Assembly (NCBI GenBank): GCA_003169895.1
Contig: PNAE01000006.1
Span: 1-64,000 of the forward strand
Direction of reading: 5' to 3'
Length of the DNA stretch: 64,000 nt
Origin: Gemmatimonadota bacterium
GTDB lineage: Bacteria; Gemmatimonadota; Gemmatimonadetes; Gemmatimonadales; GWC2-71-9
In this document: positions 1 through 64,000 of the stretch, in pieces
How the letters are laid out: every line of letters starts with the position of its first letter
How positions within the stretch are numbered: position 1 is the first letter of the stretch
The notes under the pieces: model-generated
What the model was told of the DNA's origin: nothing
The model's input: the letters and a program-made list of their open reading frames with translations, nothing else
The model's database searches: none
Made by a program: the position numbers and the translations under genes

Positions 1-2
1 GC

Positions 3-1238
3 GTCGAATTGGGGTACAGAGCAAAGTCTCTACAGGACATGGTGCAGAGACACCCGTTCCTGACACCGCTGCTTCCCTTCGTTCGCGTCAGCTCAAACCT
101 GACGGACTATGCCTTCAATAAGCTGAGTCCGCTTGGCATGCTGAGTGACAACTACAAGAAGGCAATGGCCGCTGGTGGGCCTGAAACGGCTGTCACAGCT
201 ACTCGCATGGCGGTTGGGACAACGCTCTGGGGCACTGCTGGCCTGATGGCTTACGGTGATCTCATTACCGGACGTGGCCCTACTGACCCGAAGATGCGCG
301 ACAACTGGCTACAGGATCATCAGCCCTACTCGATCAAGACTCCGAGTGGCTGGGTCTCCTATCGCCGGCTGGAGCCCTTCGCAACACCTCTCGGCTTTGC
401 CGCTGACGTGGCGAGCATCCTCCACGATCATGGCAGCGACCCGGACATAGCCAACGATGGTGGGCGGCTCATGTGGGCGCTTGCTGCATCGGCAAGCAAC
501 GCTGTGGTCAACAAGACGTACTTGAGTGGCCTGGTGAAGTTCATGGACGCTGTAGGGTCCGGCGACGGCAACAAGATGAAAGCGTTCGGAGACGGTCTAC
601 TCAGCTCTCCGATCCCGGCCGGCTTAGGTGCGATCAACACTGATCCGTACCTGCGAGATACGAAAGGCCTCTTCGACGCCCTGGTGAATAAGGTACCGGG
701 ATGGAGCAGGTCACTGCCGGCGAAGTACAACTGGGCTGGTGAGCCAATTATGGCACACCGGCAACAGCACTCGCTCAACCCGTTCGCACTGATGCCTAAC
801 AAGGGACCAGTAGCGGAAGACGATGTGGCCCAGCTCAACCGGGCGTTGACTCCTCCTCCGACAGTCGAGCGGTTCGGAAGCATCGGCGTCAATCTGAACG
901 ATCGGCACTTCCGCAATGTCGATCCCAAGGTGACGGACACGCCTTACGAGCGGATGATGGCGATTACCCGCGAGATGGATCTTCGTGGCAAGGTCACAGC
1001 CCTTCTGAACGATGACCGCTTCAAGGCTGCTGGAAGTGGCAATGCTGTCGCGCCCGGTGGCGAGAAGTGGGATGTGTTGCATACGGTGGTCTCCGCGATC
1101 CAACAGGCGGCTCGGTTCAAGATGCTTGCGGAGTATCCAGACCTTGCTCGACAACTCTACGGCCTCTCGGCCGCAAAGACAGCCGGTGCAGGTTCGACAG
1201 ATGCCAGCAACAATATCCTCCAGCAAATCGGCCACTAA
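3..1238 (+). CDS. Phage large virion-type protein, C-terminal part (5' truncated by window edge)
   Basis: The reading frame is open to the left edge, so this is the C-terminal part of a longer gene; the TTG at 9 is only an internal codon. The stretch near the start, with a TPLLPFVRVSSNLTDYA motif followed by SPLGMLSD, resembles the C-terminal large polyvalent protein-associated domain (LPD38 type) found at the end of very long phage and conjugative-element proteins; this is my recognition of the pattern and was not searched. A hydrophobic Gly/Ala segment (AVGTTLWGTAGLMAYG) follows. Base composition is lower in GC than the chromosomal genes after 4060. It is followed by a small acidic protein and a tail-fibre-like gene on the same strand, as expected for a virion module. 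Whether it is an ejection protein or a polyvalent effector cannot be decided from the fragment. Confidence 0.6.
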   Translation, partial: VELGYRAKSLQDMVQRHPFLTPLLPFVRVSSNLTDYAFNKLSPLGMLSDNYKKAMAAGGPETAVTATRMAVGTTLWGTAGLMAYGDLITGRGPTDPKMRDNWLQDHQPYSIKTPSGWVSYRRLEPFATPLGFAADVASILHDHGSDPDIANDGGRLMWALAASASNAVVNKTYLSGLVKFMDAVGSGDGNKMKAFGDGLLSSPIPAGLGAINTDPYLRDTKGLFDALVNKVPGWSRSLPAKYNWAGEPIMAHRQQHSLNPFALMPNKGPVAEDDVAQLNRALTPPPTVERFGSIGVNLNDRHFRNVDPKVTDTPYERMMAITREMDLRGKVTALLNDDRFKAAGSGNAVAPGGEKWDVLHTVVSAIQQAARFKMLAEYPDLARQLYGLSAAKTAGAGSTDASNNILQQIGH

Positions 1239-1360
1239 TAACATCTGAAGGGGTCACATCGCTGTGGCCCCTCTCAGCCTTCCCCTCACAAGTGAAGAAC
1301 CACACGGATCACCCGGTCAGACCGGGTGAAGCACCTGCATTGGTATCAGCGAGGATTGCA

Positions 1361-1459
1361 ATGCCTGAGCCAGCGCAGGACGACAGTGCAATCGTGACAG
1401 CAGGCGATGACGATGAAGTGGTCACTGCCGGCGACGATGATGAAGTGGTGACGGTCTGA
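1361..1459 (+). CDS. 32-residue acidic phage miniprotein with a tandem VTAGDDDEV repeat
   Basis: A small frame starts at ATG 1361 with GCGAGGA about 6-8 bases upstream, a good ribosome binding site, and ends with TGA one base before the next ATG. The product is very acidic and carries two copies of a VTAGDDDEV-like unit back to back, written in near-identical DNA. It lies in the 222-base gap between the large phage protein and the tail-fibre-like gene, and the tight junction suggests translational coupling. No family is recognised. It may be a short virion accessory, a chaperone-like tail or a capsid decoration peptide, but that is speculation; the gene call rests on the ribosome site, spacing and periodicity. 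Confidence 0.45.
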   Translation: MPEPAQDDSAIVTAGDDDEVVTAGDDDEVVTV

Positions 1460-1460
1460 T

Positions 1461-2453
1461 ATGGCTATCCACAAAGATGTAGTGGGCGATGAAGCCATCC
1501 ATCAGGCTGCCTACATCCAGACGGCTGATCCCGGTGCAGTTGGGGCATGGAAGTTCTGGATCGACATAACTGATCCGGCGAATCCGGTCTACAACTACCG
1601 TAACGCTGGGGATACTGCTTGGGTTGTCTTCACACCTGCTGTCGGCGCAACGCCTACCCTGGCTGCGGTCCTGGCTGTCAGTGATGATGCTTCGCTGAGT
1701 TTGATTACGGACGTACTCAATCCAGTAAGTGCTCAGGACGTGGCAACCAAGGATTATGTGGACACAGCCATTGCTGGTGTCGGCGGTGGTGGAGGTGGTG
1801 GTGGGGGTCCAGTCTTTCCGAATGACGCGCCGGCCTCACCGAGCACATACGATGATGAGTTTGAGGGTACGTCACTTGATGTGAAGTGGACGGTGGAAGC
1901 TGATCTAACTGCTACGGGGTTCGTCAAGACGTATGCCAAGCACGGCACATGGCTCTCGCTTCCCAACCCCGGTGCGTCGAGCCTCTATCAGTGGACGATC
2001 TTTCAGGCCTTGACCGGATTTACTGCGGGAACTCCCATTCAGATCGTTGCCCGTTTTGCCTTTACCAAATGGGAAAGCTTTTCTGGCGGGGTAGAGTTTG
2101 GTATTCAGACAACTACACCCTATCAGACGGGCTCCTTCATCTCGGTCGGCATCCGGCGCATCAGCGACAAGACCAACGAGATCTACACATGGGACGGTGC
2201 GTTCAGTAGTACGAACCTGCCGGATTTCTGCGGGATGGTGTACGTAATGCTTGACCGGAACGCGAGCGACAACACCCGTCTCATGTTCTCACTTGATGGG
2301 ATCGGTTGGCAACTCTTGAGTAAGACGACTCGTTCGTGGACCGCAGCTGACCTGTATGTCAGCCTCTATGGGGCGTCGAGTTCTGGGCATCCTTGTGAGC
2401 CGATGATCGACTTCATCCGCGTCAACGATGCACGGTTCGCGTTGCCCGCGTAA
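1461..2453 (+). CDS. Phage tail-fibre-like protein with glycine hinge and jelly-roll-like C-terminus
   Basis: 330 residues. The N-terminal part (about 1-105) ends in DPVSAQDVATKDYVDTAI-type sequence (here NPVSAQDVATKDYVDTAI); the VATKDYVD motif is common in phage tail-fibre and tail-collar proteins. A run of nine glycines near residues 107-116 forms a flexible hinge. The C-terminal half (from YDDEFEGTSLDVKWTVE, about residue 133) looks like a LamG or jelly-roll type beta-sandwich, rich in aromatic and polar residues, the kind of module that binds a carbohydrate receptor. No signal peptide is present. It starts one base after the acidic miniprotein and is followed by a small unknown on the same strand. 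Receptor binding is inferred from domain order, not shown. Confidence 0.6.
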   Translation: MAIHKDVVGDEAIHQAAYIQTADPGAVGAWKFWIDITDPANPVYNYRNAGDTAWVVFTPAVGATPTLAAVLAVSDDASLSLITDVLNPVSAQDVATKDYVDTAIAGVGGGGGGGGGPVFPNDAPASPSTYDDEFEGTSLDVKWTVEADLTATGFVKTYAKHGTWLSLPNPGASSLYQWTIFQALTGFTAGTPIQIVARFAFTKWESFSGGVEFGIQTTTPYQTGSFISVGIRRISDKTNEIYTWDGAFSSTNLPDFCGMVYVMLDRNASDNTRLMFSLDGIGWQLLSKTTRSWTAADLYVSLYGASSSGHPCEPMIDFIRVNDARFALPA

Positions 2454-2518
2454 GTGGTATAGCTGGTTGTTCCTGCCGGTAAGCAGCACAGAGGGGCTTG
2501 GCGAGCGTACATTAGCGT

Positions 2519-2806
2519 ATGTCTTCCAAGCCCCATCTCGCTGACTTCAACATTGCAGGCAAAGCAGTTCGAGACGATGCCGGGGTCATACACTCGGCAC
2601 CGTTTGATGATTCGATGTATCCGGATCTTAGCCACGCCGGGATCATGCTTCAGGCGCAGAATGGTGGGGCAACGTTTGATAACTTCGTGTCAGAGGATGA
2701 TCGAGGTTGGGTACTGAAGGATGGCACGTACCTGCGGAGTGGGGATGTGGACGAAGGGCCGGGTGCGATCGACAGCACGAATAGTCAGGCCCCTCCCGCC
2801 CTGTAG
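2519..2806 (+). CDS. Small phage-region protein of unknown function
   Basis: 95 residues, acidic, with no membrane segment or signal peptide. It follows the tail-fibre-like gene on the same strand after 65 bases and overlaps the converging minus-strand gene by about 22 bases at the 3' end. A purine-rich GGCGAG lies about 14 bases upstream of ATG 2519, a weak ribosome site. The central part (MYPDLSHAGIMLQAQNGGATF) is not recognised. It could be a tail-fibre assembly or adsorption accessory by position only. Confidence 0.45.
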   Translation: MSSKPHLADFNIAGKAVRDDAGVIHSAPFDDSMYPDLSHAGIMLQAQNGGATFDNFVSEDDRGWVLKDGTYLRSGDVDEGPGAIDSTNSQAPPAL

Positions 2807-3276
2807 ACCTTGAGCCCGGCAGCCACCTGTGCGTCAAACTCGACCGGCAGCACGATCATTTCTTCATCGAACTGAGCAGTGTGCCCCGGCTGGTGAGCCA
2901 ACGCAATGTTTCGGGCAGCCTCCCGGACCTGCTCGGGACTAAGCGCGTCTACGCCACCAGCCTTACCTATCAATTCAAGCGCGCGACCGATTGCGTCAAC
3001 ACGCTCATCCGGGACCAGATACATCAGGCGCGTGTATGCGTTCCGGTAAAGCCGAACTTCGTCCTCCGAGACCCACCCGTTCGCTCGTCTAACTATCGCC
3101 ACGACAACTAGCGCCGTCTTCACCGCGTCCTTGCCTTCCGGCAGACTGCTTTCCCTTAGAAAGGGATTGGCGGTTTGTGCTTCCAAGAGCGAGGCATAGC
3201 GAGCCACGATTTCGTCAGCGACGGGAAACGCTGCGTCGAGAGACGTGCGTGACAGGGAGTCGGTCTGGTGAGCCAT
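2785..3276 (-). CDS. Unknown protein at the prophage end
   Basis: About 163 residues when started at MAHQTDSLSR (ATG at 3276, with a GGTGGC purine stretch upstream); an upstream in-frame start would add 36 residues rich in Trp and Pro that look non-coding. The protein is mostly helical, with a hydrophobic helix (VKTALVVVAIVRRANGW) and no clear catalytic motif. It converges on the 95-residue phage gene. Minus-strand genes next to an integration junction in prophages are often lysogeny or cargo genes, but no function is evident here. Confidence 0.4.
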   Translation of the reverse strand: MAHQTDSLSRTSLDAAFPVADEIVARYASLLEAQTANPFLRESSLPEGKDAVKTALVVVAIVRRANGWVSEDEVRLYRNAYTRLMYLVPDERVDAIGRALELIGKAGGVDALSPEQVREAARNIALAHQPGHTAQFDEEMIVLPVEFDAQVAAGLKVYRAGGA

Positions 3277-3476
3277 GAGCCACCAGTCTACTGAAAGATC
3301 GGCGGGACCGGGAGGTGGCTGGCGGTGGAGAGCAGCCCAGCCTTCATCCCAGCCGCAGTCCCACCATGAGAAGTATGGGGTCACGCGGGGAACGGTAGGA
3401 GAGCAGGATCAACGGAGGATCAACAGCCGGCATGGCTCATCAGCTTGGGTCACTTCTCGGTTCCGTCATAGCCATT

Positions 3477-3869
3477 TCAATGACTCGGCACTTGCGTACC
3501 TAGAATCGTTGGAAGGAACCAGAGCACGGCGAAGTACCCGAGAACGAGCACCCAAACGACCATGATCCGCCGTATCGACACAGCGTCTTGCTCTTGTCCC
3601 GTAATCATCCAGCCAACGTGGCTAAGGGGCTCGTTTGCTTGTGCTTTCAGGCTCTCATCTAGCGTGTGGATCACTGAGCGCATTCGGCCGAGTCTGAACA
3701 GAATCGTTCCACCTGAATACAAGGTGACGATGGTGCCGAGAGCGCCTGCGAGCTTGCGGTAGCCAAGAGGATACCTGTAGGCCACGACAGCCAGTGCCGA
3801 AACCGCCGTCACAATGAGTGTAACGACCAGGGTCTCAGTGGATCGACGCGACAGGTGCAGGTCTGGCAT
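3477..3869 (-). CDS. Small integral membrane protein next to the prophage junction
   Basis: About 130 residues from MPDLHLSRRS (ATG 3869, GGAAC about 8 bases upstream); a GTG at 3950 would extend it by 27 residues. Three hydrophobic stretches are visible: TLVVTLIVTAVSALAVVAY, a weaker one around LAGALGTIVTLYSGG, and IMVVWVLVLGYFAVLWFLP near the C-terminus. The polar loop between them carries a RMRSVIHTLDESLKAQ helix. It is the last gene of the phage-like segment before the comM junction and is read in the same direction as comM. Cargo or superinfection-exclusion roles are possible for such proteins; none can be assigned. Confidence 0.45.
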   Translation of the reverse strand: MPDLHLSRRSTETLVVTLIVTAVSALAVVAYRYPLGYRKLAGALGTIVTLYSGGTILFRLGRMRSVIHTLDESLKAQANEPLSHVGWMITGQEQDAVSIRRIMVVWVLVLGYFAVLWFLPTILGTQVPSH

Positions 3870-4054
3870 GGGTTCCAGTTGGATACCTACCGCAGAAGTA
3901 TGCCACGAAGTGATCGAGTTCACCAGAACTTCGCCAAAATTTTGCAGCACTTATGTCCAGAGCCTACCGCAATCGTGGCTGTGGGCTCTACCCCCCGGTG
4001 CCCGGTGCGGCCTGGCCGATTCCTGGCGTGGCTCCGGACACCCATTCGGCTTAT

Positions 4055-4066
4055 CCGCCACAACAT
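4055..4066. other. Junction between the phage-like element and comM
   Basis: On the minus strand the comM frame reads AAAGAHNVLM and then leaves the family sequence at about 4060-4063, where homologues continue with the Walker A motif GPPGAGKT. Past this point the frame encodes unrelated Arg/Gly-rich residues and stops at 3920. The break coincides with the change from chromosomal to phage-like gene content. The other end of the element and the attachment repeat lie outside the window, so the mechanism (site-specific recombinase or transposition) cannot be read. Confidence 0.6.
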
Positions 4067-4720
4067 GAGGACGTTGTGGGCGCCGGCCGCGGCGACCTCG
4101 AGCGCCCGCTTCGCCGCCGATTGCGCCTTTACGTCCGCAAAATCGACGTCGCCCACCGGCACCTCGCGCATCAGCGCGGTCGCATCGGTGCGCACCGCGC
4201 ACAGTTCGGGGCCGCCAGACAGGTGCTGGCACACCGCCGCCAGCGTCGCAGCGCCGCGCACCGCGATTCCATCGACGACCGCGGCCTCGGCGACATTGGC
4301 CTCCGGAAGGATCAGTGCATCGCATTCCATCGCGCGCGCGGCGAGCGCAATCGGCAAGGCGCCACGAATCGGACGCAGGTCGCCTTCGAGCCCGAGTTCT
4401 CCAAGAAACAACGTGCGCGACACCCGGTCGTGGGGGATCTGTCCGCTCGCGACCAGAATCCCGATGGCGATGGGCAGGTCGAATGCGCTGCCGCGCTTCG
4501 GCACGTCGGCCGGCGCGAGGTTGACGGTGATGCGTCGCAGCGGCAGTTGGTAACCCGAGTTGCCGAGCGCCGCCGCGACGCGTTCGCGCCCTTCCTTGAC
4601 CGCGCCGAGTGGCAGGCCGACCGTCGTGAACGACGGCAGGCCATTGGCGATGTCGATCTCGACGTCGACGGCCAGCGCGTCAACACCGACGACGGCAGCG
4701 GACCGGATGCGGGCAAGCAG
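4061..4720 (-). pseudogene. comM: comM (YifB family AAA+ helicase), truncated before Walker A
   Basis: The first about 220 residues match the N-terminal Lon-protease-like domain of ComM/YifB: VVGVDALAVDVEIDIANGLPSF, GLPLGAVKEGRERV, LAPADVPKRGSAFDLPIA and LFLGELGLEGDLRPIRGALP are all in place. The protein should then enter the AAA+ domain; instead similarity stops right after HNVLM, so the Walker A, Walker B and C-terminal zinc-like region are missing. ComM is known as the branch-migration helicase of natural transformation, so loss of the ATPase should abolish that role. The start is probably CTG 4720 (giving the conserved MLARIRS, with GAGG 7 bases upstream); TTG 4771 is the longer alternative. 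The remaining 3' part presumably lies beyond the element, left of the window. Confidence 0.8.
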
Positions 4721-4825
4721 AAGCGACCTCGGCGGCGGAGTCGCGTGGATGCTGATCGTGCGCCGCGACAATGCCGGTTCGTTCGAGCGCAGAAGGTGAT
4801 CGTGGGACGCGGCATGAACAGGAGC

Positions 4826-4914
4826 GTAAGAGGTGAAACGTCAGAGGTGAAAAGGATGATCCGACGCACCTTTCACCGTTCACCTTTCACCTTTCACCCT
4901 TCTCCGTTCACCGG
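4826..4914. repeat. Heptamer inverted-arm repeat, locus A
   Basis: Left arm begins GTAAGAGGTGAAACG and continues in GTGAAAA-type 7-base units; after a short centre the right arm runs CACCTTT/CACCGTT units for about 45 bases. The arms are roughly complementary and would fold into a long imperfect hairpin. It lies immediately 3' of the minus-strand lipoprotein gene, where a terminator would be expected, although there is no T-run. Confidence 0.7.
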
Positions 4915-4927
4915 TCATGTCTCGCCC

Positions 4928-5476
4928 CTACGGCAGCGCGATCCCGAACACCGCCAGCCACTGGCGCGCGCTGTCAATCAACTGGGTTTCCTTCGCCATG
5001 ACCAGTTGCTGATCGACGTCGGTCCGCGGCTGCAGCGTCCCGTCGGTCCACAGGACAATCCGGCCGGCGTCAAACGCGTACACGTCGGCGACCTGCTGTA
5101 GCACCGCAACGTCGCCACCGAGGAACCAGATGTCGGTTTCGCCGCTCCCCGGTCCGTTGCCGCCCGAATCGGCCACCACCAGCTTCCGGACCACGCCCTC
5201 CTGCAGCCAGGCAGCGAGGTGCCGCGGTTGCGAGTCGGCCACTGGCGGCAGCGTGGTGTCACGCTCGGTCATCTGCGGGAGTCCTGCATCGATCTGCTGC
5301 ATGGTCTGCCGCATCATCGCAATGACCCCGGCGGTGTCGCCAGGAGCGAGATCGGAGAACTGTGCCGGTGCGGCACCAGCGGTGGGCGCTACAGCATCAC
5401 CGGGTGCCGAAGACGGTTTGGAACCGTTCCGGCACCCGGCGACGAGGATTGCAAGCAACGCGAGCCGGCGAATCAG
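4928..5476 (-). CDS. Putative lipoprotein of unknown function
   Basis: 182 residues if started at CTG 5476, which gives MIRRLALLAILVAGC, a complete lipoprotein signal with LVAGC lipobox; the TTG at 5458 leaves only eight residues before the Cys and is too short. The CTG overlaps the upstream stop as CTGA, which suggests translational coupling. A Pro/Ala-rich linker follows the Cys, then a compact domain with QQIDAGLPQMTERDTTLP and VLQQVADVYAFDAGRIVLWTDG. No family is recognised. It sits downstream of a small LTXXQ-like periplasmic protein and a giant sensor kinase on the same strand, so an envelope-stress link is possible but unproven. Confidence 0.6.
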   Translation of the reverse strand: MIRRLALLAILVAGCRNGSKPSSAPGDAVAPTAGAAPAQFSDLAPGDTAGVIAMMRQTMQQIDAGLPQMTERDTTLPPVADSQPRHLAAWLQEGVVRKLVVADSGGNGPGSGETDIWFLGGDVAVLQQVADVYAFDAGRIVLWTDGTLQPRTDVDQQLVMAKETQLIDSARQWLAVFGIALP

Positions 5477-5871
5477 TTACCGCCGCCGGGGCCGCGTCCC
5501 CCCATGCGCGCCGCACGGGCGGCCTGCACGGAATCGAACTTGGCGATCTGCGGGCCGGCGAGCAACGCCTTGAAGTCGGCGTTGAACTTGGCCATCGCGT
5601 CGCTGACCTTCTTGCCCGAATCGGCGTTCCTGGCCTCGCCCGCCTGCCGCTGCGCCATCATCCACGCGCTGGTAGCAGCGGTGTTGTCAGTGTAGATCTT
5701 GATCAGGCCTGTGGTCTTCGTCTTCTGGTCCGCCGACAGGCTGTACATCGCCGTCAGCGTATCGACGTTCATCATCCGGTTGCCACGCATACCCATCATG
5801 CCACCACCCTGCGCGGCCAACGGCGCCGCGCAGACCACTGCCACTGCAAGCATTGCGAAACGTGCCTTCAT
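5473..5871 (-). CDS. Small secreted protein, Spy/CpxP (LTXXQ)-like
   Basis: 132 residues from ATG 5871 (GGAG about 10 bases upstream); a longer frame upstream lacks coding character. The N-terminus MKARFAMLAVAVVCAAPLAAQ is a clear signal peptide with cleavage after Ala-Gln. The mature part starts with a Met/Gly-rich stretch (GGGMMGMRGNRMM) and continues as a helical hairpin containing LSADQKTKTTGLI, similar in pattern to LTXXQ motifs of Spy/CpxP/ZraP-type periplasmic chaperone or metal-sensing proteins. It ends in Gly-rich GRGPGGGN. The Met/Gly-rich segment could bind metal. The family assignment is by pattern only. It lies 117 bases downstream of the sensor kinase gene. Confidence 0.5.
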   Translation of the reverse strand: MKARFAMLAVAVVCAAPLAAQGGGMMGMRGNRMMNVDTLTAMYSLSADQKTKTTGLIKIYTDNTAATSAWMMAQRQAGEARNADSGKKVSDAMAKFNADFKALLAGPQIAKFDSVQAARAARMGGRGPGGGN

Positions 5872-5988
5872 GATGAAAACTCCGGCGCTCAGGTTGACCC
5901 GCTGTGAGGGGCCAGAATGGGCTCCCACGGGCTCGATACAGTTACGCCCCCGGGAGACGCCCGGTTGAACCGGGAGGTACACGCCAGG

Positions 5989-8900
5989 CTACCCGCCAGG
6001 CACGAACCGGATGGTGAAAACCGCCCCTTGGCCCGGTTCGCTCTCGACGCCAACGGTCGCGTCCCACCCCTCCACCAGGCGTCGGACGATCGCCAGGCCC
6101 AGCCCGGTTCCGCTGGTGTTGGTGGAAAAGGACGGCTCGAAAATACGCCCGAACTGGTCCGGCGGAATTCCCCTCCCGTCGTCCTCCACCCGTAGCGTAT
6201 AGCCGCTCAGCACCAAGCGGACCAGTGACGCCTCGGCCTGGCGCGCGTTGTCGAGCAAATTCAGCAGCACCTGCACGAGTTCCTCGCGCCGGGCACACAC
6301 CGGACCGATAGCGTCACCAATGACTTCGATTCGCGGCCGCTCCGCACCCAACGCAAACAATGACGCCAGCTCGTTGGCCGCCGGCAGGAGCGCAATCGAC
6401 TCGAGCGGCGTGGCATGCTCGGGCGGTGCGCCGTAGCGCGCGAACGAACGGGCGATGCGGTCCAGCCGTTCGATCTCCGCGAGCAGGCGCTCGGCCGTCT
6501 CGTCCACCAGTTGCGGATAGTTCGGCAACTTGTCCGCCTGCACGCGACGCAGGTGCTGCAGTCCAAGGCGCATGGGTGTGAGCGGATTCTTGATTTCGTG
6601 GGCCACCTGCCGCGCCATCTCGCCCCAGGCGAGTATGCGTGCGGCGCGCGATGCCTCGGTGATGTCGGTGATCGCCAGGACCAGTCCGCCGTCGCCAAGT
6701 GGCGCAAGCGTCACGGCAAACCGCTGCTCGCCCAGCCGCAATTCGCGCGTCTCGGGTGCGTGCGCCGCCTGACCGAGCACGCGTTCGATGCCTTCGACGA
6801 CGCGACGCCAGCCTTCCGGCAACTGCGTGGCGAGTTCCTTGCCGACGGTGATCGCTCGTCCGAGCAACTCACTCGCACGCGGATTGGCGTGGATCACGTC
6901 GCCATTGACATCGACCCCGATCACCCCGGTAGCCACGGTCGACAGGATCGCCGCGGTGCGCGCGCGGCCCGTGCGCAGTTCCGCTTCCGTCTTGCGAAGA
7001 TCGGCCTCCATCTGGGTGATGGCGCCGAACACCGGCACGAACTCCGCCGGAACGTCGGTTGGCTGGGGTGGCGGCTCGTGCCGCCCGATCGCCACCGCCG
7101 TGCGGCGCAGGGTTTCGATTGGCCGTCCGAGCGCCCGCGCGATGACACCGGCCACCATCACCGACGCCACGATGCCGCCCAGCGCCGCCAGCAGCAACCG
7201 CAACGCCTGATCGACCTGCTCGCGAGCGAACCCGGTGTCGCCGCCGGGAATCGCCGCCACCAATAGCGTGCCCGACGGCGTGGCGTCGATCACGCCAAGG
7301 CGCAGGTCCGCGGTCGGCAGTGGTGGCGTCATCGTCGCGCGATCGGAACCGGCGTTGACTTGGCGGCTCCGCTCGACGACTGCCGGGAGATAGCCGAGCT
7401 CGGCGAGCATGGAATCACTTGCGGCGATCAGCCGCCCTTGCCGGTAGATCCCGATCTCGGCGTTGGCGCTGTCGGCAATGAAGGCGAGCGCGGAGCCCCC
7501 TGGCTTCGGCGATTCGGCCACGGCCAATCCGCCCGCGTCTTCCACCAGTCGCAGCGTCGCCGCCAGCTCCGCCGCGTGCTCCTGCGCGGCATCCTGCCGC
7601 AACCGATCCCACGATGAGAGCGTAAAGAGGGTCGCCGGCACGATGAAGAACGCCATTAGCGCCGTGGTGACCGTCCGACGGTACGACCGTCGAAACACTT
7701 CCGCTCGCAGGGTATGCTGCTGGCCAAGAATGCGCTGCAATAACAGCCACGCCCCGAGGATCAGACCGATATCAAGCAGCACGCTCAGGGCCGCCCGAAC
7801 CACGAACGAGCGCGGTGGAGAGATCGCGACGGTCGCGCGCACGGTGCGCCGGACGTCGCCAGCCGTGATCACCCGATCGGCAAATACGAACCGGCGCTGC
7901 CGGTGAAAGGCGCCGTCCGGGAACTGACCTGCGTCGCCCACGACCTCGACCGTGTACGGCGGGTCGCTCGATGGCGCGCGCCAGCCAGCGATCAGGCCGA
8001 AGGTGGTCGGCGCCAGCAACCGGGAGCGGGGACCGACGGTCACGGTGGCGATCGTGTCGGGAGCCAGTGGCAGCACCAGAACTTCGTGATGCCCCACACC
8101 ACGCGGTCCGCCGATACGCCTGGGTTCCGAGCCGGCAAAGCGAACCAGCGGCGCGAGTTCGTCCCAGCTGATGCTGAGCGAGTCGAGCGCGACCAGCTCG
8201 CGCTGCTGACCGTCACCATTCCACAATGCGAGATAGGTCGGTACCCCTTCCCGTGCCAGCGATGACGCGCTCCACGCCGCATACAGCCGGTCCATGCGGG
8301 TCGCATGCGCCACCTGTGCCGCAACGGCAAAGCGGTCAAGTGCGTTCGCGGCCGCCGTATCGGATTGGGCGTCGAGTCGCGTGAGATCCGCGCGTGCCAG
8401 GTCGATCCGGCGATCGAGTGAGGTGCCCCACGTCGCCAGCGACGCGAGGACGCCAGCCGTCGTCGCCAGTGCGAGCAGTCGGGTGCGGGGCGTCGTGAGC
8501 GGCAACAGCAATGCGATCGGAATCAGCCAAAGCGGCCGATACCACCACGCCCACCCGCCGGGAGTCCACGCTTCGATGCCAATCAGACCAATGAGGAGCG
8601 CCGCGCCGGTGGCGAGGAGACCCCATGTCGCACCGGCGCTTTCGTCACCGGGGGCGCGCAGAGGAGCGGTCGCGACCGCCAGGAAGCCGCCCGCCATGAG
8701 CGCGATGATCGCTTCCCACCCAAAGCCGGCGACGAGCGACAGCACCTCGCCCCGTGGCATCACCACTCGAGCGACCACGACCGCCAACGGCGGGGCAGTG
8801 CCGAGCAGCAGGACCGCCGCGACGAGTCCGACAACGCTGCGCCGGGCGGGCCGTCGCCAGAGCAGGATCGCCAGTAGCAGCAACGCGGCGGCGCCGAGGA

Positions 8901-9888
8901 GCGCGCGGATCGCTGTCAGGGCGAACTGCGTGCTGGCCACGTCCGATCGCGCCAGGGCCCACAGCGGCAAGAGGATGGCGCCGACGCGAGCCGCGGGGTG
9001 CGACGCGGTCAGCAGGATCACCAGCGCCAGCGCGACCAGTCCGGCGCCCACCAACAAGCGGGCAACTCCCTGTTCGCGGGCAACGAAGCTGCCTGGCGGC
9101 GGCGGGACCGGCTGCATGGCCGCCATGACGCCGGCGGTAGCGGCCTCGGTGCTGGCATACTCAATGGGGCGTCCGAGCGGAGTGCCGGCCTGCCAGGTCC
9201 AGCGTACGCCCTGCCACCCGCCGGCGCTCGCCGCGAGTGACGGGCCTGCGACCGGAAGCCCTGGCAGCGAATCCAGTAGCAAGACAACCTGCGCCTGTCT
9301 GCCGTTGCGAGTCGCGCGGATTACCAGCATTCGGGCAAATGGCGTACTGACCAGCGCCGCCGGCGTGCTGCGCATCACCGGTTGAATGCGATGCGGCCCT
9401 GCGACCGCGATGACGGTATCGCCGGCGATCACTGCGATTGCGCTCTCGATGTTGATCGTGCTGAGGAGGTATCCGAGCCCCGGTGCGGTCTGCGGCGGAC
9501 TGCGTCCGACGCGGTCCAGCGCTACCGTCGCCGTGCGGTTGGCGGACGCGATCGACGACTGCAGCAGCTTGTCGCGTTCCCGGGTTGCGTCCCGGACGGC
9601 CTCGCTCTGCAGGACGCCGGCGTGGAACACGGCGTGCCCCATCCGGGCGGCGGCGATGCCGCTGGCGACCGCGAGCAATGCGAGCCCGGCAGCAAGACCC
9701 CGCTCGCCTGTTCCTTGCTGCGCCTTGGCGACGAGCGCGAGGCCGGCGGCCACCATGGCGACCATGGCGAGCCAGACCCAGGTTCCCTGCAGCGCGGCCT
9801 CGCCAGCCACGAGCACTGTCACGCCGACGCCCAACCAGAGCATCAGCCGGGGACTGGGCGCGGTCGATGTAGCACCTTGAAACTTCAT
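5989..9888 (-). CDS. Giant NtrY-type membrane sensor histidine kinase
   Basis: 1299 residues. Three hydrophobic segments occupy residues about 15-95, a periplasmic loop follows, and a block of seven to eight more segments lies around 270-480. A soluble sensor region of about 200 residues, two further membrane segments, a second extracytoplasmic stretch and a last segment leading into HAMP (ARALGRPIETLRRTAVAIGRHE) come next. Then follow a PAS domain (ILSTVATGVIGVDVNGDVIHANPRASELLG), HisKA with the phospho-acceptor in ARQVAHEIKNPLTPMRL (His about 1097), and HATPase with LLNLLDNARQAEA, VEDDGRGIP and GTGLGLAIVRRLVEG. The H-box form HEIKNPLTP is that of NtrY/NtrB kinases. No response regulator gene is adjacent in the window. 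It is divergent from the tolC operon with a gap of only 55 bases, so the promoters must overlap. The family's usual length is about 700-750 residues. Confidence 0.85.
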   Translation of the reverse strand: MKFQGATSTAPSPRLMLWLGVGVTVLVAGEAALQGTWVWLAMVAMVAAGLALVAKAQQGTGERGLAAGLALLAVASGIAAARMGHAVFHAGVLQSEAVRDATRERDKLLQSSIASANRTATVALDRVGRSPPQTAPGLGYLLSTINIESAIAVIAGDTVIAVAGPHRIQPVMRSTPAALVSTPFARMLVIRATRNGRQAQVVLLLDSLPGLPVAGPSLAASAGGWQGVRWTWQAGTPLGRPIEYASTEAATAGVMAAMQPVPPPPGSFVAREQGVARLLVGAGLVALALVILLTASHPAARVGAILLPLWALARSDVASTQFALTAIRALLGAAALLLLAILLWRRPARRSVVGLVAAVLLLGTAPPLAVVVARVVMPRGEVLSLVAGFGWEAIIALMAGGFLAVATAPLRAPGDESAGATWGLLATGAALLIGLIGIEAWTPGGWAWWYRPLWLIPIALLLPLTTPRTRLLALATTAGVLASLATWGTSLDRRIDLARADLTRLDAQSDTAAANALDRFAVAAQVAHATRMDRLYAAWSASSLAREGVPTYLALWNGDGQQRELVALDSLSISWDELAPLVRFAGSEPRRIGGPRGVGHHEVLVLPLAPDTIATVTVGPRSRLLAPTTFGLIAGWRAPSSDPPYTVEVVGDAGQFPDGAFHRQRRFVFADRVITAGDVRRTVRATVAISPPRSFVVRAALSVLLDIGLILGAWLLLQRILGQQHTLRAEVFRRSYRRTVTTALMAFFIVPATLFTLSSWDRLRQDAAQEHAAELAATLRLVEDAGGLAVAESPKPGGSALAFIADSANAEIGIYRQGRLIAASDSMLAELGYLPAVVERSRQVNAGSDRATMTPPLPTADLRLGVIDATPSGTLLVAAIPGGDTGFAREQVDQALRLLLAALGGIVASVMVAGVIARALGRPIETLRRTAVAIGRHEPPPQPTDVPAEFVPVFGAITQMEADLRKTEAELRTGRARTAAILSTVATGVIGVDVNGDVIHANPRASELLGRAITVGKELATQLPEGWRRVVEGIERVLGQAAHAPETRELRLGEQRFAVTLAPLGDGGLVLAITDITEASRAARILAWGEMARQVAHEIKNPLTPMRLGLQHLRRVQADKLPNYPQLVDETAERLLAEIERLDRIARSFARYGAPPEHATPLESIALLPAANELASLFALGAERPRIEVIGDAIGPVCARREELVQVLLNLLDNARQAEASLVRLVLSGYTLRVEDDGRGIPPDQFGRIFEPSFSTNTSGTGLGLAIVRRLVEGWDATVGVESEPGQGAVFTIRFVPGG

Positions 9889-9943
9889 CGCCCCGGGACC
9901 GTAGAAGGCAATGTCAGAACCTCAAATACCTGAAGGACGGAAC

Positions 9944-11470
9944 ATGCTCGCTCGCCGCGTGGCTGGTGCCCTGATCGTGCTCTCACTCGCTGTCCTCCCC
10001 GCGTCGGCGCAGGGACCAGTCAGAGTGCCCCGGCAGCTGTCGCTCGCCCAGGCCCTGGAATTGTCCAAGCAGAACAATCCAACGTACCGACAGGCGCAGG
10101 CCAACGCCGACCCGGCGGCCGAAGCGGTCAAGGCGGCCCAGTGGGCCCAACTGCCGACGCTCAATGTGTTCTCCGGCATGAGTTATACCGGTGCCGGCAG
10201 CTCGACGTTCGGTGGCACGACGTTCAATCAGACGTCACCGAGCGTCTCGTCGAGCTACAGCTTCTCGGCAAACTGGCAACTCAACACGCGCAACTTCCTG
10301 ACGCCGTCCATTCAACGGGCCCAGGAACGCGCCACCGTGGAGAATATCGCGGCCGCCGGCGTCACACTGGTGTCCGATGTCACTTCACAATACCTGAACA
10401 CCCTGCGCGCCGCGGCGGTGGTCGGTGTGGCGGTGCAGCAGGTGACCCGCGACACGGCATTCCTCACGCTCGCCCGCGCGCGCCAGCAGGTCGGCCAGGC
10501 GTCACTCATCGACGTACTGCAGGCGCAAACCGCCATGGCAACCGCCCAGGTGCAGCTGCTGCAAGCGCTGCAGGGTGAGTCCCAGGCGAAGATCGAGCTG
10601 GTCCGGCGCCTCGGGCTGCCCGCCGACGTGGACGTTGATTCATTGCAGTTGGTCGAACCGTTCCCGTTGGTCGAGCCGAAGTTCGACCTGCAGGCTCTGC
10701 GGACGCTCGCCCATGAGTCGAATCCGACGCTCCGCTCGTTGCAGGAGCAACAGCGGGCCGACCACATCAGCGTCAAGGCGGCCCGCCTGGATCGCCTGCC
10801 GACGTTCTCGATCAGTACCGGCCTGAGCGGGTACACCCAGCAATTCACCAACGAAAGCATCCTGCTCAACAACCGGTTGCTCGGTGCGCAGGCCACCGAG
10901 GCGAACTGCGCGTTCCAGAACGAGATCCTCATGGGGCTCACGACGCCGATTCCCGGCGGCATCATCGCCGACTGCAAGGCATACGCTGGGCTCGACGCGA
11001 CCGGCAACGCCCTGCAGCCCAGCATCTCGCAGGCGATCCACAACGGCAACAGCGTCTTCCCGTTCAGTTTCACCCGCCAGCCGTTGTCGGTCAGCTTGGG
11101 AATCAGCCTGCCGATCTGGGATGCCTACACCCGGTCGTTGGGAATCTCGCGGGCTGAAGCCCTCGAGGACCAGGCGCGGGAAGGGGTGCGGGCGCAGCAG
11201 CTGGCGACCGACGCGCAGATCCAATCGCAGCTGCTGGCGGTGCGCACCGCATGGCTGCGGACCCAGATCCAGGACACCAACCGGGTCGCGGCGCGGCAGC
11301 AACTGCAGTTGGCGCAGGATCGGTATCGGATCGGCAACGGGACGGGACTGGAAATCGCCGATGCGCAAAACGCCGTGACGCAGGCGGAAGCTGACTACGT
11401 TACGGCCGTGTACGACTATCACCTCGCTGTCGTCGGCCTGGAAGCCGCCGTCGGCCGACCCCTACGCTGA
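9944..11470 (+). CDS. TolC-family outer membrane efflux protein
   Basis: 508 residues from ATG 9944, which has AAGGACGG about 4 bases upstream and gives a clean signal peptide MLARRVAGALIVLSLAVLPASAQ. The body carries the two TolC/OEP repeats: LSLAQALELSKQNNPTYRQAQAN opens the first and FDLQALRTLAHESNPTLRSLQEQQ the second, with long coiled-coil helices (LARARQQVGQASLIDVLQAQTAMATAQVQLLQ; DRYRIGNGTGLEIADAQNAV). An insert with two Cys (EANCAFQ and IADCKAYAG) lies in the second repeat and may form a disulfide loop. It begins an operon with a MacA-like adaptor, a MacB-type ATPase and four permeases, and would supply the outer membrane channel. Confidence 0.9.
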   Translation: MLARRVAGALIVLSLAVLPASAQGPVRVPRQLSLAQALELSKQNNPTYRQAQANADPAAEAVKAAQWAQLPTLNVFSGMSYTGAGSSTFGGTTFNQTSPSVSSSYSFSANWQLNTRNFLTPSIQRAQERATVENIAAAGVTLVSDVTSQYLNTLRAAAVVGVAVQQVTRDTAFLTLARARQQVGQASLIDVLQAQTAMATAQVQLLQALQGESQAKIELVRRLGLPADVDVDSLQLVEPFPLVEPKFDLQALRTLAHESNPTLRSLQEQQRADHISVKAARLDRLPTFSISTGLSGYTQQFTNESILLNNRLLGAQATEANCAFQNEILMGLTTPIPGGIIADCKAYAGLDATGNALQPSISQAIHNGNSVFPFSFTRQPLSVSLGISLPIWDAYTRSLGISRAEALEDQAREGVRAQQLATDAQIQSQLLAVRTAWLRTQIQDTNRVAARQQLQLAQDRYRIGNGTGLEIADAQNAVTQAEADYVTAVYDYHLAVVGLEAAVGRPLR

Positions 11471-11484
11471 GAGGATCGAACCGG

Positions 11485-12768
11485 ATGTCGCGTGGAGCAA
11501 AGATCGGAGTGGCCCTCGTCATAGTCATCGCCGTCATCGTCGGGGTGGTGGCGCTCGGCTCCGCCCGCAAGGCGAACCGCCCGACGGCGGTACGTCTTGA
11601 GCAGGTCGGCAAGCGCGACCTGGTGGCGGCGGTCACCGCCAGCGGCCAGGTCGAAGCCAAGACGGACGTCGATATCTCGTCCGAGGTGACGGCCCGGATC
11701 CTCAAGCTCCATGTCAAGGAAGGCGACATGGTCAAGGTTGGCGAATTGCTGGTGGAACTCGACCAGGCACAATTCAAGGGAGCGGTGGAACGCGGCCAGG
11801 CGTCGCTGGCGCAGGCCAATGCCGGCGAGGTGCAGGCGACGGCGAACCGCGACCAGGCACAACGGGCCTTCGACCGGCAGACCGAGCTGAAGCGGACGTC
11901 ACCCAATCTGGTGACCGACGAGTCGGTCGAATTGGCCCGCCAGGCGTTCCTGGTGGCGGATGCGAACGTCAAGTCGGCCGCCGCGCTGGTGGAGCAGGCG
12001 AAGGCCGGACTCAAGGAGGCGCAGGACAACCTCGCGCGCACGATGCTCTACTCACCGATCGCCGGACGCGTGGTCCGGCTCGCGGTCGAGGAGGGTGAAG
12101 TCGCCGTACCGGGCACGTTCTCGAAGGAAACCGGCCTGCTGATGCGCATCGCCGACATGTCGACCATTCTCGCCAAGGTCAAGGTCGACGAAACCGACGT
12201 GGTGCGCCTGGCGCTGAACGATTCGGTGTCGGTGTCGATCGACGCATTCCCCGACACGACGTTCGTCGGACGTGTCACCAAGATCGGGAACAGCGCGACG
12301 GCGGCAACCACGGCCGCCACGAGCACCGACAAGGCGGTCGACTTCGACGTCGAGGTCACGCTGGCCAACCCGCCCAACGACGTCCGGCCGGACCTGAGCA
12401 TGACGGCGCGCATTGTCACCGACGTGCGCAAGAACGCGCTCAGCATCCCGATCATTGCGCTGACGGCGCGCGCGGCCCCGAACCCGGCGTCCGATACGAA
12501 AGCCGCGACGCCGCTCGCGGCCAGCCCGACCGACACATTGAAAAAGCCGACCAAGGAGCAGGACGGTGTGTTCGTGGTGCAGAACAACATCGCCCGCTTC
12601 CGGCCGGTCAAGGTCGGCATCACGGGCGACGAATACTTCGAAGTGGTGGACGGCCTCAAGGCCGGCGAGACCGTGGTGGCCGGCACCTACCAGGCGATTC
12701 GTGACATGAAGGACTCCACGAGGGTAAAGGCCGCACCGACCGTTGGACCGGAAGTCAAGAAGCCATGA
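11485..12768 (+). CDS. MacA/HlyD-type periplasmic adaptor of the export system
   Basis: 427 residues. An N-terminal membrane anchor ([19 protein letters not shown]) is followed by the biotinyl-lipoyl half-motif ([26 protein letters not shown]), a coiled-coil hairpin from about residue 90 to 185 ([27 protein letters not shown]... [23 protein letters not shown]), the second lipoyl half and beta-barrel regions, and a membrane-proximal domain at the C-terminus ([28 protein letters not shown]). A low-complexity insert rich in Ala, Pro and Thr lies near residues 330-355. The stop overlaps the ATG of the ATPase gene by 4 bases. It should bridge the inner-membrane permeases and TolC. Confidence 0.88.
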
Positions 12769-13478
12769 CGGACGTGATCATCAAGCTGGAGGGGATCACT
12801 CGCGACTACATGATGGGAGCCGAACAGGTTCGGGCGCTGCGCGGTGTGGATCTCGAGATCCGCCGCAACGAATACGTTGCCATCATGGGCCCGTCGGGAT
12901 CGGGAAAGTCCACCATCATGAACATGCTGGGCTGTCTCGATACGCCGAGCGCCGGGCGGTACTGGCTCAATGGGCACGAAGTATCGCGGATGAAGGACGA
13001 CGACCTGGCGCGCATCCGCAACCGCGAGATCGGCTTCGTATTCCAGACATTCAACCTGCTGCCCCGCGCCTCGGCGCTGGCGAACGTCGAACTGCCGCTG
13101 GTCTACGCCGGCATCTCCGGTCGCGACCGCCGGCGGCGCGCCGAGACGGCGCTGCACCGCGTGGGGCTGGGCGAGCGGATGCATCACAAGCCCAATGAGC
13201 TGTCCGGCGGCCAGCGGCAGCGCGTGGCGATCGCCCGGGCACTGGTGAACGAGCCGTCGATCCTGCTCGCCGACGAACCGACCGGCAACCTCGACTCCAC
13301 GACCAGTGAAGAGATCATGCGGGTGTTCGGCGCGCTGCACGCACAGGGGCAGACGGTGGTGCTGGTGACGCACGAGCCCGAGATCGCGACGCACGCCCAT
13401 CGCGTCGTGGTCCTGCGCGACGGCCGCGTCGACAGCGACCGGGCCACCCCGCCGCGCGCGACGGGAGTGGCTGCGTAG
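12765..13478 (+). CDS. MacB-type ABC transporter ATP-binding protein
   Basis: 237 residues, standard length for a LolD/MacB-type nucleotide-binding protein. Walker A (GPSGSGKST), Q-loop ([21 protein letters not shown]), signature ([17 protein letters not shown]), Walker B with catalytic Glu ([13 protein letters not shown]) and the switch His ([19 protein letters not shown]) are all present. It overlaps the adaptor gene by ATGA and is followed after one base by the first permease. It is the only ATPase in the cluster, so it presumably energises all four downstream permeases. Confidence 0.93.
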
Positions 13479-13479
13479 C

Positions 13480-14721
13480 ATGCCGTTTTTCGAGGCGGTC
13501 ATCCTGGCGCTGTCGTCGATCCGCGCGCAGAAGCTCAAGAGCTTCTTCTCGCTGGTCGGCGTCCTGATCGGCGTCACGTTCCTGATCGCGGTCGTGTCGA
13601 TCGTTCAGGGAATGAACGTATACATGACCGACAAGTTCGCCGATGCGATGGGCGGGATCAACACATTCCAGTTGCAGTCGCGGCCGGGGATGACCTTCGG
13701 TAACGTGACCGAGGCGATGTGGAAGGAATGGCAACGGCGGCCGCGCATCACCATCGAGGATGCGGCGTACGTCGAGGCACGGGTCACCACTCCCGCCCGC
13801 TTTTCCCGCGAGAGCGGGACCAGCGCGGGGGTCGGCTACCACGGCAAGATGGCGACCGGAATCGACGTGTTTACGGTCGACGCCGAGTTTTTCCGGATCA
13901 AGAACTGGAACATTGCTGATGGCCGCGCCTTCTCGCCGCAGGAGGTCACCGCCGGGGCGTCGGTCGTAGTACTGGGCGGGGAACTCGCGGACCGCCTGTT
14001 CGACGGCGCGGAACCGGTGGGCAAGACGGTGACGATCGGCGGATTGCCGCACCGGGTCATCGGAGTGGTCGAGAAGCAGGGCACGCTGTTCGGGATTTCC
14101 CTCGACAAGTTCGCGGTCACCCCGATCACCTCACCGGCGCGCCTGCTCACCAACCGACCGCACGTCATCGACGATCTCCAGGTCCAGGCGATCGACCCGG
14201 CCACGATGCCGGCGGCCGTGGAGGAGGTCACCACGCTGATGCGGGTGCGCCGCGGCCTCAAGCCCAACGAAACAGCCAACTTCAACATTGCCACGGCGCA
14301 GGATGCGCTGGACCAGTGGGGCAAGATCTCGAGAATCCTGTTCCTGGCGCTCCCCGGCCTGGTGGGCATCTCGCTCGTGGTCGGCGGCATCGTGATCATG
14401 AACATCATGCTGATGTCGGTAGTCGAACGCACCCGCGAGATCGGGATCCGCAAGGCGCTGGGCGCGCGCGGACGCGACATCATGGCGCAGTTCGTGGTCG
14501 AGTCGGCCACGCTGTCATTCACCGGCGCCGCGATCGGCATTGCGACCGGCCTGCTGCTCGCCTTTGCCGTGCGCGCACTGACGCCGCTTCCGGCGGCCGT
14601 TGCCCCCTGGTCGATCGGGCTGGCCGTCGGACTCGGCATTCTCGTGGGGGTGGTTGCCGGTGTGTATCCGGCGCGGCAGGCATCGCGGCTCGACCCGATC
14701 GCCGCACTGGGGCACGAATGA
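13480..14721 (+). CDS. MacB/FtsX-type permease A1
   Basis: 413 residues with the usual topology: one N-terminal membrane helix ([24 protein letters not shown]), a periplasmic MacB core domain of about 230 residues, then three C-terminal helices around the FtsX motif ([35 protein letters not shown]). The hinge before the last helices carries [25 protein letters not shown]. The sequence is more like the third permease of this cluster than the second or fourth (shared QGMN, TDxF/LxDAMxGxNxFQ). The stop overlaps the start of the next gene as ATGA, which indicates coupled translation with partner B1. Confidence 0.9.
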
Positions 14722-15968
14722 GCGCCCTCGGACGCGGCAACGTGTTCGCCCGCGGCTGGGAAGGCGTCACCCTGGCGATCGACGCCGTCCGCGCGAACAA
14801 GACCCGGGCCGCGCTCACGATCCTCGGCATCGCCATCGGGGTCATGGTCGTCATCGCGATGGCGTCGACGATCACCGGGATCCAGAACTCGGTCAGCGAG
14901 GTCGTCTCGCGGGCCGGCCCGAAGTCATTCTATGTGATGCGGGCCTTCCGCACCGGCATCCAGTTCGACAACGAGAACGCCCCCTGGCGAAAGCGCCCGC
15001 GGATGACCCGCGACGAGGCTGAGATGATCCGGCGGCTTCCGGGCATCGGCGACGTGAACGTGATGGAGGGCGGCAGCTCAGCGGTCAGCTACCGCAGCAC
15101 CAATCTCAGCAGCGTGAGCGTCACCGGAATGGACATCAGCTGGCTCAAGGTGGGTGGCGGCGTGCTGCTCGAAGGGCGCAACTTCACGCCGGTGGAGGGC
15201 GCCGCCGCGGCGTTCGTGGTCGTGCTCAACGACAAGGCGGCCGAACTGCTCGTGCCCGGCGTCGACCCGATCGGCAAGATCATCAAGATCTTTGGACTGC
15301 CCTTCACGGTCGTCGGACTGTATCAGGATCCATCGGGACTGTTCAGCCAGAGTTCACCCAGGTTCGTGATCCCGCACACGACGTTCGTCAAGAGCGCGGA
15401 CTTCGAGCGCGGGTTCATGCAGATCGTCGTCTTCCCGCGGGACGATGTCTCGCAGCCCGAGGCGATGGACGAGGTGACGTCGGCGCTGCGCATCCGGCGC
15501 GGACTCAAGCCCGGTGACGACAACAACTTCGACCTCGTTGCCGGCGAGAAATTCCTGGAGAGCTTCAACAGCATGACGCAGGGGTTCTTCCTGGTGATGC
15601 TGGCGCTGTCCAGCGTCGGGCTGATGGTCGGTGGTGTCGGCGTTGTCGCGATCATGATGATTTCGGTCACCGAGCGCACCCGTGAGATCGGCGTGCGCAA
15701 GGCGCTGGGTGCAACCCGGGGCGAGATCCTGTTCCAGTTCCTGGTGGAGGCGGCCACGCTGACGTTGATCGGCGGGATCTGCGGCATGCTCCTGGGCGCC
15801 GCGATCGCCTATGCCGTGAACCACTTCACGCCCATCCCGGCGGCGATTCCGCTCTGGTCGGTCATCGCCGCCATCGCCGCGTCGGCGGTCACCGGAATTT
15901 TCTTCGGTCTCTATCCGGCCAACAAGGCGGCGAGCCTGGATCCCGTGGAAGCGTTGCGATATGAGTAG
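14718..15968 (+). CDS. MacB/FtsX-type permease B1
   Basis: 416 residues from ATG 14718, overlapping the stop of A1 by 4 bases. N-terminal helix LTILGIAIGVMVVIAMASTITGIQNSV, periplasmic core with SFYVMRAFRTGIQFDNENAPWRKRP, then FtsX helices (LMVGGVGVVAIMMISVTERTREIGVRKALGATRGEILFQF). It ends in VEALRYE followed directly by a heptamer repeat element. It resembles the fourth permease (EGV..A..A.R..K.R.ALT.LG..IGV; SFYV/TFYVIR.F), so A1-B1 and A2-B2 look like copies of one heteromeric pair. Confidence 0.9.
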   Translation: MSALGRGNVFARGWEGVTLAIDAVRANKTRAALTILGIAIGVMVVIAMASTITGIQNSVSEVVSRAGPKSFYVMRAFRTGIQFDNENAPWRKRPRMTRDEAEMIRRLPGIGDVNVMEGGSSAVSYRSTNLSSVSVTGMDISWLKVGGGVLLEGRNFTPVEGAAAAFVVVLNDKAAELLVPGVDPIGKIIKIFGLPFTVVGLYQDPSGLFSQSSPRFVIPHTTFVKSADFERGFMQIVVFPRDDVSQPEAMDEVTSALRIRRGLKPGDDNNFDLVAGEKFLESFNSMTQGFFLVMLALSSVGLMVGGVGVVAIMMISVTERTREIGVRKALGATRGEILFQFLVEAATLTLIGGICGMLLGAAIAYAVNHFTPIPAAIPLWSVIAAIAASAVTGIFFGLYPANKAASLDPVEALRYE

Positions 15969-15973
15969 ATACG

Positions 15974-16056
15974 CGTAAGAGGTGAGACGTAAGACGTAAA
16001 ACGGGCGCTCGGAGTCATGCGGCGTCATGTTTCACGTTTCACGTTTCACGTCTAAC
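15974..16056. repeat. Heptamer inverted-arm repeat, locus B
   Basis: Left arm starts GTAAGAGGTGAGACG and continues with GTAAGAC and GTAAAAC units; the right arm is TTTCACG repeated three times and ends GTCTAAC. The element fills the gap between permease B1 and permease A2, within an otherwise continuous operon, and its arms could form a hairpin that modulates read-through into the second permease pair. Confidence 0.75.
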
Positions 16057-16065
16057 TTCTTGCGC

Positions 16066-17310
16066 ATGCCCTACCGCGAAGCCCTCCGCCTCGCCCTCGC
16101 CACCATCCGCGGCGCGAAGCTGCGCTCGTTCTTTACCTTGCTCGGCATCATCGTCTCGGTCGGTTTCCTCGTCACCGTGGTCGCGGTGATCCAGGGAATG
16201 AACTCGTACGTGCGTGACAACCTCACCGACGCGATGATCGGCAGCAACGCCTTTCAGGTGCGCCGGACGCCGATCTCGATCGGCCTGATCGACGATGACC
16301 AGATGCGCCGGCTCAGCCTGCGTCCCACCATCTCGCGCGACGACGCCGAGGCCGTGACGCGGGCGCTGCCGGACGCCGAAGCGGTAGCGATGCAGTCCGG
16401 CTGGCCCACGCCAGCCGCGAACGTGGTGTACCGCAACAACACGCTCGGCAACGTCCTCGTCTTTGGGGTGACCCCACCGTACCAGTTGGTCCAGGACTAC
16501 AAGTTCGCCGCCGGCCAGCCGCTTGGCGACCCGGACATGCGCAGCCGGCGCCCGGTCGTGGTGGTCGGTTACGATATTGCCGACAAGCTGTTCGCCTCGC
16601 CGGAAACTGCGGTGGGATCGAAGGTGCGGATCGCCGGTGCGGAGTTCACGATCAAGGGCGTGGTGGCGCAGAAGGGCAAGACGCTGGGCCAGTCCTTTGA
16701 CGCCTTCGTGCTGATGCCGCTGCCGACGTTCGAGGCGGTATGGGGGCGGCGCAAGACCACCGTCGTGTCCGTCAAGATGCATGACGCCGCCGCCATCCCG
16801 GCCGCGATGGACCGGGCCGAGGAAGCCATGCGCGTCGCGCATCACCTTCGGCCGGCGCAGGACAACGACTTCACGGTGGACAAGGCCGACGCACTGGTGG
16901 CCTTCTGGAAGCAGCTCACGGCGCTGCTGTTCGCGGTGGTCCCGGCCGTGGTCGGCATCGGTATTGTGGTTGGCGGGATCGTCATCATGAACATCATGCT
17001 GATGTCGGTGAGCGAGCGCACCCGCGAGATCGGCATCCGCAAGGCGATCGGCGCCAACCAGCGCGACATCCGCCGCCAGTTCCTGGTCGAGACGGTGCTC
17101 CTCAGCATGCTCGGCGGCCTGCTTGGCGTCGCGGCGGGGTGGGGACTCGCACAGCTCGTTGCCGCTGCCTCGCCGCTGCCGGCCAAGGTGACCCTCTGGT
17201 CGGTGGGGGTGGCCCTGGCACTCGGCGCCGGGACGGGGATCATCTTCGGCGTCTATCCCGCGGCGCGCGCCGCCCGGCTCGACCCCATCACCGCGCTGCG
17301 ACAGGAGTAG
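16066..17310 (+). CDS. MacB/FtsX-type permease A2
   Basis: 414 residues from MPYREALRL (ATG 16066); an in-frame ATG at 16027 lies inside the repeat element and is unlikely. N-terminal helix FFTLLGIIVSVGFLVTVVAVIQGM, periplasmic core with NTLGNVLVFGVTPPYQLVQDYK, and C-terminal FtsX helices ([35 protein letters not shown]). Sequence features match permease A1 rather than B1 or B2. No clear ribosome site precedes the ATG, consistent with the repeat having displaced original upstream sequence. Confidence 0.88.
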   Translation: MPYREALRLALATIRGAKLRSFFTLLGIIVSVGFLVTVVAVIQGMNSYVRDNLTDAMIGSNAFQVRRTPISIGLIDDDQMRRLSLRPTISRDDAEAVTRALPDAEAVAMQSGWPTPAANVVYRNNTLGNVLVFGVTPPYQLVQDYKFAAGQPLGDPDMRSRRPVVVVGYDIADKLFASPETAVGSKVRIAGAEFTIKGVVAQKGKTLGQSFDAFVLMPLPTFEAVWGRRKTTVVSVKMHDAAAIPAAMDRAEEAMRVAHHLRPAQDNDFTVDKADALVAFWKQLTALLFAVVPAVVGIGIVVGGIVIMNIMLMSVSERTREIGIRKAIGANQRDIRRQFLVETVLLSMLGGLLGVAAGWGLAQLVAAASPLPAKVTLWSVGVALALGAGTGIIFGVYPAARAARLDPITALRQE

Positions 17311-17313
17311 CAT

Positions 17314-18561
17314 CTGGCGTTCCGGTTGAGCAACGTCAGCGAAGGCGTCATCCAGGCCCTCGGCGCCATGCGTGGCAGCAAGCTGCGGTCGGCGCTGACC
17401 GTGCTGGGTGTCGTCATTGGCGTCACGACGGTCATGGTGATGGCGTCGCTGGTCGAGGGTATCCGCGGCCAGATTTTCGCGTCGCTGGAAAACTCGTCGC
17501 CGGAGACGTTCTACGTCATCCGCTTCTTTTCCTCGGTGCCGCTGAATCCGCAGAATCTCCCGGCGGAGGTGCGGGTCCGCCCGATTGTGCGCGAACTGGA
17601 CGCCGAGGCGCTGCGGCGCGTGCCGCTCATCCGGCATGCCGGCCTCTGGGTGCAGGTGCAGCAGCGGATGGAGTACCAGGGCGAGCATTCCCAGCAGCTC
17701 AACGTGTGGGGCGCGGACAACGCGTACCTCGACGTCCAGGGCGGCACCCTCCTGCAGGGCCGCTGGTTCTCCACCGCGGAACTGTCCGGCGGAGCTTCGG
17801 TGCTGGTGATCGAGCAGGATGTGGCGCAACGCTTGCTTGGCCGGCTCGATCCGCTGGGACGGGTGGTACGAATTGGCGGGCGACCGTTCACGATCATCGG
17901 CATCTTCGCCCACCCGGACAACATTTTCCAGCCGCCGGGAGCCCAGGACGGCGGCGTCATTCCCTTCCGGACGGCGCAGCAGAATTTCCATTACGATGAA
18001 ACGAATGCGCTGTTCATCGTGGTACTGGCCGAGCGAGGGGTCAACATCGACGTCGCCAAGGACGCCGCGATCGGTGCGCTCCGCCGATCGCGCGGCCTGC
18101 GGCCGGGCACGGCGAACACCTTCGATCTGTTGACCCAGGATCAGATTCTCGCGATCATCGACAAACTGACATCAGCGTTCTTCCTGGTGATGATGGCGCT
18201 GTCCAGCGTGGCGCTGCTCGTTGGTGGCATCGGCGTGATGGCGATCATGATGGTGTCGGTCACGGATCGCACCCGCGAGATCGGCATCCGCAAGGCACTC
18301 GGTGCGACGCACGCCGAGATCCTGTTCCAGTTCCTGGTGGAAGCCGCCACGCTGACGGCCGTCGGCGGCCTGCTCGGCATCGGCGTCGGCCTGCTGGGTG
18401 GCGAGCTGCTCAAGTCTGTTCTCGGCATCAAGAGCGGTCCGCCGCTCTGGAGCGCGTTGGTCGCGTCGGCCGCCAGCATCGCAATCGGGCTCGTCTTCGG
18501 CGTCGTGCCGGCGAACCGCGCGGCCCGCATGGATCCCGTGGAGGCGTTGAGATACGAGTAG
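17314..18561 (+). CDS. MacB/FtsX-type permease B2
   Basis: 415 residues if read from CTG 17314, which has AGGAG 6 bases upstream; the TTG at 17326 is too far from that site. N-terminal helix LTVLGVVIGVTTVMVMASLVEGI, periplasmic core (TFYVIRFFSSVPLNPQNLPAEV), FtsX helices ([40 protein letters not shown]), and the ending VEALRYE identical to that of B1. It is the last permease of the operon and runs straight into a heptamer repeat element. Confidence 0.88.
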   Translation: MAFRLSNVSEGVIQALGAMRGSKLRSALTVLGVVIGVTTVMVMASLVEGIRGQIFASLENSSPETFYVIRFFSSVPLNPQNLPAEVRVRPIVRELDAEALRRVPLIRHAGLWVQVQQRMEYQGEHSQQLNVWGADNAYLDVQGGTLLQGRWFSTAELSGGASVLVIEQDVAQRLLGRLDPLGRVVRIGGRPFTIIGIFAHPDNIFQPPGAQDGGVIPFRTAQQNFHYDETNALFIVVLAERGVNIDVAKDAAIGALRRSRGLRPGTANTFDLLTQDQILAIIDKLTSAFFLVMMALSSVALLVGGIGVMAIMMVSVTDRTREIGIRKALGATHAEILFQFLVEAATLTAVGGLLGIGVGLLGGELLKSVLGIKSGPPLWSALVASAASIAIGLVFGVVPANRAARMDPVEALRYE

Positions 18562-18636
18562 GTGAGAGGTGAAAGGTGAGAGGGAGCGGCTTGCCGTGGC
18601 GAGCGCCCCTCTCACGTCTGACCTCTCACCTCTTAC
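18562..18636. repeat. Heptamer inverted-arm repeat, locus C
   Basis: Starts on the base after the TAG of permease B2: GTGAGAG, GTGAAAG, GTGAGAG units, a GC-rich centre, then CTCACGTCTGACCTCTCACC and a terminal TCTTAC. The arms are complementary. It separates the export operon from the deacetylase gene, whose ATG lies eight bases later, so it also occupies that gene's leader. Confidence 0.75.
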
Positions 18637-18644
18637 TTTCCAGC

Positions 18645-19361
18645 ATGACCGTTGATCTTCTGGCAATCATGGCTCACCCCGACGACGCCGAGCTGCTGTG
18701 CGGTGGCACGTTGGCACGAGCGGCGGATCAGGGCCATCGCACCGGCATCCTCGACCTGACGCGCGGGGAGATGGGATCGCGCGGAACTCCGGAGCTGCGA
18801 GCGGAGGAGGCGGCCGCCGCAGCACGGATTCTCGGCGTCGCCGAGCGCGCCAACGCCGGCCTGGCCGATGGCCATCTTGCCAACACCGACGCGACCCGCC
18901 GAACCGTGGCGGACCAGATCCGCCGATTTCGCCCGCATGTCGTGCTGCTGCCGTACATGACGTCACGCCATCCCGATCATCGCGTCGCGTCAGAACTGAT
19001 CCGCGACGCATGCTTCCTCTCGGGCTTGAAGAATTATCCGGCTGACGGCGACCCATTCCGCCCCACCAAACTCTGCTACACATTGAGCTTCCGTGAAGAC
19101 ACGATCAAGCCAACGTTCGTGGTCGATATCGCGGCCCAGTTCGAGCGGAAGGTCGCGGCGATCGCATGCTTCGCGTCGCAGTTCGACGGCGTCCGGCAGG
19201 CGGGGGAGGCCTACCCCACCGGCCAGACGTTCGCGGACCTGATCGCGAGCCAGAATTCCCATTATGGCTCGCTGATCCGCGCTCGCTACGGCGAGCCGTT
19301 CTGGACATCGGAGACGATGGCGGTGGACGACATCGTGGCGCTGGGGGTGCATAGCTTGTAA
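18645..19361 (+). CDS. PIG-L family deacetylase, BshB1-like
   Basis: 238 residues. The zinc-binding motif AIMAHPDDAELLCGGTLA at the N-terminus and SRHPDHRVAS in the middle are those of the PIG-L/LmbE de-N-acetylases; overall length and the motif LTRGEMGSRGTPELRAEEAAAAARILG match the BshB1 group, which deacetylates GlcNAc-malate in bacillithiol synthesis. Family membership is strong; the exact substrate is not, because no bshA or bshC gene is in the window. The neighbouring cysteine desulfurase and tRNA thiolase fit a thiol/sulfur theme. The start ATG 18645 follows a heptamer repeat and lacks an obvious ribosome site. Confidence 0.78.
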   Translation: MTVDLLAIMAHPDDAELLCGGTLARAADQGHRTGILDLTRGEMGSRGTPELRAEEAAAAARILGVAERANAGLADGHLANTDATRRTVADQIRRFRPHVVLLPYMTSRHPDHRVASELIRDACFLSGLKNYPADGDPFRPTKLCYTLSFREDTIKPTFVVDIAAQFERKVAAIACFASQFDGVRQAGEAYPTGQTFADLIASQNSHYGSLIRARYGEPFWTSETMAVDDIVALGVHSL

Positions 19362-19392
19362 GCGTTGTCATCCCCCCAGCTAGATTTCACCG

Positions 19393-20562
19393 ATGGACCC
19401 CGTCTACCTCGACCACGCCGCCAGCACCCCGGTGCGCCCCGAAGTGGTGGAGGCGATGCTCCCCTTCTTGCACGTGACGTGGGGAAATCCTTCGTCGTCG
19501 CACCGGTTCGGCCGCGCGGCGCGCGCCGGGTTCGAGCAGGGAAAACGGCAGGTCGCAACGGCGCTCGGCGCCGAGCCGAACCAGGTCATCTTCACGTCAG
19601 GCGGCACTGAAGCCGACAACCTCGCGCTGCTCGGCGCGGCACTCGCCGCGCGGAGCCACGGTCGGCGGATGCATGTGGTGACCACCGCGATCGAGCACAA
19701 GGCGGTGCTCGCTGCCGCCGACGCGGTCGTGACCCTGGGCGGTGAGGCGACGATTCTCGGCGTCGACTCCAACGGCACCGTCCGGCTTGACGAACTCGAT
19801 GTCGTTCTCCAGCGCGAGCCGACCCTGGTTTCCGTGATGTGGGTCAACAATGAAGTCGGCGTGGTCCAGCCGATGGCGACGATCGGCGCGCAGTGCGAGG
19901 CCGCGGGTGTGCCACTGCACAGCGACGCGGTGCAGGCGTTCGGCAAGCTGCCCATCGACTTCGCAGCGAGCGGCTGCCGGTTGCTGTCCATCAGTGGCCA
20001 CAAGATCGGCGCACCGAAGGGCATCGGTGCGCTGATCGTGCGAGACCGCAAGGTCGTGGACGCGATCATCCACGGCGGCGGACAGCAGTATGGCATTCGG
20101 CCCGGCACCGAAAACGTCGCCGGAGCAGTCGCGCTGGGATGCGCAGCCGTGTTGGCCCAGCGTGAACTCGAGGGTCATGTCACCCGCCTCCGCGCGCTGC
20201 GCGACGACCTCCTCGCTCGCCTCAGGGCCGGGGTGTGCGACATCGTCGTGCACGCCGAGGCGGGCGCTCACGCGCCGCACATCCTGTCCGTGTCGATCCC
20301 GGGTGCCGAGTCCGAGGCATTGCTGATGCACCTCGACCTCGCCGGGATCGCCTGTTCCGGTGGCTCGGCCTGCTCGACCGGCGCGATCGAGCCGTCGCAC
20401 GTCCTCGTGGCGATGGGCGTGGAGCGATCGCTGGCGCTCGGCACGGTTCGTTTTTCGCTCGGCCACGAGACCACCACCGCTGACATCGAGCAGGTCGCAG
20501 AGGCGTTGCCCGGGATCGTCGCACGCGTCCGCCAACTCACCGCGAGCCTCAACGGTGTCTAG
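19393..20562 (+). CDS. Cysteine desulfurase (NifS/IscS family)
   Basis: 389 residues. The opening [22 protein letters not shown] is typical of the family. The PLP lysine is in [18 protein letters not shown], the cofactor-contacting His in TSGGTEADN and AIEHKAVL regions is in place, and the catalytic loop Cys is in [15 protein letters not shown]. The enzyme removes sulfur from L-cysteine as a persulfide. Its 3' end overlaps the mnmA start by 8 bases, so the sulfur is likely delivered mainly to tRNA 2-thiouridine synthesis, and probably to Fe-S assembly as well, because no other desulfurase is visible here. Confidence 0.92.
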
Positions 20563-21622
20563 GCGCCGGAAGGTCCTGGTGGCGATGAGCGGCGGGGTGG
20601 ACTCGTCGCTGGCCGCCGCATTGCTCGTCGAGCAAGGCTGCGACGTGATCGGCGCCACGATGAAGCTGTTCTGCTACGGTGACGACGTGCCGGACCGTCC
20701 CTGCTGCTCGCTGGATTCCATCGCCGACGCGCGCGCGGTGGCACATCGGCTTGGCGTGCCGCACTATGTCGTCAACCTCGAGGACCGGTTTTCCCGGAAC
20801 GTCATCGCCAACTTCGTCGACGAGTACTCCCGCGGACGCACACCGATCCCATGCGTCCGGTGCAATTCGTTCACGAAGTTCCGCGACCTGCTTGCCCACG
20901 CCGATGCGCTCGATTGCGACACGATCGCTACCGGGCACTACGCCGTCGCACGCGACGGCAAGCTGTTCCGTGGCCGCGACCCTCACAAGGACCAGAGCTA
21001 TTTCCTCTGGGGGATCGACGCCGCGGTCGTGCGCCGGATGGTGACGCCCGTCGGCGAACTCACCAAGGAACAGACGCGCGCACGCGCGCGTGCTCTGGAG
21101 CTGGAAACCGCCGACAAGCCGGAAAGCGTCGAGATCTGCTTCGTGCCGGACGATGATTACGTTGGCGTACTGGAGCAGCACCTGCCGGCCGACGCGCCGG
21201 CGCTGCGTCGCGGCGCCTTCGTGACTACCTCGGGCGAGGTCCTGGGCCAGCATGCCGGCTTTGCGCGCTTCACCGTGGGCCAGCGGAAGGGCCTGCCCGG
21301 CGGTCGTGCGCTGCCACTCTACGTTGTCGGCATCCGGCCGGAGACCCGCGAAGTGGTCGTCGGCGACGCGGATGATTTGCTCGGCCACTCGGTAACGCTC
21401 GAAGAATGCAACTGGCTCGGTCGCCCGGTCGCCGCCGGAGATCGCTGCCAGGTACAACTGCGGTATCGAGCGGCGGCGGTGCCGGGCGTGGTCCGCTCGA
21501 CCGATGGCGTGTGCTGTACGCTTGACCTTGAGATTCCGGTGCGCGCCATCGCCCCCGGACAGTCCGGCGTGCTGTACTCGTTCGACGAGCAGGTGCTGGG
21601 CGGGGGCGTGATCGCGTCGTGA
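20555..21622 (+). CDS. mnmA: tRNA 2-thiouridine synthase MnmA
   Basis: 355 residues from GTG 20555, which overlaps the desulfurase stop and gives [18 protein letters not shown]; the much longer upstream frame is a shadow. The PP-loop SGGVDSS binds ATP. The two conserved catalytic cysteines are visible: the nucleophile in [12 protein letters not shown] and the second in [11 protein letters not shown]. The central GHYAVAR and KDQSYFLW motifs and a C-terminal beta-barrel tRNA-binding domain complete the family pattern. It thiolates U34 of Lys, Glu and Gln tRNAs using sulfur from the upstream desulfurase. Confidence 0.93.
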
Positions 21623-21660
21623 TGCAGGGCGTTGGTGCGAGGCGTTGATGCTGGGCGGTG

Positions 21661-21805
21661 CGCGCCGGTCAGGAACACCCTTTCAGAGGCCGCCTCGTTT
21701 CGCGAACGCGCCGCTTCGATGGACGCCCGCGCCGCTGACAGCGGTGCGGCGGCGGCGCGCGCCAGCGAAGCGCAGCGGCCGGGAAGGGTGTTCCTGACCG
21801 GCGCG
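21661..21805. repeat. 22-bp perfect inverted repeat with a 101-base GC-rich loop
   Basis: The 22 bases at 21661-21682 (starting CGCGCCGGTCAGGAACAC) are found exactly inverted at 21784-21805. The loop is very GC-rich and itself contains complementary stretches around GCCGCTGACAGCGGTGCGGC. It lies between the convergent mnmA and dnaJ genes, so a two-way transcription terminator is possible, but there is no T-run and the loop is long for that. A small non-autonomous mobile element is the alternative. Confidence 0.7.
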
Positions 21806-21842
21806 CGACAGCCCAGGCATGGTGTTCGCGAGACGACCGTCG

Positions 21843-22943
21843 CTAACTCGACGCGTCCATCTTCCCCGCGAATTCCTTCAGTGCGGCCTCCTGCTCTGGC
21901 GTCAGCTTTTCCGGCAGCTTGACCTGCACCGAGACGATCTGATCGCCCTTCTGGCCGTGCTTCTCCAATCCCTGCCCCTTGAGCTTGAATTTTCGCCCCG
22001 GTTGCGTCCCGACCGGAATCCGCAGCTTGACCTTGGCACCGCTCACCGTCCGCACCTGAATCACCGCACCCATCAGGGCCTGGGTCAATGTCACGGGTAC
22101 CTCGCACAGGATGTCGAGGCCGTCACGAGAGAAGAATCGGTCCGGCTCGATCTGGAAAGTGATCAGGACGTCGCTCGCTGGACCGCCGGCGCGGGTCCGC
22201 GGCCCCTGCCCCTTCAGGCGTACCCTGGTGCCGGTGTCGGTAGCGGGCGGCACGGTCACCAGCAGTTGCCGCTGCGTCCGTTGCTCACCGCTGCCGTTGC
22301 ACGTGTGACACCGCTGTGATGGCACCTGGCCACGGCCGCGACAGACCGGACACGGGCGATTGACGGCGAAGCCACCCTGTCCGAACGAAATGGTGCCCGA
22401 TCCCTTGCACTCCGGGCACGTCGTCACCGTCGCACCCGGCTCGGCCCCGGTGCCGCCACACGTGGCGCAGACGTCGTTCATCGCCAGCACCAGCGGGACC
22501 TTCCCGCCGTTGGCGGCGGTCCTGAACGGCACGCTCACGGTGACTTCCACATGTTCCGGCGCGGGCGCCTCAGCTTCGGCGCGGCGTCCCCGACCGAAAA
22601 TCGAGGAGAAGATGTCGCCGAGCCCGAACGCCCCGATATCGCCAAACTCGAAGGCCTCTTCCGCCTGCGGACGCTGGGCGCCGCGTGGACCGGATGGGCC
22701 GCGATTCGCAAAGCCGCCAAACGCACCGAGCCGGCGCATCTGGTCGTACTTGGCCTTCTTCTCCGGATCGGAGAGCACGCTGTTCGCTTCCGAGATCTGC
22801 TTGAACTTCTCGCCCGCCTGAGGATTGGAGGGATTGGCATCAGGATGGTACTGCTTGGCAAGCTTGCGGTACGCCTTCTTGATGTCGGCTGGCGAAGCCG
22901 ACTCAGGTACGCCCAGCACCCCATAAAAATCCTGGCTCGCCAC
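21843..22943 (-). CDS. dnaJ: Chaperone protein DnaJ
   Basis: 366 residues. J domain at the N-terminus with the HPD tripeptide in [13 protein letters not shown]; a Gly/Phe-rich linker containing [20 protein letters not shown]; four zinc-binding CxxCxGxG repeats ([32 protein letters not shown]); and the C-terminal substrate-binding domain ending in ALKEFAGKM. It stimulates DnaK ATPase and delivers unfolded clients. The start is GTG 22943, directly abutting the grpE stop (TGAGTG), so the two are co-translated. dnaK is not in the window. Confidence 0.95.
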
Positions 22944-23510
22944 TCAGGCGACCCCGTTCGCGGAATACACCTGCACGCGCGCGGGGCGGACGATCACTCC
23001 GTTGAACCGGTAGCCGGTCTGGAAGGTGGCCTTCACGGTATGGTCCTGCTCGGGCTCTTCGGGAGCCACTGCCGCCACGGCATCGTGCAATGCCGGATCG
23101 AACGGCGCGCCCACCGGGTCGATGCGCTCGAGACCCGCGGCCTCCAACTCCTTCCAGAGCTTCTTCTGGACCAGGTCGAAGGCACTCCGGAATGACTTGT
23201 GTGTGGTTGCCGCTGCGTCGCTGGCGGCGAGCCGGTCGATGTCGTCGAGCACATCCAGAAGACGCGTTACCAGCGCGGTGGCACCCCGGTCGAACGCCTC
23301 GGTCTTCTCGCGGATGGTGCGTTTGCGATAGTTGTCATACTCGGCGGCCAACCGCAGCAGGCGATCCTCTGCCTGAGCGACCGCCTGCGCAGCCTCGGCG
23401 GCCGTGGCGGTCTGGGTCAGGTCCCAGTCATCGGGGACCGGCCGGGGGTCGGCTGGCAAGTGTTCGGAGCCGGCCTCGGCGGTCGGGTCGCGGGGTTCGT
23501 TTTCGGACAT
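22944..23510 (-). CDS. grpE: Nucleotide exchange factor GrpE
   Basis: 188 residues from MSENEPRDPTAEAG (ATG 23510); an upstream in-frame start adds an implausible 18-residue tail. An acidic N-terminal region is followed by the long dimerising helix (QAEDRLLRLAAEYDNYRKRT), the four-helix region (LLDVLDDIDRLAAS), and the beta domain ending in GYRFNGVIVRPARVQVYS. It releases ADP from DnaK. Order grpE-dnaJ is standard. No CIRCE element or hrcA was seen upstream. Confidence 0.93.
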   Translation of the reverse strand: MSENEPRDPTAEAGSEHLPADPRPVPDDWDLTQTATAAEAAQAVAQAEDRLLRLAAEYDNYRKRTIREKTEAFDRGATALVTRLLDVLDDIDRLAASDAAATTHKSFRSAFDLVQKKLWKELEAAGLERIDPVGAPFDPALHDAVAAVAPEEPEQDHTVKATFQTGYRFNGVIVRPARVQVYSANGVA

Positions 23511-23602
23511 CGGGCAGTGCTCCAAATCAGGTGCCGTATGGCTACAGGACCTGAACGAACGCAACCGACGGGCCGGAATGCAATGCCAAAAAGACAGTCA
23601 TG

Positions 23603-23627
23603 AGGCCTGAGCCTTGAGCCTGGCGCC
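23603..23627. repeat. GC-rich heptamer repeat (second family), short copy
   Basis: Three 7-base units (GCCTGAG, CCTTGAG, CCTGGCG) stand in the gap between the glycosidase gene and grpE. The same unit type recurs at three other places in the window. Confidence 0.5.
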
Positions 23628-23676
23628 AAACCGAGAGCCCCGACCGGTGGGCATGGCGATCGAGCGTCACAGGGTG

Positions 23677-26418
23677 CTATGGACGATGCACCCCAAAGCT
23701 GACGGTAGCAGCCGTATATCCATCGGCGTTCGCGCCGCTGGATGGGAACGTGACCGTCACCCACCGTTGGGTGCTGTCGGCGGCACCCGTGGCGACTGCG
23801 GCCGAACCGCCCGCAGTGATGGTCGCCACGAGACGACTGGCGGCGGTGGAATCCGGCGCCCGGACGCGAAAGGTGTAGCTCACCCCAGCGAGCCCCTCGA
23901 GCGAAACCACATAGCGCGCGCTGCCGGACGCATCGGAGAGCCGCTCACTCAGCACGCGCGGTGCCCGCGACCGATTGCCGATCACGGCCGGCATGGCCGG
24001 GGGCACGATGCTCCAGCCACCGCGGAACGACACAGTCAGCTCGGTGGAATCACGCATCCGGGCTCGCACCGTGGCGTGCACATCGCCCGGGGTTGCATGC
24101 GACGTCACGCCGATGCCCGATACCTGCGCGCCGAGCGGCAGTGCGGGTGAAAAGGTCACGTCGAGCGGGACATACGGACCGCAGGCGCAGCGCACCGACG
24201 CGGTGATTGTCCCGGGCGTGCGTCGCAGCACGATCGACATGCGTCCCGAACCCACCGGCACATTGTCCACGGCCACCGAATCCCACTCGGGCGGCAGGTG
24301 CGGCGCGATCGTCACGCGCCCCGCCGGTGCGTCAACGTCAATGCCGAGCAGCCCTCGAATCAACGGGGTCAGGACCATCGACGTGGCGAAGAACTGCTGT
24401 GGTACCGCGGTATCGAGCGGCTTGTAGAGCCGGCCCGAGATCACTTCCGGGTTGCGACCCAGTGATTGGTCGAATCCGGTGCGCACGATGGCGTCCAGCG
24501 CGAACCATCCCGCGGCGGCGTTGTGGTAGTTGTACGCCGCGAGCGACACCCACCCGGTCACGAACGGCCACACGGCACCGTTGTTGTAGTGGAGTGGATC
24601 GAACAGGGGGCTGGCGGCACTCAACGGGCGCGCGCCCCAGTCGGTCATGATCTCCGACGACGCCAGCCGCGCCGACATGGCGGCGCCGTGCACCGGATCC
24701 AGCACGCCGAACGCCATGGCGGTGGCGGGCCACGCGGTGAGATTTTCGTTCACCGAGCCGTCCAGCAGGAGCGCGAAGGCGTATTGGCCGAGCGCCGGCA
24801 TCCAGAGCTTCGATTCCAGCGTCCGGAGCGCCCGGGCGCGGATTTCACGCGCACTGTCGGCCAGCGGCGACTGGCCCATCGCATCGGCCATCCGGGCGAA
24901 CCGATCGAGCGACGCCACCCACACTCCGCTCAAGTACACATCGGATAGAATGCCGATCTGCAGGTCACCTACCTCGAGCGCCCCGGCGCCAGCGGCGGGA
25001 TTATCCATCAACCCGTCGCCGTCGCGGTCAGTCGAACGCGACCATGCGTACGCGCGCTTGAGGTTGGGCCAGAGGCCCCGCACCAGCGCGGTGTCGCCAG
25101 TCTGCCGCCAGTACTCGCCAAACGCGAGGATCCAGAACGGCGTGGTGTCGCCGTGATAGTACGGATAGGGATAGCTGAACCAGTCGACGTGGCCGGCGCC
25201 TTGCGAAATCTCGTGCGTGATCTTGCCGTCGGCGCGTTGATACCGGGTGAAGAACTGCAGCGCACCCTCGCGCACCAGTGGCGCCTCGCCCGCGCCGGTC
25301 ATGGCGAATGAGTTGATCGATGCGTCGCCGCCGAAGAACCAGCCGAAGCCGGGCCGATCGCTGGCCGCACCCGAGAGCCCGTATCCGGCCACCAGGCCGC
25401 AGCCCAGGTCAGGATTGCAGACAAACGACTCATCCAGGTTGACCTTGGCGTACTCCACCGCGCGATTGAGCAGCGTGTCAGGCGAGTGCAGGGCAAACAT
25501 CGTCCGGCTCAGGGAATCCGCGTGTGCCACGCGCCGTCGCCACTCGCGCTCGGCGGCTCCGGGCGCGATCAGCGCCCGGTAGAGCGCCAGCGCCGAGTCG
25601 CGCGGCATCTGGCCGCCGGCCAGGACGATCGGGATGTAGGCCACGTGCAGGTTGATACTGTGTCCCGGTGGTTCACCCAGCCGCGGTGCGGTATAGCGCT
25701 CGGCTCCGGTTCCGATGCCGAGGACGAGTTGCGGTGGCGTTGCCGCGAGCATGTGCGCCGGCACGTCCGAAGCCTGCGTTACCGCGGGCGAGCCGAGAAA
25801 GGCGTTGACCGACTGCTTCCCTTCGGAAAAGAGAAACGCACGCGCGTTCTGTTCCCAGACCAGATATTGGCCGCCCAGCGCGGCGGGCCACGCGTAGTGG
25901 ATGTCGGGAACGAATTGCGCAATGATGTCGAGCGGACGAATGGCGTCCACTTCAAGCAGGATCACCACCGCCGGCATGTCGAGCGGTACGAAGACATGTT
26001 CGCGGACGGTGAATTGCTCGTGGGCGTACTCGATCGTGATCCCTTCGGGCTGCTCGACAATGGCCCGGGCCACGGTGCGTCCAGGGATCGGTTCCGGATA
26101 CTTGGGCACCCGGAACGACAGCTCGAAATCGTGCAGCCACTTGATGGGCCAGGACCAGAGTTCGAGCAGCCCGTCCTCGGTGCCCATTGCGATGGCACGC
26201 CGTCCGACGGCCGACACGAACATGCCGGGCCGCGCCGGGCCGCGCAGCGCGAGCGGTGAGGTACCCAGGGGAAAGAACGGAATCGTGACGGTGCCGCTAT
26301 CGAACAGTTGCTGCGTCACCGCCGGCGGCGCGCCCGGCGCGCGCGGAGGCGGGATCTGCGCGAGTGCCGGTCGCGCGAGCAGCGTGACACCGGCGAGCAG
26401 GGCGGGCAGGCGACGCAT
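23677..26418 (-). CDS. Secreted six-hairpin glycosidase (glycogen-debranching-like)
   Basis: 913 residues from ATG 26418, which opens with the signal peptide MRRLPALLAGVTLLARPALAQ; a 55-residue upstream extension is non-coding. The N-terminal third is a beta-sandwich; the middle, about residues 370-700, looks like an (alpha/alpha)6 toroid with motifs SDRPGFGWFFGGDASIN, THEISQGAGHVDWFSYPYPY, DTTPFWILAFGEYWRQTGD and DRDGDGLMDNP, a pattern seen in amylo-alpha-1,6-glucosidase and GH63/GH15-type enzymes. The C-terminus carries two beta domains. The substrate is unknown; an alpha-linked oligosaccharide is the best guess. The next gene upstream encodes a secreted esterase, so the two may act together on a decorated glycan. 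Confidence 0.7.
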   Translation of the reverse strand: MRRLPALLAGVTLLARPALAQIPPPRAPGAPPAVTQQLFDSGTVTIPFFPLGTSPLALRGPARPGMFVSAVGRRAIAMGTEDGLLELWSWPIKWLHDFELSFRVPKYPEPIPGRTVARAIVEQPEGITIEYAHEQFTVREHVFVPLDMPAVVILLEVDAIRPLDIIAQFVPDIHYAWPAALGGQYLVWEQNARAFLFSEGKQSVNAFLGSPAVTQASDVPAHMLAATPPQLVLGIGTGAERYTAPRLGEPPGHSINLHVAYIPIVLAGGQMPRDSALALYRALIAPGAAEREWRRRVAHADSLSRTMFALHSPDTLLNRAVEYAKVNLDESFVCNPDLGCGLVAGYGLSGAASDRPGFGWFFGGDASINSFAMTGAGEAPLVREGALQFFTRYQRADGKITHEISQGAGHVDWFSYPYPYYHGDTTPFWILAFGEYWRQTGDTALVRGLWPNLKRAYAWSRSTDRDGDGLMDNPAAGAGALEVGDLQIGILSDVYLSGVWVASLDRFARMADAMGQSPLADSAREIRARALRTLESKLWMPALGQYAFALLLDGSVNENLTAWPATAMAFGVLDPVHGAAMSARLASSEIMTDWGARPLSAASPLFDPLHYNNGAVWPFVTGWVSLAAYNYHNAAAGWFALDAIVRTGFDQSLGRNPEVISGRLYKPLDTAVPQQFFATSMVLTPLIRGLLGIDVDAPAGRVTIAPHLPPEWDSVAVDNVPVGSGRMSIVLRRTPGTITASVRCACGPYVPLDVTFSPALPLGAQVSGIGVTSHATPGDVHATVRARMRDSTELTVSFRGGWSIVPPAMPAVIGNRSRAPRVLSERLSDASGSARYVVSLEGLAGVSYTFRVRAPDSTAASRLVATITAGGSAAVATGAADSTQRWVTVTFPSSGANADGYTAATVSFGVHRP

Positions 26419-26444
26419 GGGGTGTCCCTTGAAGGGGGTGATCC

Positions 26445-28061
26445 TCAGTACCGCCAGCTCTTCAAGTCCGCGCCCAACGGCGCATACTTGTCCATATGCG
26501 CCGCCATCTTGCCGAGCAGGTCCGGCATCGGCGGCCCCCAGCAGTGCGGTGCCATCGGCTGGAAGACGATCTCGCCGGTCCACTTCGGATTGGTCATCTT
26601 GAGGAAGTCTTCCAGCAGGTGGACGCCCATGTTGAGGTAGTAGCTGTCGGCATCCCCGACGTACACATTGATCTTGTTCGCCAACATGGGACCGAGGGTC
26701 GCCCAGTTGGATTCGAGCATGTTGCGCAGGTCGTAGTGCTGCTTCCAGTAATCGGCGACCGTGTGGTCGATCACGCCGGTCGTCTTGTCCCAGATGCGCA
26801 TCGGATAGCCGTCAGGGCCAACGGGGCCATAGGTCGCCTCCCAGATGTCCCACTGTCCGCCCGAACGGGAGTGGTCGCCGACCACCAGCTCGTACCAGTT
26901 TTCGTCCTTCATCATCGCGGTGATGTTGCCATCGGGGCGTCGCGTGTCCGGGCGCTCGACGTTCATCCAGCCGCGATTCAACCAATACGCGTTGGTGTCG
27001 CTGTAGATGTTCACGATCTGGTGGTAGCGGAAGTCCACGCCATCGGGACAGAGCGACCAGGTGCCGCCGTAGAAGTCGGGATACATCACCTGGTGCGCCA
27101 GTGCTATCCACCCGCCGGTGGAGCCACCGGTCAGGAGTCGCGCCCAGGGCTGGCCGACCACCCGAAAGCGTGTTTCAACCGCCGGAATCAACTCCTGCAT
27201 GATCGCATCGCCGTACGGCCCGTTGTTGGCGGAATTCACGCCATACGAGTCGTCGTAGTACGGCGACGGATGCTGCAGTGTGACCAGGATCATCCGCGGC
27301 GTACCGTCGGCGTTCCAGTACGGCGTGCTGCCGATGCCCGGCGCACGCAGCGAGAAGTGGCCTTCGTCGTAGACGATCGGGTACTTCACGTCGGGGTGCT
27401 TCTCGTAATCCCTGGGCAGCAACACGACCGCGCCGAGGTACATCGGGTGCCCCCACCACTTCGTCAGAATCCCGCTTTGAATCTTGATGCGCTTGACGCT
27501 CTCGGTCTCGGCGGGAACCTGAATCGGCGGAATCACGCTGTCGGCGACCAGCCGGATCGGCGCCGACGACTTGGGGTCAAACGCAATCCTGACCGGCTTG
27601 CCGTAGATGTTGCCCGGCGACCGCCGCCAATCCTGGCCCTCCCACTGATCCATGTGCAGCCACACGGTGTGGCCGTCGGCGCGGACGAACTTCGTGTAGA
27701 TGCTCACGAAGGGCTGCACCCAGTAATCACCGGCCGGGATAGCACGGAGGCTCTGCACGGGATGACCGAACGTGCCGGCGTCGATGACCGCGGCCTGGCC
27801 CGGTGCCAGGTTGTCGATGTCGACCGCGAACAGCGGCACGCCGGTTTCGCCGGCCTGGTCGATCGGTGTGCGGCCAGGATCACTGGTCCGAGAGAATGCG
27901 ACGTACGCCCGCCCCGTGATCGGTGTGGCGTGCGCCCCGCTACTGAATGAAAGTTCGAACCGGAATCCGGCAGCGCGGTGCGGGTTCGGGCGCGCGTGCG
28001 GAGAAGCGAAACCGAGCGAAACCACGGCCGCCGCCAGGGTGCCGCGCGACGCGAGCATCAC
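26445..28061 (-). CDS. Secreted putative esterase (alpha/beta hydrolase, esterase-D-like)
   Basis: 538 residues with an N-terminal signal-like segment (RGTLAAAVVSLGFASPHA). The first 200 residues form a beta-rich domain; the hydrolase core begins near GAVVLLPRDYEKHPDVKYPIVYDEGHFSL. The likely nucleophile is in LLTGGSTGGWIAL (GGSTGG in place of GxSxG), a form seen in esterase-D-like enzymes; a C-terminal His in FQPMAPHCWGPPMPD could complete the triad. It is 26 bases upstream of the glycosidase on the same strand and 1 base downstream of an FKBP lipoprotein gene. The ester removed is unknown. Confidence 0.7.
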   Translation of the reverse strand: MMLASRGTLAAAVVSLGFASPHARPNPHRAAGFRFELSFSSGAHATPITGRAYVAFSRTSDPGRTPIDQAGETGVPLFAVDIDNLAPGQAAVIDAGTFGHPVQSLRAIPAGDYWVQPFVSIYTKFVRADGHTVWLHMDQWEGQDWRRSPGNIYGKPVRIAFDPKSSAPIRLVADSVIPPIQVPAETESVKRIKIQSGILTKWWGHPMYLGAVVLLPRDYEKHPDVKYPIVYDEGHFSLRAPGIGSTPYWNADGTPRMILVTLQHPSPYYDDSYGVNSANNGPYGDAIMQELIPAVETRFRVVGQPWARLLTGGSTGGWIALAHQVMYPDFYGGTWSLCPDGVDFRYHQIVNIYSDTNAYWLNRGWMNVERPDTRRPDGNITAMMKDENWYELVVGDHSRSGGQWDIWEATYGPVGPDGYPMRIWDKTTGVIDHTVADYWKQHYDLRNMLESNWATLGPMLANKINVYVGDADSYYLNMGVHLLEDFLKMTNPKWTGEIVFQPMAPHCWGPPMPDLLGKMAAHMDKYAPLGADLKSWRY

Positions 28062-28062
28062 G

Positions 28063-28524
28063 TTATTGCGCCCCGGTCAGTTCGACCGTGAACACCAGGA
28101 TCGCGTTCGGCGGGATCTTCCCGCTGCCGCTCGGGCCGTACGCGAGGTCGGGCGGGATGATCAGCTGGCGCTTGCCGCCCACGCGCATGCCAACGATTCC
28201 CTCATCCCAGCCAGGGATGACGGCACCGGCGCCGAGCTGGAACGCGTAGGGATTTGCCTCGAACTGGGTCCCGTCGATGAACGATCCGACGTAATTGACC
28301 GAAACCTGCTGGCCACGCGTGGCCACTGGGCCGTCGCCGGCGATGAGATCGCGGTAGTAGAGACCCGACCCCGTCCTCGTCGACGCCTTCAGGTCGACGT
28401 GCAGTGTCGGGCCGAATGTCGCGGTTTCAATGGTCCCGTCGGAGGGAGCGGCGGCGGGCTTCGGGTGACATGCCGCCAGCATGATGACCGCGGCAGCGAG
28501 CGCGGACGAACGATTGCAAGACAC
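28063..28524 (-). CDS. FKBP-type peptidyl-prolyl isomerase, lipoprotein
   Basis: 153 residues. Lipoprotein signal MSCNRSSALAAAVIMLAAC with a LAAC lipobox, then a Pro/Ala linker and one FKBP domain (VSVNYVGSFIDGTQFEANPYAFQLGAGAVIPGWDEGIVGMRVGGKRQLIIPPDLAYGPSGSG in pattern: YVGSFIDGTQFE, GAVIPGWDEGIVGMRVGGKR and LAYG are the hallmark motifs). It should catalyse proline isomerisation in periplasmic or surface-exposed protein folding. It precedes the secreted esterase and glycosidase genes on the same strand with almost no gap, and so may help fold them. Confidence 0.9.
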   Translation of the reverse strand: MSCNRSSALAAAVIMLAACHPKPAAAPSDGTIETATFGPTLHVDLKASTRTGSGLYYRDLIAGDGPVATRGQQVSVNYVGSFIDGTQFEANPYAFQLGAGAVIPGWDEGIVGMRVGGKRQLIIPPDLAYGPSGSGKIPPNAILVFTVELTGAQ

Positions 28525-28587
28525 GAAGAACCTCGGGGCGGTTGGAATATCGAGGCGGGTAAGATATCGACGCCTCGCCCCGCGCAG

Positions 28588-29004
28588 CTACCCGCCGACC
28601 GCCTCAATCTTGAGTGTCACCTGATACGACCCGGGATCGATCTTCACGTTCTGTCGCGGTAATGGTAGAACCTCGACCTGGGTGAACCGCAATCCTTCGA
28701 TCGCGACCGGCGTGGTACCGAGCGTGAAGTGGGGACTATCGTGCGGCAGCGGATCGGCAAGCGGGCTCGCCAATTCCAATGCGAGCAGCGCCTCGCCGGC
28801 GTGAATACACAGCACGCCGATCGGACACCGCGAATCCGAGATGACCGAGTCGAAGATCACGGTCCACGGGGCGTTTTCGATCATGGCGCCGCCGCCGACG
28901 CTCAACTTGACGGTCGCCGGGGGTCGCACGGTTCCGCTCTCGGGCCCCGATGCACAACCGACGCCGCCAATGGCGAGCGCGCCGATCGCCACCGAGCGAA
29001 GCAT
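28588..29004 (-). CDS. Small lipoprotein of unknown function
   Basis: 138 residues from MLRSVAIGALAIGGVGC (ATG 29004), a complete lipoprotein signal with GGVGC lipobox; an ATG at 29049 would add 15 residues before it. The mature part is beta-rich with a Cys pair (SRCPIGVLCIHAGEALLALEL), which could form a disulfide, and a conserved-looking PLPRQNVKIDPGSYQVTLKIEAV end. The SRCP(I/V)GV.C pattern with following beta strands is seen in small bacterial lipoproteins of unknown role. It lies between cinA and the FKBP gene on the same strand. Confidence 0.6.
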   Translation of the reverse strand: MLRSVAIGALAIGGVGCASGPESGTVRPPATVKLSVGGGAMIENAPWTVIFDSVISDSRCPIGVLCIHAGEALLALELASPLADPLPHDSPHFTLGTTPVAIEGLRFTQVEVLPLPRQNVKIDPGSYQVTLKIEAVGG

Positions 29005-29117
29005 CCGACTGCTAGGCCGGATTGGGTGTGGTCGCGGTGCCTGTGCCATACCAGGGGAGACGCCCGGGACAGCAGCCGCGTCACATTCCCGCGAGCCTGA
29101 GCGCCGCATCGCGCTGC

Positions 29118-30380
29118 TCACGACTGCGCCGCCGTCCCGACCGATAGCCGTTGCCACAGCCCCAGCAACGCCCCCTGCACCGCCCGCTCGCGCACTTCCG
29201 TGCGAATACCACCGAAGACGCTCTTGTGCGCGTCGACCCGGCCGTCGATCGAAAAGCCGAACCAGACCGTACCGACCGGCTTCTCGTCGCTGCCGCCACC
29301 TGGCCCGGCTATACCTGTGACTGCCATAGCGACCTCCGCGCCGAACGCGGTCGCCACGCCGCTGGCCATCGCCTGTGCCACTTGGGCCGAGACGGCGCCG
29401 TGATTGGCAATCAACTCTGCCGGCACGCTCAATGCCTGTTCCTTGACGCGATTGTCGTACGCCACAATGCCGCCCAGGAAGACGTCGGAGGCACCGGCGA
29501 CGTCGGTGATGCGCCCGCCAAGAAGTCCGCCAGTACACGACTCCGCGACGGCAAGTTTGCGCTGTGCGGTGCGCAACTGCTCGAGGACCACCGCGGCAAG
29601 ATCCGTGTCACCCACGCCGTACGCCCATTGGGGCGCAACGGTGCGCAGTCGTTCGATGCCAGCGTCCAGCATCGCGGCCGCACCAGCCGCAGGAATGTTC
29701 CACGCGGTCAGCCGGAGGTCCACACCGGCAACACTCGGCAGGTACGCCAGCGTCAATGGTGCCAGCGCGGCCTCGACGTCGCCGACCCGCTCGGCAAGCG
29801 TGGACTCGGGAATGCCGCAGGTCCGCAGGGTGGCGGACCGAATGATCGTGCCGAAGCCCCGACCTGCGAGCCGCGGCACGACCTCGTGCTCCGTCAACAT
29901 GCGCATCTCGAGCGGCACGCCGGGCAGCAGAACTACCAGGCCGCGCGTGGATTCGAGCCAGAGGCCGGGTGCGGTTCCCCACTGATTCAGCAGCGGGACA
30001 CCGCCGCGCGGTACCATCGCCTGGGAGCGATTCGACTCGACCGGCGTACGGCCAAACCGGGCGTATCGCGCCAGCACGGCCTGCCAGACGCGGTCGTCGA
30101 ACTCCAGCGGCATGCCGAGCAGGTCGGCGACGATGCCCTTGGACATGTCATCCCGGGTCGGCCCAAGCCCACCGGTCGTGATCACGAACCCGGAGCGCGC
30201 CAGCGCTTCGTCGACGGCGGCGCGGATCTCATCCGGTCGGTCGCCGACACTGGTGCGGCGCACGATGCGCACGCCAGCCGCACTCAGCGCCTGGCCGAGA
30301 AAGGCGGCGTTGCTGTCGACCGTGAATCCCAGCAGGAGTTCGGTGCCGATCGTTACCAGCTCAACGTGGTGTTCGGGCAT
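29118..30380 (-). CDS. cinA: CinA family protein (competence/damage-inducible; NMN amidohydrolase-type)
   Basis: 420 residues from MPEHHVELVTIGTELLLG (ATG 30380); upstream in-frame sequence lies in a repeat element and is not coding. The N-terminal MoCF-like domain carries TIGTELLLGFTVDSNAAFLGQ and TTGGLGPTRDDMSKG (ADP-ribose pyrophosphatase half in the family); the C-terminal domain has AESCTGGLLGGRITDVAGASDVFLGGIVAY and GIAGPGGGSDEKPVGTVW (nicotinamide-nucleotide amidohydrolase half). Family function is pyridine nucleotide salvage, with a historical link to competence. It is the last gene of a minus-strand run beginning at dnaX. Confidence 0.92.
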   Translation of the reverse strand: MPEHHVELVTIGTELLLGFTVDSNAAFLGQALSAAGVRIVRRTSVGDRPDEIRAAVDEALARSGFVITTGGLGPTRDDMSKGIVADLLGMPLEFDDRVWQAVLARYARFGRTPVESNRSQAMVPRGGVPLLNQWGTAPGLWLESTRGLVVLLPGVPLEMRMLTEHEVVPRLAGRGFGTIIRSATLRTCGIPESTLAERVGDVEAALAPLTLAYLPSVAGVDLRLTAWNIPAAGAAAMLDAGIERLRTVAPQWAYGVGDTDLAAVVLEQLRTAQRKLAVAESCTGGLLGGRITDVAGASDVFLGGIVAYDNRVKEQALSVPAELIANHGAVSAQVAQAMASGVATAFGAEVAMAVTGIAGPGGGSDEKPVGTVWFGFSIDGRVDAHKSVFGGIRTEVRERAVQGALLGLWQRLSVGTAAQS

Positions 30381-30389
30381 GACAGGAAG

Positions 30390-30566
30390 GTAAGACGTGA
30401 GACGTGAGACGTGAGACGTGACCGTCGCCGTCATCCCGAGCGAAGCGAGGGATCGCTTCGTCGCGGGCCGATCCCTCAGTCCCTGCGGTCCTTCGGGATG
30501 ACTCCGCCGGCTGGCCCTTCTCGTCTCTCGTCTCACGTCTCACGTCTCACGTCTCTCGTCTCTCGT
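30390..30566. repeat. Composite repeat, locus D: heptamer arms enclosing a second palindrome
   Basis: Outer left arm: GTAAGAC then GTGAGAC three times. Inner element from 30430 to 30502: GTCATCCCGAGCGAAGCG..., with an imperfect inverted copy ending CTTCGGGATGAC. Outer right arm from about 30517: CTCTCGT and CTCACGT units for about 50 bases. The whole can fold as a hairpin within a hairpin. It lies between pgsA and cinA, both on the minus strand. Confidence 0.8.
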
Positions 30567-30573
30567 TGCTGTT

Positions 30574-31224
30574 TCAGAACGTGAGTGTGAACAGCCGCCG
30601 ATATTGCACGAGGTAGGCGATGAAGGAGTAGATGGTGAGCGTCAAGGCAATTCCCAGCGTCGCGGCCACGAACCCGCCGTGAAACTGGTGCCAATACTGC
30701 GCGAAGCGCGAGTGTTCCCAGCCGAGCTCGCCGGCGGCGTCACGGAACGCGAACCAGGTGAGCGTGCCGCCGATGAACACGTTCTGAAGCACTGCCTTCA
30801 TCTTGCCGGCGTTCTCCGCCTGGATCACGACACCGCGCGTTTGCGCCCAGGCGCGAAATACCGTCATGGCAATTTCGCGGCCGATGAGCAGCAGGCAGAC
30901 CCACAACGGGATGCTGCCCCAGATCGGGATGTCGTACATCGCCTGGCGCTCCCGCGAGATCCACCAGATCGGCCCGAGGGTGGCGAACAGCAGCAACTTG
31001 TCGGCGATGGGATCGAGAAACTTGCCGAGATCGGTGATCTGGTTCTGGCGCCGGGCGATGCGTCCGTCGATCACGTCGGTGACCGCCGCCGCCACGAAGA
31101 TCACGAAGCAGGCGAGCTTCGGCCAGTAGCCGTTGATGAACGGCAGCGATGCGATGACCGGCGTGATGGCGATGCGCGCAACGGTCAGGATGTTGGGCAG
31201 GGTCCAGATCGTGCGACGGTTCAT
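30574..31224 (-). CDS. pgsA: CDP-diacylglycerol-glycerol-3-phosphate 3-phosphatidyltransferase
   Basis: 216 residues with five or six hydrophobic segments. The CDP-alcohol phosphotransferase signature is complete: [27 protein letters not shown] (pattern DGxxAR, eight residues, GxxxDxxxD). The N-terminus [16 protein letters not shown] is also typical of PgsA. It makes phosphatidylglycerol phosphate in the inner membrane. The start overlaps the stop of mglA by 4 bases. Confidence 0.92.
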
Positions 31225-31895
31225 CCGAGTGACTTGAGCACCAGCTTGCTGACGGCCTTGAGCGTATCGAAGACGCCTTCACCGCGCACCGCGATCGCCT
31301 CGAAGGTCGGCACCCGCTCGATCCACACGCCGTCGACCTCCTTGACCAGATACTCCCCGGGCCGATAGGGGTCAGGCGTCACCTTCTGTCGATCCGCATC
31401 GTCCACCGGCCAGCCCGGGTTGAGCGCCGCATCGAGCACTGCCAACGGCGCCGCGTTCGGCAGGTCCCGCTTGTTGTACTGGATGACGAACGGCAGGTGG
31501 GTCAGGTCGTAGCCATGCTGGGTCATGTTGTCGTAGAGGTTCTGCATCGCTTCGAGATTGGCTTCGGTGCGGTCGATCTGCGAGTCCGCGACGAACACCA
31601 CGCCGTCGACGCCCTTGAGAATCAGCTTGCGGGACGCATTGTAGTAGACCTGTCCCGGCACCGTGTACAGATGGAACCGGGTGCGGAAGCCCCGAATGGT
31701 GCCGAGATCGACGGGGAGGAAGTCGAAAAAGAGCGTGCGTTCGGTTTCGGTCGCCAGTGAAATCAGCTTGCCCTTGGACGACGGGGCGACCTTCTCGTAG
31801 ACGTACTCGAGGTTGGTCGTCTTGCCGCCGAGGCCCGGGCCGTAATAGACGATCTTGCAGTTGATTTCACGCGATGCGTAGTTGACCAGAGACAT
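31221..31895 (-). CDS. mglA: MglA-like small GTPase
   Basis: 224 residues. P-loop in [20 protein letters not shown], switch region with [11 protein letters not shown], and the guanine-specificity motif YNKRDL; the [21 protein letters not shown] stretch is the characteristic MglA version of the DxxG region, in which the usual Asp is replaced by Thr-Val. MglA switches control polarity and gliding or type IV pilus motility in Myxococcus and Thermus. A roadblock-domain gene lies just upstream, the usual GAP-type partner. No motility gene is in the window, so a polarity role is inferred. Confidence 0.9.
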
Positions 31896-31909
31896 GTCTG
31901 GCGGACCTC

Positions 31910-32410
31910 TCAGCCGGTGCCGAAGAGTTTATCAAGCTCGTCCTGCGCTTCACCGACGAACGATGCATCGACGTGTCCCGACGTCCCGGTCTCCCGCATG
32001 AACATCGCGGTGAAGATCGACGTGAGGTCGGCGACGGCAGCCCGCATGCGCAGCTTGACGAGTCCCAACGTGGTGCGATTGTCGAACAGCACGACGAGAA
32101 TCACCCGGCGCGCGATGTCGGCGAGATAGAGTGATTCCTTCTCGCCCTGGTGGAACAGGGTGCCGAAGTCGCCCTCGCCGAGCAGTCGAGCCAGCTGGTC
32201 GTTGGCGGAGAAATCGGCGGCCGTGAGCGACGCGAATGCCGTCGGATCGAACGTCGGCGGCTCGCCCGCCGTGATCAGCATCTGACCGGCGCGGTCCACC
32301 AGCAGGGCGGTGCGGGCCGACGCATCGCGCAGGAACTCGACGAGGACGACGCGAATGCGGACCGAGTCCTCTTCGTGAAATGCCCATGACGCCGCCCGTG
32401 GCGCGGTCAT
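31910..32410 (-). CDS. Roadblock/LC7-domain protein (MglB-like)
   Basis: 166 residues from [19 protein letters not shown] (ATG 32410), which overlaps the preceding stop by 4 bases. The central part is a roadblock fold: [53 protein letters not shown]. The C-terminal helix ends [16 protein letters not shown]. In characterised systems MglB is a homodimeric roadblock GAP for MglA; this protein is immediately followed by mglA. The N- and C-terminal helices may mediate binding. Acting as a GAP is an inference. Confidence 0.8.
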
Positions 32411-32682
32411 GCCGCTGACTCGAGCGCGACTGCGATCCGGCGCGCCCGGCCCCGCAGCGCCGCGATGGGTTCCCAAGCGAGATAGTCCCGCAGCAGGGCC
32501 AGCGCCTGTGGATCGTCCTCGCCGGCCAGCCAACCCAATGCGGCCAACCGCCGGTGTGGTCGCGACGAAAAGAGATCGTGCCGGTGCCCACGGTCATGCC
32601 GCCGCGCCAGCCACAACCCGCCGGCGACGCCCACGAGCGCGGCGCCGACAAAGGCAATCATGGTGGACGGGCGTCGGCTCAT
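32407..32682 (-). CDS. Small membrane-anchored protein of unknown function
   Basis: 91 residues. One N-terminal membrane helix (MIAFVGAALVGVAGGLWLA) and a basic cytoplasmic tail rich in Arg and His that contains RRLAALGWLAGEDDPQALALLRDYLAWEP, reminiscent of a HEAT-like helical pair. It overlaps both neighbours by 4 bases (recR upstream, roadblock downstream), so it belongs to the same translation-coupled group. A membrane tether for the roadblock/MglA pair is an idea suggested by position only. Confidence 0.6.
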   Translation of the reverse strand: MSRRPSTMIAFVGAALVGVAGGLWLARRHDRGHRHDLFSSRPHRRLAALGWLAGEDDPQALALLRDYLAWEPIAALRGRARRIAVALESAA

Positions 32683-33272
32683 CGCAGCTCCTCGCGAGCA
32701 GTCAGGGCATGGGTCAAGGTCACCCCGTCAACGTATTCCAGCTCCCCGCCCACCGGCAGCCCGCGTGCCAGCCGGCTGACCCGTACGCCGGGATGCCCGG
32801 CCAGCACCTGCTGCAGATACGTCGCCGTCGCCTCGCCTTCGAGCGACGAGTTGGTCGCGAGGATCACCTCCCGCACGTCGCCGCCGGCCAGCCGCCGCCC
32901 CAGCAGATCGATCCGCAGCGCGTCGGGACCGATGCCATCGAGCGGCGACAGTCGTCCACCGAGCACGACGTACCGCCCCCGGAACGCACCAGAACGCTCG
33001 ACGACAGCAACCGCGGACGGCTCTTCGACGACGCAGACCAGACCGGCGTCCCGCCGCGGATCGCGGCAGATGTCACAGACTGCGTCTTCGGTCGGCTGGC
33101 CGCATTCGGCGCACGGGTGCACTCGTTCGGCGACCCCGGCGATTGCCGCAGCCAGTGTCTCCATCCGTTCTCGCGGCTGCTGCAACAAGTGATAGACCAG
33201 GCGCTGGGCAGTCTTCCGCCCAACCCCAGGCAGCCGCGCGAACTCGGTGATCAGCGTTTCGAGGACGTTCAC
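32679..33272 (-). CDS. recR: Recombination mediator RecR
   Basis: 197 residues. Helix-hairpin-helix at the N-terminus (FARLPGVGRKTAQRLVYHLL), the Cys4 zinc finger (CAECGQPTEDAVCDIC), and the Toprim domain (VCVVEEPSAVAVVERSGAFRGRYVVLGGRLSPLDGIGP) followed by EVILATNSSLEGEATATYL. It loads RecA at gaps together with RecF/RecO. The order dnaX-ebfC-recR is a classic conserved cluster and is intact here with 4-base overlap to ebfC. Confidence 0.95.
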   Translation of the reverse strand: MNVLETLITEFARLPGVGRKTAQRLVYHLLQQPRERMETLAAAIAGVAERVHPCAECGQPTEDAVCDICRDPRRDAGLVCVVEEPSAVAVVERSGAFRGRYVVLGGRLSPLDGIGPDALRIDLLGRRLAGGDVREVILATNSSLEGEATATYLQQVLAGHPGVRVSRLARGLPVGGELEYVDGVTLTHALTAREELR

Positions 33273-33526
33273 CCGTTGTCGTCGAGGCGCCGCTGCGCTT
33301 CGGTGATCGCCGCCATGACCAGGTCGGCCAGCAAGTCAGCATCCCGGCCGTCGAAGGCCTCGGGGGCGATGACCAGCGACCGCAACGTGCCGTGTCCGTC
33401 CACCTGCACGCGTACCAAGCCAGCGCCGGCCGTTGCTTCGGCGTGACGCTTGGACAGCTCAGCGTCCGACCGCCGCTCGGTGTCGCCGCGGCCCTGGGGC
33501 TGGGAAATTCTGGTTGGATCTGCCAC
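33269..33526 (-). CDS. YbaB/EbfC family nucleoid-associated protein
   Basis: 85 residues if started at GTG 33526, which has AGGAG about 9 bases upstream; an ATG at 33562 would overlap the dnaX end and add 12 residues. The core strand pattern GAGLVRVQVDGHGTLRSLVIAPEAF and the C-terminal helix DLLADLVMAAITEAQRRLDD match YbaB/EbfC. The N-terminal helix is short and lacks the usual MQ-rich start, so this is a trimmed member. It is placed between dnaX and recR as in most bacteria. Confidence 0.82.
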   Translation of the reverse strand: MADPTRISQPQGRGDTERRSDAELSKRHAEATAGAGLVRVQVDGHGTLRSLVIAPEAFDGRDADLLADLVMAAITEAQRRLDDNG

Positions 33527-33551
33527 GGGGAACGGTCTCCTGAATAAGCCC

Positions 33552-35225
33552 TCACCCATCATCCATCAGTTCCAAATCTAACGCCTTGGCTGCCGCGTCG
33601 AGCGCGGGATCGCGGCTGCGCAATTGCGTCAAACGCTCGCTCCGGGCGTCTTGCGCCGACAGGCGCCGGGACTGCGCCGGGGTCGCAGCCGCTGCAGCGG
33701 ATGCCGCCTGTACCTTGACCTTGACGGGCGTCCCGAACGTGGCCGTGAGAATGGTCTCCACCGCCGCCAACTGCCGGGCCGCCCCGTCCTGGAACAGCGC
33801 GCTGTCCGGCCCGAACCCCAGCCCCACCATGCCAGGAGCCTCCAGCTTGGGCGTCGCGTGCGCCAGTGCCTGTCCCAGCAATGGGCTCTGGCGAGTGGCG
33901 GTGGCGATGACGTCGCTCCACGTTGCGGCGAGCGTCGCCTCCGTGAGCCCTGAGCCCTGCGCCCTGAGCCCGATTTCGGTAGGCTCGGCCGGGGCGACCG
34001 GGGTCGCCGCTCCCCGGTCCGAGCTTACCGGCCGGGGCTCAAGGCGCAGTGCCGTCCTCTCAGTTATCGGCTTCCCCGCCGCCGCCGGCAAGGGCACCGC
34101 CCCCGCCAGAATCGCCCTCAAGTCCACGGCCCGGTCCATCATCGCCCACCGGAGCAGCAGTGTCTCCAGGCCGATGCGCGGGTTGGCGCTACGCCGCAGC
34201 GCCGGCTCGGCCTCGCCGAGCAGCTTGAGCATGCGGACCGCGTCTTCCGGCGCGAGCCGCGGCGCGATCTCGGCGATCAGACTGCGCGTCGATTCCGGCA
34301 ACCCCTCGGGCTCGGCGCCATAGTGGCGCATGACCAACGCCCGGAGCAATTCCGCGAGGCCGCCTGCAAATTCGGCGAGATCCGCGCCGGCATCGGCGAC
34401 CCGATCCATGATGGCGAATACCTGGCCCGGCTGCCGGTCCGCCACGGCGGCGAGCACCTCGCCGTAGGCCTCGTCGTCGAGCAGACCCAGGGCCTGGCGA
34501 ACGCGGGCGGCCGTCAGGATGCCGTCGCCGAATGACAGGCACTGGTCCAGCACCGACAGCGCGTCGCGCATGCCGCCATCGGCCTGCCGCGCAATCAGCA
34601 CGAGCGCATCGTCTTCGGCGTCGAGATGCTCGGCGGCGAGCACCTGGCGCAGCCGCTGCTGGATCGCCGTGGGACCGATGCGCCGGAAATCGAATCGTTG
34701 CAAGCGCGACATGACCGGTGCCGCGGTGTTGGTGATCTTCTGCGGCTCGGTCGTGGCGAACACGAAGACCACACCCGGCGGCGGCTCTTCCAGGATCTTG
34801 AGCAGCACGTTCCACGCTTCGCGCGTGAGCATATGGGCTTCGTCGATGATATAGACCTTGTGGTGGCCGGCCTGCGACGCCGCGTACATCGCGCGCTCGC
34901 GGAGGTCGCGTGCGTCATCCACGCCGCGATTGGAGGCCGCGTCGATCTCGACGACGTCGAGGTCGGCCGAGCCGTTCCAGATCTTGAGGCACGACGAGCA
35001 CTCGCCGCAGGGCTCCCCGTCAGCGGCACGATGCTCACAGTTGAGCGCCATGGCGAGAATGCGGGCGGCGGTGGTCTTGCCCACGCCGCGCGGCCCGGTC
35101 AGGAGATAGCCATGGCCGACGCGATTTTTCGCGACGGCACCCCGCAGCGCCGCGGCGACGTGGTCCTGGACGACGAGGTCGGCAAAACGGCGGGGGCGAT
35201 AGCGGCGGGCGAGCGCGATGGTCAC
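33552..35225 (-). CDS. dnaX: DNA polymerase III subunit gamma/tau
   Basis: 557 residues from GTG 35225 (VTIALARRYRPRRFADLVVQ, with GCAGGATC upstream); the longer ATG frame runs through the SRP RNA gene and is rejected. Walker A LTGPRGVGKTTAARIL, zinc-binding cysteines (CEHRAADGEPCGECSSC), Walker B with VYIIDEAHMLTREAWNVLLKILEEPP, and sensor motifs identify the clamp-loader ATPase. A linker of Pro/Ala and a C-terminal tau-like region follow. About residues 418-428 (LRAQGSGL) are written by a heptamer repeat, see the repeat entry. It is followed by ebfC and recR. Confidence 0.94.
   Translation of the reverse strand: MTIALARRYRPRRFADLVVQDHVAAALRGAVAKNRVGHGYLLTGPRGVGKTTAARILAMALNCEHRAADGEPCGECSSCLKIWNGSADLDVVEIDAASNRGVDDARDLRERAMYAASQAGHHKVYIIDEAHMLTREAWNVLLKILEEPPPGVVFVFATTEPQKITNTAAPVMSRLQRFDFRRIGPTAIQQRLRQVLAAEHLDAEDDALVLIARQADGGMRDALSVLDQCLSFGDGILTAARVRQALGLLDDEAYGEVLAAVADRQPGQVFAIMDRVADAGADLAEFAGGLAELLRALVMRHYGAEPEGLPESTRSLIAEIAPRLAPEDAVRMLKLLGEAEPALRRSANPRIGLETLLLRWAMMDRAVDLRAILAGAVPLPAAAGKPITERTALRLEPRPVSSDRGAATPVAPAEPTEIGLRAQGSGLTEATLAATWSDVIATATRQSPLLGQALAHATPKLEAPGMVGLGFGPDSALFQDGAARQLAAVETILTATFGTPVKVKVQAASAAAAATPAQSRRLSAQDARSERLTQLRSRDPALDAAAKALDLELMDDG
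33943..33972. repeat. GC-rich heptamer repeat inside the dnaX linker
   Basis: Units GTGAGCC, CTGAGCC, CTGCGCC, CTGAGCC follow each other in phase on the plus strand. On the coding strand they write an in-frame stretch between the clamp-loader core and the C-terminal domain of DnaX. Because 7 and 3 share no factor, each three units give seven codons. Confidence 0.65.
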
Positions 35226-35253
35226 GGCTGATCCTGCAGGCGGAGAGAAAAAT

Positions 35254-35350
35254 GCCCCAGGCACTCCGAAGCAACACTGGACATCGCTTAGCGCTGCTAC
35301 CGTTAGGTCCTGACGCGGTTCGCGCGCCAGCATCCTTCGGACCTGGGGCG
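35254..35350 (-). ncRNA. ffs: Bacterial signal recognition particle RNA (4.5S type)
   Basis: About 97 bases. The ends pair as GCCCCAGG with CCTGGGGC, and then TCCGAAG with CTTCGGA, giving the long SRP hairpin. The apical domain reads GTCAGGACC, TAAC, GGTAGCAGC, which matches the conserved Ffh-binding core (E. coli GTCAGGTCC-GGAA-GGAAGCAGC) except for a UAAC tetraloop instead of GGAA; URRC loops are a known alternative. A run of five T follows the 3' end at 35248-35253, a good terminator. The position just upstream of dnaX is also found in other bacteria. Confidence 0.88.
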
Positions 35351-35355
35351 GGACG

Positions 35356-35361
35356 AATATA
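35356..35361 (-). promoter_or_regulatory. Probable -10 box of the SRP RNA gene
   Basis: TATATT (5 of 6 to TATAAT) lies 6-7 bases before the first paired base of the SRP RNA. No convincing -35 box is seen; the region further up is the 3' end of the peptidase gene. Confidence 0.5.
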
Positions 35362-35383
35362 ATCAGATCGAGCCTCGGAGGGC

Positions 35384-36937
35384 TCAGGGCGTCGCCTGCC
35401 CTCCGTCCTCCGTGGAGGTGATGAACTTCGCGATGTCCGCCTTCAGCTGCTTCGCCGAAGCCTGGTTGAGGTACGCCATGTGCCCACTCTCGTAGTACGT
35501 GAACTGGACCCTATCGCGATACGTCTGGTCGAAACCGAGGTGGTTGAACGTGTACTCGGCGTTGGCGAACGGCGTCGCCATGTCGTAATAGCCCGCGCCC
35601 ACCATGACGTGGAGATATGGGTCCTTGGCCATGGCCGTTCGCAGCGCATCGACCTCGGACGGATACCCGCCGGGATTGTAGTCCCAGCGCCCGGTGTGCC
35701 CACCCATGTAGTACTGCAGGTTGCTGGTGTAATCGAGATCCTCGTGGAGATACCGCATGAAGGCGGACATGAATGCGCCGGAGGGCGCCACGTCCGAGGG
35801 ATCGTAGTCTTCGCGCGTGCTCGACGCATTGCCGTTGATCCCGATCATGCGGCTGTCATAGCGGCCCAGCGTCTGGCGCGTGTCGCGCAGCAACTCGGTC
35901 CGGTAGGTGCCCGCGTCGATCCGGAGGTTCGTGTTCAGCGCAAACTGCTGGGACACGCCGGTGAGCCGCGAAAGTTTCTGCGCTACCGCCGTCCGCTCGG
36001 CCGGTGTCAGCGTATTCCCCCTCGCCAGCTCCGTGAGGTATTCGCCGAACGCGTAGTCGCGCGACTGTTGCACCACCTGCTCCAGCGTCTGGCGCTGCAG
36101 GTCCGCAGCAAGCTTCTTGTGATACCACGCTGTCGCGGTGTAGGTGGGGAGGAAGGCCGCGTACCCGATGTCATTCGTCGGCGACGGCGAAATGAGCTGG
36201 AAGTCGAGCACCGTACCGAGGAGCATGATGCCGTTGAGCTCGATACCCTCGCTGCTCTGCAGCTCGGCGGCGAGGCCGGCGGAACGGAAGGTGCCATAGC
36301 TCTCGCCGAACAGGTATTTGGGCGATTGCCACCGGTGGTACTTGTCGAGGTAGTCGCGGATGAACTCGCCGAACATCTGGATGTCGTTGCGATCGCCGGT
36401 GAAATCCGTCGCCTTGACGCCCTTGGCGGGCCGCGAGTAGCCGGTCATCATCGCGTCGATCTGGACCAGGTCGGTCACGTCGAGCGGCGACTCGGGGTTT
36501 TCGACCAGGTTGTACGGCGGCGCGGGCTGGGCGCCATTCGGCCCCATGTCCGGATGCATCGGACTCATGATGCCCATGTCCAGCCAGATCGACGCCGAGC
36601 CGGGACCGCCGTTGAAGAAGAACGTGACCGGGCGCGTCGCGGCATCGTCCTGGTCCTTGGTGTTGGCGATGAAGAACACCGCTGCCTTCGGTTTGCCGTT
36701 TTCGTCGCGCAGCACCATGGTGCCGGCGTGAGTCGTGTAGGCGATGAGCTTCCCGCCGATCCGCGTCGAATGATGCGTCTCGGCGATCCTCTCGATGGCC
36801 GGCACACCCGCAGTGTCTGTCGCCTGGCTGTCCGCTGCGGCGCCCCGGACGAAGGGAACTGCCGGGCGCTGGGCGGCGACAGGTCCCGCGACGAGGATTG
36901 CAGCGGCGACGCTGAACAACAGCGGGCGGATGTACAT
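35384..36937 (-). CDS. Secreted S10 family serine carboxypeptidase
   Basis: 517 residues from ATG 36937 (GGAG 8 bases upstream) with signal peptide MYIRPLLFSVAAAILVAGPVAAQ. The S10 motifs are present: oxyanion region FFFNGGPGSASIWLDMG, nucleophile in YLFGESYGTFRSAGLA, and a C-terminal His in YYESGHMAYLNQ; the Asp probably lies in HVMVGAGYYDMATPF. It would remove C-terminal residues from peptides outside the inner membrane. It is monocistronic, with 356 bases before the vapBC genes. Confidence 0.88.
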   Translation of the reverse strand: MYIRPLLFSVAAAILVAGPVAAQRPAVPFVRGAAADSQATDTAGVPAIERIAETHHSTRIGGKLIAYTTHAGTMVLRDENGKPKAAVFFIANTKDQDDAATRPVTFFFNGGPGSASIWLDMGIMSPMHPDMGPNGAQPAPPYNLVENPESPLDVTDLVQIDAMMTGYSRPAKGVKATDFTGDRNDIQMFGEFIRDYLDKYHRWQSPKYLFGESYGTFRSAGLAAELQSSEGIELNGIMLLGTVLDFQLISPSPTNDIGYAAFLPTYTATAWYHKKLAADLQRQTLEQVVQQSRDYAFGEYLTELARGNTLTPAERTAVAQKLSRLTGVSQQFALNTNLRIDAGTYRTELLRDTRQTLGRYDSRMIGINGNASSTREDYDPSDVAPSGAFMSAFMRYLHEDLDYTSNLQYYMGGHTGRWDYNPGGYPSEVDALRTAMAKDPYLHVMVGAGYYDMATPFANAEYTFNHLGFDQTYRDRVQFTYYESGHMAYLNQASAKQLKADIAKFITSTEDGGQATP

Positions 36938-37244
36938 GTCACATTTCTCCAGGTTGGTGATCCACGATGGACGCAGGTTTTCGGACGAACGATGCCGAAC
37001 CGCGGATCGCCCCACCGAGGGGCGACCGGATGGAACGCGCCCGGCCGGCGTCGTCGCGTCCCATGCATCACGTACAGAGGATCGAGACTGTCGCGGCGGG
37101 CGGGTCGACGTTCGGCAACCTATTCGTTGAGCTGGCGAACGCCAACTCCGTTGCGACTGGCCCAGGCGATCGCCCACGCCGGAGGATCTCGGCCCGCGGC
37201 CTGCTCCGGGCGCTGGCCGCCGGGACTTGCGCGGATCAACGATG
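36938..37244. other. Long intergenic leader between the S10 peptidase and vapBC
   Basis: No gene is supported here. The only plus-strand frame that fills it (from 36967 into vapB) has no ribosome site and reads as an Arg/Pro-rich shadow. It should contain the peptidase promoter on the minus strand, but no clear -35/-10 pair was recognised. Confidence 0.5.
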
Positions 37245-37276
37245 TGTACGTACATTTTATAATGAACGTACATACA
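37245..37276 (+). promoter_or_regulatory. vapBC promoter with overlapping operator palindromes
   Basis: TGTACGTACA (37245-37254) is a perfect palindrome; a second copy of its core, ACGTACAT, lies at 37266-37273, and the two are arranged as inverted half-sites around a perfect -10 box TATAAT (37258-37263). The antitoxin ATG is 31 bases beyond the -10 box. VapB-VapC complexes usually repress their own promoter by binding such inverted repeats, so this is the likely autoregulatory operator. Confidence 0.7.
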
Positions 37277-37293
37277 GCCATCGGGCCCTAGGC

Positions 37294-37518
37294 ATGCCCC
37301 GTCCCCGCAAGCCCGCTCGCCGCGTCAAGGAGGCCCGCAAGGTGCCCAAGACCTTCCGGCTCTCGCCGACCAAGATCCGCGCCGCACAGCGCGCGCTCGG
37401 GGCAAGCACCGCCACTGAAACCATCGAGACCGCGCTCGACATGGTGGTGTTTCGTGAGAGCCTGATCGCGGGGACCCGTGCCATGCGCGGTGTGGACATT
37501 CTCTCGTCGGACGAGTGA
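37294..37518 (+). CDS. vapB: VapB-like antitoxin
   Basis: 74 residues from ATG 37294. The N-terminus is very basic (MPRPRKPARRVKEARKV) and is followed by KTFRLSPTKIRAAQRALGASTATETIETALDMVVFRES, a ribbon-helix-helix-like pattern in which the strand (TFRLS) contacts DNA. The C-terminal tail (MRGVDILSSDE) would wrap the toxin. It lies directly downstream of the palindromic operator and overlaps the toxin start as GTGA, typical of a type II toxin-antitoxin pair. Confidence 0.82.
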   Translation: MPRPRKPARRVKEARKVPKTFRLSPTKIRAAQRALGASTATETIETALDMVVFRESLIAGTRAMRGVDILSSDE

Positions 37519-37958
37519 GCCGGGGTCGCCGCTACGTTCTTGATACCAATGTCCTGATCAACGCCTTTCGGGACGCGGCGGCGAACGACTGGCTGCAAGC
37601 CTTCCATCAGGCGCACGCCCCGGGGGAATACCTGAGCAGCGTCGTGATCCAGGAGCTGTTCGCCGGGGTACGATCACCAGCGGATCGCCGCAAGCTGGAG
37701 CGGCACTGGCTGCACCGCTTCGAGGCGGTCAAGCGGGTGGTGACGCCGTCGCCGCTCGCCTGGCGCCGGTCGGGCGACGTGTTGCGCGCCCTGCGGATGC
37801 GCGAGGGACTCGAGCTGGCCCGGGTGTCGAAGTCGCTCGGCAATGACGTCCTGCTGGCGTTGTCGTGCCGGGAAGTCGGCATGGTGCTCGTCACTGACAA
37901 CGTGCGCGATTTCGAGCGCATCGCACGCGTGGCGCGGTTCGAATTTATCGAGCCGTGA
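37515..37958 (+). CDS. vapC: VapC-like PIN-domain ribonuclease toxin
   Basis: 147 residues from GTG 37515. The PIN acidic quartet is visible: Asp in RYVLDTNVLINAF, Glu in SSVVIQELFAGVRS, and the pair in LGNDVLLALS and VLVTDNVRDFERIA. Such toxins cut tRNA or rRNA when the antitoxin is lost. Translation is coupled to vapB by a 4-base overlap. It is followed by a convergent glycosyltransferase gene after 94 bases. Confidence 0.85.
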   Translation: MSRGRRYVLDTNVLINAFRDAAANDWLQAFHQAHAPGEYLSSVVIQELFAGVRSPADRRKLERHWLHRFEAVKRVVTPSPLAWRRSGDVLRALRMREGLELARVSKSLGNDVLLALSCREVGMVLVTDNVRDFERIARVARFEFIEP

Positions 37959-38052
37959 CCGATCAGCGAACAACGCCGACCCGGCACCGGGACAGATCAA
38001 ACACCAGAATGACTCCCCCGTCGACCGAACGAGTGGAATTCATCGCTACCGC

Positions 38053-39000
38053 TTACGTCGTTCTCATTGTGACCGAAGCTGGCTGCGCGCCGAGTGCCCG
38101 GTATTCACGAATCGCCCCGCAAGCGATGCCCATCGCAATGACCCATTCCCACTTTCGTCGGCTATTGATGACCGTACCATACGCGGCCTGGACGCCAGCG
38201 ACGGCTGCCTCGCGGAAGAGATACCGGGGCGCTCCCAGCAGCTGCCTGGATGACACATCCGGATCGAGCCGGACCTGGCCGCGGCCGAATCGGAAGCCGC
38301 GTCCCCACAGCCAGCGCAGCGAGACCTGGTGCGGCTCGATGACATGCACTACTGGTGCAGACGGGACGAAGACGACGCCCTCGCCGCGCGCGCGCAGGCG
38401 GAGCAAGAGCTCGGTCTCGCTACCCATCGGATAATTCCGTCCGCACGGTCCGATGCTCTCACTCAGACGCATTCCTTCCAGCAGGCGAGAGCGAATCGCG
38501 TGATTGGGACCGAACGGCAACTCCGTCACGACGCCCTCGACGGAAGTGGGGTTGTACCGGGCGAATGCCACGCTCGCGAACCGGAATCGCTCGTCTGCCA
38601 ATGCCGGGGGTGTCCCTGAAGGCATCGCCGGGCGAATCGGGCCCGCAAAGATCGAGTGCTCTGGCCAGCGGCGAGCGGCCGCCACGTACTCGGCGACCCA
38701 ACCGTGCGACGGCAAAACGTCATCGTCGGTGAAGATCAAGAGCCGGCCTCTGGCGATGGCCAACGCCCGGTTCAATGCCCGGTTCTTCCCGGGAACCGGC
38801 TCCGAGAGGGCGACCAAGGGCAGCGATTCGCGGGCGCGGGCCAGCACGCCGGCGGTACTGTCTGAACTGCCGTTGTCGACTGCGACCAGTTCCCACGTGA
38901 GGTCACGCGTGTCGAGCGCGCGAAACGCTTCGAGCGTCCGCGCGAGGATTTCGACGCGATTGCGGGTACTGAGAAGGATGCTCACATCAAGCGGCGCCAT
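38053..39000 (-). CDS. Family 2 glycosyltransferase
   Basis: 315 residues. GT-A fold with SILLSTRNRVEILARTLEAF, the nucleotide-binding VAVDNGSSDSTAGVLA, GKNRALNRALAIARGRLLIFTDDDVLPSHGWV (the DDD metal site), and a C-terminal acceptor part with MGSETELLLRLRARGEGVVFVPSAPVVHVI. There is no clear membrane anchor, only a weakly hydrophobic end (WEWVIAMGIACGAIREY). It would add a sugar to a surface polymer or protein. The only neighbours are vapBC and a PEP-CTERM gene, and PEP-CTERM systems commonly sit beside polysaccharide genes. Confidence 0.85.
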   Translation of the reverse strand: MAPLDVSILLSTRNRVEILARTLEAFRALDTRDLTWELVAVDNGSSDSTAGVLARARESLPLVALSEPVPGKNRALNRALAIARGRLLIFTDDDVLPSHGWVAEYVAAARRWPEHSIFAGPIRPAMPSGTPPALADERFRFASVAFARYNPTSVEGVVTELPFGPNHAIRSRLLEGMRLSESIGPCGRNYPMGSETELLLRLRARGEGVVFVPSAPVVHVIEPHQVSLRWLWGRGFRFGRGQVRLDPDVSSRQLLGAPRYLFREAAVAGVQAAYGTVINSRRKWEWVIAMGIACGAIREYRALGAQPASVTMRTT

Positions 39001-39328
39001 ATCGCTTTCCCCTCCCCGGTAACGACCATCGACTCATCGCATATGGTGAGCCGCTCGGACTCCAAGGGTACCGCTGCCTCAGGTGCTCTCCTGTCATCCA
39101 GCGTCGCCAGCGCGCGACACGCCGGACCGGCTCTGTCGTGGGCGCGCCACAGCGGGGGGCCATACAATGAGCGACCCGCCTGGCGACGGACAAAGCGTAA
39201 CTGACTGGCAACCATTCACTTGCATCACATCGACCGTCGCCGCGAGAACCGGATCGTCTGGGGTCCGGCATTTGCGTTACGACCGTACGGATATCCACCC
39301 CCTTCGTTCGCCTCACAAAGGAAGCATC
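39001..39328. other. Intergenic region between the glycosyltransferase and the PEP-CTERM gene
   Basis: No gene is supported. It is a divergent promoter region. A TGGCA...TTGCA pair near 39208 resembles a sigma-54 site but has the wrong spacing (see rejected items). A good ribosome site (AAAGGAAG) lies just before ATG 39329. Confidence 0.5.
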
Positions 39329-39919
39329 ATGCGCGCAGCTCTCGTTCTGTCCAGCGGCCTTGTGCTGATGTGTGCCGTTGCCAACGGCGCCTCGGGCCAG
39401 AACCTGGTATCCAACCCGGGCTTCGAGACCGGCGATTTCACCGGCTGGACCCAGTTCGACAATACCGGCTTTACGGGCGTGTTCGATACCCCGGTCCATT
39501 CCGGCAACTGGGCCGGCGAGTTCGGGCCGATCGAAAGCACCGGTGGCATCTTCCAGACGCTGGCGACGACGGCCGGGACGACCTACACCTTCTCCTTCTG
39601 GCTCCAGAACGGCGGCGATGCCGAGGAGGGGGGCCAGTTCTTCGACGCCAGCTGGAATGGCTCGTCCGTGCTCACACTGGACCCCCCCCCAGGCGCGTTC
39701 GACTACACTCAGGAATCGTTCAGTGTGCTTGCGTCAGGTTCTTCGACCGATATCAAATTCACCTTTCAGAACGATCCGGACTTTTTCCACTTGGACGATG
39801 TCAGCGTCACGGCCGCGGGCGCGAACGTCGTACCCGAACCCGCCAGCATGTGGCTCCTCGCCACGGGACTGGTCGGCATGGCAGGCCTCCGTCGGCGCCG
39901 CCGGTCGGTGACCAGCTGA
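39329..39919 (+). CDS. PEP-CTERM sorted surface protein
   Basis: 196 residues from ATG 39329 (AAAGGAAG upstream). Signal peptide MRAALVLSSGLVLMCAVANGASG, a beta-sandwich of the carbohydrate-binding-like type often seen in these proteins (NLVSNPGFETGDFTGWTQFDN, TYTFSFWLQNGG, FFHLDDVSVTA), and a perfect C-terminal sorting signal: VPEPASMWLLATGLVGMAGL followed by RRRRR. Exosortase (EpsH) would cleave at PEP and release the protein to the extracellular matrix. No exosortase gene is in the window, so it must be elsewhere. Confidence 0.9.
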   Translation: MRAALVLSSGLVLMCAVANGASGQNLVSNPGFETGDFTGWTQFDNTGFTGVFDTPVHSGNWAGEFGPIESTGGIFQTLATTAGTTYTFSFWLQNGGDAEEGGQFFDASWNGSSVLTLDPPPGAFDYTQESFSVLASGSSTDIKFTFQNDPDFFHLDDVSVTAAGANVVPEPASMWLLATGLVGMAGLRRRRRSVTS

Positions 39920-40008
39920 CCAGACCCCGGTCGCGGCGACACGGACGCCGGCAACCGGTTGTGCTACGCGACGGCCTCCACGGTGTGGAGGCCGTCGGCG
40001 CATTGTCA

Positions 40009-41304
40009 TCACGGCGACTTCGCCCGCTCCATCTTCCAGAAGTCGATACCGCCGGCCTGCGGACCCACATCAATCGTGGCCACGGTCCTGAGCGCCGCGA
40101 GGTCGATGATCTCGACGGTGCCCGGCTCCGTACCTGTGCCCGCGACGCTTACGAACGCATAGCGGTCGTCGGGACTGACCACCACACCGGCGGGGAAGCG
40201 CCGCGTGGTCGCGATCAGTACGGCAACGCTCATGAACGCGTACCGATCGTCGGGACCGATCACCACGTTCGCAGGGAAGCGCCGCCGGTTCGGCAGCCGC
40301 GCCACCTCGTGACCGGTCGTCAAGTCCACAATCGACACCGATTGCCCCCGCTGGTTCGTCCCGATCAGCCGCTTGCCGTCGTGCGTCAGCGCCAGGTGGT
40401 AGACGCCGTCGCCCACCGGAATGCGCCGCGTCATCGTCCACGCCGATCCGTCGATCTCCACGACCTCATTCGACTGGTTGCAGGCAACGTAGATCTTCGA
40501 TCCGTCGGCGTTCGGCTGGACCCATGTCGGCGAGCACGCCGCCGCTGCCGGCACCGGCGCCGCGGCAGCATGCGACGTGTCGACTGTCCCGCCGCTTGCC
40601 GCGCTGCCCTGCGCGGCGAACGCACCAACGATGCCATGCTCGCTGCCCCTGGTCAGCACAAACCGCCGGGAGATCTTCATCGCGCGCGCATCGATCTCCA
40701 CCAGCAGGTCGTCCCTCATGCAGACGGAGTAGTGCTTCGATCCGTCGGCGGTCAGGCGCGAGCCATGCGGTGCAACGCACGTCTGGATGCCGGCGACCTC
40801 CACCATCGATTCGAGATACACCACTGACACCGATGACGGTGTCGAGTCGCCGGCGGCATTTGAGTTGGCAATCCAGGCATAGGCGCCATCGGGCGCCACC
40901 TGCACCGCATCCGGAAAGACACCCAGCGGCTCCCCCCCGCGGATGGTATCCGGCGGCTGGCTCTCGCGGTGGTTGGTGTCGGCCGCAATCTTTACCTTGA
41001 GCAGTTCGCCGGTGGGGAAGCCGTGCCGGGTGGTGACATAGTAGAACCGGCCATCCGGCGCCACGCTGAGCTCCTCTGGCCTGGTCGGCTCGGCCGGATT
41101 GAGGTTCATCGAGGTGCGATGCTCGACGAGGATGCCCTTGGGTCCGAAGCGGACCAGGGCGACCTGATCGATCGCTTCGGACACCACGAAGAACAGGTAG
41201 GACTTGTCTGGGGGCGGCGGCGCTGGCGCCTGCGCCGGCAGCGTGGCTGCCGTCAGGAGGGTAATGACCGTTGCAACGACGGTGCGCCGCGCAGTGATCA
41301 TCAT
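40009..41304 (-). CDS. Secreted YVTN-type beta-propeller protein
   Basis: 431 residues from ATG 41304 (AGG directly upstream; ATG 41301 is possible), with signal MMITARRTVVATVITLLTAATLPAQ. Repeats of the form VAPDGRFYYVT, VAPDGAYAWIANS, NADGSKIYVACNQSNEVVEID and THDGKRLIGTNQRGQSVSIVDLTTGHEVA identify a YVTN/lactonase-like propeller. The last blades hold a near-exact 27-residue duplication (RRFPANVVIGPDDRYAFMSV and RRFPAGVVVSPDDRYAFVSV). No catalytic residues are evident; binding or surface display is likely. It starts one base after the yihY stop codon on the same strand. Confidence 0.8.
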   Translation of the reverse strand: MMITARRTVVATVITLLTAATLPAQAPAPPPPDKSYLFFVVSEAIDQVALVRFGPKGILVEHRTSMNLNPAEPTRPEELSVAPDGRFYYVTTRHGFPTGELLKVKIAADTNHRESQPPDTIRGGEPLGVFPDAVQVAPDGAYAWIANSNAAGDSTPSSVSVVYLESMVEVAGIQTCVAPHGSRLTADGSKHYSVCMRDDLLVEIDARAMKISRRFVLTRGSEHGIVGAFAAQGSAASGGTVDTSHAAAAPVPAAAACSPTWVQPNADGSKIYVACNQSNEVVEIDGSAWTMTRRIPVGDGVYHLALTHDGKRLIGTNQRGQSVSIVDLTTGHEVARLPNRRRFPANVVIGPDDRYAFMSVAVLIATTRRFPAGVVVSPDDRYAFVSVAGTGTEPGTVEIIDLAALRTVATIDVGPQAGGIDFWKMERAKSP

Positions 41305-41305
41305 C

Positions 41306-42286
41306 CTACGCTTGCACGGCCACATGTGCCACCGCTCGCGCCTGCCGGGCGCGATCCCACACATCGGCGACGGCCGCTCCAATGAGAAACACGAATGACA
41401 TGTACCAGAGCCAGAGTATGAACAGCAGCGCGGCACCCACATCGGCATCGACGGCGTACTGCCCGCCGTGCGGCACGCTGGTGAGGTACAGGCCATACAG
41501 TCGCTTGGCAACTTCGAATCCCAGCGTGCTCACGCAGCTCGCGATGACCGCTCCCGACCAGGGCAGCCGCTTGGGACTGGCGTAGCGATACAGCAGCACG
41601 AAGAGCGCGACGCCGAAGAGGAACGCCACGCCGTGCCCCGCGAGGCGGCCGCCCGTCGTGACCAGAAAACTCCAGCGTGGATCCATTTCGGCCCCGCCCG
41701 CGGCAGCCATGTTCAAGCCGGCGGTCGTCACCGTGTTTCCCAGCGCGAGCACCAGCACGGTCAGCGAGATCACCATGTCCCGTACCTTGGCGAGGAGGTA
41801 CCCGGCGATGTAACTCCACACGAAGTGCCCTTGCACCGGTCGCTGGCGCACCTGAAATACCTGCGACAGGCAGATGCGCACGGCGGCGAATAACCGGCTG
41901 CTGAACCAGAGGAACAGCGGAATGGCAAACCAGGTAAGCGCGCTGCGGTTCCAGCGCTGAATCTCGGCGATCAGGCGCTCGATCAGCGTGAACGGATCGG
42001 TCGACGACCCGTGTATGTGCGCCGGCAGGAACCGCACGAACAACTCGCCCGAAGCATCGGGTCCGAAGGCGGCGGACGAGAGCAGCCAGCTCAGCAGGGC
42101 GACGATCAGGATCGTCAGCGGGATGATGGCGAGCAGGACGTCGAACGCGAGCGCCGACGTGAGCAGCGGAATGTTGACCCGGTCGAGCGTCGCGAGGATC
42201 TGCGCCCGCAGTGAGAGCGGTGGTGGCGCGGCAGAAAGCCCGCCGCCAGGCGGGCCTTCCATCGGGTGCGGCGGCGCCTCACCCAC
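41306..42286 (-). CDS. YihY/virulence factor BrkB family membrane protein
   Basis: 326 residues with about six hydrophobic helices (LTSALAFDVLLAIIPLTILIVALLSWLL, ALTWFAIPLFLWFSSRLFAAV, ISLTVLVLALGNTVTTAG, GRLAGHGVAFLFGVALFVLLYRY, AVIASCVSTLGFEVAK, DVGAALLFILWLWYMSFVFLIGAAVADVW). The GAALLFILWLWYMSFVFLIGA ending is the family hallmark. The family's function is not established; it was long mislabelled RNase BN. It lies between a YtxH-like gene upstream and the YVTN gene downstream. Confidence 0.85.
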   Translation of the reverse strand: MGEAPPHPMEGPPGGGLSAAPPPLSLRAQILATLDRVNIPLLTSALAFDVLLAIIPLTILIVALLSWLLSSAAFGPDASGELFVRFLPAHIHGSSTDPFTLIERLIAEIQRWNRSALTWFAIPLFLWFSSRLFAAVRICLSQVFQVRQRPVQGHFVWSYIAGYLLAKVRDMVISLTVLVLALGNTVTTAGLNMAAAGGAEMDPRWSFLVTTGGRLAGHGVAFLFGVALFVLLYRYASPKRLPWSGAVIASCVSTLGFEVAKRLYGLYLTSVPHGGQYAVDADVGAALLFILWLWYMSFVFLIGAAVADVWDRARQARAVAHVAVQA

Positions 42287-42291
42287 CCAGG

Positions 42292-42717
42292 CTACTCGTC
42301 ATCATCCTCGGCAGCGCCATCGCCACCGACCGCCGCGCGCGCCCGCGCGCGAGCGTCGGCCAACCGCCGCTCGAGTTCCTCACGAGCGGTCACGGCGGTC
42401 CGCTCCAGCTTCCGCTTGCCGTCCTTCACCTCGTCGACCACCTCGTCGGCGAATTCGGCGGCCGCCTCCTTGATCTTCTTGCCGCGCACCTGCAACTCGT
42501 CGGTGAGATCGTCGAGCTTGTCTTCGGCCTGCGCGCGCAACCTGCGCCCGCGCTGGACCAGGTCGCGCCGGGTCCGGTCGCCGGACTGCGGTGCGAAGAG
42601 AAGCCCCAAGCCGGCGCCGATTGCCGCGCCCAGAACGAACCAGCGGAGGCCGGAACCGGAATCGGCCTCGATCACCGTCACGTCACGATCGTCGCGCACT
42701 GCGGTCTCCTTTGCCAA
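42292..42717 (-). CDS. YtxH-like membrane-anchored coiled-coil protein
   Basis: 141 residues. An N-terminal tail is followed by one Gly-rich membrane helix (LRWFVLGAAIGAGLGLLFAPQSGDRTRR), exactly the YtxH pattern including the FAPQSG turn, and then a charged helix of about 85 residues (LRAQAEDKLDDLTDELQVRGKKIKEAA...) ending in an acidic tail DGAAEDDDE. YtxH proteins are linked to envelope stress in other bacteria; no biochemical role is known. It starts 2 bases from the end of the aldolase gene. Confidence 0.8.
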   Translation of the reverse strand: MAKETAVRDDRDVTVIEADSGSGLRWFVLGAAIGAGLGLLFAPQSGDRTRRDLVQRGRRLRAQAEDKLDDLTDELQVRGKKIKEAAAEFADEVVDEVKDGKRKLERTAVTAREELERRLADARARARAAVGGDGAAEDDDE

Positions 42718-42719
42718 GC

Positions 42720-44075
42720 CTATTCGCCCGCGTCCGGGTCATCCTCGGCGAGGACACCCGCGTGGGCCAGCGCATCCTGCGTCACGGACGGCGCGGTAAT
42801 GAAGCGGCGGACCAGCGCCGCCGTCCCGTTGGCACGGAGTTGATCAAACAGGAACCCGAACATCGTCTCGAGATCCGCGCCAATTTGCTGACGAATGGGC
42901 GCCGGCAACGCCCACACCTCCCGCTTGAACGGACCGATCGCCTTCTTGCGGGTCTTGTAGTAGAACTGCTCAGCGGAATCGCCGGCCTTGCGCTCGGACT
43001 CCGCGTTGGTGTCGAGCCAGCGATACATCCGCTCGCGCAGCTCGACCGGCAGGGCTGGATGGTCGAAGATGATGTTCTGAAAATTGGTGGCGAGGTGGAT
43101 CTCGGCGGTCTCGATGCGCGGGAAGGTGCCGAATGCCGCGCTGGGCAGCGTCGAAGCACCGTGCTGCACCGCCCCACCGAGTCCGTAATCCTTGCGAGCC
43201 GATTGCGACAACGCCTCGAGCGCCTGCAGATCGAGTTTCACGGCGGCGATGGAACCGTCCGGCAACACCACTCCACCATGCGAGGTGCCGGTCTGCACCG
43301 AGATCTTGCTGATGCCCTCGCAGCCGGCCGTCGCGGCCAAGGTGCGGTTGTAGCCATCCATGAACGCATGCAGCTCTGCCACGGTCGAGTTCTTCGTGCC
43401 GACCTCGCCGATCTCCGCGCCAACCGAAATCGTAATCCCGTCCGGTTCGTGCTCGCGAATGAACCGGGTGATCTCGGCCGCCCGCTGATAATTGGTGCGC
43501 TGCTGCTCGTCGAGCGTGGGAAAGGAGAGGTCGACCAGCGTCGACGTGTCGACGTCGATGTTGAAGAATCCCGACGCGATCTCCTCGCCGATCAGGTGCT
43601 TGACCTCGCCGACTTCGGCGTCGGGATTGGCCTGGTACTTCTTGGCGTTGACCTGGCAGTGATCGCCCTGGATGAACAGGGGCAGCTGATAGCCTTCGCG
43701 CAGCGCGGCACCGATCATGACCGCGACGTATTCGGCGGGCCGCTGATCCGTGTACGCGATCTCCGAACGGGCAATCTCGAGAATGATCGCACCGGCGTCG
43801 CGCGCCTTCGCGGCACGAAATACCGCGCGCGCAGTATCGTACGCCAGCATGCGCACGTTGATCGCCGGGACGGTGAAGCCGCTGCATTCGCCCCGCCCAC
43901 GGGCCAAGTACAGGTCGTGGATCGAGGCCGGACGGGGGCCCAGCTGCTGACCGAGGTTCCACAGCCGGACCCTCGCCGCGTCGCGCTCTGGCTGGATTCC
44001 AAACACCGCCGCGTGGACCAGCCGGTCAATGTCTTCAGGAGAACTTTCGGCGACCTGCGACGGCCCGACACTCAC
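42720..44075 (-). CDS. Class II fructose-bisphosphate aldolase family protein
   Basis: 451 residues from GTG 44075 (AAGGAG 6 bases upstream). The TIM-barrel motifs of class II aldolases are visible: FTVPAINVRMLAYDTARAVF, FIQGDHCQVNAKKY (metal-binding His), DVDTSTLVDLS, EIGEVG, ISVQTGTSHGG (metal His) and VQHGASTLP with AEIHLATNFQNIIFD for phosphate binding. It is longer than the usual 300-360 residues because of an N-terminal domain and a C-terminal helical tail (KTRKKAIGPFKREVW). It is adjacent to pyruvate kinase and glucose-6-phosphate isomerase, so glycolytic use is likely, but a related sugar-phosphate substrate is possible. Confidence 0.8.
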   Translation of the reverse strand: MSVGPSQVAESSPEDIDRLVHAAVFGIQPERDAARVRLWNLGQQLGPRPASIHDLYLARGRGECSGFTVPAINVRMLAYDTARAVFRAAKARDAGAIILEIARSEIAYTDQRPAEYVAVMIGAALREGYQLPLFIQGDHCQVNAKKYQANPDAEVGEVKHLIGEEIASGFFNIDVDTSTLVDLSFPTLDEQQRTNYQRAAEITRFIREHEPDGITISVGAEIGEVGTKNSTVAELHAFMDGYNRTLAATAGCEGISKISVQTGTSHGGVVLPDGSIAAVKLDLQALEALSQSARKDYGLGGAVQHGASTLPSAAFGTFPRIETAEIHLATNFQNIIFDHPALPVELRERMYRWLDTNAESERKAGDSAEQFYYKTRKKAIGPFKREVWALPAPIRQQIGADLETMFGFLFDQLRANGTAALVRRFITAPSVTQDALAHAGVLAEDDPDAGE

Positions 44076-44405
44076 ACGCGCTCCTTCGAGATGGATGCTC
44101 GGCCGGAAATCTATGCCGACCGGGGTGAATAGTGGATGGCACCGGAGCGCGGCCGCTTCCTGGCGCGACTGACGCCTGCGGGACGGCATCTCGCTCCGGG
44201 CCGCTGCGCATCGCTGGCGCGACCGCAGGAAGCCGTGCGTGCGCCTGTTGATCGGAGTGCGGCGGTCGCTGGCTCTACGAGGCGGCCCTCCGGAGACGCC
44301 GCCCCCGCATTCGCCAATCTCCAGTCAGTCGCGCGGGCGAGGGACGCACGCCGGACCAGAGCGAGCCGCCCCGCTCACCCACGGTGATGGAACGCCGCTG
44401 TAGTA
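44076..44405. other. GC-rich gap, left part of the aldolase-pyruvate kinase intergenic region
   Basis: No gene or clear signal is seen apart from the aldolase ribosome site. The open frames here are GC-driven shadows with Arg/Ala/Pro bias and no ribosome site. Confidence 0.5.
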
Positions 44406-44620
44406 CAGGCGAGCGGTTGGGCCGGTGTGCGCCCGAGTCCGTGCGGCAGACGGCGGGAGCACAGGCGAGCGGTTGGGCCAGGGGCGGCGACAGACCTCGA
44501 ACGAGGCGCCCAGGCGAGCGGTTGGGCCAAGGGTGCGCCCGAGCGCGGCGACAGACCTCGAACGAGGCGCCCGGGCGACGAAGATCAGCGAATTGGCGCA
44601 CTGATCAGCGAATTGGCGCA
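44406..44620. repeat. Cluster of direct repeats (iteron-like)
   Basis: CAGGCGAGCGGTTGGGCC occurs exactly at 44406-44423, 44462-44479 and 44511-44528. A 28-base unit beginning GCGGCGACAGACCTCG and ending CGAGGCGCCC occurs exactly at 44484-44511 and 44545-44572; its core CCTCGAACGAGG is itself palindromic. GATCAGCGAATTGGCGCA occurs twice at 44583-44600 and 44603-44620 with a 20-base period. GTGCGCCCGAG also occurs twice. All copies point the same way and lie beside the DnaA-box-like cluster. Confidence 0.85.
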
Positions 44621-44642
44621 CCATTGGTTGTCAGACGAGTCG

Positions 44643-44972
44643 TTCTCCACAGAAACCGGCGATGTGAACGCTTTGTGGACTCGGAAGTTGGCAAATCGGG
44701 CGGAAGTGGACAACCGGCTCGGCGCAGATGGCATTTGCCGGCAATGGGTTAGCCTACGCTCCCCCGATTTCTCCCCGCATCCACACGTGGAAAAGTTTTC
44801 CAGTCCACAGATGTGCGGAGCCCAAAAACGACCCCTGCCGATGTCCCATTCCCATGTGGAGTTCTTGTGGGCAGTCAAACCGGCTGGGGAGCGAAATCGC
44901 ACTTGCGCAATGTGTTACAAGGGATGTCGGTGTGGGAAAGCGGTATCCACAATTTGCCGACGACGTGGATTC
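44643..44972. other. Candidate replication origin: DnaA-box-like cluster
   Basis: Sites close to TTATCCACA: TTCTCCACA (44643, one mismatch), GTATCCACA (44943, one), TTGTCCACT inverted at 44705 (two), GCATCCACA (44777, two), and weaker TCCACA/TGTGGA cores at 44674, 44801, 44855 and 44964. A perfect palindrome TGGAAAAGTTTTCCA at 44788-44802 sits between two of them. The region is lower in GC than its surroundings. Genes leave it in both directions. dnaA, dnaN and gidA are not nearby, so the assignment is tentative. Confidence 0.45.
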
Positions 44973-45053
44973 GTGGCTGCCCAGCCGGCCCGTGCCCCGA
45001 AGGGCCGGCACCGCTAGTTTTGGGGGCTGATTTCCTCGGAGCGAATTGCCCTG

Positions 45054-46499
45054 ATGCCCACCCCCCAGATCCGCCGCACCAAGATCGTCGCCACCCTCGG
45101 ACCCGCCTGGGAAGCGGAAGACCGCATGATCGCCCTGCTCGACGCCGGGGTGGACATCGTTCGAGTCAACGCATCGCACGGCACGCCGGCAATCCGGGAA
45201 CGGTGGATCCGGTTGCTGCACGACGTTCGCGACCAGCGTCGGGCGCCCATCGGCATCCTCGTCGATCTCCACGGTCCACGAATCCGGGTTGGGACGCTCC
45301 CCGCGCCGATCACGCTGGTCCCCGGCCAGATCGTCCATTTCGCACCCGAAGCAACCGCCGAGGAAGGCGACATTCCGACCACGTATGCCGAACTTGCGGG
45401 GGACGTGCTGCCGGGCGCGCGGATCCTGATCGACGACGGGCTGTTGTCCATCGACGTGGTCGCCATTCGTGGCGACCGCGTCGACGGCCGGGTGCTGTAT
45501 GGCGGGCTGCTCAAGTCGAACAAGGGCATGAACCTGCCGGGCTCGATGGTGAGTGCGGCGGCGGTGACCGCGCACGATCGCGAGGAGGTCGAACGGGTTG
45601 TCGCGCTCGGGATCGAGTTCATCGGCGTCTCCTTCGTGCGACGTCCGGAGGACATCCAGGACTTGCGGCGCATCATCCCGAGTACGGTCAAGCTCATCGC
45701 CAAAATCGAGAAGGACACTGCGCTGGCCAATCTCGATGGAATCCTGGAGGTCAGCGACGCCATGATGGTCGCGCGCGGCGACTTGGGAGTGGAGCTGCCC
45801 TTCGAGGCGGTCCCGCTGGTGCAGAAGCGCATCATCCAGCGGGCCAACCGTCACGGCAAGCCGGTCATCACCGCTACGCAGATGCTCGAGTCGATGGTGA
45901 CCAACCCGCGGCCAACCCGCGCCGAGGTATCCGACGTCGCCAACGCCATTCTGGACGGCACCGATGCGGTGATGCTGTCGGCTGAAACCGCGGTCGGTCA
46001 GTATCCACTCGAAGCCGTGCTGGCGATGGATCGGATCGCCCGCGAGGTGGAAACCCACCCGCTCCGCCCCACTGAGGGCGAGCGTCGTCGCTGGCAGATC
46101 CCTGCCCCGCACCTCGCGCGCACCAGCGAAGGCCAGACACCCACCGAGGACGCGATTGCGGTGGCGGTGTCGGCGGCCGCAGACCTGCTGGGAGCACAGG
46201 CCATCGTCTGCTTCACTTCGAGCGGTTTCACCGCTCGCACTGTGTCGTCCTACCGGCCCAAGGTGCCGATCCTCGCGCTGACTTCCGAACCGGAGACGTT
46301 CCGGCAGCTGGGCCTCGCGTGGGGTGTGGTGCCGGTGCTGATGCCGCACCTCAAGCACTACGATCCGATGTGGGCGATCGCCCGCACCGAAATACTCAGT
46401 CGCGGGCTGGCGGGCGAAGGCTCGCGAATCGTGGTGACCTGCGGCGTGCCGTTCGACATTCCAGGGACTACCAACCTGCTCAAGGTCGAGACACTTTAG
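45054..46499 (+). CDS. pyk: Pyruvate kinase
   Basis: 481 residues. TIM-barrel motifs: TKIVATLGPAWEAEDRMIALLDAGVDIVRVNASHGT, LVDLHGPRIRVG, KSNKGMNLPG, FIGVSFVRRPEDI, LIAKIEKDTALANLDGIL (catalytic Lys and metal Glu), MVARGDLGVELPFEAVPLVQKRII and TATQMLESMVTNPRPTRAEVSDVANAILDGTDAVMLSAETA. The usual DTKGPEIRTG is here DLHGPRIRVG, so the Lys of that loop is His, which may alter ADP or potassium handling. The C-terminal domain ends after the KVETL strand. It converts PEP and ADP to pyruvate and ATP. It is followed by an MBL hydrolase and pgi. Confidence 0.93.
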   Translation: MPTPQIRRTKIVATLGPAWEAEDRMIALLDAGVDIVRVNASHGTPAIRERWIRLLHDVRDQRRAPIGILVDLHGPRIRVGTLPAPITLVPGQIVHFAPEATAEEGDIPTTYAELAGDVLPGARILIDDGLLSIDVVAIRGDRVDGRVLYGGLLKSNKGMNLPGSMVSAAAVTAHDREEVERVVALGIEFIGVSFVRRPEDIQDLRRIIPSTVKLIAKIEKDTALANLDGILEVSDAMMVARGDLGVELPFEAVPLVQKRIIQRANRHGKPVITATQMLESMVTNPRPTRAEVSDVANAILDGTDAVMLSAETAVGQYPLEAVLAMDRIAREVETHPLRPTEGERRRWQIPAPHLARTSEGQTPTEDAIAVAVSAAADLLGAQAIVCFTSSGFTARTVSSYRPKVPILALTSEPETFRQLGLAWGVVPVLMPHLKHYDPMWAIARTEILSRGLAGEGSRIVVTCGVPFDIPGTTNLLKVETL

Positions 46500-46502
46500 G
46501 GA

Positions 46503-47282
46503 ATGCGCCTCACCCTGCTCGGGACGGGGACTTCGATGGGAGTTCCCCAGATCGGGTGCGGGTGCGCCGTTTGCCGATCGGCTGACCCGCGCGACCGTCG
46601 CACGCGCTCGAGCGCGCTGATCGAATCGGGCACCACCACACTCCTGATCGACACGCCGCCCGAGTTGCGGCTCCAGGTTCTCCGCGCCGGGGTCGGGAAC
46701 GTCGACGCAGTGCTGTATACCCACGAGCACGCCGATCATGTCCATGGCATCGACGACCTGCGCAGTTTTTCACTGCTCCGGCGCGCACCGTTGCCCGTAT
46801 ACGGGCCGCCCGCCACCATCGATCATCTCCGTACGGCGTTCCGCTACATCTTTGATGATTCGATCGTCGCGCAGCCAGGCACATCCAAGCCGCGGCTCAC
46901 GCTGACGGCGCTGCCGCCCAATGTGCCGGTCACGATCGCCGGTGTAGCGGTACTGCCGCTCGCCTTCGAGCACGGCCCACTCACCGTGTACGGCTACCGG
47001 GTTGGCGCCCTGGGCTACCTCACGGACGTGAAACGAGTGGGTGGCGAGGCACTGGCGCTGCTGGCAGGCGTGCGCGTGCTGGTGCTCAACGCCCTGTGGT
47101 GGCGCACGCACCCCACCCATCTATCGATCGACGAAGCGATCGAGACGGCGCGCGCCATTGGCGCCGAACGGACGCTGCTCACCCACCTGACCCACGAGAC
47201 GGGCCACCGCGAGTTGCTCGAGCGATTGCCCGCCGGGGTCGAACCCGGCTACGACGGATTGACCGTGGAGATTCCCGAATGA
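46503..47282 (+). CDS. PhnP-like metallo-beta-lactamase fold hydrolase
   Basis: 259 residues. Metal motifs TLLGTGTSMGVPQIGCGCAVC (the PhnP-type N-terminus with a CxCxxC that holds a structural zinc), YTHEHADHVHGIDDLR (HxHxDH), FEHGPLTVYGYRVG and LLTHLTHETGH. Members are phosphodiesterases, for example for cyclic ribose phosphate or nucleotides; the substrate here is not known. It lies 3 bases after pyk and overlaps the pgi start by 4 bases, so it is co-translated with glycolytic genes. Confidence 0.82.
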   Translation: MRLTLLGTGTSMGVPQIGCGCAVCRSADPRDRRTRSSALIESGTTTLLIDTPPELRLQVLRAGVGNVDAVLYTHEHADHVHGIDDLRSFSLLRRAPLPVYGPPATIDHLRTAFRYIFDDSIVAQPGTSKPRLTLTALPPNVPVTIAGVAVLPLAFEHGPLTVYGYRVGALGYLTDVKRVGGEALALLAGVRVLVLNALWWRTHPTHLSIDEAIETARAIGAERTLLTHLTHETGHRELLERLPAGVEPGYDGLTVEIPE

Positions 47283-48622
47283 CACTCCGCTTCGATGACC
47301 GCTACATGTTCCGCACGGCGCTCGACGGCGTGCACGGCCTCGACCCGAGGCTGCATGACAGCATGAGGGAGCGGTTTGCCGACATACGCGCCGAAGTCGC
47401 CCGCCGGACCACTGCCGGAGACTACGGCTTCATGCGGCTTGGCGCGCAATCCGGGCTGGTGCGACGACTCAACCAATGGGGCGCGTCACTCCGCGGCCGG
47501 TTCGATCATGTTCTGGTGCTCGGCATCGGCGGCTCGGCACTGGGCGCCAAGGCGCTGCTGAATGCCCTCAAGGGGCCGGCATGGAACGAGCGCAACGCCG
47601 CGCGACGCGACGGCGTGCCAACGCTCACCGTACTCGAGAATGTCGATCCGGTCACGGTCCACGACACCCTGGAGCGATTGGAACCGCGGCGGACACTGGT
47701 GAACGTGATTTCCAAGTCGGGCGGTACCGCCGAAACGCTCGCGCAGTACCTGATCGTCCGGCGGTGGCTCGAAGATGCCGTGGGAGATGCGGCGCGCGAG
47801 CACCTGGTGATCACCACCGATCCCGAGAAGGGTGCGTTGCGGGCGATCGCCCGCGCCGACGAGATCACGGCGTTCGACGTTCCGCCCGGCATAGGTGGCC
47901 GATACTCCGTGCTCACCGCTGTCGGACTGGTGCCCGCAACGCTGCTCGACATGGACGTAGTCCAGCTCCTGGCCGGCGCGGAAGCGGCGGTGAAGGCTGC
48001 AGAGGCGCCGGATTTTTCGGCCAACGCCGCCGCGCGTTACGCCGCCTGGCAGTGGCAAGCGCAGTCGTCACGCGCGGCGAACGTCCATGTCGTGATGCCC
48101 TACAGTGACCGCCTGAAGGAGTTTGCCGAGTGGTATCGCCAGCTCTGGGCCGAAAGCCTCGGCAAGAAGCTGGATCGCGCTGGGCGCGAGGCGCACCGCG
48201 GCCCGACGCCGGTCGGGGCCGTGGGAGCAACCGACCAGCACTCGCAGGTGCAGTTGTTCATTGAAGGCCCCTTCGACAAGACGATCACCTTCATCCGGGT
48301 GCTCGATACCGTCAACCTGCAGCCGATTCCGTCACGGGCCACCCTCGGGCCGGAGCTGGCGTACTTGCCGGGAAAGACGCTGGGCGCGCTGCTCGATGCC
48401 GAGCTGCACGCGACGCGAGAAGCACTGCGAAGCCAGGGCCGGATGAGCATGACGCTCGAGATCGACACGATCGACGCGCATCACCTGGGCGAGCTGATGA
48501 TGTTCTTCCAGATCGCGACGGGGTACGCCGGGGTATGGTATGACGTCGACCCGTTTGACCAGCCCGGAGTCGAACTCGGCAAGGTACTGACGTTCAAGGC
48601 GATGGGGAGGGAGGGATACTGA
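47279..48622 (+). CDS. pgi: Glucose-6-phosphate isomerase
   Basis: 447 residues from ATG 47279 (ATGA overlap with the MBL gene). Motifs: VLVLGIGGSALGAKALLNAL, TLVNVISKSGGTAETLAQYLIVRRWLE, PPGIGGRYSVLTAVGLVPATLLDMDV, and GATDQHSQVQLFIEGPFDKTITFI with the catalytic Gln-His region. Length is that of short bacterial Pgi enzymes. It interconverts glucose-6-phosphate and fructose-6-phosphate. The stop codon overlaps the first bases of a heptamer repeat element. Confidence 0.93.
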   Translation: MTLRFDDRYMFRTALDGVHGLDPRLHDSMRERFADIRAEVARRTTAGDYGFMRLGAQSGLVRRLNQWGASLRGRFDHVLVLGIGGSALGAKALLNALKGPAWNERNAARRDGVPTLTVLENVDPVTVHDTLERLEPRRTLVNVISKSGGTAETLAQYLIVRRWLEDAVGDAAREHLVITTDPEKGALRAIARADEITAFDVPPGIGGRYSVLTAVGLVPATLLDMDVVQLLAGAEAAVKAAEAPDFSANAAARYAAWQWQAQSSRAANVHVVMPYSDRLKEFAEWYRQLWAESLGKKLDRAGREAHRGPTPVGAVGATDQHSQVQLFIEGPFDKTITFIRVLDTVNLQPIPSRATLGPELAYLPGKTLGALLDAELHATREALRSQGRMSMTLEIDTIDAHHLGELMMFFQIATGYAGVWYDVDPFDQPGVELGKVLTFKAMGREGY

Positions 48623-48695
48623 AAGGCGTGAAACGTGAGAGGTGAAACGTGAAAGGGATTGCCGCGCCCGACTCAGTCGCGTCTCACGTCTTTCG
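48622..48695. repeat. Heptamer inverted-arm repeat, locus E
   Basis: Left arm GAAAGGC, GTGAAAC, GTGAGAG, GTGAAAC, GTGAAAG; right arm CGTCTCACGTCTTTCG. It fills the gap between the convergent pgi and Uma2 genes and provides the last codons and TGA stop of the Uma2 gene. Acting as a two-way terminator is plausible. Confidence 0.75.
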
Positions 48696-49250
48696 CAGCG
48701 GCGTGAACAACGCGTCAAGCTCGATGCTGCACGGCGCCGACGCCCCGGATGGGTGCCACGCAAGCCGCTCACGCTCGACCCCAGGCGTGACGGCGTCCGG
48801 CGTCCAGCATTCGACGTGGCGATTCTCCGTATCCACAATCCAGTACAGCGGCACATTGACTTCCTGGTAGAGCCGGCGCTTGGCGAACCGGTCGATGCGG
48901 ACGGAGGATGGCGACAGAATCTCGACGACGAGCAGAAGGGTCTGCACCCGGGCCCAATCAAGGGTTTCCATCTCGGCGAGCGGTGCCACGTAGATGTCCG
49001 GCTGCACCAGGACATCAGGCCCCCAGGAGATGTCCGCATCGAGATTCAGCACCATACCGACTGGCTCGCGCAGCAGGTAATTGCGTAGCGCGTTCGTCAG
49101 CCGATCGTTGACGATCTGATGCCACATCCTGGGGGCCGGAGTCACGAACAACTCCCCATGCACCGTCTCGTGGCGGCAACCGTCGTCGGGGAGGGCGCGG
49201 ACCATGTCGGCGGTCCAGAACTCGGGGGCTTGCAGCGCAGGCATACCCAT
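48684..49250 (-). CDS. Uma2 family putative endonuclease (DUF820)
   Basis: 188 residues from MGMPALQAPEF (ATG 49250; ATG 49244 also possible). Typical Uma2 features: GCRHETVHGELFVTPAPRMWHQIVNDRLTNALRNYL, PDVLVQPDIYVAP, LLLVVEILSPSSVRIDRFAKRRLYQEVNVPLYWIVD (PD-(D/E)xK-like active site with Asp, Glu and Lys/Arg), then WTPDAVTP. The family is large and poorly understood. The last residues (LRKT and the stop) are written by heptamer units AAGACGTGA. The gene is monocistronic. Confidence 0.85.
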   Translation of the reverse strand: MGMPALQAPEFWTADMVRALPDDGCRHETVHGELFVTPAPRMWHQIVNDRLTNALRNYLLREPVGMVLNLDADISWGPDVLVQPDIYVAPLAEMETLDWARVQTLLLVVEILSPSSVRIDRFAKRRLYQEVNVPLYWIVDTENRHVECWTPDAVTPGVERERLAWHPSGASAPCSIELDALFTPLRKT

Positions 49251-49469
49251 AGACTCGGCTCGGCGGGGGTGGTTGCGCAAGGGGTTGGAGCGGGCACGGG
49301 GCGAACATGCCGTGGTGTCGCGCGCCGTGTGACTCCAGCTCAGCGAGGAGGGGTACCGGAGGGCGCGGGCCTGGTTGGCCGCCCACGGTCAGGACGACGG
49401 CGAGGGTAGGATATTAGAATACGTCGAGAGAACTTCACCTTCAATCCGCAACAATCACGGAGGGTCCGG
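49251..49469. other. Divergent intergenic region, Uma2 to lipoprotein
   Basis: No gene supported. A TATTAGAAT stretch near 49411 could hold a -10 box for the downstream lipoprotein but no matching -35 is seen. Confidence 0.35.
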
Positions 49470-49916
49470 ATGGGCTGCACGCGTGTAGTCGCAACGTCAC
49501 TGATCACGCTGACCGCCGCGTGCGGGCCGCGACAGTCTGCCCCTCCGGTCCAATCCGCTGCCCCGCCGGACACGGCCCATTCCATTGCCTTCAAGACGAT
49601 CAACGGTGGCATCAAGGGGCTCACTGCCGAACAGAGATGTCCGGTGACAGCCCATTTCGACGGCGTGATCACGCTCTCGAAGATCGGCGGCACGCTGCGC
49701 TATCGGTGGGAGCGCAGTACCGGGATGAATGGTCCAGTGCAGGAACTGCCGATTCCGGCGGCCGCCAGGTTCGCGGCCGTCGACGTCTCGGCAAAATCCG
49801 ACGAGTGGCCGCTCAACCAGCCCGGACAGCAACTGACAGTGACCGACAGAATTCACGTGCTTTCACCGGTCGACGCGTTCTCACCGCCACTGAGTCTCAA
49901 CGCGATGTGCTTCTAG
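49470..49916 (+). CDS. Small lipoprotein of unknown function
   Basis: 148 residues with GGAGGGTCC ending 3 bases before ATG. Lipoprotein signal MGCTRVVATSLITLTAAC with LTAAC lipobox, a Pro/Ala-rich linker (GPRQSAPPVQSAAPPDT), and a beta-sandwich-like domain (CPVTAHFDGVITLSKIGGTLRYRWERSTGMNGPVQEL...) with a second Cys pair candidate (CPV and the C-terminal MCF). The pattern TLRYRWERS resembles domains in secreted actinobacterial and proteobacterial proteins of unknown role. It is followed by its own hairpin terminator. Confidence 0.65.
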   Translation: MGCTRVVATSLITLTAACGPRQSAPPVQSAAPPDTAHSIAFKTINGGIKGLTAEQRCPVTAHFDGVITLSKIGGTLRYRWERSTGMNGPVQELPIPAAARFAAVDVSAKSDEWPLNQPGQQLTVTDRIHVLSPVDAFSPPLSLNAMCF

Positions 49917-49963
49917 AGGCTCCATCAGGGGCCGCCGGAGACTGCGGCAGGGCGCAACGAAGC

Positions 49964-49999
49964 AAGGTGGTCCCACGGGCAAGGGGGGCCACCTTTCTT
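49964..49999 (+). terminator. Hairpin terminator after the lipoprotein gene
   Basis: AAGGTGGTCCC pairs with GGGGCCACCTT across a short loop and is followed by TCTTCT. It lies 48 bases after the stop at 49916. Confidence 0.65.
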
Positions 50000-50017
50000 C
50001 TGTCGCTCGTGTAGTTA

Positions 50018-50055
50018 AACCAAACGACCCCGCTTGCGCGGGGCCGTTGGTTGTT
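50018..50055. terminator. Second hairpin, likely two-way terminator
   Basis: AACCAAACGACCCCGC pairs with GCGGGGCCGTTGGTT (two mismatches) with a tiny loop. It lies between convergent genes ending at 49916 and 50084; each strand has a short T-rich flank. Confidence 0.7.
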
Positions 50056-50083
50056 CCTGCTACTCGTTTCGAGTCGCCAGCTA

Positions 50084-53000
50084 TTACGGCTCGACGGTCG
50101 AGAAGAGGCCGAAGCCATTGCTGTCCACACCGAGCGCACGGAACTCCGAGTATCCGGTTATCGGAACGCTCGTGAACGCGAAGACCCAGTACCGCTCCAG
50201 GCCGTTGTCCGTGCCAGTCACCGTGCCACCGCCGCAACCCTGCGCGCCGGTGTTCGGAGAAATCGCAGCCGGAACGGTACAGCGTGCGATGAAGACCCAC
50301 TGGAATGACGCGTTGAGACCGAAGAGGTCGACGCGGGTGAAGATCGGCAGTGTGATGCTGAGCGCCTGAGTCGCACGGAAAGCAGCAAAGGCGCTGTCGG
50401 TACCATCCGCCCTGAAGTTGATACCACCAATCACGCACTTTCCGCCGACCACTCCGCCTTGCGGACACAACGCCGTAGCATCGTATGTGACGCTGTAACC
50501 GCCAGGAGTCGGCACCGTAGCCGGCAGGATCGGCGAGGCAAAGTTCGCCGATACACCGGTTACAGCACCGGCCGTGGTGTTATTGATAAACGAGCCGAAG
50601 ACGTCGCGAACCTGGACGGCTACGTTGTTCGGCTTGACGAACGCGATGCCGGTGCCCGTCGTAGTATCGATCGGGTCGCCGGCCGATGCCGTTGTGCAGA
50701 ACGTCACACCTGTCGGTCCGCTCGCCGGACGCCCGATACCTCCGCCGCCGTCGGGGCCGGTACAGGTCTCTTGAATGTTCACAGTGAACAGGTCCAGCAT
50801 GACAGGCGCAAGCACCGGGTTGACGATGCTTGCGTCAAACCGCGTCGCTATCGGGACAGCCGGTCCGAAGGTGATCAGGCCGCCATTTGCCGTCGTGCCA
50901 GCGACGTCGCCGCGGGTCACGTTCGGGTACTGAAGGCTCAGGCGCGCATCGATGACCTCGAGGTCGTTCTGCGCCCCGAGGGTGAACGTCGCGGGAGCGT
51001 TACCCGTGTAACTGGCGTTTGGACTGACGCCCGTCACGAGCGGCTGGGCCGGATCGAGCGCAAGGGTACGGCGGAAGTACTCGTTCGCACCCGACACACC
51101 CGTGGCCGTATTGGTGCCAGGCGTGACGCTGGGAGGCGCAGCCGTGCAGATACTGGCCGTGCCGGTGGACGCGCCAGCGATGGGGCCAGTGATCGGGCAG
51201 CCGGAGACGTTACCGGCCCGGTCGACCACAAACCCGGTCGTGGTGTAGTAGCCGGGCGTCGCCGGCGGCGTGGTTACAGTGTCAGCGCCAAGGAGAACGT
51301 TGAACGGCTGAGCTGGACGCCAACCGTCGGTCGTCGCGGCAAGGAACACACCGGTCACGGTCGAACTGACCGTGTTGCAGCGGCCGGCCGTCCCGCATGC
51401 GCGGGTACCGGCCTGCGAGAAGTTGATGGTGTTTTCAATCGCGCGGGAGAGACCCGAGCGATTGTCGAGCGCCTCGATACGGAACCTGTCGTTGGTACCG
51501 GCTGCGCCTGCCAGGAACCGCACCTGGGCTCCAGCAGTCACAACGTTCGCACCGTAGGTGCCTTCGATCGCCCAGTAGGTGGTGGAGTCATGGACGGCTG
51601 CTGTGCCGCCAGAATCGTAGATGGCCGCGTACGACGACGGAGCCACCTTGGTGCTGTAGCGCACCATCGGCGCGGTCTTGTCGACACCAAATGCGGCGGT
51701 CGTGCCGGTCGTGGCGGTATTACCGAGCAGGTCGGCAAGCGTAGCAACGGCGGTGAAGCCATCGCAACCGACGCCAGCGCAGTTCTGGTTGGTTTCAGGC
51801 AAGTCGGCGCCGGTCGTAATCGGCGTCAGGAACGGACCGGACCCACCGCTGGTCGAAGCAAACGCCAGCCAAGTTGCAGGGGCCGGGCCAACGCCGGCGT
51901 CGGTCCCGAGCGTGCCACCCGGATTGAAGACGAAGATCGCATTAATCCAGTTGAAGCCCTCGGCGCCGATGACCAACGGCTGCGACACCCCGGTCGGGGC
52001 CGCCCAGTCGAGGCGGAACGAGTCCGGCGTAGCGGCGAACACCACGGTGTTCGGAATCAATCTGCCAGTCGGGAAGCCATTGTTCTGTGCATCCAGCGTC
52101 GGCGACTGCAGGATGATGTTGTCGCGACGGGTGAGGATGTTCTGGTGAGTTCGGCAGTCATTAGTCCAGCCGGGTACGCCGGAGTCGCCGAACGTCTGCA
52201 AGAAGAGCGGAGTAAGCGGCGTGACGGTTGCGCTCTGCATTGCGAAGTCGCAGTGCCCGCTTGAAATGCTCGTGCTACCGATGGTCCAGTTCACCTGGGA
52301 GATGCAGCCGGTGCCGTCGCCCACCTGGTTGTTGCAGCGGTTGAGCGACGAGCCCGGCGCGTAAGCTGGGTTGTCGTCATAGACGACGGCGTAGAGTTCA
52401 GCCGTGATCAGGCCGGTCGGGCCAGGGCCGCCCCAGTATGTCTTGCCAAGGTTCGCCGTCGAGCCACCGACATCGGTCGCGAACCCGCCGGTGGGGGTGG
52501 GACCAGCAGGATTGGCTGGCGGACAGACAGCGGCTGGGGTGATTACGGCGGAACACTTGTTGACGTCACCGGCCCAGCCATCGAAGTTGGTGAAAATCAT
52601 CGAGTTGACAACAGCACAGGTCGCATCGTTAGCGCCGGTCTGGCAGTCGACGACGGTGCCACCACCACCGGGGACGAGCGTCGGGAATACCTGGACGATC
52701 AGGGAGGTCGGACCGTTGTAATAGTCAACGGTCGCGGTACCAGTCGCCGGGTTCTTGGTGAAGTTGGCGGTATTGATCGACAGCGTCACCGGACCCGCGG
52801 ATGGGATCGTGCCGTTGTAGATCTGCTGTGCCGCGACTTTGACATGACTGCCCTGAACGATGGTGATGACCAGCTTGTCAAGCGGCTGGATGCCGGCATT
52901 GAGGTTCAACGTGACGTCGATCTGGCAGTTGACGTTCGTCAGGATGACCGGAGCGTTCACGACACCGGCACAGACGCCAGTACCCACCGTATCACCTGCC

Positions 53001-53701
53001 GTCGCACCTGTCGTCACGCTTTGAATCGAAATCGACGCACCCTGGCCGACGTTGACGGTCATGGTCTGCGTGAAGGTCTGGTTGCCAACGGTGGCAGTCG
53101 CCGAGATGACGGCGGTACCCTGCGATACGCCCGTGATCTGGCAGACCGATGCGCCGGTGGTGCCGGTGGTAGTGGTGTTGCTATTGCAACTCGCAGGAAC
53201 GGTGGCAATGTCTGCATTCAGGGAGGACCAAACGATGCCGGTGCTCGCGATCGTCTGGCCAACGCCCAGCGAAACCAGCGCCGTGGCGTTCGCGCCGTGG
53301 TTCGGGGCCAAGCTCATCGTGGACGGCGAGAGCGTGAACACCGACGATGACGTGACGGTGATGCTCACCGCGGCGCTGCGCGCCGGGTTGGCCGTCGACG
53401 TCGCGATGATCGTCGTGGTCCCGAGGGCGACGCCGGTGACCAAGCCGGTGTTCGAGACGCTCGCGATCGCCGCACTGCTGCTCGTCCAATTGAGCCCGGT
53501 CGAGACGCCGGAATCGGCGACAACCGATGCTGCCAACTGGATCGTCTGGCCGATGCCGACGCTGGCATTAGTCGGTGTGACGGTGACCGTCACTCCCGTG
53601 TTCGGCGGCGGCGGCGGCGCGATGGTGACGTTGTCGCCACAGGCCGCGAGGCCGAGCGTAACGACACCAGCCGCTAGAACGCTGCGGTAGAACTTCAACA
53701 T
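50084..53701 (-). CDS. Large surface lipoprotein with Big2 Ig-like domains
   Basis: 1205 residues from ATG 53701 (GGGGAG upstream). Signal MLKFYRSVLAAGVVTLGLAAC with LAAC lipobox, a Pro run (APPPPP), then two or three Big2-type Ig repeats (VTVTPTNASVGIGQTIQLAASVVADSG, NTGLVTGVALGTTTIIATST, SSSVFTLSPSTMSLAP..., ITGVSQGTAVISATATV). The long remainder is Gly/Thr/Asn-rich with repeated short Cys-containing motifs (CAGVGCDGF, GTGCISQ), and probably forms further beta domains, ending in WVFAFTSVPITGYSEFRALGVDSNGFGLFSTVEP. Such proteins are thought to act in adhesion or as surface layers. It is monocistronic. Confidence 0.8.
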   Translation of the reverse strand: MLKFYRSVLAAGVVTLGLAACGDNVTIAPPPPPNTGVTVTVTPTNASVGIGQTIQLAASVVADSGVSTGLNWTSSSAAIASVSNTGLVTGVALGTTTIIATSTANPARSAAVSITVTSSSVFTLSPSTMSLAPNHGANATALVSLGVGQTIASTGIVWSSLNADIATVPASCNSNTTTTGTTGASVCQITGVSQGTAVISATATVGNQTFTQTMTVNVGQGASISIQSVTTGATAGDTVGTGVCAGVVNAPVILTNVNCQIDVTLNLNAGIQPLDKLVITIVQGSHVKVAAQQIYNGTIPSAGPVTLSINTANFTKNPATGTATVDYYNGPTSLIVQVFPTLVPGGGGTVVDCQTGANDATCAVVNSMIFTNFDGWAGDVNKCSAVITPAAVCPPANPAGPTPTGGFATDVGGSTANLGKTYWGGPGPTGLITAELYAVVYDDNPAYAPGSSLNRCNNQVGDGTGCISQVNWTIGSTSISSGHCDFAMQSATVTPLTPLFLQTFGDSGVPGWTNDCRTHQNILTRRDNIILQSPTLDAQNNGFPTGRLIPNTVVFAATPDSFRLDWAAPTGVSQPLVIGAEGFNWINAIFVFNPGGTLGTDAGVGPAPATWLAFASTSGGSGPFLTPITTGADLPETNQNCAGVGCDGFTAVATLADLLGNTATTGTTAAFGVDKTAPMVRYSTKVAPSSYAAIYDSGGTAAVHDSTTYWAIEGTYGANVVTAGAQVRFLAGAAGTNDRFRIEALDNRSGLSRAIENTINFSQAGTRACGTAGRCNTVSSTVTGVFLAATTDGWRPAQPFNVLLGADTVTTPPATPGYYTTTGFVVDRAGNVSGCPITGPIAGASTGTASICTAAPPSVTPGTNTATGVSGANEYFRRTLALDPAQPLVTGVSPNASYTGNAPATFTLGAQNDLEVIDARLSLQYPNVTRGDVAGTTANGGLITFGPAVPIATRFDASIVNPVLAPVMLDLFTVNIQETCTGPDGGGGIGRPASGPTGVTFCTTASAGDPIDTTTGTGIAFVKPNNVAVQVRDVFGSFINNTTAGAVTGVSANFASPILPATVPTPGGYSVTYDATALCPQGGVVGGKCVIGGINFRADGTDSAFAAFRATQALSITLPIFTRVDLFGLNASFQWVFIARCTVPAAISPNTGAQGCGGGTVTGTDNGLERYWVFAFTSVPITGYSEFRALGVDSNGFGLFSTVEP

Positions 53702-54019
53702 GTCCTGCTCCCCATGATGAGTGAATGGACCTGCCATGCAACTTCGAAAACACTCCTGAAAAAACGCTATCCGACTGCAAGACTCTGCGTCATTCCGACA
53801 CCATGCTGCCGCCCGAGTCCGAACCGTAAATTCCGGCCGGCAACCGTGGCCTGACGCGAATACCCACCCTCGGTAAACCCCACCTATGCGCTTGAATCAC
53901 AAGAACTTGCGCATGTCATCTTGGGCCCACGTCGGGACTTGGATGACGCCGATCCAGCTGCGATCGAGGCAGTGCGCCGGACCGGTATTGAGCAATGTCC
54001 GTGCTAACCCGCCACAGGC
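53702..54019. other. Intergenic region upstream of the Big2 lipoprotein
   Basis: No gene is supported. It should hold the promoter of the Big2 gene (minus strand), but no convincing -35/-10 pair was recognised. The region is lower in GC than the neighbouring genes. Confidence 0.5.
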
Positions 54020-54850
54020 TCAATGTAGCGTTTCACGGCGGAACGTCAGTGTGACCGTCCCGCCAGACTCTTCCGGCCCGATCGCCCGCACCGGCGAGGC
54101 TTTCAGCGCCTTTGCGAGGGTGTTCGTCCCGTTGACCTGCAACGCGCCCACCATGATCCGGCTGCTCGCCGGCGCCGATTCCAGCTCGACGAGCCAACCA
54201 GCGGACCGGCTCGTCGCGTATCCGAACGACATCGAGCGTGTCTTTCCGACACCAGAGTCGCCGATGGCATGCCCGGACCAGACAATCTTCACGCCGTCGA
54301 CCTCGATAGCGACCTCGGGATCATCCGCCCCCACCCGGACACGAGTGATGACCGTGATCCCGCTCATGGCGAAGCCGGCGTCGTCAGCGGCCCGCGCCAG
54401 GGCCCGCTGATCGGTCATGAAGTCGATGAGCAGGTTCGACGCGCCAGCAAGACCATGGGGTGCCTGCGCCGCCAGCGCGTTGGTCGCGACGATGACGGGG
54501 CGGTCCCGCTTCTCCTGCGCCAGGACCCGCCCATCAGCCGTCACGCGCTGGTAAGCGCCAATGCAGATGGACCCCGGAATCCACTGCGCGAATCGCGGCT
54601 CGTCCTGGACCGTCCGGGCCAGCAGCGGCGGCAGGCCCGCGCCGGTCCCGGCCGGTGCCAGTGCAGTGCCCGACGGTACCATCTGCCGCGCCAGTTCGGG
54701 ATCGGCCAGATACCAGATGCAGTAGCTGGCGTGCTTGCCTTCCAGCGACCAGTGCACCTCCGCCGGCGCCTGCGCCAAGAGGCGGCCGAGCCCCAAGGCA
54801 AGCGCGAGGAGTAGCGCGGCGCAGCGGAGCCCGGTCAGCAGAGTCCTCAT
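54020..54850 (-). CDS. Secreted protein with exactly two mature cysteines, unknown function
   Basis: 276 residues. Signal peptide MRTLLTGLRCAALLLALALG with cleavage near LLAQA. The mature part has only two Cys, in HASYCIWYL (residue 44) and GSICIGAYQ (residue 96), which could pair as one disulfide. The C-terminal half has VGADDPEVAIEVDGVKIVWSGHAIGDSGVGKTRSMSFGYATS and a beta-rich end. The GVGKT string is unlikely to be a P-loop in a secreted protein. It overlaps the upstream peroxiredoxin-like gene by 4 bases, so it is the last gene of a redox operon and may be its substrate; this is inference. Confidence 0.6.
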   Translation of the reverse strand: MRTLLTGLRCAALLLALALGLGRLLAQAPAEVHWSLEGKHASYCIWYLADPELARQMVPSGTALAPAGTGAGLPPLLARTVQDEPRFAQWIPGSICIGAYQRVTADGRVLAQEKRDRPVIVATNALAAQAPHGLAGASNLLIDFMTDQRALARAADDAGFAMSGITVITRVRVGADDPEVAIEVDGVKIVWSGHAIGDSGVGKTRSMSFGYATSRSAGWLVELESAPASSRIMVGALQVNGTNTLAKALKASPVRAIGPEESGGTVTLTFRRETLH

Positions 54851-55422
54851 CGCGCCTCCCTGGCCGCCTGGATGGCAGCGTCGAGGTGAACGTAGCTCTC
54901 GGCGGCGAGCGGCGCGAAGCGCGGGTCGACATAGCCCACCCGACCGTCTCGTCCGACCAGCACCAGCAAAGGCGCGATCGATCGACCACGGACCGCGCCG
55001 TAGCGCCGCGCAACTGCTCGCGCCCGGTCGCTGAGGAACTTGAACGGGAGCTGCAGCTCGCGGGCAAAGCGCACCTGCCCCATCACGGAATCGGCGGAGA
55101 TGCCGACCACCACGACGTCGCCGCCCGGCGGCCGCGGCTCATGCGCCGCAATGGCACGCCAATCGTCACCCGCGCCTGGCGCGGCATTGCCGGGATAGAA
55201 GATCAGCACGACAACGTGCCCGAGTTCCTTGGCGAGATCGAACGGTTGGCTGGCGGGCCCGGCGCTGTCGGCGGTCGCGTATGGCAGCAGCACCGCCGGC
55301 GCGCGACGTCCAACGTGAGCGCCCTCTTCCAGCGAAAGTCGCAGCTTGAGGGCGGACGAATCCTGCGCCGACGCCTCACGCGCGATCGCCACCGTCAGCA
55401 GCAGCAGGAACCAGCGCATCAC
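54847..55422 (-). CDS. Secreted peroxiredoxin/AhpC-fold protein lacking all cysteines
   Basis: 191 residues with signal peptide MMRWFLLLLTVAIAREASA. The fold pattern of AhpC/TSA proteins is clear: GRRAPAVLLPYATADS, VVVLIFYPGNAAPGAGDDWRAI where the peroxidatic Cys normally stands, VVVVGISADSVMGQVRFARELQLPFKFLSD, and YGAVRGRSIAPLLVLVGRDGRVGYVDPRFAP. There is no Cys anywhere in the protein, so it cannot reduce peroxide by the usual route. It overlaps the TlpA-like gene upstream and the two-Cys protein gene downstream by 4 bases each. A binding or scaffold role is possible. Confidence 0.78.
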   Translation of the reverse strand: MMRWFLLLLTVAIAREASAQDSSALKLRLSLEEGAHVGRRAPAVLLPYATADSAGPASQPFDLAKELGHVVVLIFYPGNAAPGAGDDWRAIAAHEPRPPGGDVVVVGISADSVMGQVRFARELQLPFKFLSDRARAVARRYGAVRGRSIAPLLVLVGRDGRVGYVDPRFAPLAAESYVHLDAAIQAAREAR

Positions 55423-55910
55423 TTGCCGACGATCCGGGCGAGCTCGGCCGGGATGTTCTGGTCGGCGCCGTCGCCGATGTATGCGATGCGCCCACTGCGA
55501 TCGATGATCACCACGTGCGACGTGGCCAGCGCGCCGAACGCACGGACTGCCACGCCGCGATCGTCATACACCGTCACGAACGGCGGATGATTCTGCGTGA
55601 CATACCGGCGAACGTGCTCCCTGGAATCGTTCACCGTCACGTTGACCCCGTAGAAGTCCACCCGATCGCCGTACTGATGCTGAGCGGTCCGCATGCTCGG
55701 CAGCAGTGCGCGGCACAGCTCGCACCAGGTGGCCCAGAACTCCACCACCGCCGCGCGCTTGCCCGTCGACAGGCCGACGCGCACCGGTTTGCCGTCGAGA
55801 TCCGCCACCGTCACCGCTGGCGCCGGTTGTCCCACAGTGGGCGCCTGCGCCGCGAGTCGGCCGCCACAGAACAGCAATGTGGCGAGCAACAGCTCGGGCT
55901 TCAGCAACAT
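55419..55910 (-). CDS. TlpA/ResA-like thioredoxin-fold protein
   Basis: 163 residues with signal peptide MLLKPELLLATLLFCGGRLAA. Active-site CxxC in VEFWATWCELCRALLPS (Cys 63 and 66). The rest follows the TlpA/ResA pattern: VDFYGVNVTVNDSREHVRRYV, a cis-Pro region ALATSHVVIIDRSGRIAY. It should reduce disulfides outside the inner membrane, receiving electrons from the DsbD-like protein encoded just upstream. Its stop overlaps the start of the Cys-free peroxiredoxin-like gene. Confidence 0.87.
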   Translation of the reverse strand: MLLKPELLLATLLFCGGRLAAQAPTVGQPAPAVTVADLDGKPVRVGLSTGKRAAVVEFWATWCELCRALLPSMRTAQHQYGDRVDFYGVNVTVNDSREHVRRYVTQNHPPFVTVYDDRGVAVRAFGALATSHVVIIDRSGRIAYIGDGADQNIPAELARIVGK

Positions 55911-55913
55911 GCC

Positions 55914-55946
55914 CTTCTCTCGTCTCTCGTCTCTCGTCTCTCGTGC
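55914..55946. repeat. Heptamer repeat, single arm, locus F
   Basis: Four CTCTCGT units in tandem between the DsbD-like and TlpA-like genes. Only one arm is present, so no hairpin can form. Confidence 0.7.
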
Positions 55947-55947
55947 G

Positions 55948-56649
55948 CTACCACACCTGCCCCGCTTTCACGAAATAATACTCGGCCATCGCGAGCATCA
56001 CGGTCGCCGCAATCCGTTTCACCCACACCATCCACATGCCGCTTCGCGGCAATGCCGCCACGGTACCGGAAATAAAGCCGACGCCGACCAGCACGGCAGT
56101 CATCCCGAGTGAGAAAACGAACAGACAGACGAAGCCCCACACTGCGTTCTGCGTGTCCGCGACCCAGGTGAGCACGGCGGCGAACGCCGGTGCACCACAT
56201 GGCGCGGCGACCAGCCCCGAGGTGGCGCCCATGAGAAATGCCCCGCCGAGCGAATCAGCGCCGAGGCGCCCGGCCCAGGCGATGATCCGGGTCGGCGCCC
56301 GCACGGGGATCACGTCGAACATCGCCAGCGCGGCAACGAGGAGCAGGTTGCCGAAGGCGAAGTAGGCCCACCGATTGGCCGAAATCGTCCCGAACAGCGT
56401 GCCGGTGAGTCCGGCCACGAGCCCGAGCGACGCGTACACCAACGCGAGGCCCAGCACGTAGAGCAGCGTGATGGCGACGGTGCGTCGGCGCGAGCGGCTC
56501 GCCGCCCCGGCACCGCCGAGTACGCCGGCGGTGATCGGGATCATGGGGTAAATGCATGGCGTAAGCGACGTGGCGAGGCCGGCCGCGAACAACAGCGGTA
56601 GCGCGGCGAGCGGAGCTCGATGGAGAGTGGTCGCAATGTCCTGGATCAT
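55948..56649 (-). CDS. DsbD/CcdA-type thiol-disulfide transmembrane transporter
   Basis: 233 residues with six to seven hydrophobic helices. The two redox cysteines are in SLTPCIYPMIPITAGV (Cys 32) and GLVAAPCGAPAFAAVLTW (Cys 151), the exact positions used by DsbD's membrane domain and CcdA to pass electrons across the membrane. There is no periplasmic alpha or gamma domain, so it is a minimal version. It should feed the TlpA-like protein whose gene follows. It starts a four-gene minus-strand operon ending with the two-Cys secreted protein. Confidence 0.87.
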   Translation of the reverse strand: MIQDIATTLHRAPLAALPLLFAAGLATSLTPCIYPMIPITAGVLGGAGAASRSRRRTVAITLLYVLGLALVYASLGLVAGLTGTLFGTISANRWAYFAFGNLLLVAALAMFDVIPVRAPTRIIAWAGRLGADSLGGAFLMGATSGLVAAPCGAPAFAAVLTWVADTQNAVWGFVCLFVFSLGMTAVLVGVGFISGTVAALPRSGMWMVWVKRIAATVMLAMAEYYFVKAGQVW

Positions 56650-56654
56650 GGCAG

Positions 56655-56800
56655 GTAAGCGGTGAGAGGTGAGAGGTGAGAGGGGGCGGTGTCATCCCGA
56701 GCGCAGCGAGGGATCGGCCCGCTGCGACGCGATCCCTCGCTGCGCTCGGGATGACCATGGTGCGGCTGTTCCGTCTCACCTCTCACCTCTCACCTCTTAC
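56655..56800. repeat. Composite repeat, locus G: heptamer arms enclosing a 26-bp palindrome
   Basis: Outer arms: GTAAGCG, GTGAGAG (three times) on the left and CTCACCT units ending in CTCTTAC on the right. Inner element: 56691-56716 (begins GTCATCCCGAGCGCAGCG) is perfectly inverted at 56730-56755 with a 13-base loop. The right outer arm forms the last codons and stop of ispG. The design is the same as at 30390-30566. Confidence 0.85.
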
Positions 56801-58009
56801 GCTGTACCGCTCGGCCACGTACCGCTCGAGAATGTCGAGAAACTCCGCCACGATGTGATCGCCGCGCAGCGTCTTCACCATCTTGCCATCGATGAACACG
56901 GGTGCCACCGGCTCCTCGAAGGTTCCCGGCAGCGATATGCCGATGTTGGCGTGCTTCGACTCTCCGGGGCCGTTCACGACGCAGCCCATGACCGCAACCT
57001 TGAGCTCCTCGACGCCGGGGTGGTCGGCGCGCCATTCCGGCATCCGGTGCTGCAGGTGCTGCTGGATCTGCTGCGCCATGCTCTGGAAGAAGGTGCTGGT
57101 CGTCCGGCCGCAGCCGGGGCAGGACGTGACCTGGGGCGAAAAATGCCGGATATCGAGCGACTGGAGGACTTGCTGCGCCACGCGCACCTCCTCGCTGCGA
57201 TCGCCGTCGGGTTCCGGCGTGAGCGACACCCGGATCGTGTCACCGATTCCTTCCTGCAACAGGATCGCAAGTCCGGTAGCGCTGGCGACGATCCCCTTCA
57301 TGCCCATGCCGGCCTCGGTGAGGCCAAGGTGCAGTGGGTAGTCGCACCGCACGGCGAGGAGGTGATAGACGTCGACGAGATCCTGCACATTGGACACCTT
57401 CGCGCTGATCACGATGCGATCATGCGCCAGCCCGATCGTCTCGGCGAACGCGGCCGAGCACAGCGCCGATTCGACCATCGCGGCGAGCATCACGTCGCGC
57501 GACGAGCGCGGTGCCGCCGATTGCGCATTGGCATCCATCATGCCGGTGAGCAGCGCCTGGTCGAGTGAACCCCAGTTGACGCCGATACGGACCGGCTTGT
57601 CGTGCTGCAGGGCGACCTCGATGATGGCGCGGAAATGCTCGTCGTGGCGCTTGCCGCCGACGTTGCCGGGATTGATGCGGTACTTGGCCAGCGCGCGCGC
57701 GCACCCGGGATACCGCGTCAGCAGCAGGTGCCCGTTGTAATGGAAATCGCCGATGATGGGAACCGTGACGCCCTGCGAGACCAGGCCCGCGACGATATCG
57801 GGGACCGCGGCCGCCGCGGCATCGTTGTTCACCGTGACGCGCACGAGTTCGCTGCCGGCCCGGGCGAGGAACGCCACCTGCGCCACCGTGGCGGCGACGT
57901 CCGCAGTGTCGGTGTTGGTCATCGACTGGACCACCACCGGATGCAGTGCGCCCAGCGCAACGCCGCCCACCCTCACGGTTGGCGTGCGGCGGCGGGAGAC
58001 CGCGGTCAT
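56783..58009 (-). CDS. ispG: 4-hydroxy-3-methylbut-2-en-1-yl diphosphate synthase
   Basis: 408 residues. N-terminal TIM barrel ([55 protein letters not shown] in pattern) and C-terminal domain with the Fe4S4 ligands [11 protein letters not shown] and [22 protein letters not shown]. It makes HMBPP in the non-mevalonate isoprenoid pathway. The last residues (YSVRGER and stop) are written by the heptamer repeat (AGAGGTGAGAGGTGA), so homologues are expected to end a few residues earlier. It is preceded by the SHOCT-like gene on the same strand. Confidence 0.94.
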
Positions 58010-58022
58010 CAGCGCTCCAGAA

Positions 58023-58283
58023 TCAGGCGAGGCCGAGCTGCGAGACGAACCGATCCCACTCGGCCGGGGTCACCGTGCCATCACGACGCAGCGGCTCGAG
58101 CGCGGCAAGGATTTCGGCGCGGGTGCCCGAAATGCGCCGATCGCGAAGCTCACCGATCATGCGGGCGAACTTGTGCTCGTATTCGGCCGCCGTCAATTCG
58201 CCGGCCTTGTGCGCGGCGGAAACCTTGGCGAGCTCCTGCGCCGCGCGGGCGGGGGAGATCGAGGTAAGTGGGGTGTCGGCCAT
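58023..58283 (-). CDS. Small SHOCT-like domain protein
   Basis: 86 residues, soluble, no signal. The stretch [34 protein letters not shown] is similar to the SHOCT helix pattern (L..L...G.IT..EF...K), and a second similar helix pair ([23 protein letters not shown]) follows. SHOCT motifs are used in oligomerisation. It lies between the degenerate kinase gene and ispG. Confidence 0.55.
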
Positions 58284-58312
58284 GAACGCTCCTGAGAGAG
58301 GCCCGAAAGCTA

Positions 58313-58344
58313 CCGAGCCCGGCGCCCGGAGCCCAGAGCCCGGC
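58313..58344. repeat. GC-rich heptamer repeat after the degenerate kinase gene
   Basis: Units CCGAGCC, CGGCGCC, CGGAGCC, CAGAGCC, CGG run up to the stop codon of the kinase-like gene (minus strand), mirroring the placement of the other repeat family at gene 3' ends. Confidence 0.6.
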
Positions 58345-59342
58345 TAACGGCTGGCGGCGACGGGGAGCGTCACGGTGGTGCCCTCCTCGCTGACATCGAT
58401 CCGACCGCCATGTGCCTGAATGATACGCCGAGCCAGCGCGACGTCCGCGTCCAGCGTCGGCGGGTGTCCTCCGAGCACGGCGACGCGAAGGTCACCGCGC
58501 TCCGCCTGCCCGACGATCGACAACGCGCTGCCTGGAGCGGCGTGACGAACAACGTGCCGCAGCAGGAACTCGAGCGCCTGCTGCAGCCGGATCCGGTCCC
58601 CCAGCACGCGGGGCAGCCCCGGGAGCACGTCAAGCCGCACGGTCACGCCCGCCTTGGCGCCGTCGGCCTCGAGTTGTGGACGCAGGCTCTGCAGCACGTC
58701 CGCGACGCGGATGGCGTCGCGCCGCATCTGCAGCGCCCCGCGATCGAGCTGGGCGATCTCCTGCAACCGGGCGACGTCGGTTTCCGCGGCCTCCATGCCT
58801 GCTCGCGCGGCTTCGAGCATTTCCTCCTGGTTGTCGTTGAGGGCGCCGAAGTGATTCTCCAGCAGGATGTGCAGGGCGATACGCGCCTCGTCGAGCTGGC
58901 GGCGAACGGCGGCCGACGCTTCGTCGAGGAGCACGGCATATTCCGCAATCCGATCGGCCGCGGCCCGTTCGCGCTCCCGGCTGCCGGCTTCGGCGACGGT
59001 CACCGCGCTGCTGAGATGATCGACGACTTCCTCGATGGAATCGAGTTCGTCGGGCGCAACGTCGGCCTCGGGAAGGGCCGCACTCCGCACCATGCTGAGC
59101 GGCGAGCGCGACGGTGTCGGGCGACGCTCAGCCGAGCCGGCGAGGCGCTCGATGCGACGCGCGACATAGCGGGTGTTCTGCCACGCGAGAATCAGCGAGC
59201 CGAGCGCCGAAACCGCGGCGGCGACCACAACCCACTCGGGGGCGGAGCGGTGGTAATGCCCCCAATACGCCAGGGCCGCCACGGTAAATACGCCAAGGAT
59301 GGCCGGCGCCACGGCGAGATAGAGCCGGTGCGAGATCTTCAC
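58344..59342 (-). CDS. Degenerate histidine kinase (KdpD C-terminal half, pseudokinase)
   Basis: 332 residues. Two N-terminal membrane helices (LAVAPAILGVFTVAALAYWG, WVVVAAAVSALGSLILAWQN), then a helical region aligned to the HisKA helices. The motif DEARIALHILLEN (from Asp151) occupies the place of HELRTPLHIL: the phospho-acceptor His is Asp and the Pro is Ala. The N-box is LLRHVVRHA (no Asn), and the G1 box is VAVLGGHPP with no DxGxG. A recognisable end RRIIQAHGGRIDVSEEGTTVTLPVA remains. It overlaps the KdpD sensor-half gene by 4 bases. It probably forms a complex with it and acts without phosphotransfer; that is inference. Confidence 0.75.
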   Translation of the reverse strand: MKISHRLYLAVAPAILGVFTVAALAYWGHYHRSAPEWVVVAAAVSALGSLILAWQNTRYVARRIERLAGSAERRPTPSRSPLSMVRSAALPEADVAPDELDSIEEVVDHLSSAVTVAEAGSRERERAAADRIAEYAVLLDEASAAVRRQLDEARIALHILLENHFGALNDNQEEMLEAARAGMEAAETDVARLQEIAQLDRGALQMRRDAIRVADVLQSLRPQLEADGAKAGVTVRLDVLPGLPRVLGDRIRLQQALEFLLRHVVRHAAPGSALSIVGQAERGDLRVAVLGGHPPTLDADVALARRIIQAHGGRIDVSEEGTTVTLPVAASR

Positions 59343-60520
59343 GTGTCATCCTTGGGCGTCTCAAGGGAAACCACCAGGACGTCGAGTCCTTCCGGGTTGC
59401 GCGTCAAGCGCTCGACCACCGAACCACGAGTCAGATGACGCCACCAGCTCCGCCGCGACTGCCCGACAATGATCAGCGTGACACCCTTGTCGCGCGCGAA
59501 GGTGCGAATCGCTCCCGCGATATCCTCCGACTCCAGCTTGACGACTTCGGCGCCCATGCCCTGCGCTCGCTGGATGTTCTCGACCAGCTTGCGCTGCACG
59601 CTGGCGTCAATCCGGGCGGCGCTCTCGGCTGGTGTCTGCACGTAGACGCAGTACCAATCACGGTTAAGCCGGCCGGCAATGCGGCTCGCCTTGCGCAGCA
59701 GCACGGTCGTGTACTCCGGGTGGCTCGACATCGCGACCAGGATCCGATCGACGGCGCGCCGGTCGATGGTGCGTTTCCCGGTCGGCGTGGCGTCCACCCG
59801 CGCCGCGATTACTTCGCGGGTGCGATCGACGGAACTGGCCACCTCACGCAACGCGAGCTCGCGCAGGGTGGTGAGGTTTTCTTCGGTGAAGAAACTGGTG
59901 AGCGCGGTGGCGACCTTGTCGGCCGCATAGATCTTGCCTTCGAGCAGGCGCTGCCGCAGGTCCTCGGCCGAAATGTCGAGATTGATGACCTGGTCAGCGA
60001 GGGAAATCACCCAGTCCGGTACGGTCTCGCGGACGGTGACGCCGAGCGTCTTCTGCAGCACGTCGTTGAGCGATTCAAGGTGCTGCACGTTGAGCGCGGA
60101 GATGACGCTGATGCCCTCGTCGAGGAGCGCGATGACATCTTCCCAGCGCTTGCCACGACCGGCGCCGGGCACGTTGGTGTGCGCCAGCTCGTCGACGATT
60201 GCCACCTGCGGCCGGCGCGCGATGACGGCGGCGACATCCATTTCCTCGAGCGTGACGCCGCGGTACTCGATCCGCTTGCGCGGGACAATTTCGAGGTCGC
60301 GGATCTGCGCTTCCGTCTCGGCGCGGCCGTGCGCCTCGATGTAGGCGATTACGACGTCGACCCCGCGCTGGCGGAGCTGGTGCGCCTCGTTGAGCATGCG
60401 GAAGGTCTTGCCGGTGCCGGCGGCGGATCCGACGTACAGCTTGAGCTTGCCGCGTTCGCGCGTCTGGAGCAGGTCGGCGAACGACTGCTCGCCGGACGGT
60501 GCGTTCAACGGCTCGGGCAT
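59339..60520 (-). CDS. KdpD N-terminal sensor and USP domain protein
   Basis: 393 residues. The KdpD sensor domain is clear: KLKLYVGSAAGTGKTFRMLNEAHQLRQRGVDVVIAYIEAHGR (Walker A form GTGKT), VAIVDELAHTNVPGAGRGKRWEDVIALLDEGI (Walker B), NVQHLESLNDVLQKTLGVTVRETVPDW, then a universal-stress-like domain (RILVAMSSHPEYTTVLLRKASRIAGRLN ... VTLIIVGQSRRSWWRHLTRGSVVERLTR). It lacks the four-helix membrane domain and the kinase, which are encoded partly by the next gene. It lies downstream of kdpC and should sense K+ limitation. Confidence 0.9.
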   Translation of the reverse strand: MPEPLNAPSGEQSFADLLQTRERGKLKLYVGSAAGTGKTFRMLNEAHQLRQRGVDVVIAYIEAHGRAETEAQIRDLEIVPRKRIEYRGVTLEEMDVAAVIARRPQVAIVDELAHTNVPGAGRGKRWEDVIALLDEGISVISALNVQHLESLNDVLQKTLGVTVRETVPDWVISLADQVINLDISAEDLRQRLLEGKIYAADKVATALTSFFTEENLTTLRELALREVASSVDRTREVIAARVDATPTGKRTIDRRAVDRILVAMSSHPEYTTVLLRKASRIAGRLNRDWYCVYVQTPAESAARIDASVQRKLVENIQRAQGMGAEVVKLESEDIAGAIRTFARDKGVTLIIVGQSRRSWWRHLTRGSVVERLTRNPEGLDVLVVSLETPKDDT

Positions 60521-60529
60521 GCCGAGAAG

Positions 60530-61054
60530 CTAACGTCGGCGCAGGACGAAATCGCCGGTGGCACTCGGACCGGCGCGCTGGTCGGCGCGCCAGCGCCCGA
60601 CGAGGGAGTCGCCCCGCCAGAAGCCTGCCAGCGCGATCGGCCACTTCGCTTGCGGCGAGAGCGAAATGACCACGGAATCGCCGCGCAAAGCGACCCAGAC
60701 GTCGGGCGTGCCGGTCACCAGACCCGTTGCGACACCGAGCGTGTCGAGCCTGATGTCGTAGGTGCCAAACGCAACGGGCGGCGCGCCGAACATCGAGGTG
60801 GTGACGCGCTCCCGATTGAGCACCAGCGCCAGCGCGCCGACGGTGCTGGCGCGGACCGTCTCGTGGCCATATTCACCGGAATCCGCGCGCAAGGCGATTA
60901 CCCACGCCCCGTCAAGCCGGGCCACCGCCGGCTCGGCGAGATGCGCGCGCCACGCCACCATGTCAGGCCGGCAGGCCGCAACGAGGACGATGGCCATGAT
61001 CGCCCCGCCCGTTCGCGCCACCAAGGCCCGACCGAGCAGCGACGCGCTATGCAT
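60530..61054 (-). CDS. Lipoprotein in the kdp locus
   Basis: 174 residues from ATG 61054, overlapping the porin stop (TGATG). Lipobox in AIMAIVLVAACRPD. The mature part is lipocalin- or beta-sandwich-like: LDGAWVIALRADSG, SMFGAPPVAFGTYDIRLDTLG, VWVALRGDSVVISLSPQ, IALAGFWRGDSLVGRWRAD, ending FVLRRR. No family recognised. Its place between a porin and kdpD suggests an outer-membrane or periplasmic accessory of potassium uptake; unproven. Confidence 0.55.
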   Translation of the reverse strand: MHSASLLGRALVARTGGAIMAIVLVAACRPDMVAWRAHLAEPAVARLDGAWVIALRADSGEYGHETVRASTVGALALVLNRERVTTSMFGAPPVAFGTYDIRLDTLGVATGLVTGTPDVWVALRGDSVVISLSPQAKWPIALAGFWRGDSLVGRWRADQRAGPSATGDFVLRRR

Positions 61055-62208
61055 CAGAAGATGTGTGACACGCCGAGTGCGATCGACAACTGGCTGTGTT
61101 GTCCGTCGTACACCGGCAGGGTGGAGTGGTCGTACCGGAGTTCCGGACGTACCAGGGCATGTTGCCAGCTCTTGAGGTTCAGCGTCGCGGTCAGGCTGCT
61201 CACCGTTTGTCCGCCGTTGACCGGATAGCCGAGTCCGCCGGACAGCCGCGCACCGTCGCGGTCGTTGACGAGGTCGGCCCTGATGCCCAGGCCCACGTGC
61301 GGGGACAAATCGGCTGCGGTCCAGAAGCCGACACCGTACCACTTGGCGGTCGTGCCGCCAGCCGCGGCGCCGTCCTCCTGCCCGTAGTCGAGCTGGAGCC
61401 AGGTGGTGACGCTGCCGCCAAACTTGCGCGACAGGAGCGCCTGGGCGCCGCTCCGCAGGTTGGTGGTGCTACCAGCCTGTTCGGGGCCGACATATCCGAG
61501 GAGCGCGATGGTGGTGGCGCTGTCCGGGGCAAGCCCGAGTCGACCCATGAGGCTCTTGCCGCGGTTGTTGTCGGCGACAAGATCCCAGCCATTGGTGACG
61601 CGGAGTTCGGCGTCGAGCCGCGAACTGAACTTGCCATCGATCTCGATCCCGGTTTCGGTGAACGGCTCGAGAAAGATGTCCTGCGTGCCGACATCGAGAT
61701 TCGGATTCTGGACGTCCTCGAACACTTCAAGACCCATCAACGTGGCCATCTTGCCGGCCTTGAACTGGACATAGCGGTCCTTGCCGGCGGGCAGATTGAG
61801 CGTCACATACGCCTGCCAGATGTCGGCATCGGCGCCGAGATCGAGTCCACCGGACTTGACGACGGCAGCGTTCTGACCGAACACCGGCTCGAAGTGGAAC
61901 CCGGCATCCCAGCTGTCCGTCGCGGCCACCCGTTCGAAGACGACATCGCCGACGTTGAGCATGAACTGGTTGTGATCGCGTCCGAAGAGGCGTCCCACGA
62001 TCGCCTCGTCCGTGGCGCGCGTGGACGCCGTAAACGAGGTGGTGACATAGCCGGTGATCGTGATCGGTGCGGGCTTCGCGGCGGCTGAGTCAGCGGATTG
62101 AGCTGCGAGCATGTTGGGAATGCCCAGGGCCCAGAGCCCAAAGCCCAGAGCCAGGCCCGGAGCCCGGAGCCGAGAGCTGGTGGTAGTGATTGGAGACTTC
62201 GTCGACAT
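61054..62208 (-). CDS. Outer-membrane beta-barrel porin (BBP2-like) in the kdp locus
   Basis: 384 residues. Signal peptide (residues about 1-37) ends in MLAAQ; its n- and h-regions (residues 11-29) are built by a heptamer repeat. The mature protein starts with ITITGYVTTSFTAST and has alternating-hydrophobic strands (NQFMLNVGDVVFERVAATDSWDAGFHFEPVFGQ, YVTLNLPAGKDRYVQFKAGKM, LEPFTETGIEIDGKF) ending in aromatic SIALGVSHIF, as outer-membrane barrels do. The pattern is that of the putative beta-barrel porin-2 (OmpL-like) family. It lies between kdpC and the lipoprotein on one strand, so it may admit K+ for the Kdp pump. Confidence 0.75.
   Translation of the reverse strand: MSTKSPITTTSSRLRAPGLALGFGLWALGIPNMLAAQSADSAAAKPAPITITGYVTTSFTASTRATDEAIVGRLFGRDHNQFMLNVGDVVFERVAATDSWDAGFHFEPVFGQNAAVVKSGGLDLGADADIWQAYVTLNLPAGKDRYVQFKAGKMATLMGLEVFEDVQNPNLDVGTQDIFLEPFTETGIEIDGKFSSRLDAELRVTNGWDLVADNNRGKSLMGRLGLAPDSATTIALLGYVGPEQAGSTTNLRSGAQALLSRKFGGSVTTWLQLDYGQEDGAAAGGTTAKWYGVGFWTAADLSPHVGLGIRADLVNDRDGARLSGGLGYPVNGGQTVSSLTATLNLKSWQHALVRPELRYDHSTLPVYDGQHSQLSIALGVSHIF
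62122..62177. repeat. GC-rich heptamer repeat coding for a signal peptide
   Basis: Eight units: GCCCAGG, GCCCAGA, GCCCAAA, GCCCAGA, GCCAGGC, CCGGAGC, CCGGAGC, CGAGAGC. They lie within the porin gene and code residues 11-29 (ending LGFGLWALG) on the minus strand. Confidence 0.75.
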
Positions 62209-62230
62209 CGTTGGATCACCTCAAGAGAGT

Positions 62231-62833
62231 TCAGCGCGCCGCAGCAGGCCGTGGCAGCACGCTGTCGAGCGCAATGTTGAGCAGGAGGACGTTCACCCGC
62301 GGCTCGCCGAAGAAGCCGAACTGGCGACCAGTGATGTGTTGCTCAACCAGCGTCCGCACCCGGGCGCTGTCGGCTTGGCGCGCCCTGGCCACGCGAGCCA
62401 CCTGCAGGAAGGCGTTGGCGGGCGAGATGTCGGGATCGAGTCCCGACGCGGAACTGGTGACCATGTCGGCGGGAATACTTCCCTTCACCGCACCGTTGTT
62501 CTTGATGGCGTCGTCGATGGCGCCAGCGATCAGCGTGTCGGCAAGCTTGCGATCGGTCGGCCCCTTGTTGGTGCCGCTCGACGCGCTAGCGTCGTAGCCG
62601 TTCCCCGCCGCCGACGGCCGCGGATGGAAGTACTCCGGCCGCGTGAAGGTCTGCCCGATCAGCGCACTGCCGACGACGCGCCCGTTCGCCGTGACGAGCG
62701 ACCCGTTCGCCTGGTGCGGGAAGAGTACCTGCGCGAGCCCGGTCACGATCCCGGGGTACACCACGCCGGTGATGACGCAGAGCAGCAGCGTCAGGACGAT
62801 CGCGGGACGTAGTTGCTTCCTGAGCATGGTCAC
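62231..62833 (-). CDS. kdpC: Potassium-transporting ATPase subunit KdpC
   Basis: 200 residues from GTG 62833, overlapping the kdpB stop (GTGA). One N-terminal membrane helix ([28 protein letters not shown]), then [51 protein letters not shown] (conserved KdpC motif QxFxxPxYFxxRPSA), [27 protein letters not shown], and the end [16 protein letters not shown]. It stabilises the KdpFABC complex. It is followed directly by the porin gene. Confidence 0.95.
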
Positions 62834-64000
62834 ACCATCCGGAGGAGAACGAGGAGCACATCGATGAGCTTGATGCCGGCGAACGGCACCAGGATCCCGC
62901 CCACGCCATAGATCCAGAGATTGCGGCGCAGGATCGCCGCCGCCCCGGCCGGGCGATACCGCACGCCGCGGAGCGCGAGCGGAATCAGCGCCACGATGAT
63001 CAGCGCGTTGAAGATCACGGCGGCCAGGATGGCGGATTGCGGCGAATGCAGCCGCATCACGTTGAGCGCATTGAGCGCGGGATACGTCACGGCGAACATC
63101 GCCGGGATGATGGCGAAATACTTCGCAACGTCGTTGGCAATCGAGAACGTGGTCAACGACCCGCGGGTCATCAGCAGCTGCTTCCCGATCTCGACGATTT
63201 CGATCAGCTTGGTCGGATTGGAGTCGAGATCGACCATGTTGCCGGCCTCACGCGCCGCCTGGGTACCGGTGTTCATCGCGACGCCCACATCGGCCTGGGC
63301 CAGCGCCGGTGCGTCATTGGTGCCGTCGCCGGTCATGGCCACCAGCCGGCCGCCCTGCTGCTCGCGGCGGATCAGTGCCAGCTTGTCTTCCGGCTTGGCT
63401 TCGGCGAGGAAATCGTCGACGCCCGCCTCGTGCGCAATCGCCGCCGCAGTGAGCGGGTTGTCGCCAGTGATCATGACGGTGCGGATTCCCATGGCGCGCA
63501 AGCGGTCGAAGCGCTCACGCATGCCGCCCTTGACGATGTCCTTCAAGTAGACCACGCCGAGCACGTGCGTGTGGCCAGGACTCCGTTCCGCGACAACCAG
63601 TGGCGTCCCGCCTTCGTGTGCGATCTGTTCCACGATGCCGACCATTTCCATCGGCACGGTGCCGCCTGCTTCCTGCACCCAGTGTGTGATCGCGTCGCCG
63701 GCACCCTTGCGGAGCTGTACGTCACCCATGTCGACGCCACTCATCCGCGTCGCCGCCGAGAACGGCACGAACACCATTTGCTGATGCTCGGGGGTTTCAC
63801 TCACGGTGCGGCCGCGGAGATTGAATCGTTCCTTGGCGAGCACCACGATGCTGCGGCCCTCGGGCGTCTCGTCGGGCAATGAGGCCAGCTGCGCCCGATC
63901 GGCCAGCTGCTCCGGCGTCACACCCTGCACCGGCCGGAACTCCACCGCCTGGCGGTTGCCGAGGGTGATGGTGCCGGTCTTGTCGAGCAGCAGGGTGTTG
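62830..64000 (-). CDS. kdpB: Potassium-transporting ATPase subunit KdpB (3' part; runs off window)
   Basis: 390 codons visible; the frame is open to the right edge. At the edge it reads [18 protein letters not shown], the phosphorylation motif. The middle has [37 protein letters not shown] and the hinge [83 protein letters not shown] in pattern, the KdpB hallmark. Three C-terminal membrane helices finish it. It hydrolyses ATP for high-affinity K+ uptake with KdpA, which lies beyond the window. Confidence 0.95.

Follow-up and report, generated by a model that had tools for sequence, protein, structure and literature searches.

The window analyzed here comprises bases 1–64,000 of contig C6 (184,242 bp), which belongs to the genome under study, G000 (3.42 Mb in 13 contigs designated C1–C13, 98.2% complete). 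Its left end holds (i) a contig break with a repeat resembling the end of an insertion sequence (IS), (ii) a phage segment, and (iii) the N-terminal half of comM, the DNA-uptake helicase gene. The individual features are as follows.

1–23, plus strand: putative outward end of an IS3-like element, with its terminal repeat, at the contig break; further copies of the repeat on C13, C1, and C8
3–1238, plus strand: T7-like internal virion protein truncated at the contig end, with the C-terminal 411 aa present; phrog_6651, 6e-37
1461–2453, plus strand: tail-fiber-like protein, 330 aa, a tentative assignment; phrog_26630, 2e-4 over 26 residues only
2519–2806, plus strand: 95-aa open reading frame (ORF) without a Pfam or PHROGs match
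2785–3384, minus strand: 199-aa ORF without a Pfam, PHROGs, or PADLOC match
3477–3950, minus strand: 157-aa ORF beside attL, without a Pfam, PHROGs, PADLOC, or NCBIfam match; hydrophobic stretches visible by eye
4068–4075, minus strand: predicted attL core AACGTCCT, phage to the left and comM to the right; read from both junctions
4061–4771, minus strand: N-terminal half of comM, ending HNVLM; ChlI profile, 2.8e-45

PADLOC assigned a defense gene to 0 of the 8 element ORFs. The GC content is 0.56–0.59 in window bases 1–4000 vs 0.62–0.70 in the remaining window, which, together with the phrog_6651 match, bears out the claim of a preliminary description of this DNA, made from the sequence alone, that the region left of the break has phage content and a lower GC.

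The frame of comM passes HNVLM (window 4061) into foreign DNA and stops at 3920 (ORF 3920–4771). By tblastn, the half on C6 corresponds to residues 12–231 of the intact ComM of a congener (reference G084), and the alignment ends at window 4061, in agreement with the earlier claim that the N-terminal part reads normally to HNVLM and then breaks at about 4060, before the Walker A motif. The C-terminal half and a matching direct repeat, both anticipated at the far end of the element, were found as well. The former is present on another contig of the same genome, at C13 9364–10260 (Mg_chelatase and Mg_chelatase_C profiles at 9364–10230), where it adjoins phage genes, starts at HNVLLIGPPGAGKT, and runs to the gene end; the latter is AACGTCCT, common to both junctions. 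The C13 half aligns by tblastn to residues 226–518 of the G084 protein and, given the spans of the two alignments, no residue is lost between the halves. The break itself lies just before GPPGAGKT (Walker A). Since the first listed start codon in the C13 half, the ATG at 9406, lies just past GPPGAGKT, Walker A would be untranslated unless a start exists upstream. Profile searches of the contigs found no second or intact comM in the G000 assembly; an intact copy elsewhere in the genome is what the preliminary description had named as evidence against an insertion. The nearest named contig by comM is JACDBX010000040.1 (82%), from a MAG labelled Gemmatimonadales, and the host is taken to belong to this order.

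Outward from comM, C13 carries small ORFs, then a large serine recombinase, and then a T7-type RNA polymerase. Its GC content is 0.57–0.61 in bases 1–9000 vs 0.63–0.69 in 9001–20000.

C13 7526–5859, minus strand: large serine recombinase (integrase), 555 aa; phrog_95, 3.7e-72; about 1.8 kb from attR

Large serine recombinases combine Resolvase, Recombinase, and zinc ribbon domains in ~450–700 aa, and the 555-aa integrase contains, in order, the Pfam domains PF00239 (Resolvase), PF07508 (Recombinase), and PF13408 (Zn_ribbon_recom). The nearest solved structure is that of the SPbeta integrase, and the searches made found no close relative with a known site. The RNA polymerase is of the single-subunit T7 type (phrog_414, 2e-206; T7 RNAP in the PDB, 4e-95). 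The integrase stop overlaps the polymerase start as ATGA, with both frames intact. On the same contig, a 212-aa phage ORF (L010 1244–1882, G000:C13, minus strand) weakly matches the end of a head-assembly family (E 0.0016, 24 residues).

The partner of the attL core AACGTCCT, the predicted attR core, lies at C13 9367–9374, and the identical stretch at the two junctions is 8 bp only. Large serine integrases recombine imperfectly palindromic sites. When the phage-side flanks are joined, the resulting predicted attP has a palindrome of 13/22 positions centered in the core, a score reached by 112 of 20000 shuffles; the corresponding attB palindrome is near chance (2616/20000), and the two are jointly reached by 87/20000.

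The phage ends of C6 and C13 are treated as one prophage because both have the same first-listed phage record among the matches listed (MW202733.1; 31.4% for the internal virion protein and 38.2% for the polymerase) and because of the orientation of their genes, and the two contigs probably adjoin the same element. MW202733.1 is Podoviridae sp. ctgrD200, a circular genome of 45,384 bp from freshwater (Manatee Spring). On the joined chromosome, the named phage genes are collinear and run in one direction from attR to attL: integrase, polymerase, a gap, virion protein, and tail fiber-like protein. An internal virion protein and a one-direction gene order, both hallmarks used here for T7-like membership, are thus present; since the middle of the prophage is missing, it is designated a T7-like remnant and not classified as a member of the Autographiviridae. 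A comparison of the two phage pieces for shared promoter-like words gave 88 20-mer pairs with at least 16 matches vs 26–57 in five mononucleotide shuffles; the result was set aside, as a single short repeat accounts, through overlapping windows, for many of the highest-ranking pairs.

A near-identical sequence of ~16–22 bp opens both C6 and C13, closes C1, and recurs twice inside C8, and the genes adjoining the C8 copies encode rve_3 and HTH_Tnp_1 domains. The repeat at the contig ends would thus fit the end of an IS3-type element, although no target-site duplication was seen by eye across the C6 and C13 ends. A phage DNA polymerase query of the assembly returned only a 30% match, a 994-aa frame on C8 of the size of a host polymerase; a portal family search of the assembly gave no match, but its control matched nowhere either. 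With IS3-like ends on both contigs and the phage DNA polymerase not found, the prophage has probably been cut down; an IS-linked loss of its middle is the most economical account. The small contigs C3, C7, and C10 were considered as the missing phage middle and rejected, since their GC content and ORFs, judged by eye, are unlike those of the phage. Two other sequences of 20–32 bp are shared among several of the ends of C2, C3, C5, C7, C8, C11, and C12, so that more repeated elements probably cause assembly breaks in G000.

Comparison with the intact gene of close relatives, the check proposed in the preliminary description, was made within the genus: 7 of 10 same-genus genomes (G076, G077, G079, G080, G081, G083, and G084) read across the comM site uninterrupted, while, among the matches listed, G000 has two partial comM matches, G082 one weaker match, and G078 none. 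The comM C-terminal domain occurs in 89/102 genomes of the family. In G082, the N-half is 80% identical to that of G000 and follows the family as far as GAHNVLM; from about 6953 of locus L273 (G082:C179), it diverges, with CACAACGTCCTGATG followed by other DNA, i.e., at the same codon as the G000 break. The last 408 bases of this contig have a GC content of 0.574 vs 0.658 upstream; they show only chance-level similarity to the G000 phage by tblastx and blastn, and the G000 integrase has no match in the G082 genome. The C-terminal part of the G082 gene lies on a different contig (L274, G082:C140, 2479–2970), adjoining an HTH gene, and does not begin until residue 358, so the G082 comM has also lost sequence. 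These findings suggest that the site before Walker A is recurrent in the genus and has been used by other DNA in G082. Second, partial comM 3′ ends also occur in another genus (L074, G027:C94, 6464–6946; L073, G026:C72, 1374–1904), where they adjoin a 320-aa gene that appears inositol oxygenase-like by eye; considered as instances of the same insertion, they were rejected because they look like partial duplications.

The locus is very probably explained by a temperate T7-like podovirus that integrated in comM by its own large serine integrase and was later hit by an IS. The 555-aa protein is the presumptive agent of the insertion and would have recombined a site on the phage with the codons of comM that immediately precede Walker A, with AACGTCCT as the core. 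The products would be attL (comM N-half/phage, on C6) and attR (phage/comM C-half, on C13) with no comM sequence lost, and the prophage would be arranged with integrase and RNA polymerase as an overlapping pair near attR and virion genes read towards attL. An IS3-like element may subsequently have struck the prophage, whose middle, with the replication genes and most head genes, is probably missing or, alternatively, would be flanked by IS copies and absent from the 13 contigs. What remains of ComM would be an ATPase-less N-fragment and a C-half that lacks a start codon ahead of Walker A, with ComM function lost unless the element excises.

That the phage ends were instead misjoined to comM on both C6 and C13, i.e., that an assembly or binning chimera hides an intact chromosomal gene, is extremely unlikely. 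The break region is indeed near contig ends on both sides, but such an artifact needs two independent false joins, both falling on the same 8 bp of comM, with both halves complete; moreover, the phage pieces derive from the same kind of phage and fall into one collinear order, an intact comM was not found in the assembly, and the comM of G082 breaks at that codon too, next to different DNA. An island or satellite with some phage genes, brought by a transposon-type system as in Acinetobacter, would account for the many small ORFs without assignment and for the unseen phage middle. This is very unlikely given that a T7-type polymerase, an internal virion protein, and an integrase occur in T7-like order, that no transposition or target-selector domain was found among the ORFs given to Pfam, and that the site is at Walker A, whereas Tn6022 and Tsy use Walker B.

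It is possible, if rather unlikely, that the prophage is complete and active, with a middle of ~25–30 kb (by MW202733) left unassembled or unbinned between two IS copies, and that its excision restores comM. Both junctions and the integrase and polymerase frames are intact, and, should the genome be a MAG, a contig of low GC content could have been lost from it. However, the phage DNA polymerase query gave only the host-sized polymerase frame, the IS-like end truncates the virion protein, and the genome completeness is 98%.

Integration of a T7-like phage by a serine integrase has several partial counterparts, which are compared here on the basis of portions of the respective papers. In the part of Durrant et al. 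2022 (PMC10083194) used here, magnesium chelatase/ATP-dependent protease homologues, a name read by us as YifB/ComM (cf. TIGR00368), are the targets of 12.4% of predicted site-specific large serine recombinases, and the enzymes are reported to prefer this gene family. There, likewise, a serine integrase is associated with a break in a YifB/ComM-type gene; that set consists of mined large serine recombinases in general, and the part used here mentions neither a T7-like phage nor the codons before Walker A, as seen in G000. In the sr1WO group of Wolbachia phage WO, as described in the available portion of PMC9203015, a prophage with a large serine recombinase splits the magnesium chelatase gene, the halves of which flank it. 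The arrangement is alike in G000, while the phage type and the host phylum differ. According to Faure et al. 2023 (PMC10293859), Tn6022 (AbaR type) and Tsy use TnsF to enter comM at Walker B; they share with the G000 element the interruption of comM at a conserved ATPase motif. They differ from it in employing TnsF with Tn7-type or tyrosine recombinase machinery at Walker B instead of a serine integrase before Walker A. The G000 break does not lie at the Walker B position of Tn6022/AbaR or Tsy, and no TnsF, TnsABC/TniQ, or Tsy recombinase was found among the element ORFs run against Pfam, a set from which the element middle is missing. The insertion in G000 thus apparently followed a different route from those in Acinetobacter. 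The preliminary description had regarded the locus as a notable convergence with Acinetobacter: a phage-derived element does interrupt comM in an unrelated lineage, but such a case is not new in view of the excerpts of Durrant et al. 2022 and of the phage WO work, and the entry of phages or serine integrases into the comM gene family is already known.

Temperate T7-like phages whose integrase lies by the polymerase are also known, such as LUZ100, Pasto, and HTVC019P (PMC10134795, in part). These phages, MW202733.1, and the G000 prophage all have an integrase gene close to that of a T7-type RNA polymerase; the MW202733 integrase is tyrosine-type, whereas that of G000 is a large serine integrase directly abutting the polymerase. 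The integrases of LUZ100, Pasto, and HTVC019P are tyrosine-type. Within the phylum, the G000 polymerase is matched in 1 of 395 genomes, G000 itself, and the integrase in 7, the six others being weak or partial with a best match of 51% over 145 residues (G048). The latter is a serine recombinase fragment (L085, G048:C258, 2683–3183), and no comM C-terminal domain was found in G048. Neither integrase relatives in viral_contigs and genome_contigs nor the RNA polymerase as a single-sequence query in viral_contigs gave a confirmed match. Among the phage records, 140/50,697 match the integrase and 2572/50,697 the polymerase. In IMG/VR, 448 loci were confirmed, and among the best 80 of these, which carry the nearest polymerases, the G000 integrase was matched in 0/80 by tblastn and the MW202733 tyrosine integrase in 9/80; as only 44/80 loci have at least 2 kb upstream and a single tblastn query is of low sensitivity, this is weak evidence of rarity. 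Literature searches on serine integrases in Autographiviridae or T7-like phages returned no description of the combination in titles and the starts of abstracts. The pairing of a T7-like phage with a large serine integrase looks new, as do the location of the insertion site immediately ahead of Walker A and the fact that the genus has apparently seen it used again.

Interruption of comM has been discussed as a means by which mobile elements keep the host from using transformation to cure them; conserved ATPase codons have been discussed as a landing site that occurs in many hosts. PMC11472951 describes a study in which 22% of Acinetobacter baumannii strains had comM inactivated by AbaR and other elements; according to the same paper, loss of ComM lowers but does not abolish transformation in Acinetobacter. 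Prophages at competence loci and the conflict over curing in pneumococcus are treated in PMC12637031. Loss of transformation through the broken comM, expected in the preliminary description, is a plausible outcome in G000. With a T7-like phage, a serine integrase, an unrelated phylum, and a different comM motif, the locus represents another independent case of comM interruption, and the break in G082 at the same codon by other DNA points to a recurrent site in the genus. A more far-reaching and distinctly doubtful proposal would be that Gemmatimonadota harbor a separate temperate T7-like lineage in which a large serine integrase replaces the usual tyrosine enzyme, which attaches at the codons before ComM Walker A, a site reused by unrelated elements in the genus, and whose lysogens, having lost ComM, can far less readily be cured of the element by transformation.

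The DNA downstream of the C-half on C13 has no clear synteny with congeners. The neighborhood upstream of comM on C6 is as in G083, G084, and G077, and just upstream of the gene, at window 4867–4922, lies a short run of direct repeats, each 14 bases long and of the TTTCACC type.

Follow-up and report, generated by a model that had tools for sequence, protein, structure and literature searches.

Heptanucleotide arrays at gene ends as a probable origin of occasional signal peptides in a genus of Gemmatimonadota

In Yersinia, a MITE lies within a predicted signal peptide, and the homologues of that protein in other genera carry unrelated leaders (Delihas 2007, PMC2759123; review PMC2229807). Intergenic heptamers are described in the available parts of two reports, as GGGAATC in Xanthomonas and GGGGA(C/T)T in Nostoc (PMC4692102) and as TAACTGA in Beggiatoaceae (PMC4679880). 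Signal peptides are known as easy to evolve; documented natural routes that lead from non-coding DNA to a conserved gene's leader are rare. At the locus considered here, in a window of 64,000 nucleotides (the whole stretch of DNA analysed), a heptanucleotide repeat would supply both the n-region and the h-region of the predicted Sec signal peptide of a porin.

The porin leader and its heptanucleotide array

The porin gene and its surroundings are as follows.
61054..62208, minus strand: gene for a BBP2/OmpL-like porin, after kdpC (PF07642, E 2.6e-54; open reading frame; orthologues)
62122..62177, minus strand: heptanucleotide array, TCTGGGC type in sense, codons 11-29 of the porin
62206..62208, minus strand: porin start codon ATG, upstream of the repeat
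62214..62222, minus strand: Shine-Dalgarno sequence GAGGTGATC, with 7 nt from GAGGTGA to ATG
62231..62833, minus strand: kdpC, directly upstream in the same apparent operon (PF02669, E 1.6e-72)

A KdpD-type gene lies near the porin, whose PF07642 profile match covers residues 48-365, the barrel. On the strand antisense to the open reading frame, the array reads GCCCAGG GCCCAGA GCCCAAA GCCCAGA GCCAG GCCCGGA GCCCGGA GCCGAGA GC. The original prediction had eight 7-mers encode residues 11-29; the array is real and does encode these residues (SSRLRAPGLALGFGLWALG, minus strand), but it consists of seven 7-mers of GCCCAGA type and one 5-mer. The units that carry CGG give the basic part, SSRLRAPG, and the TCTGGGC and TTTGGGC units give the hydrophobic core, LALGFGLWALG. 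In agreement with the predicted hydrophobic seven-residue cycle after three units, TCTGGGC translates to SGLWALG in all frames. The further proposal of a ready-made secretion signal suits this cycle, which is free of Arg, but not equally the common unit TCTCGTC, which reads SRLSSLV with one Arg per cycle.

The predicted leader is MSTKSPITTTSSRLRAPGLALGFGLWALGIPNMLA-AQ, with the cleavage site placed by inspection. Like the n-region of a Sec signal peptide it carries positive charge ahead of the core (K4, R13 and R15), and its core, ALGFGLWALGI, falls within the roughly 7-15 hydrophobic residues of such peptides. By the simple measure of mean Kyte-Doolittle hydropathy the core scores 1.84, slightly below, or at the edge of, the 1.88-2.61 of orthologue cores. 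The leader ends in ...NMLAAQ, an AAQ context shared with orthologue leaders ending in (L)AAQ. As LALGFGLWALG is the sole hydrophobic stretch before ...NMLAAQSADSAAAKP and is encoded by the repeat, this outer-membrane porin would, given the known requirements of Sec export, depend on the repeat for its leader. A true start downstream of the repeat, which the original prediction had considered, is countered by the ATG at 62208, which lies upstream of the array behind a strong Shine-Dalgarno sequence; no downstream alternative would leave the porin a leader.

The porin orthologues of sister genera, 45-52% identical, have ordinary, array-free leaders, such as MKHITTIALGTLWLVAPAALAAQ, MRLLSALLIAPVWLAAQ and MKLITARAVFLALWLVAPGVVYAQ, usually with a Shine-Dalgarno sequence, as the original prediction would have it for orthologues that lack the repeat. 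In most cases the barrel alignment with them begins at query residue 32-47. These ordinary leaders, together with an alignment that starts from the barrel, suggest that the repeat took the place of the porin's n- and h-regions; the (A)AQ context that precedes the mature part is shared. The nearest porin is 51% identical, and no close porin-bearing relative without the array is at hand to date the event. Scans of contigs of the genome with the porin and with the SD-ATG-heptamer pattern returned nothing usable.

Heptamer arrays in the genome and the genus

Of 151 genomes searched, just 4 contain the porin's unit, TCTGGGC, and with so few matches among relatives the search was widened to the heptamer class. 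The other arrays discussed for the window are listed here, without strand.
4825..4917: heptamer hairpin, arms CGTAAGAGGTGAAA and CACCTTT
15978..16051: heptamer hairpin, arms GTAAGAC and TCACGTT, between two plus-strand genes
18560..18633: heptamer hairpin, arms AGGTGAG and CCTCTCA
30393..30566: intergenic heptamer hairpin, purine arm 30393-30421 (AGACGTG), pyrimidine arm 30519-30566 (TCTCGTC/CACGTCT)
33944..33971: related array, TGAGCCC, within a dnaX-like gene, 33552-35225(-), where it falls in the linker
55916..55944: intergenic array, TCTCTCG, which fills the space separating two minus-strand genes
56654..56797: heptamer hairpin, arms 56654-56683 (GGTGAGA) and 56774-56797 (TCTCACC), z = -15
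58317..58341: intergenic array, GAGCCCG, of the porin's unit type, 2 nt from the stop of gene 58344-59342(-)

The window contains nine period-7 arrays, against none for periods 4-6 and 8-11 and none in trinucleotide shuffles. In 864 kb sampled from the genome there are 33, against 0-6 for other non-harmonic periods; these counts describe sampled stretches, of which L018, L019, L021, L026 and L027 were picked for GCCCAGA arrays, and those of genome G003 were also chosen by hits. Coding sequence, as called by a simple and crude hexamer gene model written for this analysis, takes up 14% of array bases (about 86% being intergenic) versus 92% of the sampled sequence. With a unit of exactly 7 nt, an excess over other periods and a mostly intergenic location, the arrays are heptamer simple-sequence repeats, which usually adjoin stop codons and are often paired as hairpins. 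The original prediction saw in repeat expansion a source of signal peptides; arrays so overwhelmingly intergenic are no dedicated source. Intergenic hairpin repeats yield leaders now and then as a by-product, and this is not their main role. It had also placed the porin's unit type at 23603, 33943 and 58313, where related arrays do occur, but as looser copies, that at 23603 being a degenerate GCC(T/C)TGA-type stretch.

The orientation of the arrays follows their position. In all 33 inverted pairs scored, from five species and many units, the purine arm comes first. Of 60 arrays that follow a stop within 20 nt, 56 are purine-rich in sense, and of 22 before a start, 17 are pyrimidine-rich. Inside genes, all seven arrays located within the first 60 codons have the pyrimidine-rich strand in sense, and six of the eight in the last 60 codons are purine-rich. 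Since purine arm, loop and pyrimidine arm together form their own reverse complement, one rule serves both strands. Paired arrays fold as long hairpins (z -7 to -15; median loop 43 nt). Furthermore, 7 and 3 have no common factor, so that all frames of an array give one and the same heptapeptide cycle; with the purine-first polarity fixed, arms at gene 5' ends read hydrophobic (SRLSSLV or SGLWALG) and those at 3' ends mostly charged (DERRETR). The porin array was rejected as a hairpin in itself, folding no better than shuffles (z 0.03), and has no partner arm nearby; we infer its hairpin origin from its membership of the class.

In many genes an arm extends the 3' end, and the protein, though conserved in its other parts, then carries a tail such as RDERRETRDERR. 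Such extensions occur in the window at 56774-56797, where the second hairpin arm enters the 3' end of an ispG-like gene (C-terminal ...RGER*), at L024:11614, L125:14871, L133:15318, L137:17752, L149:89, L156:9808 and L176:8005, and in L234, L235, L239, L242 and L246; further C-terminal tails read RDESRETRDERR and GETRDERRETR. One apparent membrane-protein gene holds two arrays (L243:1595-1623 and 2117-2140; G000 C8 ~1035100), both charged (KRDERRETRDV and GETRDEGRE). Some hairpin loops (30422-30518 and 56684-56773 in the window; L244:1504-1600) hold a dispersed palindrome, TCATCCCGAGCG(A/C)AGCGAGGGATC...GATCCCTC...GGGATGAC, and the loop at 30421-30519 is 99% identical to that of L244 over 97 nt. 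A second repeat family seems to be nested in the hairpins.

Most sampled members of the genus carry arrays of this class, and the heptamers differ by species: ACTAGAG in G004; ACCTACG, AACATCC and AACGGTG in G008; AAGAGAG and AACGGAG in G005; and ACGAGAG in G001 and G003. No period-7 arrays were found in 80 kb of G007. Outside the genus the TCTCRYC unit is rare, apart from a few genomes that belong to a single further family of the order. Each species of the genus (L262, L249, L267 and others) has its own heptamer set with the same purine-first polarity, which is possibly a rule of array birth or maintenance. Several contigs of G001 begin or end in heptamer arrays (L120:1-127, L126:1-19, L125:1-70 and the end of L172); draft assemblies of the genus thus break at arrays, and array counts are likely underestimates. 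In two species an array adjoins an apparent tRNA gene (G000:C11:245846-245914, L210; G001:C2:6616, L211), which suggests that arrays mark the ends of RNA genes too. One match to a heptamer followed by GCSCAG was rejected as a leader, its array lying beside an apparent tRNA gene.

Repeat-written leaders in other genes

Leaders written by the repeat occur in at least five genes and nine alleles, a small minority of arrays. Besides the porin, the n- or h-region role foreseen for the repeat recurs in sister species, in envC, an amidohydrolase, a TPR protein and a lipoprotein, and orthologues without the repeat have ordinary leaders. The envC gene, encoding a peptidase M23 with a coiled coil, follows ftsX-like sequence and carries heptamers in four species of the genus, TCTCGTC in G001 and G009, TTTCACG in G000 and TCTCTTT in G005. 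A full hairpin is present in G001, and its 3' arm enters the leader, ...SSLVFSFLLLVSLASRLSS-QQPDLEQ, although the start there is uncertain for want of a clear Shine-Dalgarno sequence. The corresponding leaders are MSRPSLFAFLLLASLVSRLSS-QQSDLEQ in G009, ...TALLLAASVSPLTFHVSRLSAHVSRLSA-QQPDLEQ in G000 and ...LLSFLFSLLSVAPLAA-QSNPDLE in G005. Ordinary envC leaders are found in G007 (...STLVVALASLVFVALPAWA-QQPDLAQ) and G008.

Similarly, the amidohydrolase has array-derived leaders in G001 (MRTRNAVAVLVSRLSSLVSLISLISLAAPVSA-QSADL) and G000 (MSHRVVLVSLLASLVSLAAPGAAA-QSADL); in G004, G005, G006 and G008 its start is instead preceded by an array particular to the species. The TPR protein of G001, MRIKAGLTRFTSGLWALGSGLLTIAILPRPLPA-QGHIDL, shares its unit type with the porin. 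Of the TCTGGGC matches, one (G001 C39) is a second leader, next to the porin's own, with this unit; TPR orthologues in G007 and G009 lack the array, the G007 leader being ordinary. In the lipoprotein of G000, MRRGVLASRLSSLLCRSAIAALAAIAPLLSA-C, the array makes up the n-region only, and the G001 orthologue is without it. As the array of G000 envC forms just the C-terminal half of that leader, the repeat is not always the core. In core hydropathy the repeat leaders fall inside or close to the range of their orthologues. Cores derived from TCTCGTC are mutated copies without Arg (LVSLISLISLA and FSFLLLVSLA), and this loss suggests selection for hydrophobicity after intrusion.

All clear N-terminal intrusions are in exported or lipidated proteins. 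Two candidates with uncertain starts, a heptosyltransferase-like gene (L011:6952) and a MacB-like permease (window 16027), were rejected as leader cases, each having a better start downstream. A kinase of G000 has an array just ahead of a transmembrane segment (KRSSSLVSRLSSLLLVSALAIVALWGW).

Origin of the leaders and comparison with known systems

Taken together, the sequence comparisons make it probable that leaders of this kind arise where polarised intergenic heptamer hairpins invade gene 5' ends, the porin array being one member of a genus-specific class. Tandem 7-base units would arise between genes, as a rule in the form of paired hairpin arms, the purine arm first, then the loop, then the pyrimidine arm. 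Through growth, turnover or copying between loci, some arms may run into neighbouring coding sequence. The strand that enters a gene at its 5' end would be pyrimidine-rich and encode a cycle rich in Ser/Leu/Val or Gly/Leu/Trp/Ala, the strand that enters at the 3' end would usually encode a charged Arg/Glu/Asp tail, and intrusion in any frame would yield the same kind of peptide. Purifying selection would presumably act against such an N-terminus in cytosolic proteins; in exported proteins the array could replace the n/h-region of a Sec signal peptide and, we infer, work in export. A Wzi-like gene (L027:7682), in which the hydrophilic strand may sit near the N-terminus, counts against this explanation.

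The apparent repeat might alternatively be a by-product of the Leu/Ala/Ser-rich composition and biased codons of any signal peptide. The leaders are compositionally simple, and one repeat-free porin leader is borderline in lag-7 matching (p = 0.06). However, synonymous-codon shuffles with local usage, which keep the peptide and remove repeats at the DNA level, fall far below the repeat leaders. Porin codons 11-29 match at lag 7 with 0.74 versus 0.48 in shuffles (p = 5e-5, the floor of 20,000 shuffles), and all nine repeat leaders, those of the porin, the amidohydrolases, four envC alleles, the TPR protein and the lipoprotein, have an excess (p 5e-5 to 0.02), whereas the three controls, G007 envC (p 0.27), G007 TPR (p 0.75) and the repeat-free porin leader, have no significant one. 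The 7-base periodicity is therefore beyond what the peptides require. In addition, the porin array matches arrays at other loci at 89-96% over stretches of 22-37 nt, and each leader is built from the heptamer type of the species that carries it. An origin from composition is thus largely refuted, and we regard it as highly improbable.

Scarcely more credible is a mobile palindromic element, MITE- or RPE-like, inserted into the leader. Copies are scattered, some loops are shared, as with the 97 nt at 99% in 30421-30519 and L244, the G000 lipoprotein has extra sequence including the array relative to G001, and array pairs, like MITE termini, have inverted arms. On the other hand, the arrays lack the shared consensus body of ~100-200 bp that marks ERIC, RU-2 and RPE, heptamers differ within and between species, most of 37 loops match no other loop, and the shared loops hold the separate dispersed palindrome. 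Selection at the nucleic-acid level, for a terminator, mRNA stability, ribosome docking or a recombination site, with the array tolerated in the leader and its peptide without a role in export, is unlikely but deserves more weight than either. Most arrays are intergenic, lie beside stops and form strong hairpins (z -7 to -15), and the available part of PMC4692102 records polarised heptamers near stops in Xanthomonas. This reading is opposed by the porin array, which alone folds like shuffles, by the want of any other hydrophobic stretch between Met1 and AAQ, such that the porin without its repeat would have no leader, and by the restriction of clear N-terminal intrusions to exported or lipidated proteins.

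Under the preferred origin from invading hairpins, fixed polarity and frame-independence could make the repeats a standing supply of leaders for exported genes, repeatedly overwritten by the current heptamer of the species, as in envC, whose leaders in four species are built from different heptamers ahead of a conserved mature start. We put this extension forward tentatively, at slightly less than an even chance. The strand rule and the arithmetic of 7 and 3 predict the peptide from the gene end, hydrophobic at starts and charged at stops, and sister species that carry alleles of envC, the amidohydrolase and the TPR protein with and without the repeat make the process directly testable. Heptamers also call for caution in annotation, as they blur start-codon calls and C-termini.

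A partial search of the literature turned up no account in which simple heptamer arrays serve as leaders of conserved genes, or in which different heptamers do so in one orthologue. The enterobacterial elements RU-2/YPAL and RU-1 are ~100-170 bp long, have a defined consensus and concern one exported protein of unknown function (PMC2759123, PMC2229807), whereas here simple 7-base arrays that share no consensus enter genes that are conserved (envC, porin, amidohydrolase), in several species whose heptamers differ. Rickettsia palindromic elements resemble the present arrays in that they are palindromic and occur within coding sequences as well as between them, where those within are in frame and tolerated by the protein (PMC2229807); they are 105-146 bp long with a consensus (PMC2229807), unlike tandem heptamers at gene ends with strict strand polarity. 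The tandem repeats of Borg elements, in the available part of PMC9879509, likewise evolve fast and create protein segments, but as disordered regions and not as secretion leaders. The heptamers of Xanthomonas, Nostoc and Beggiatoaceae are alike in being period-7 arrays that are mostly intergenic, and in Xanthomonas and Nostoc the G-rich strand is sense close after stops and antisense close before starts (PMC4692102), the same preference as here. The available parts of those reports describe about one unit per lineage, proposed as quadruplexes or binding sites, and mention no role in leaders. The arrays of this genus, in contrast, form arms of inverted pairs and comprise many units per genome and species.
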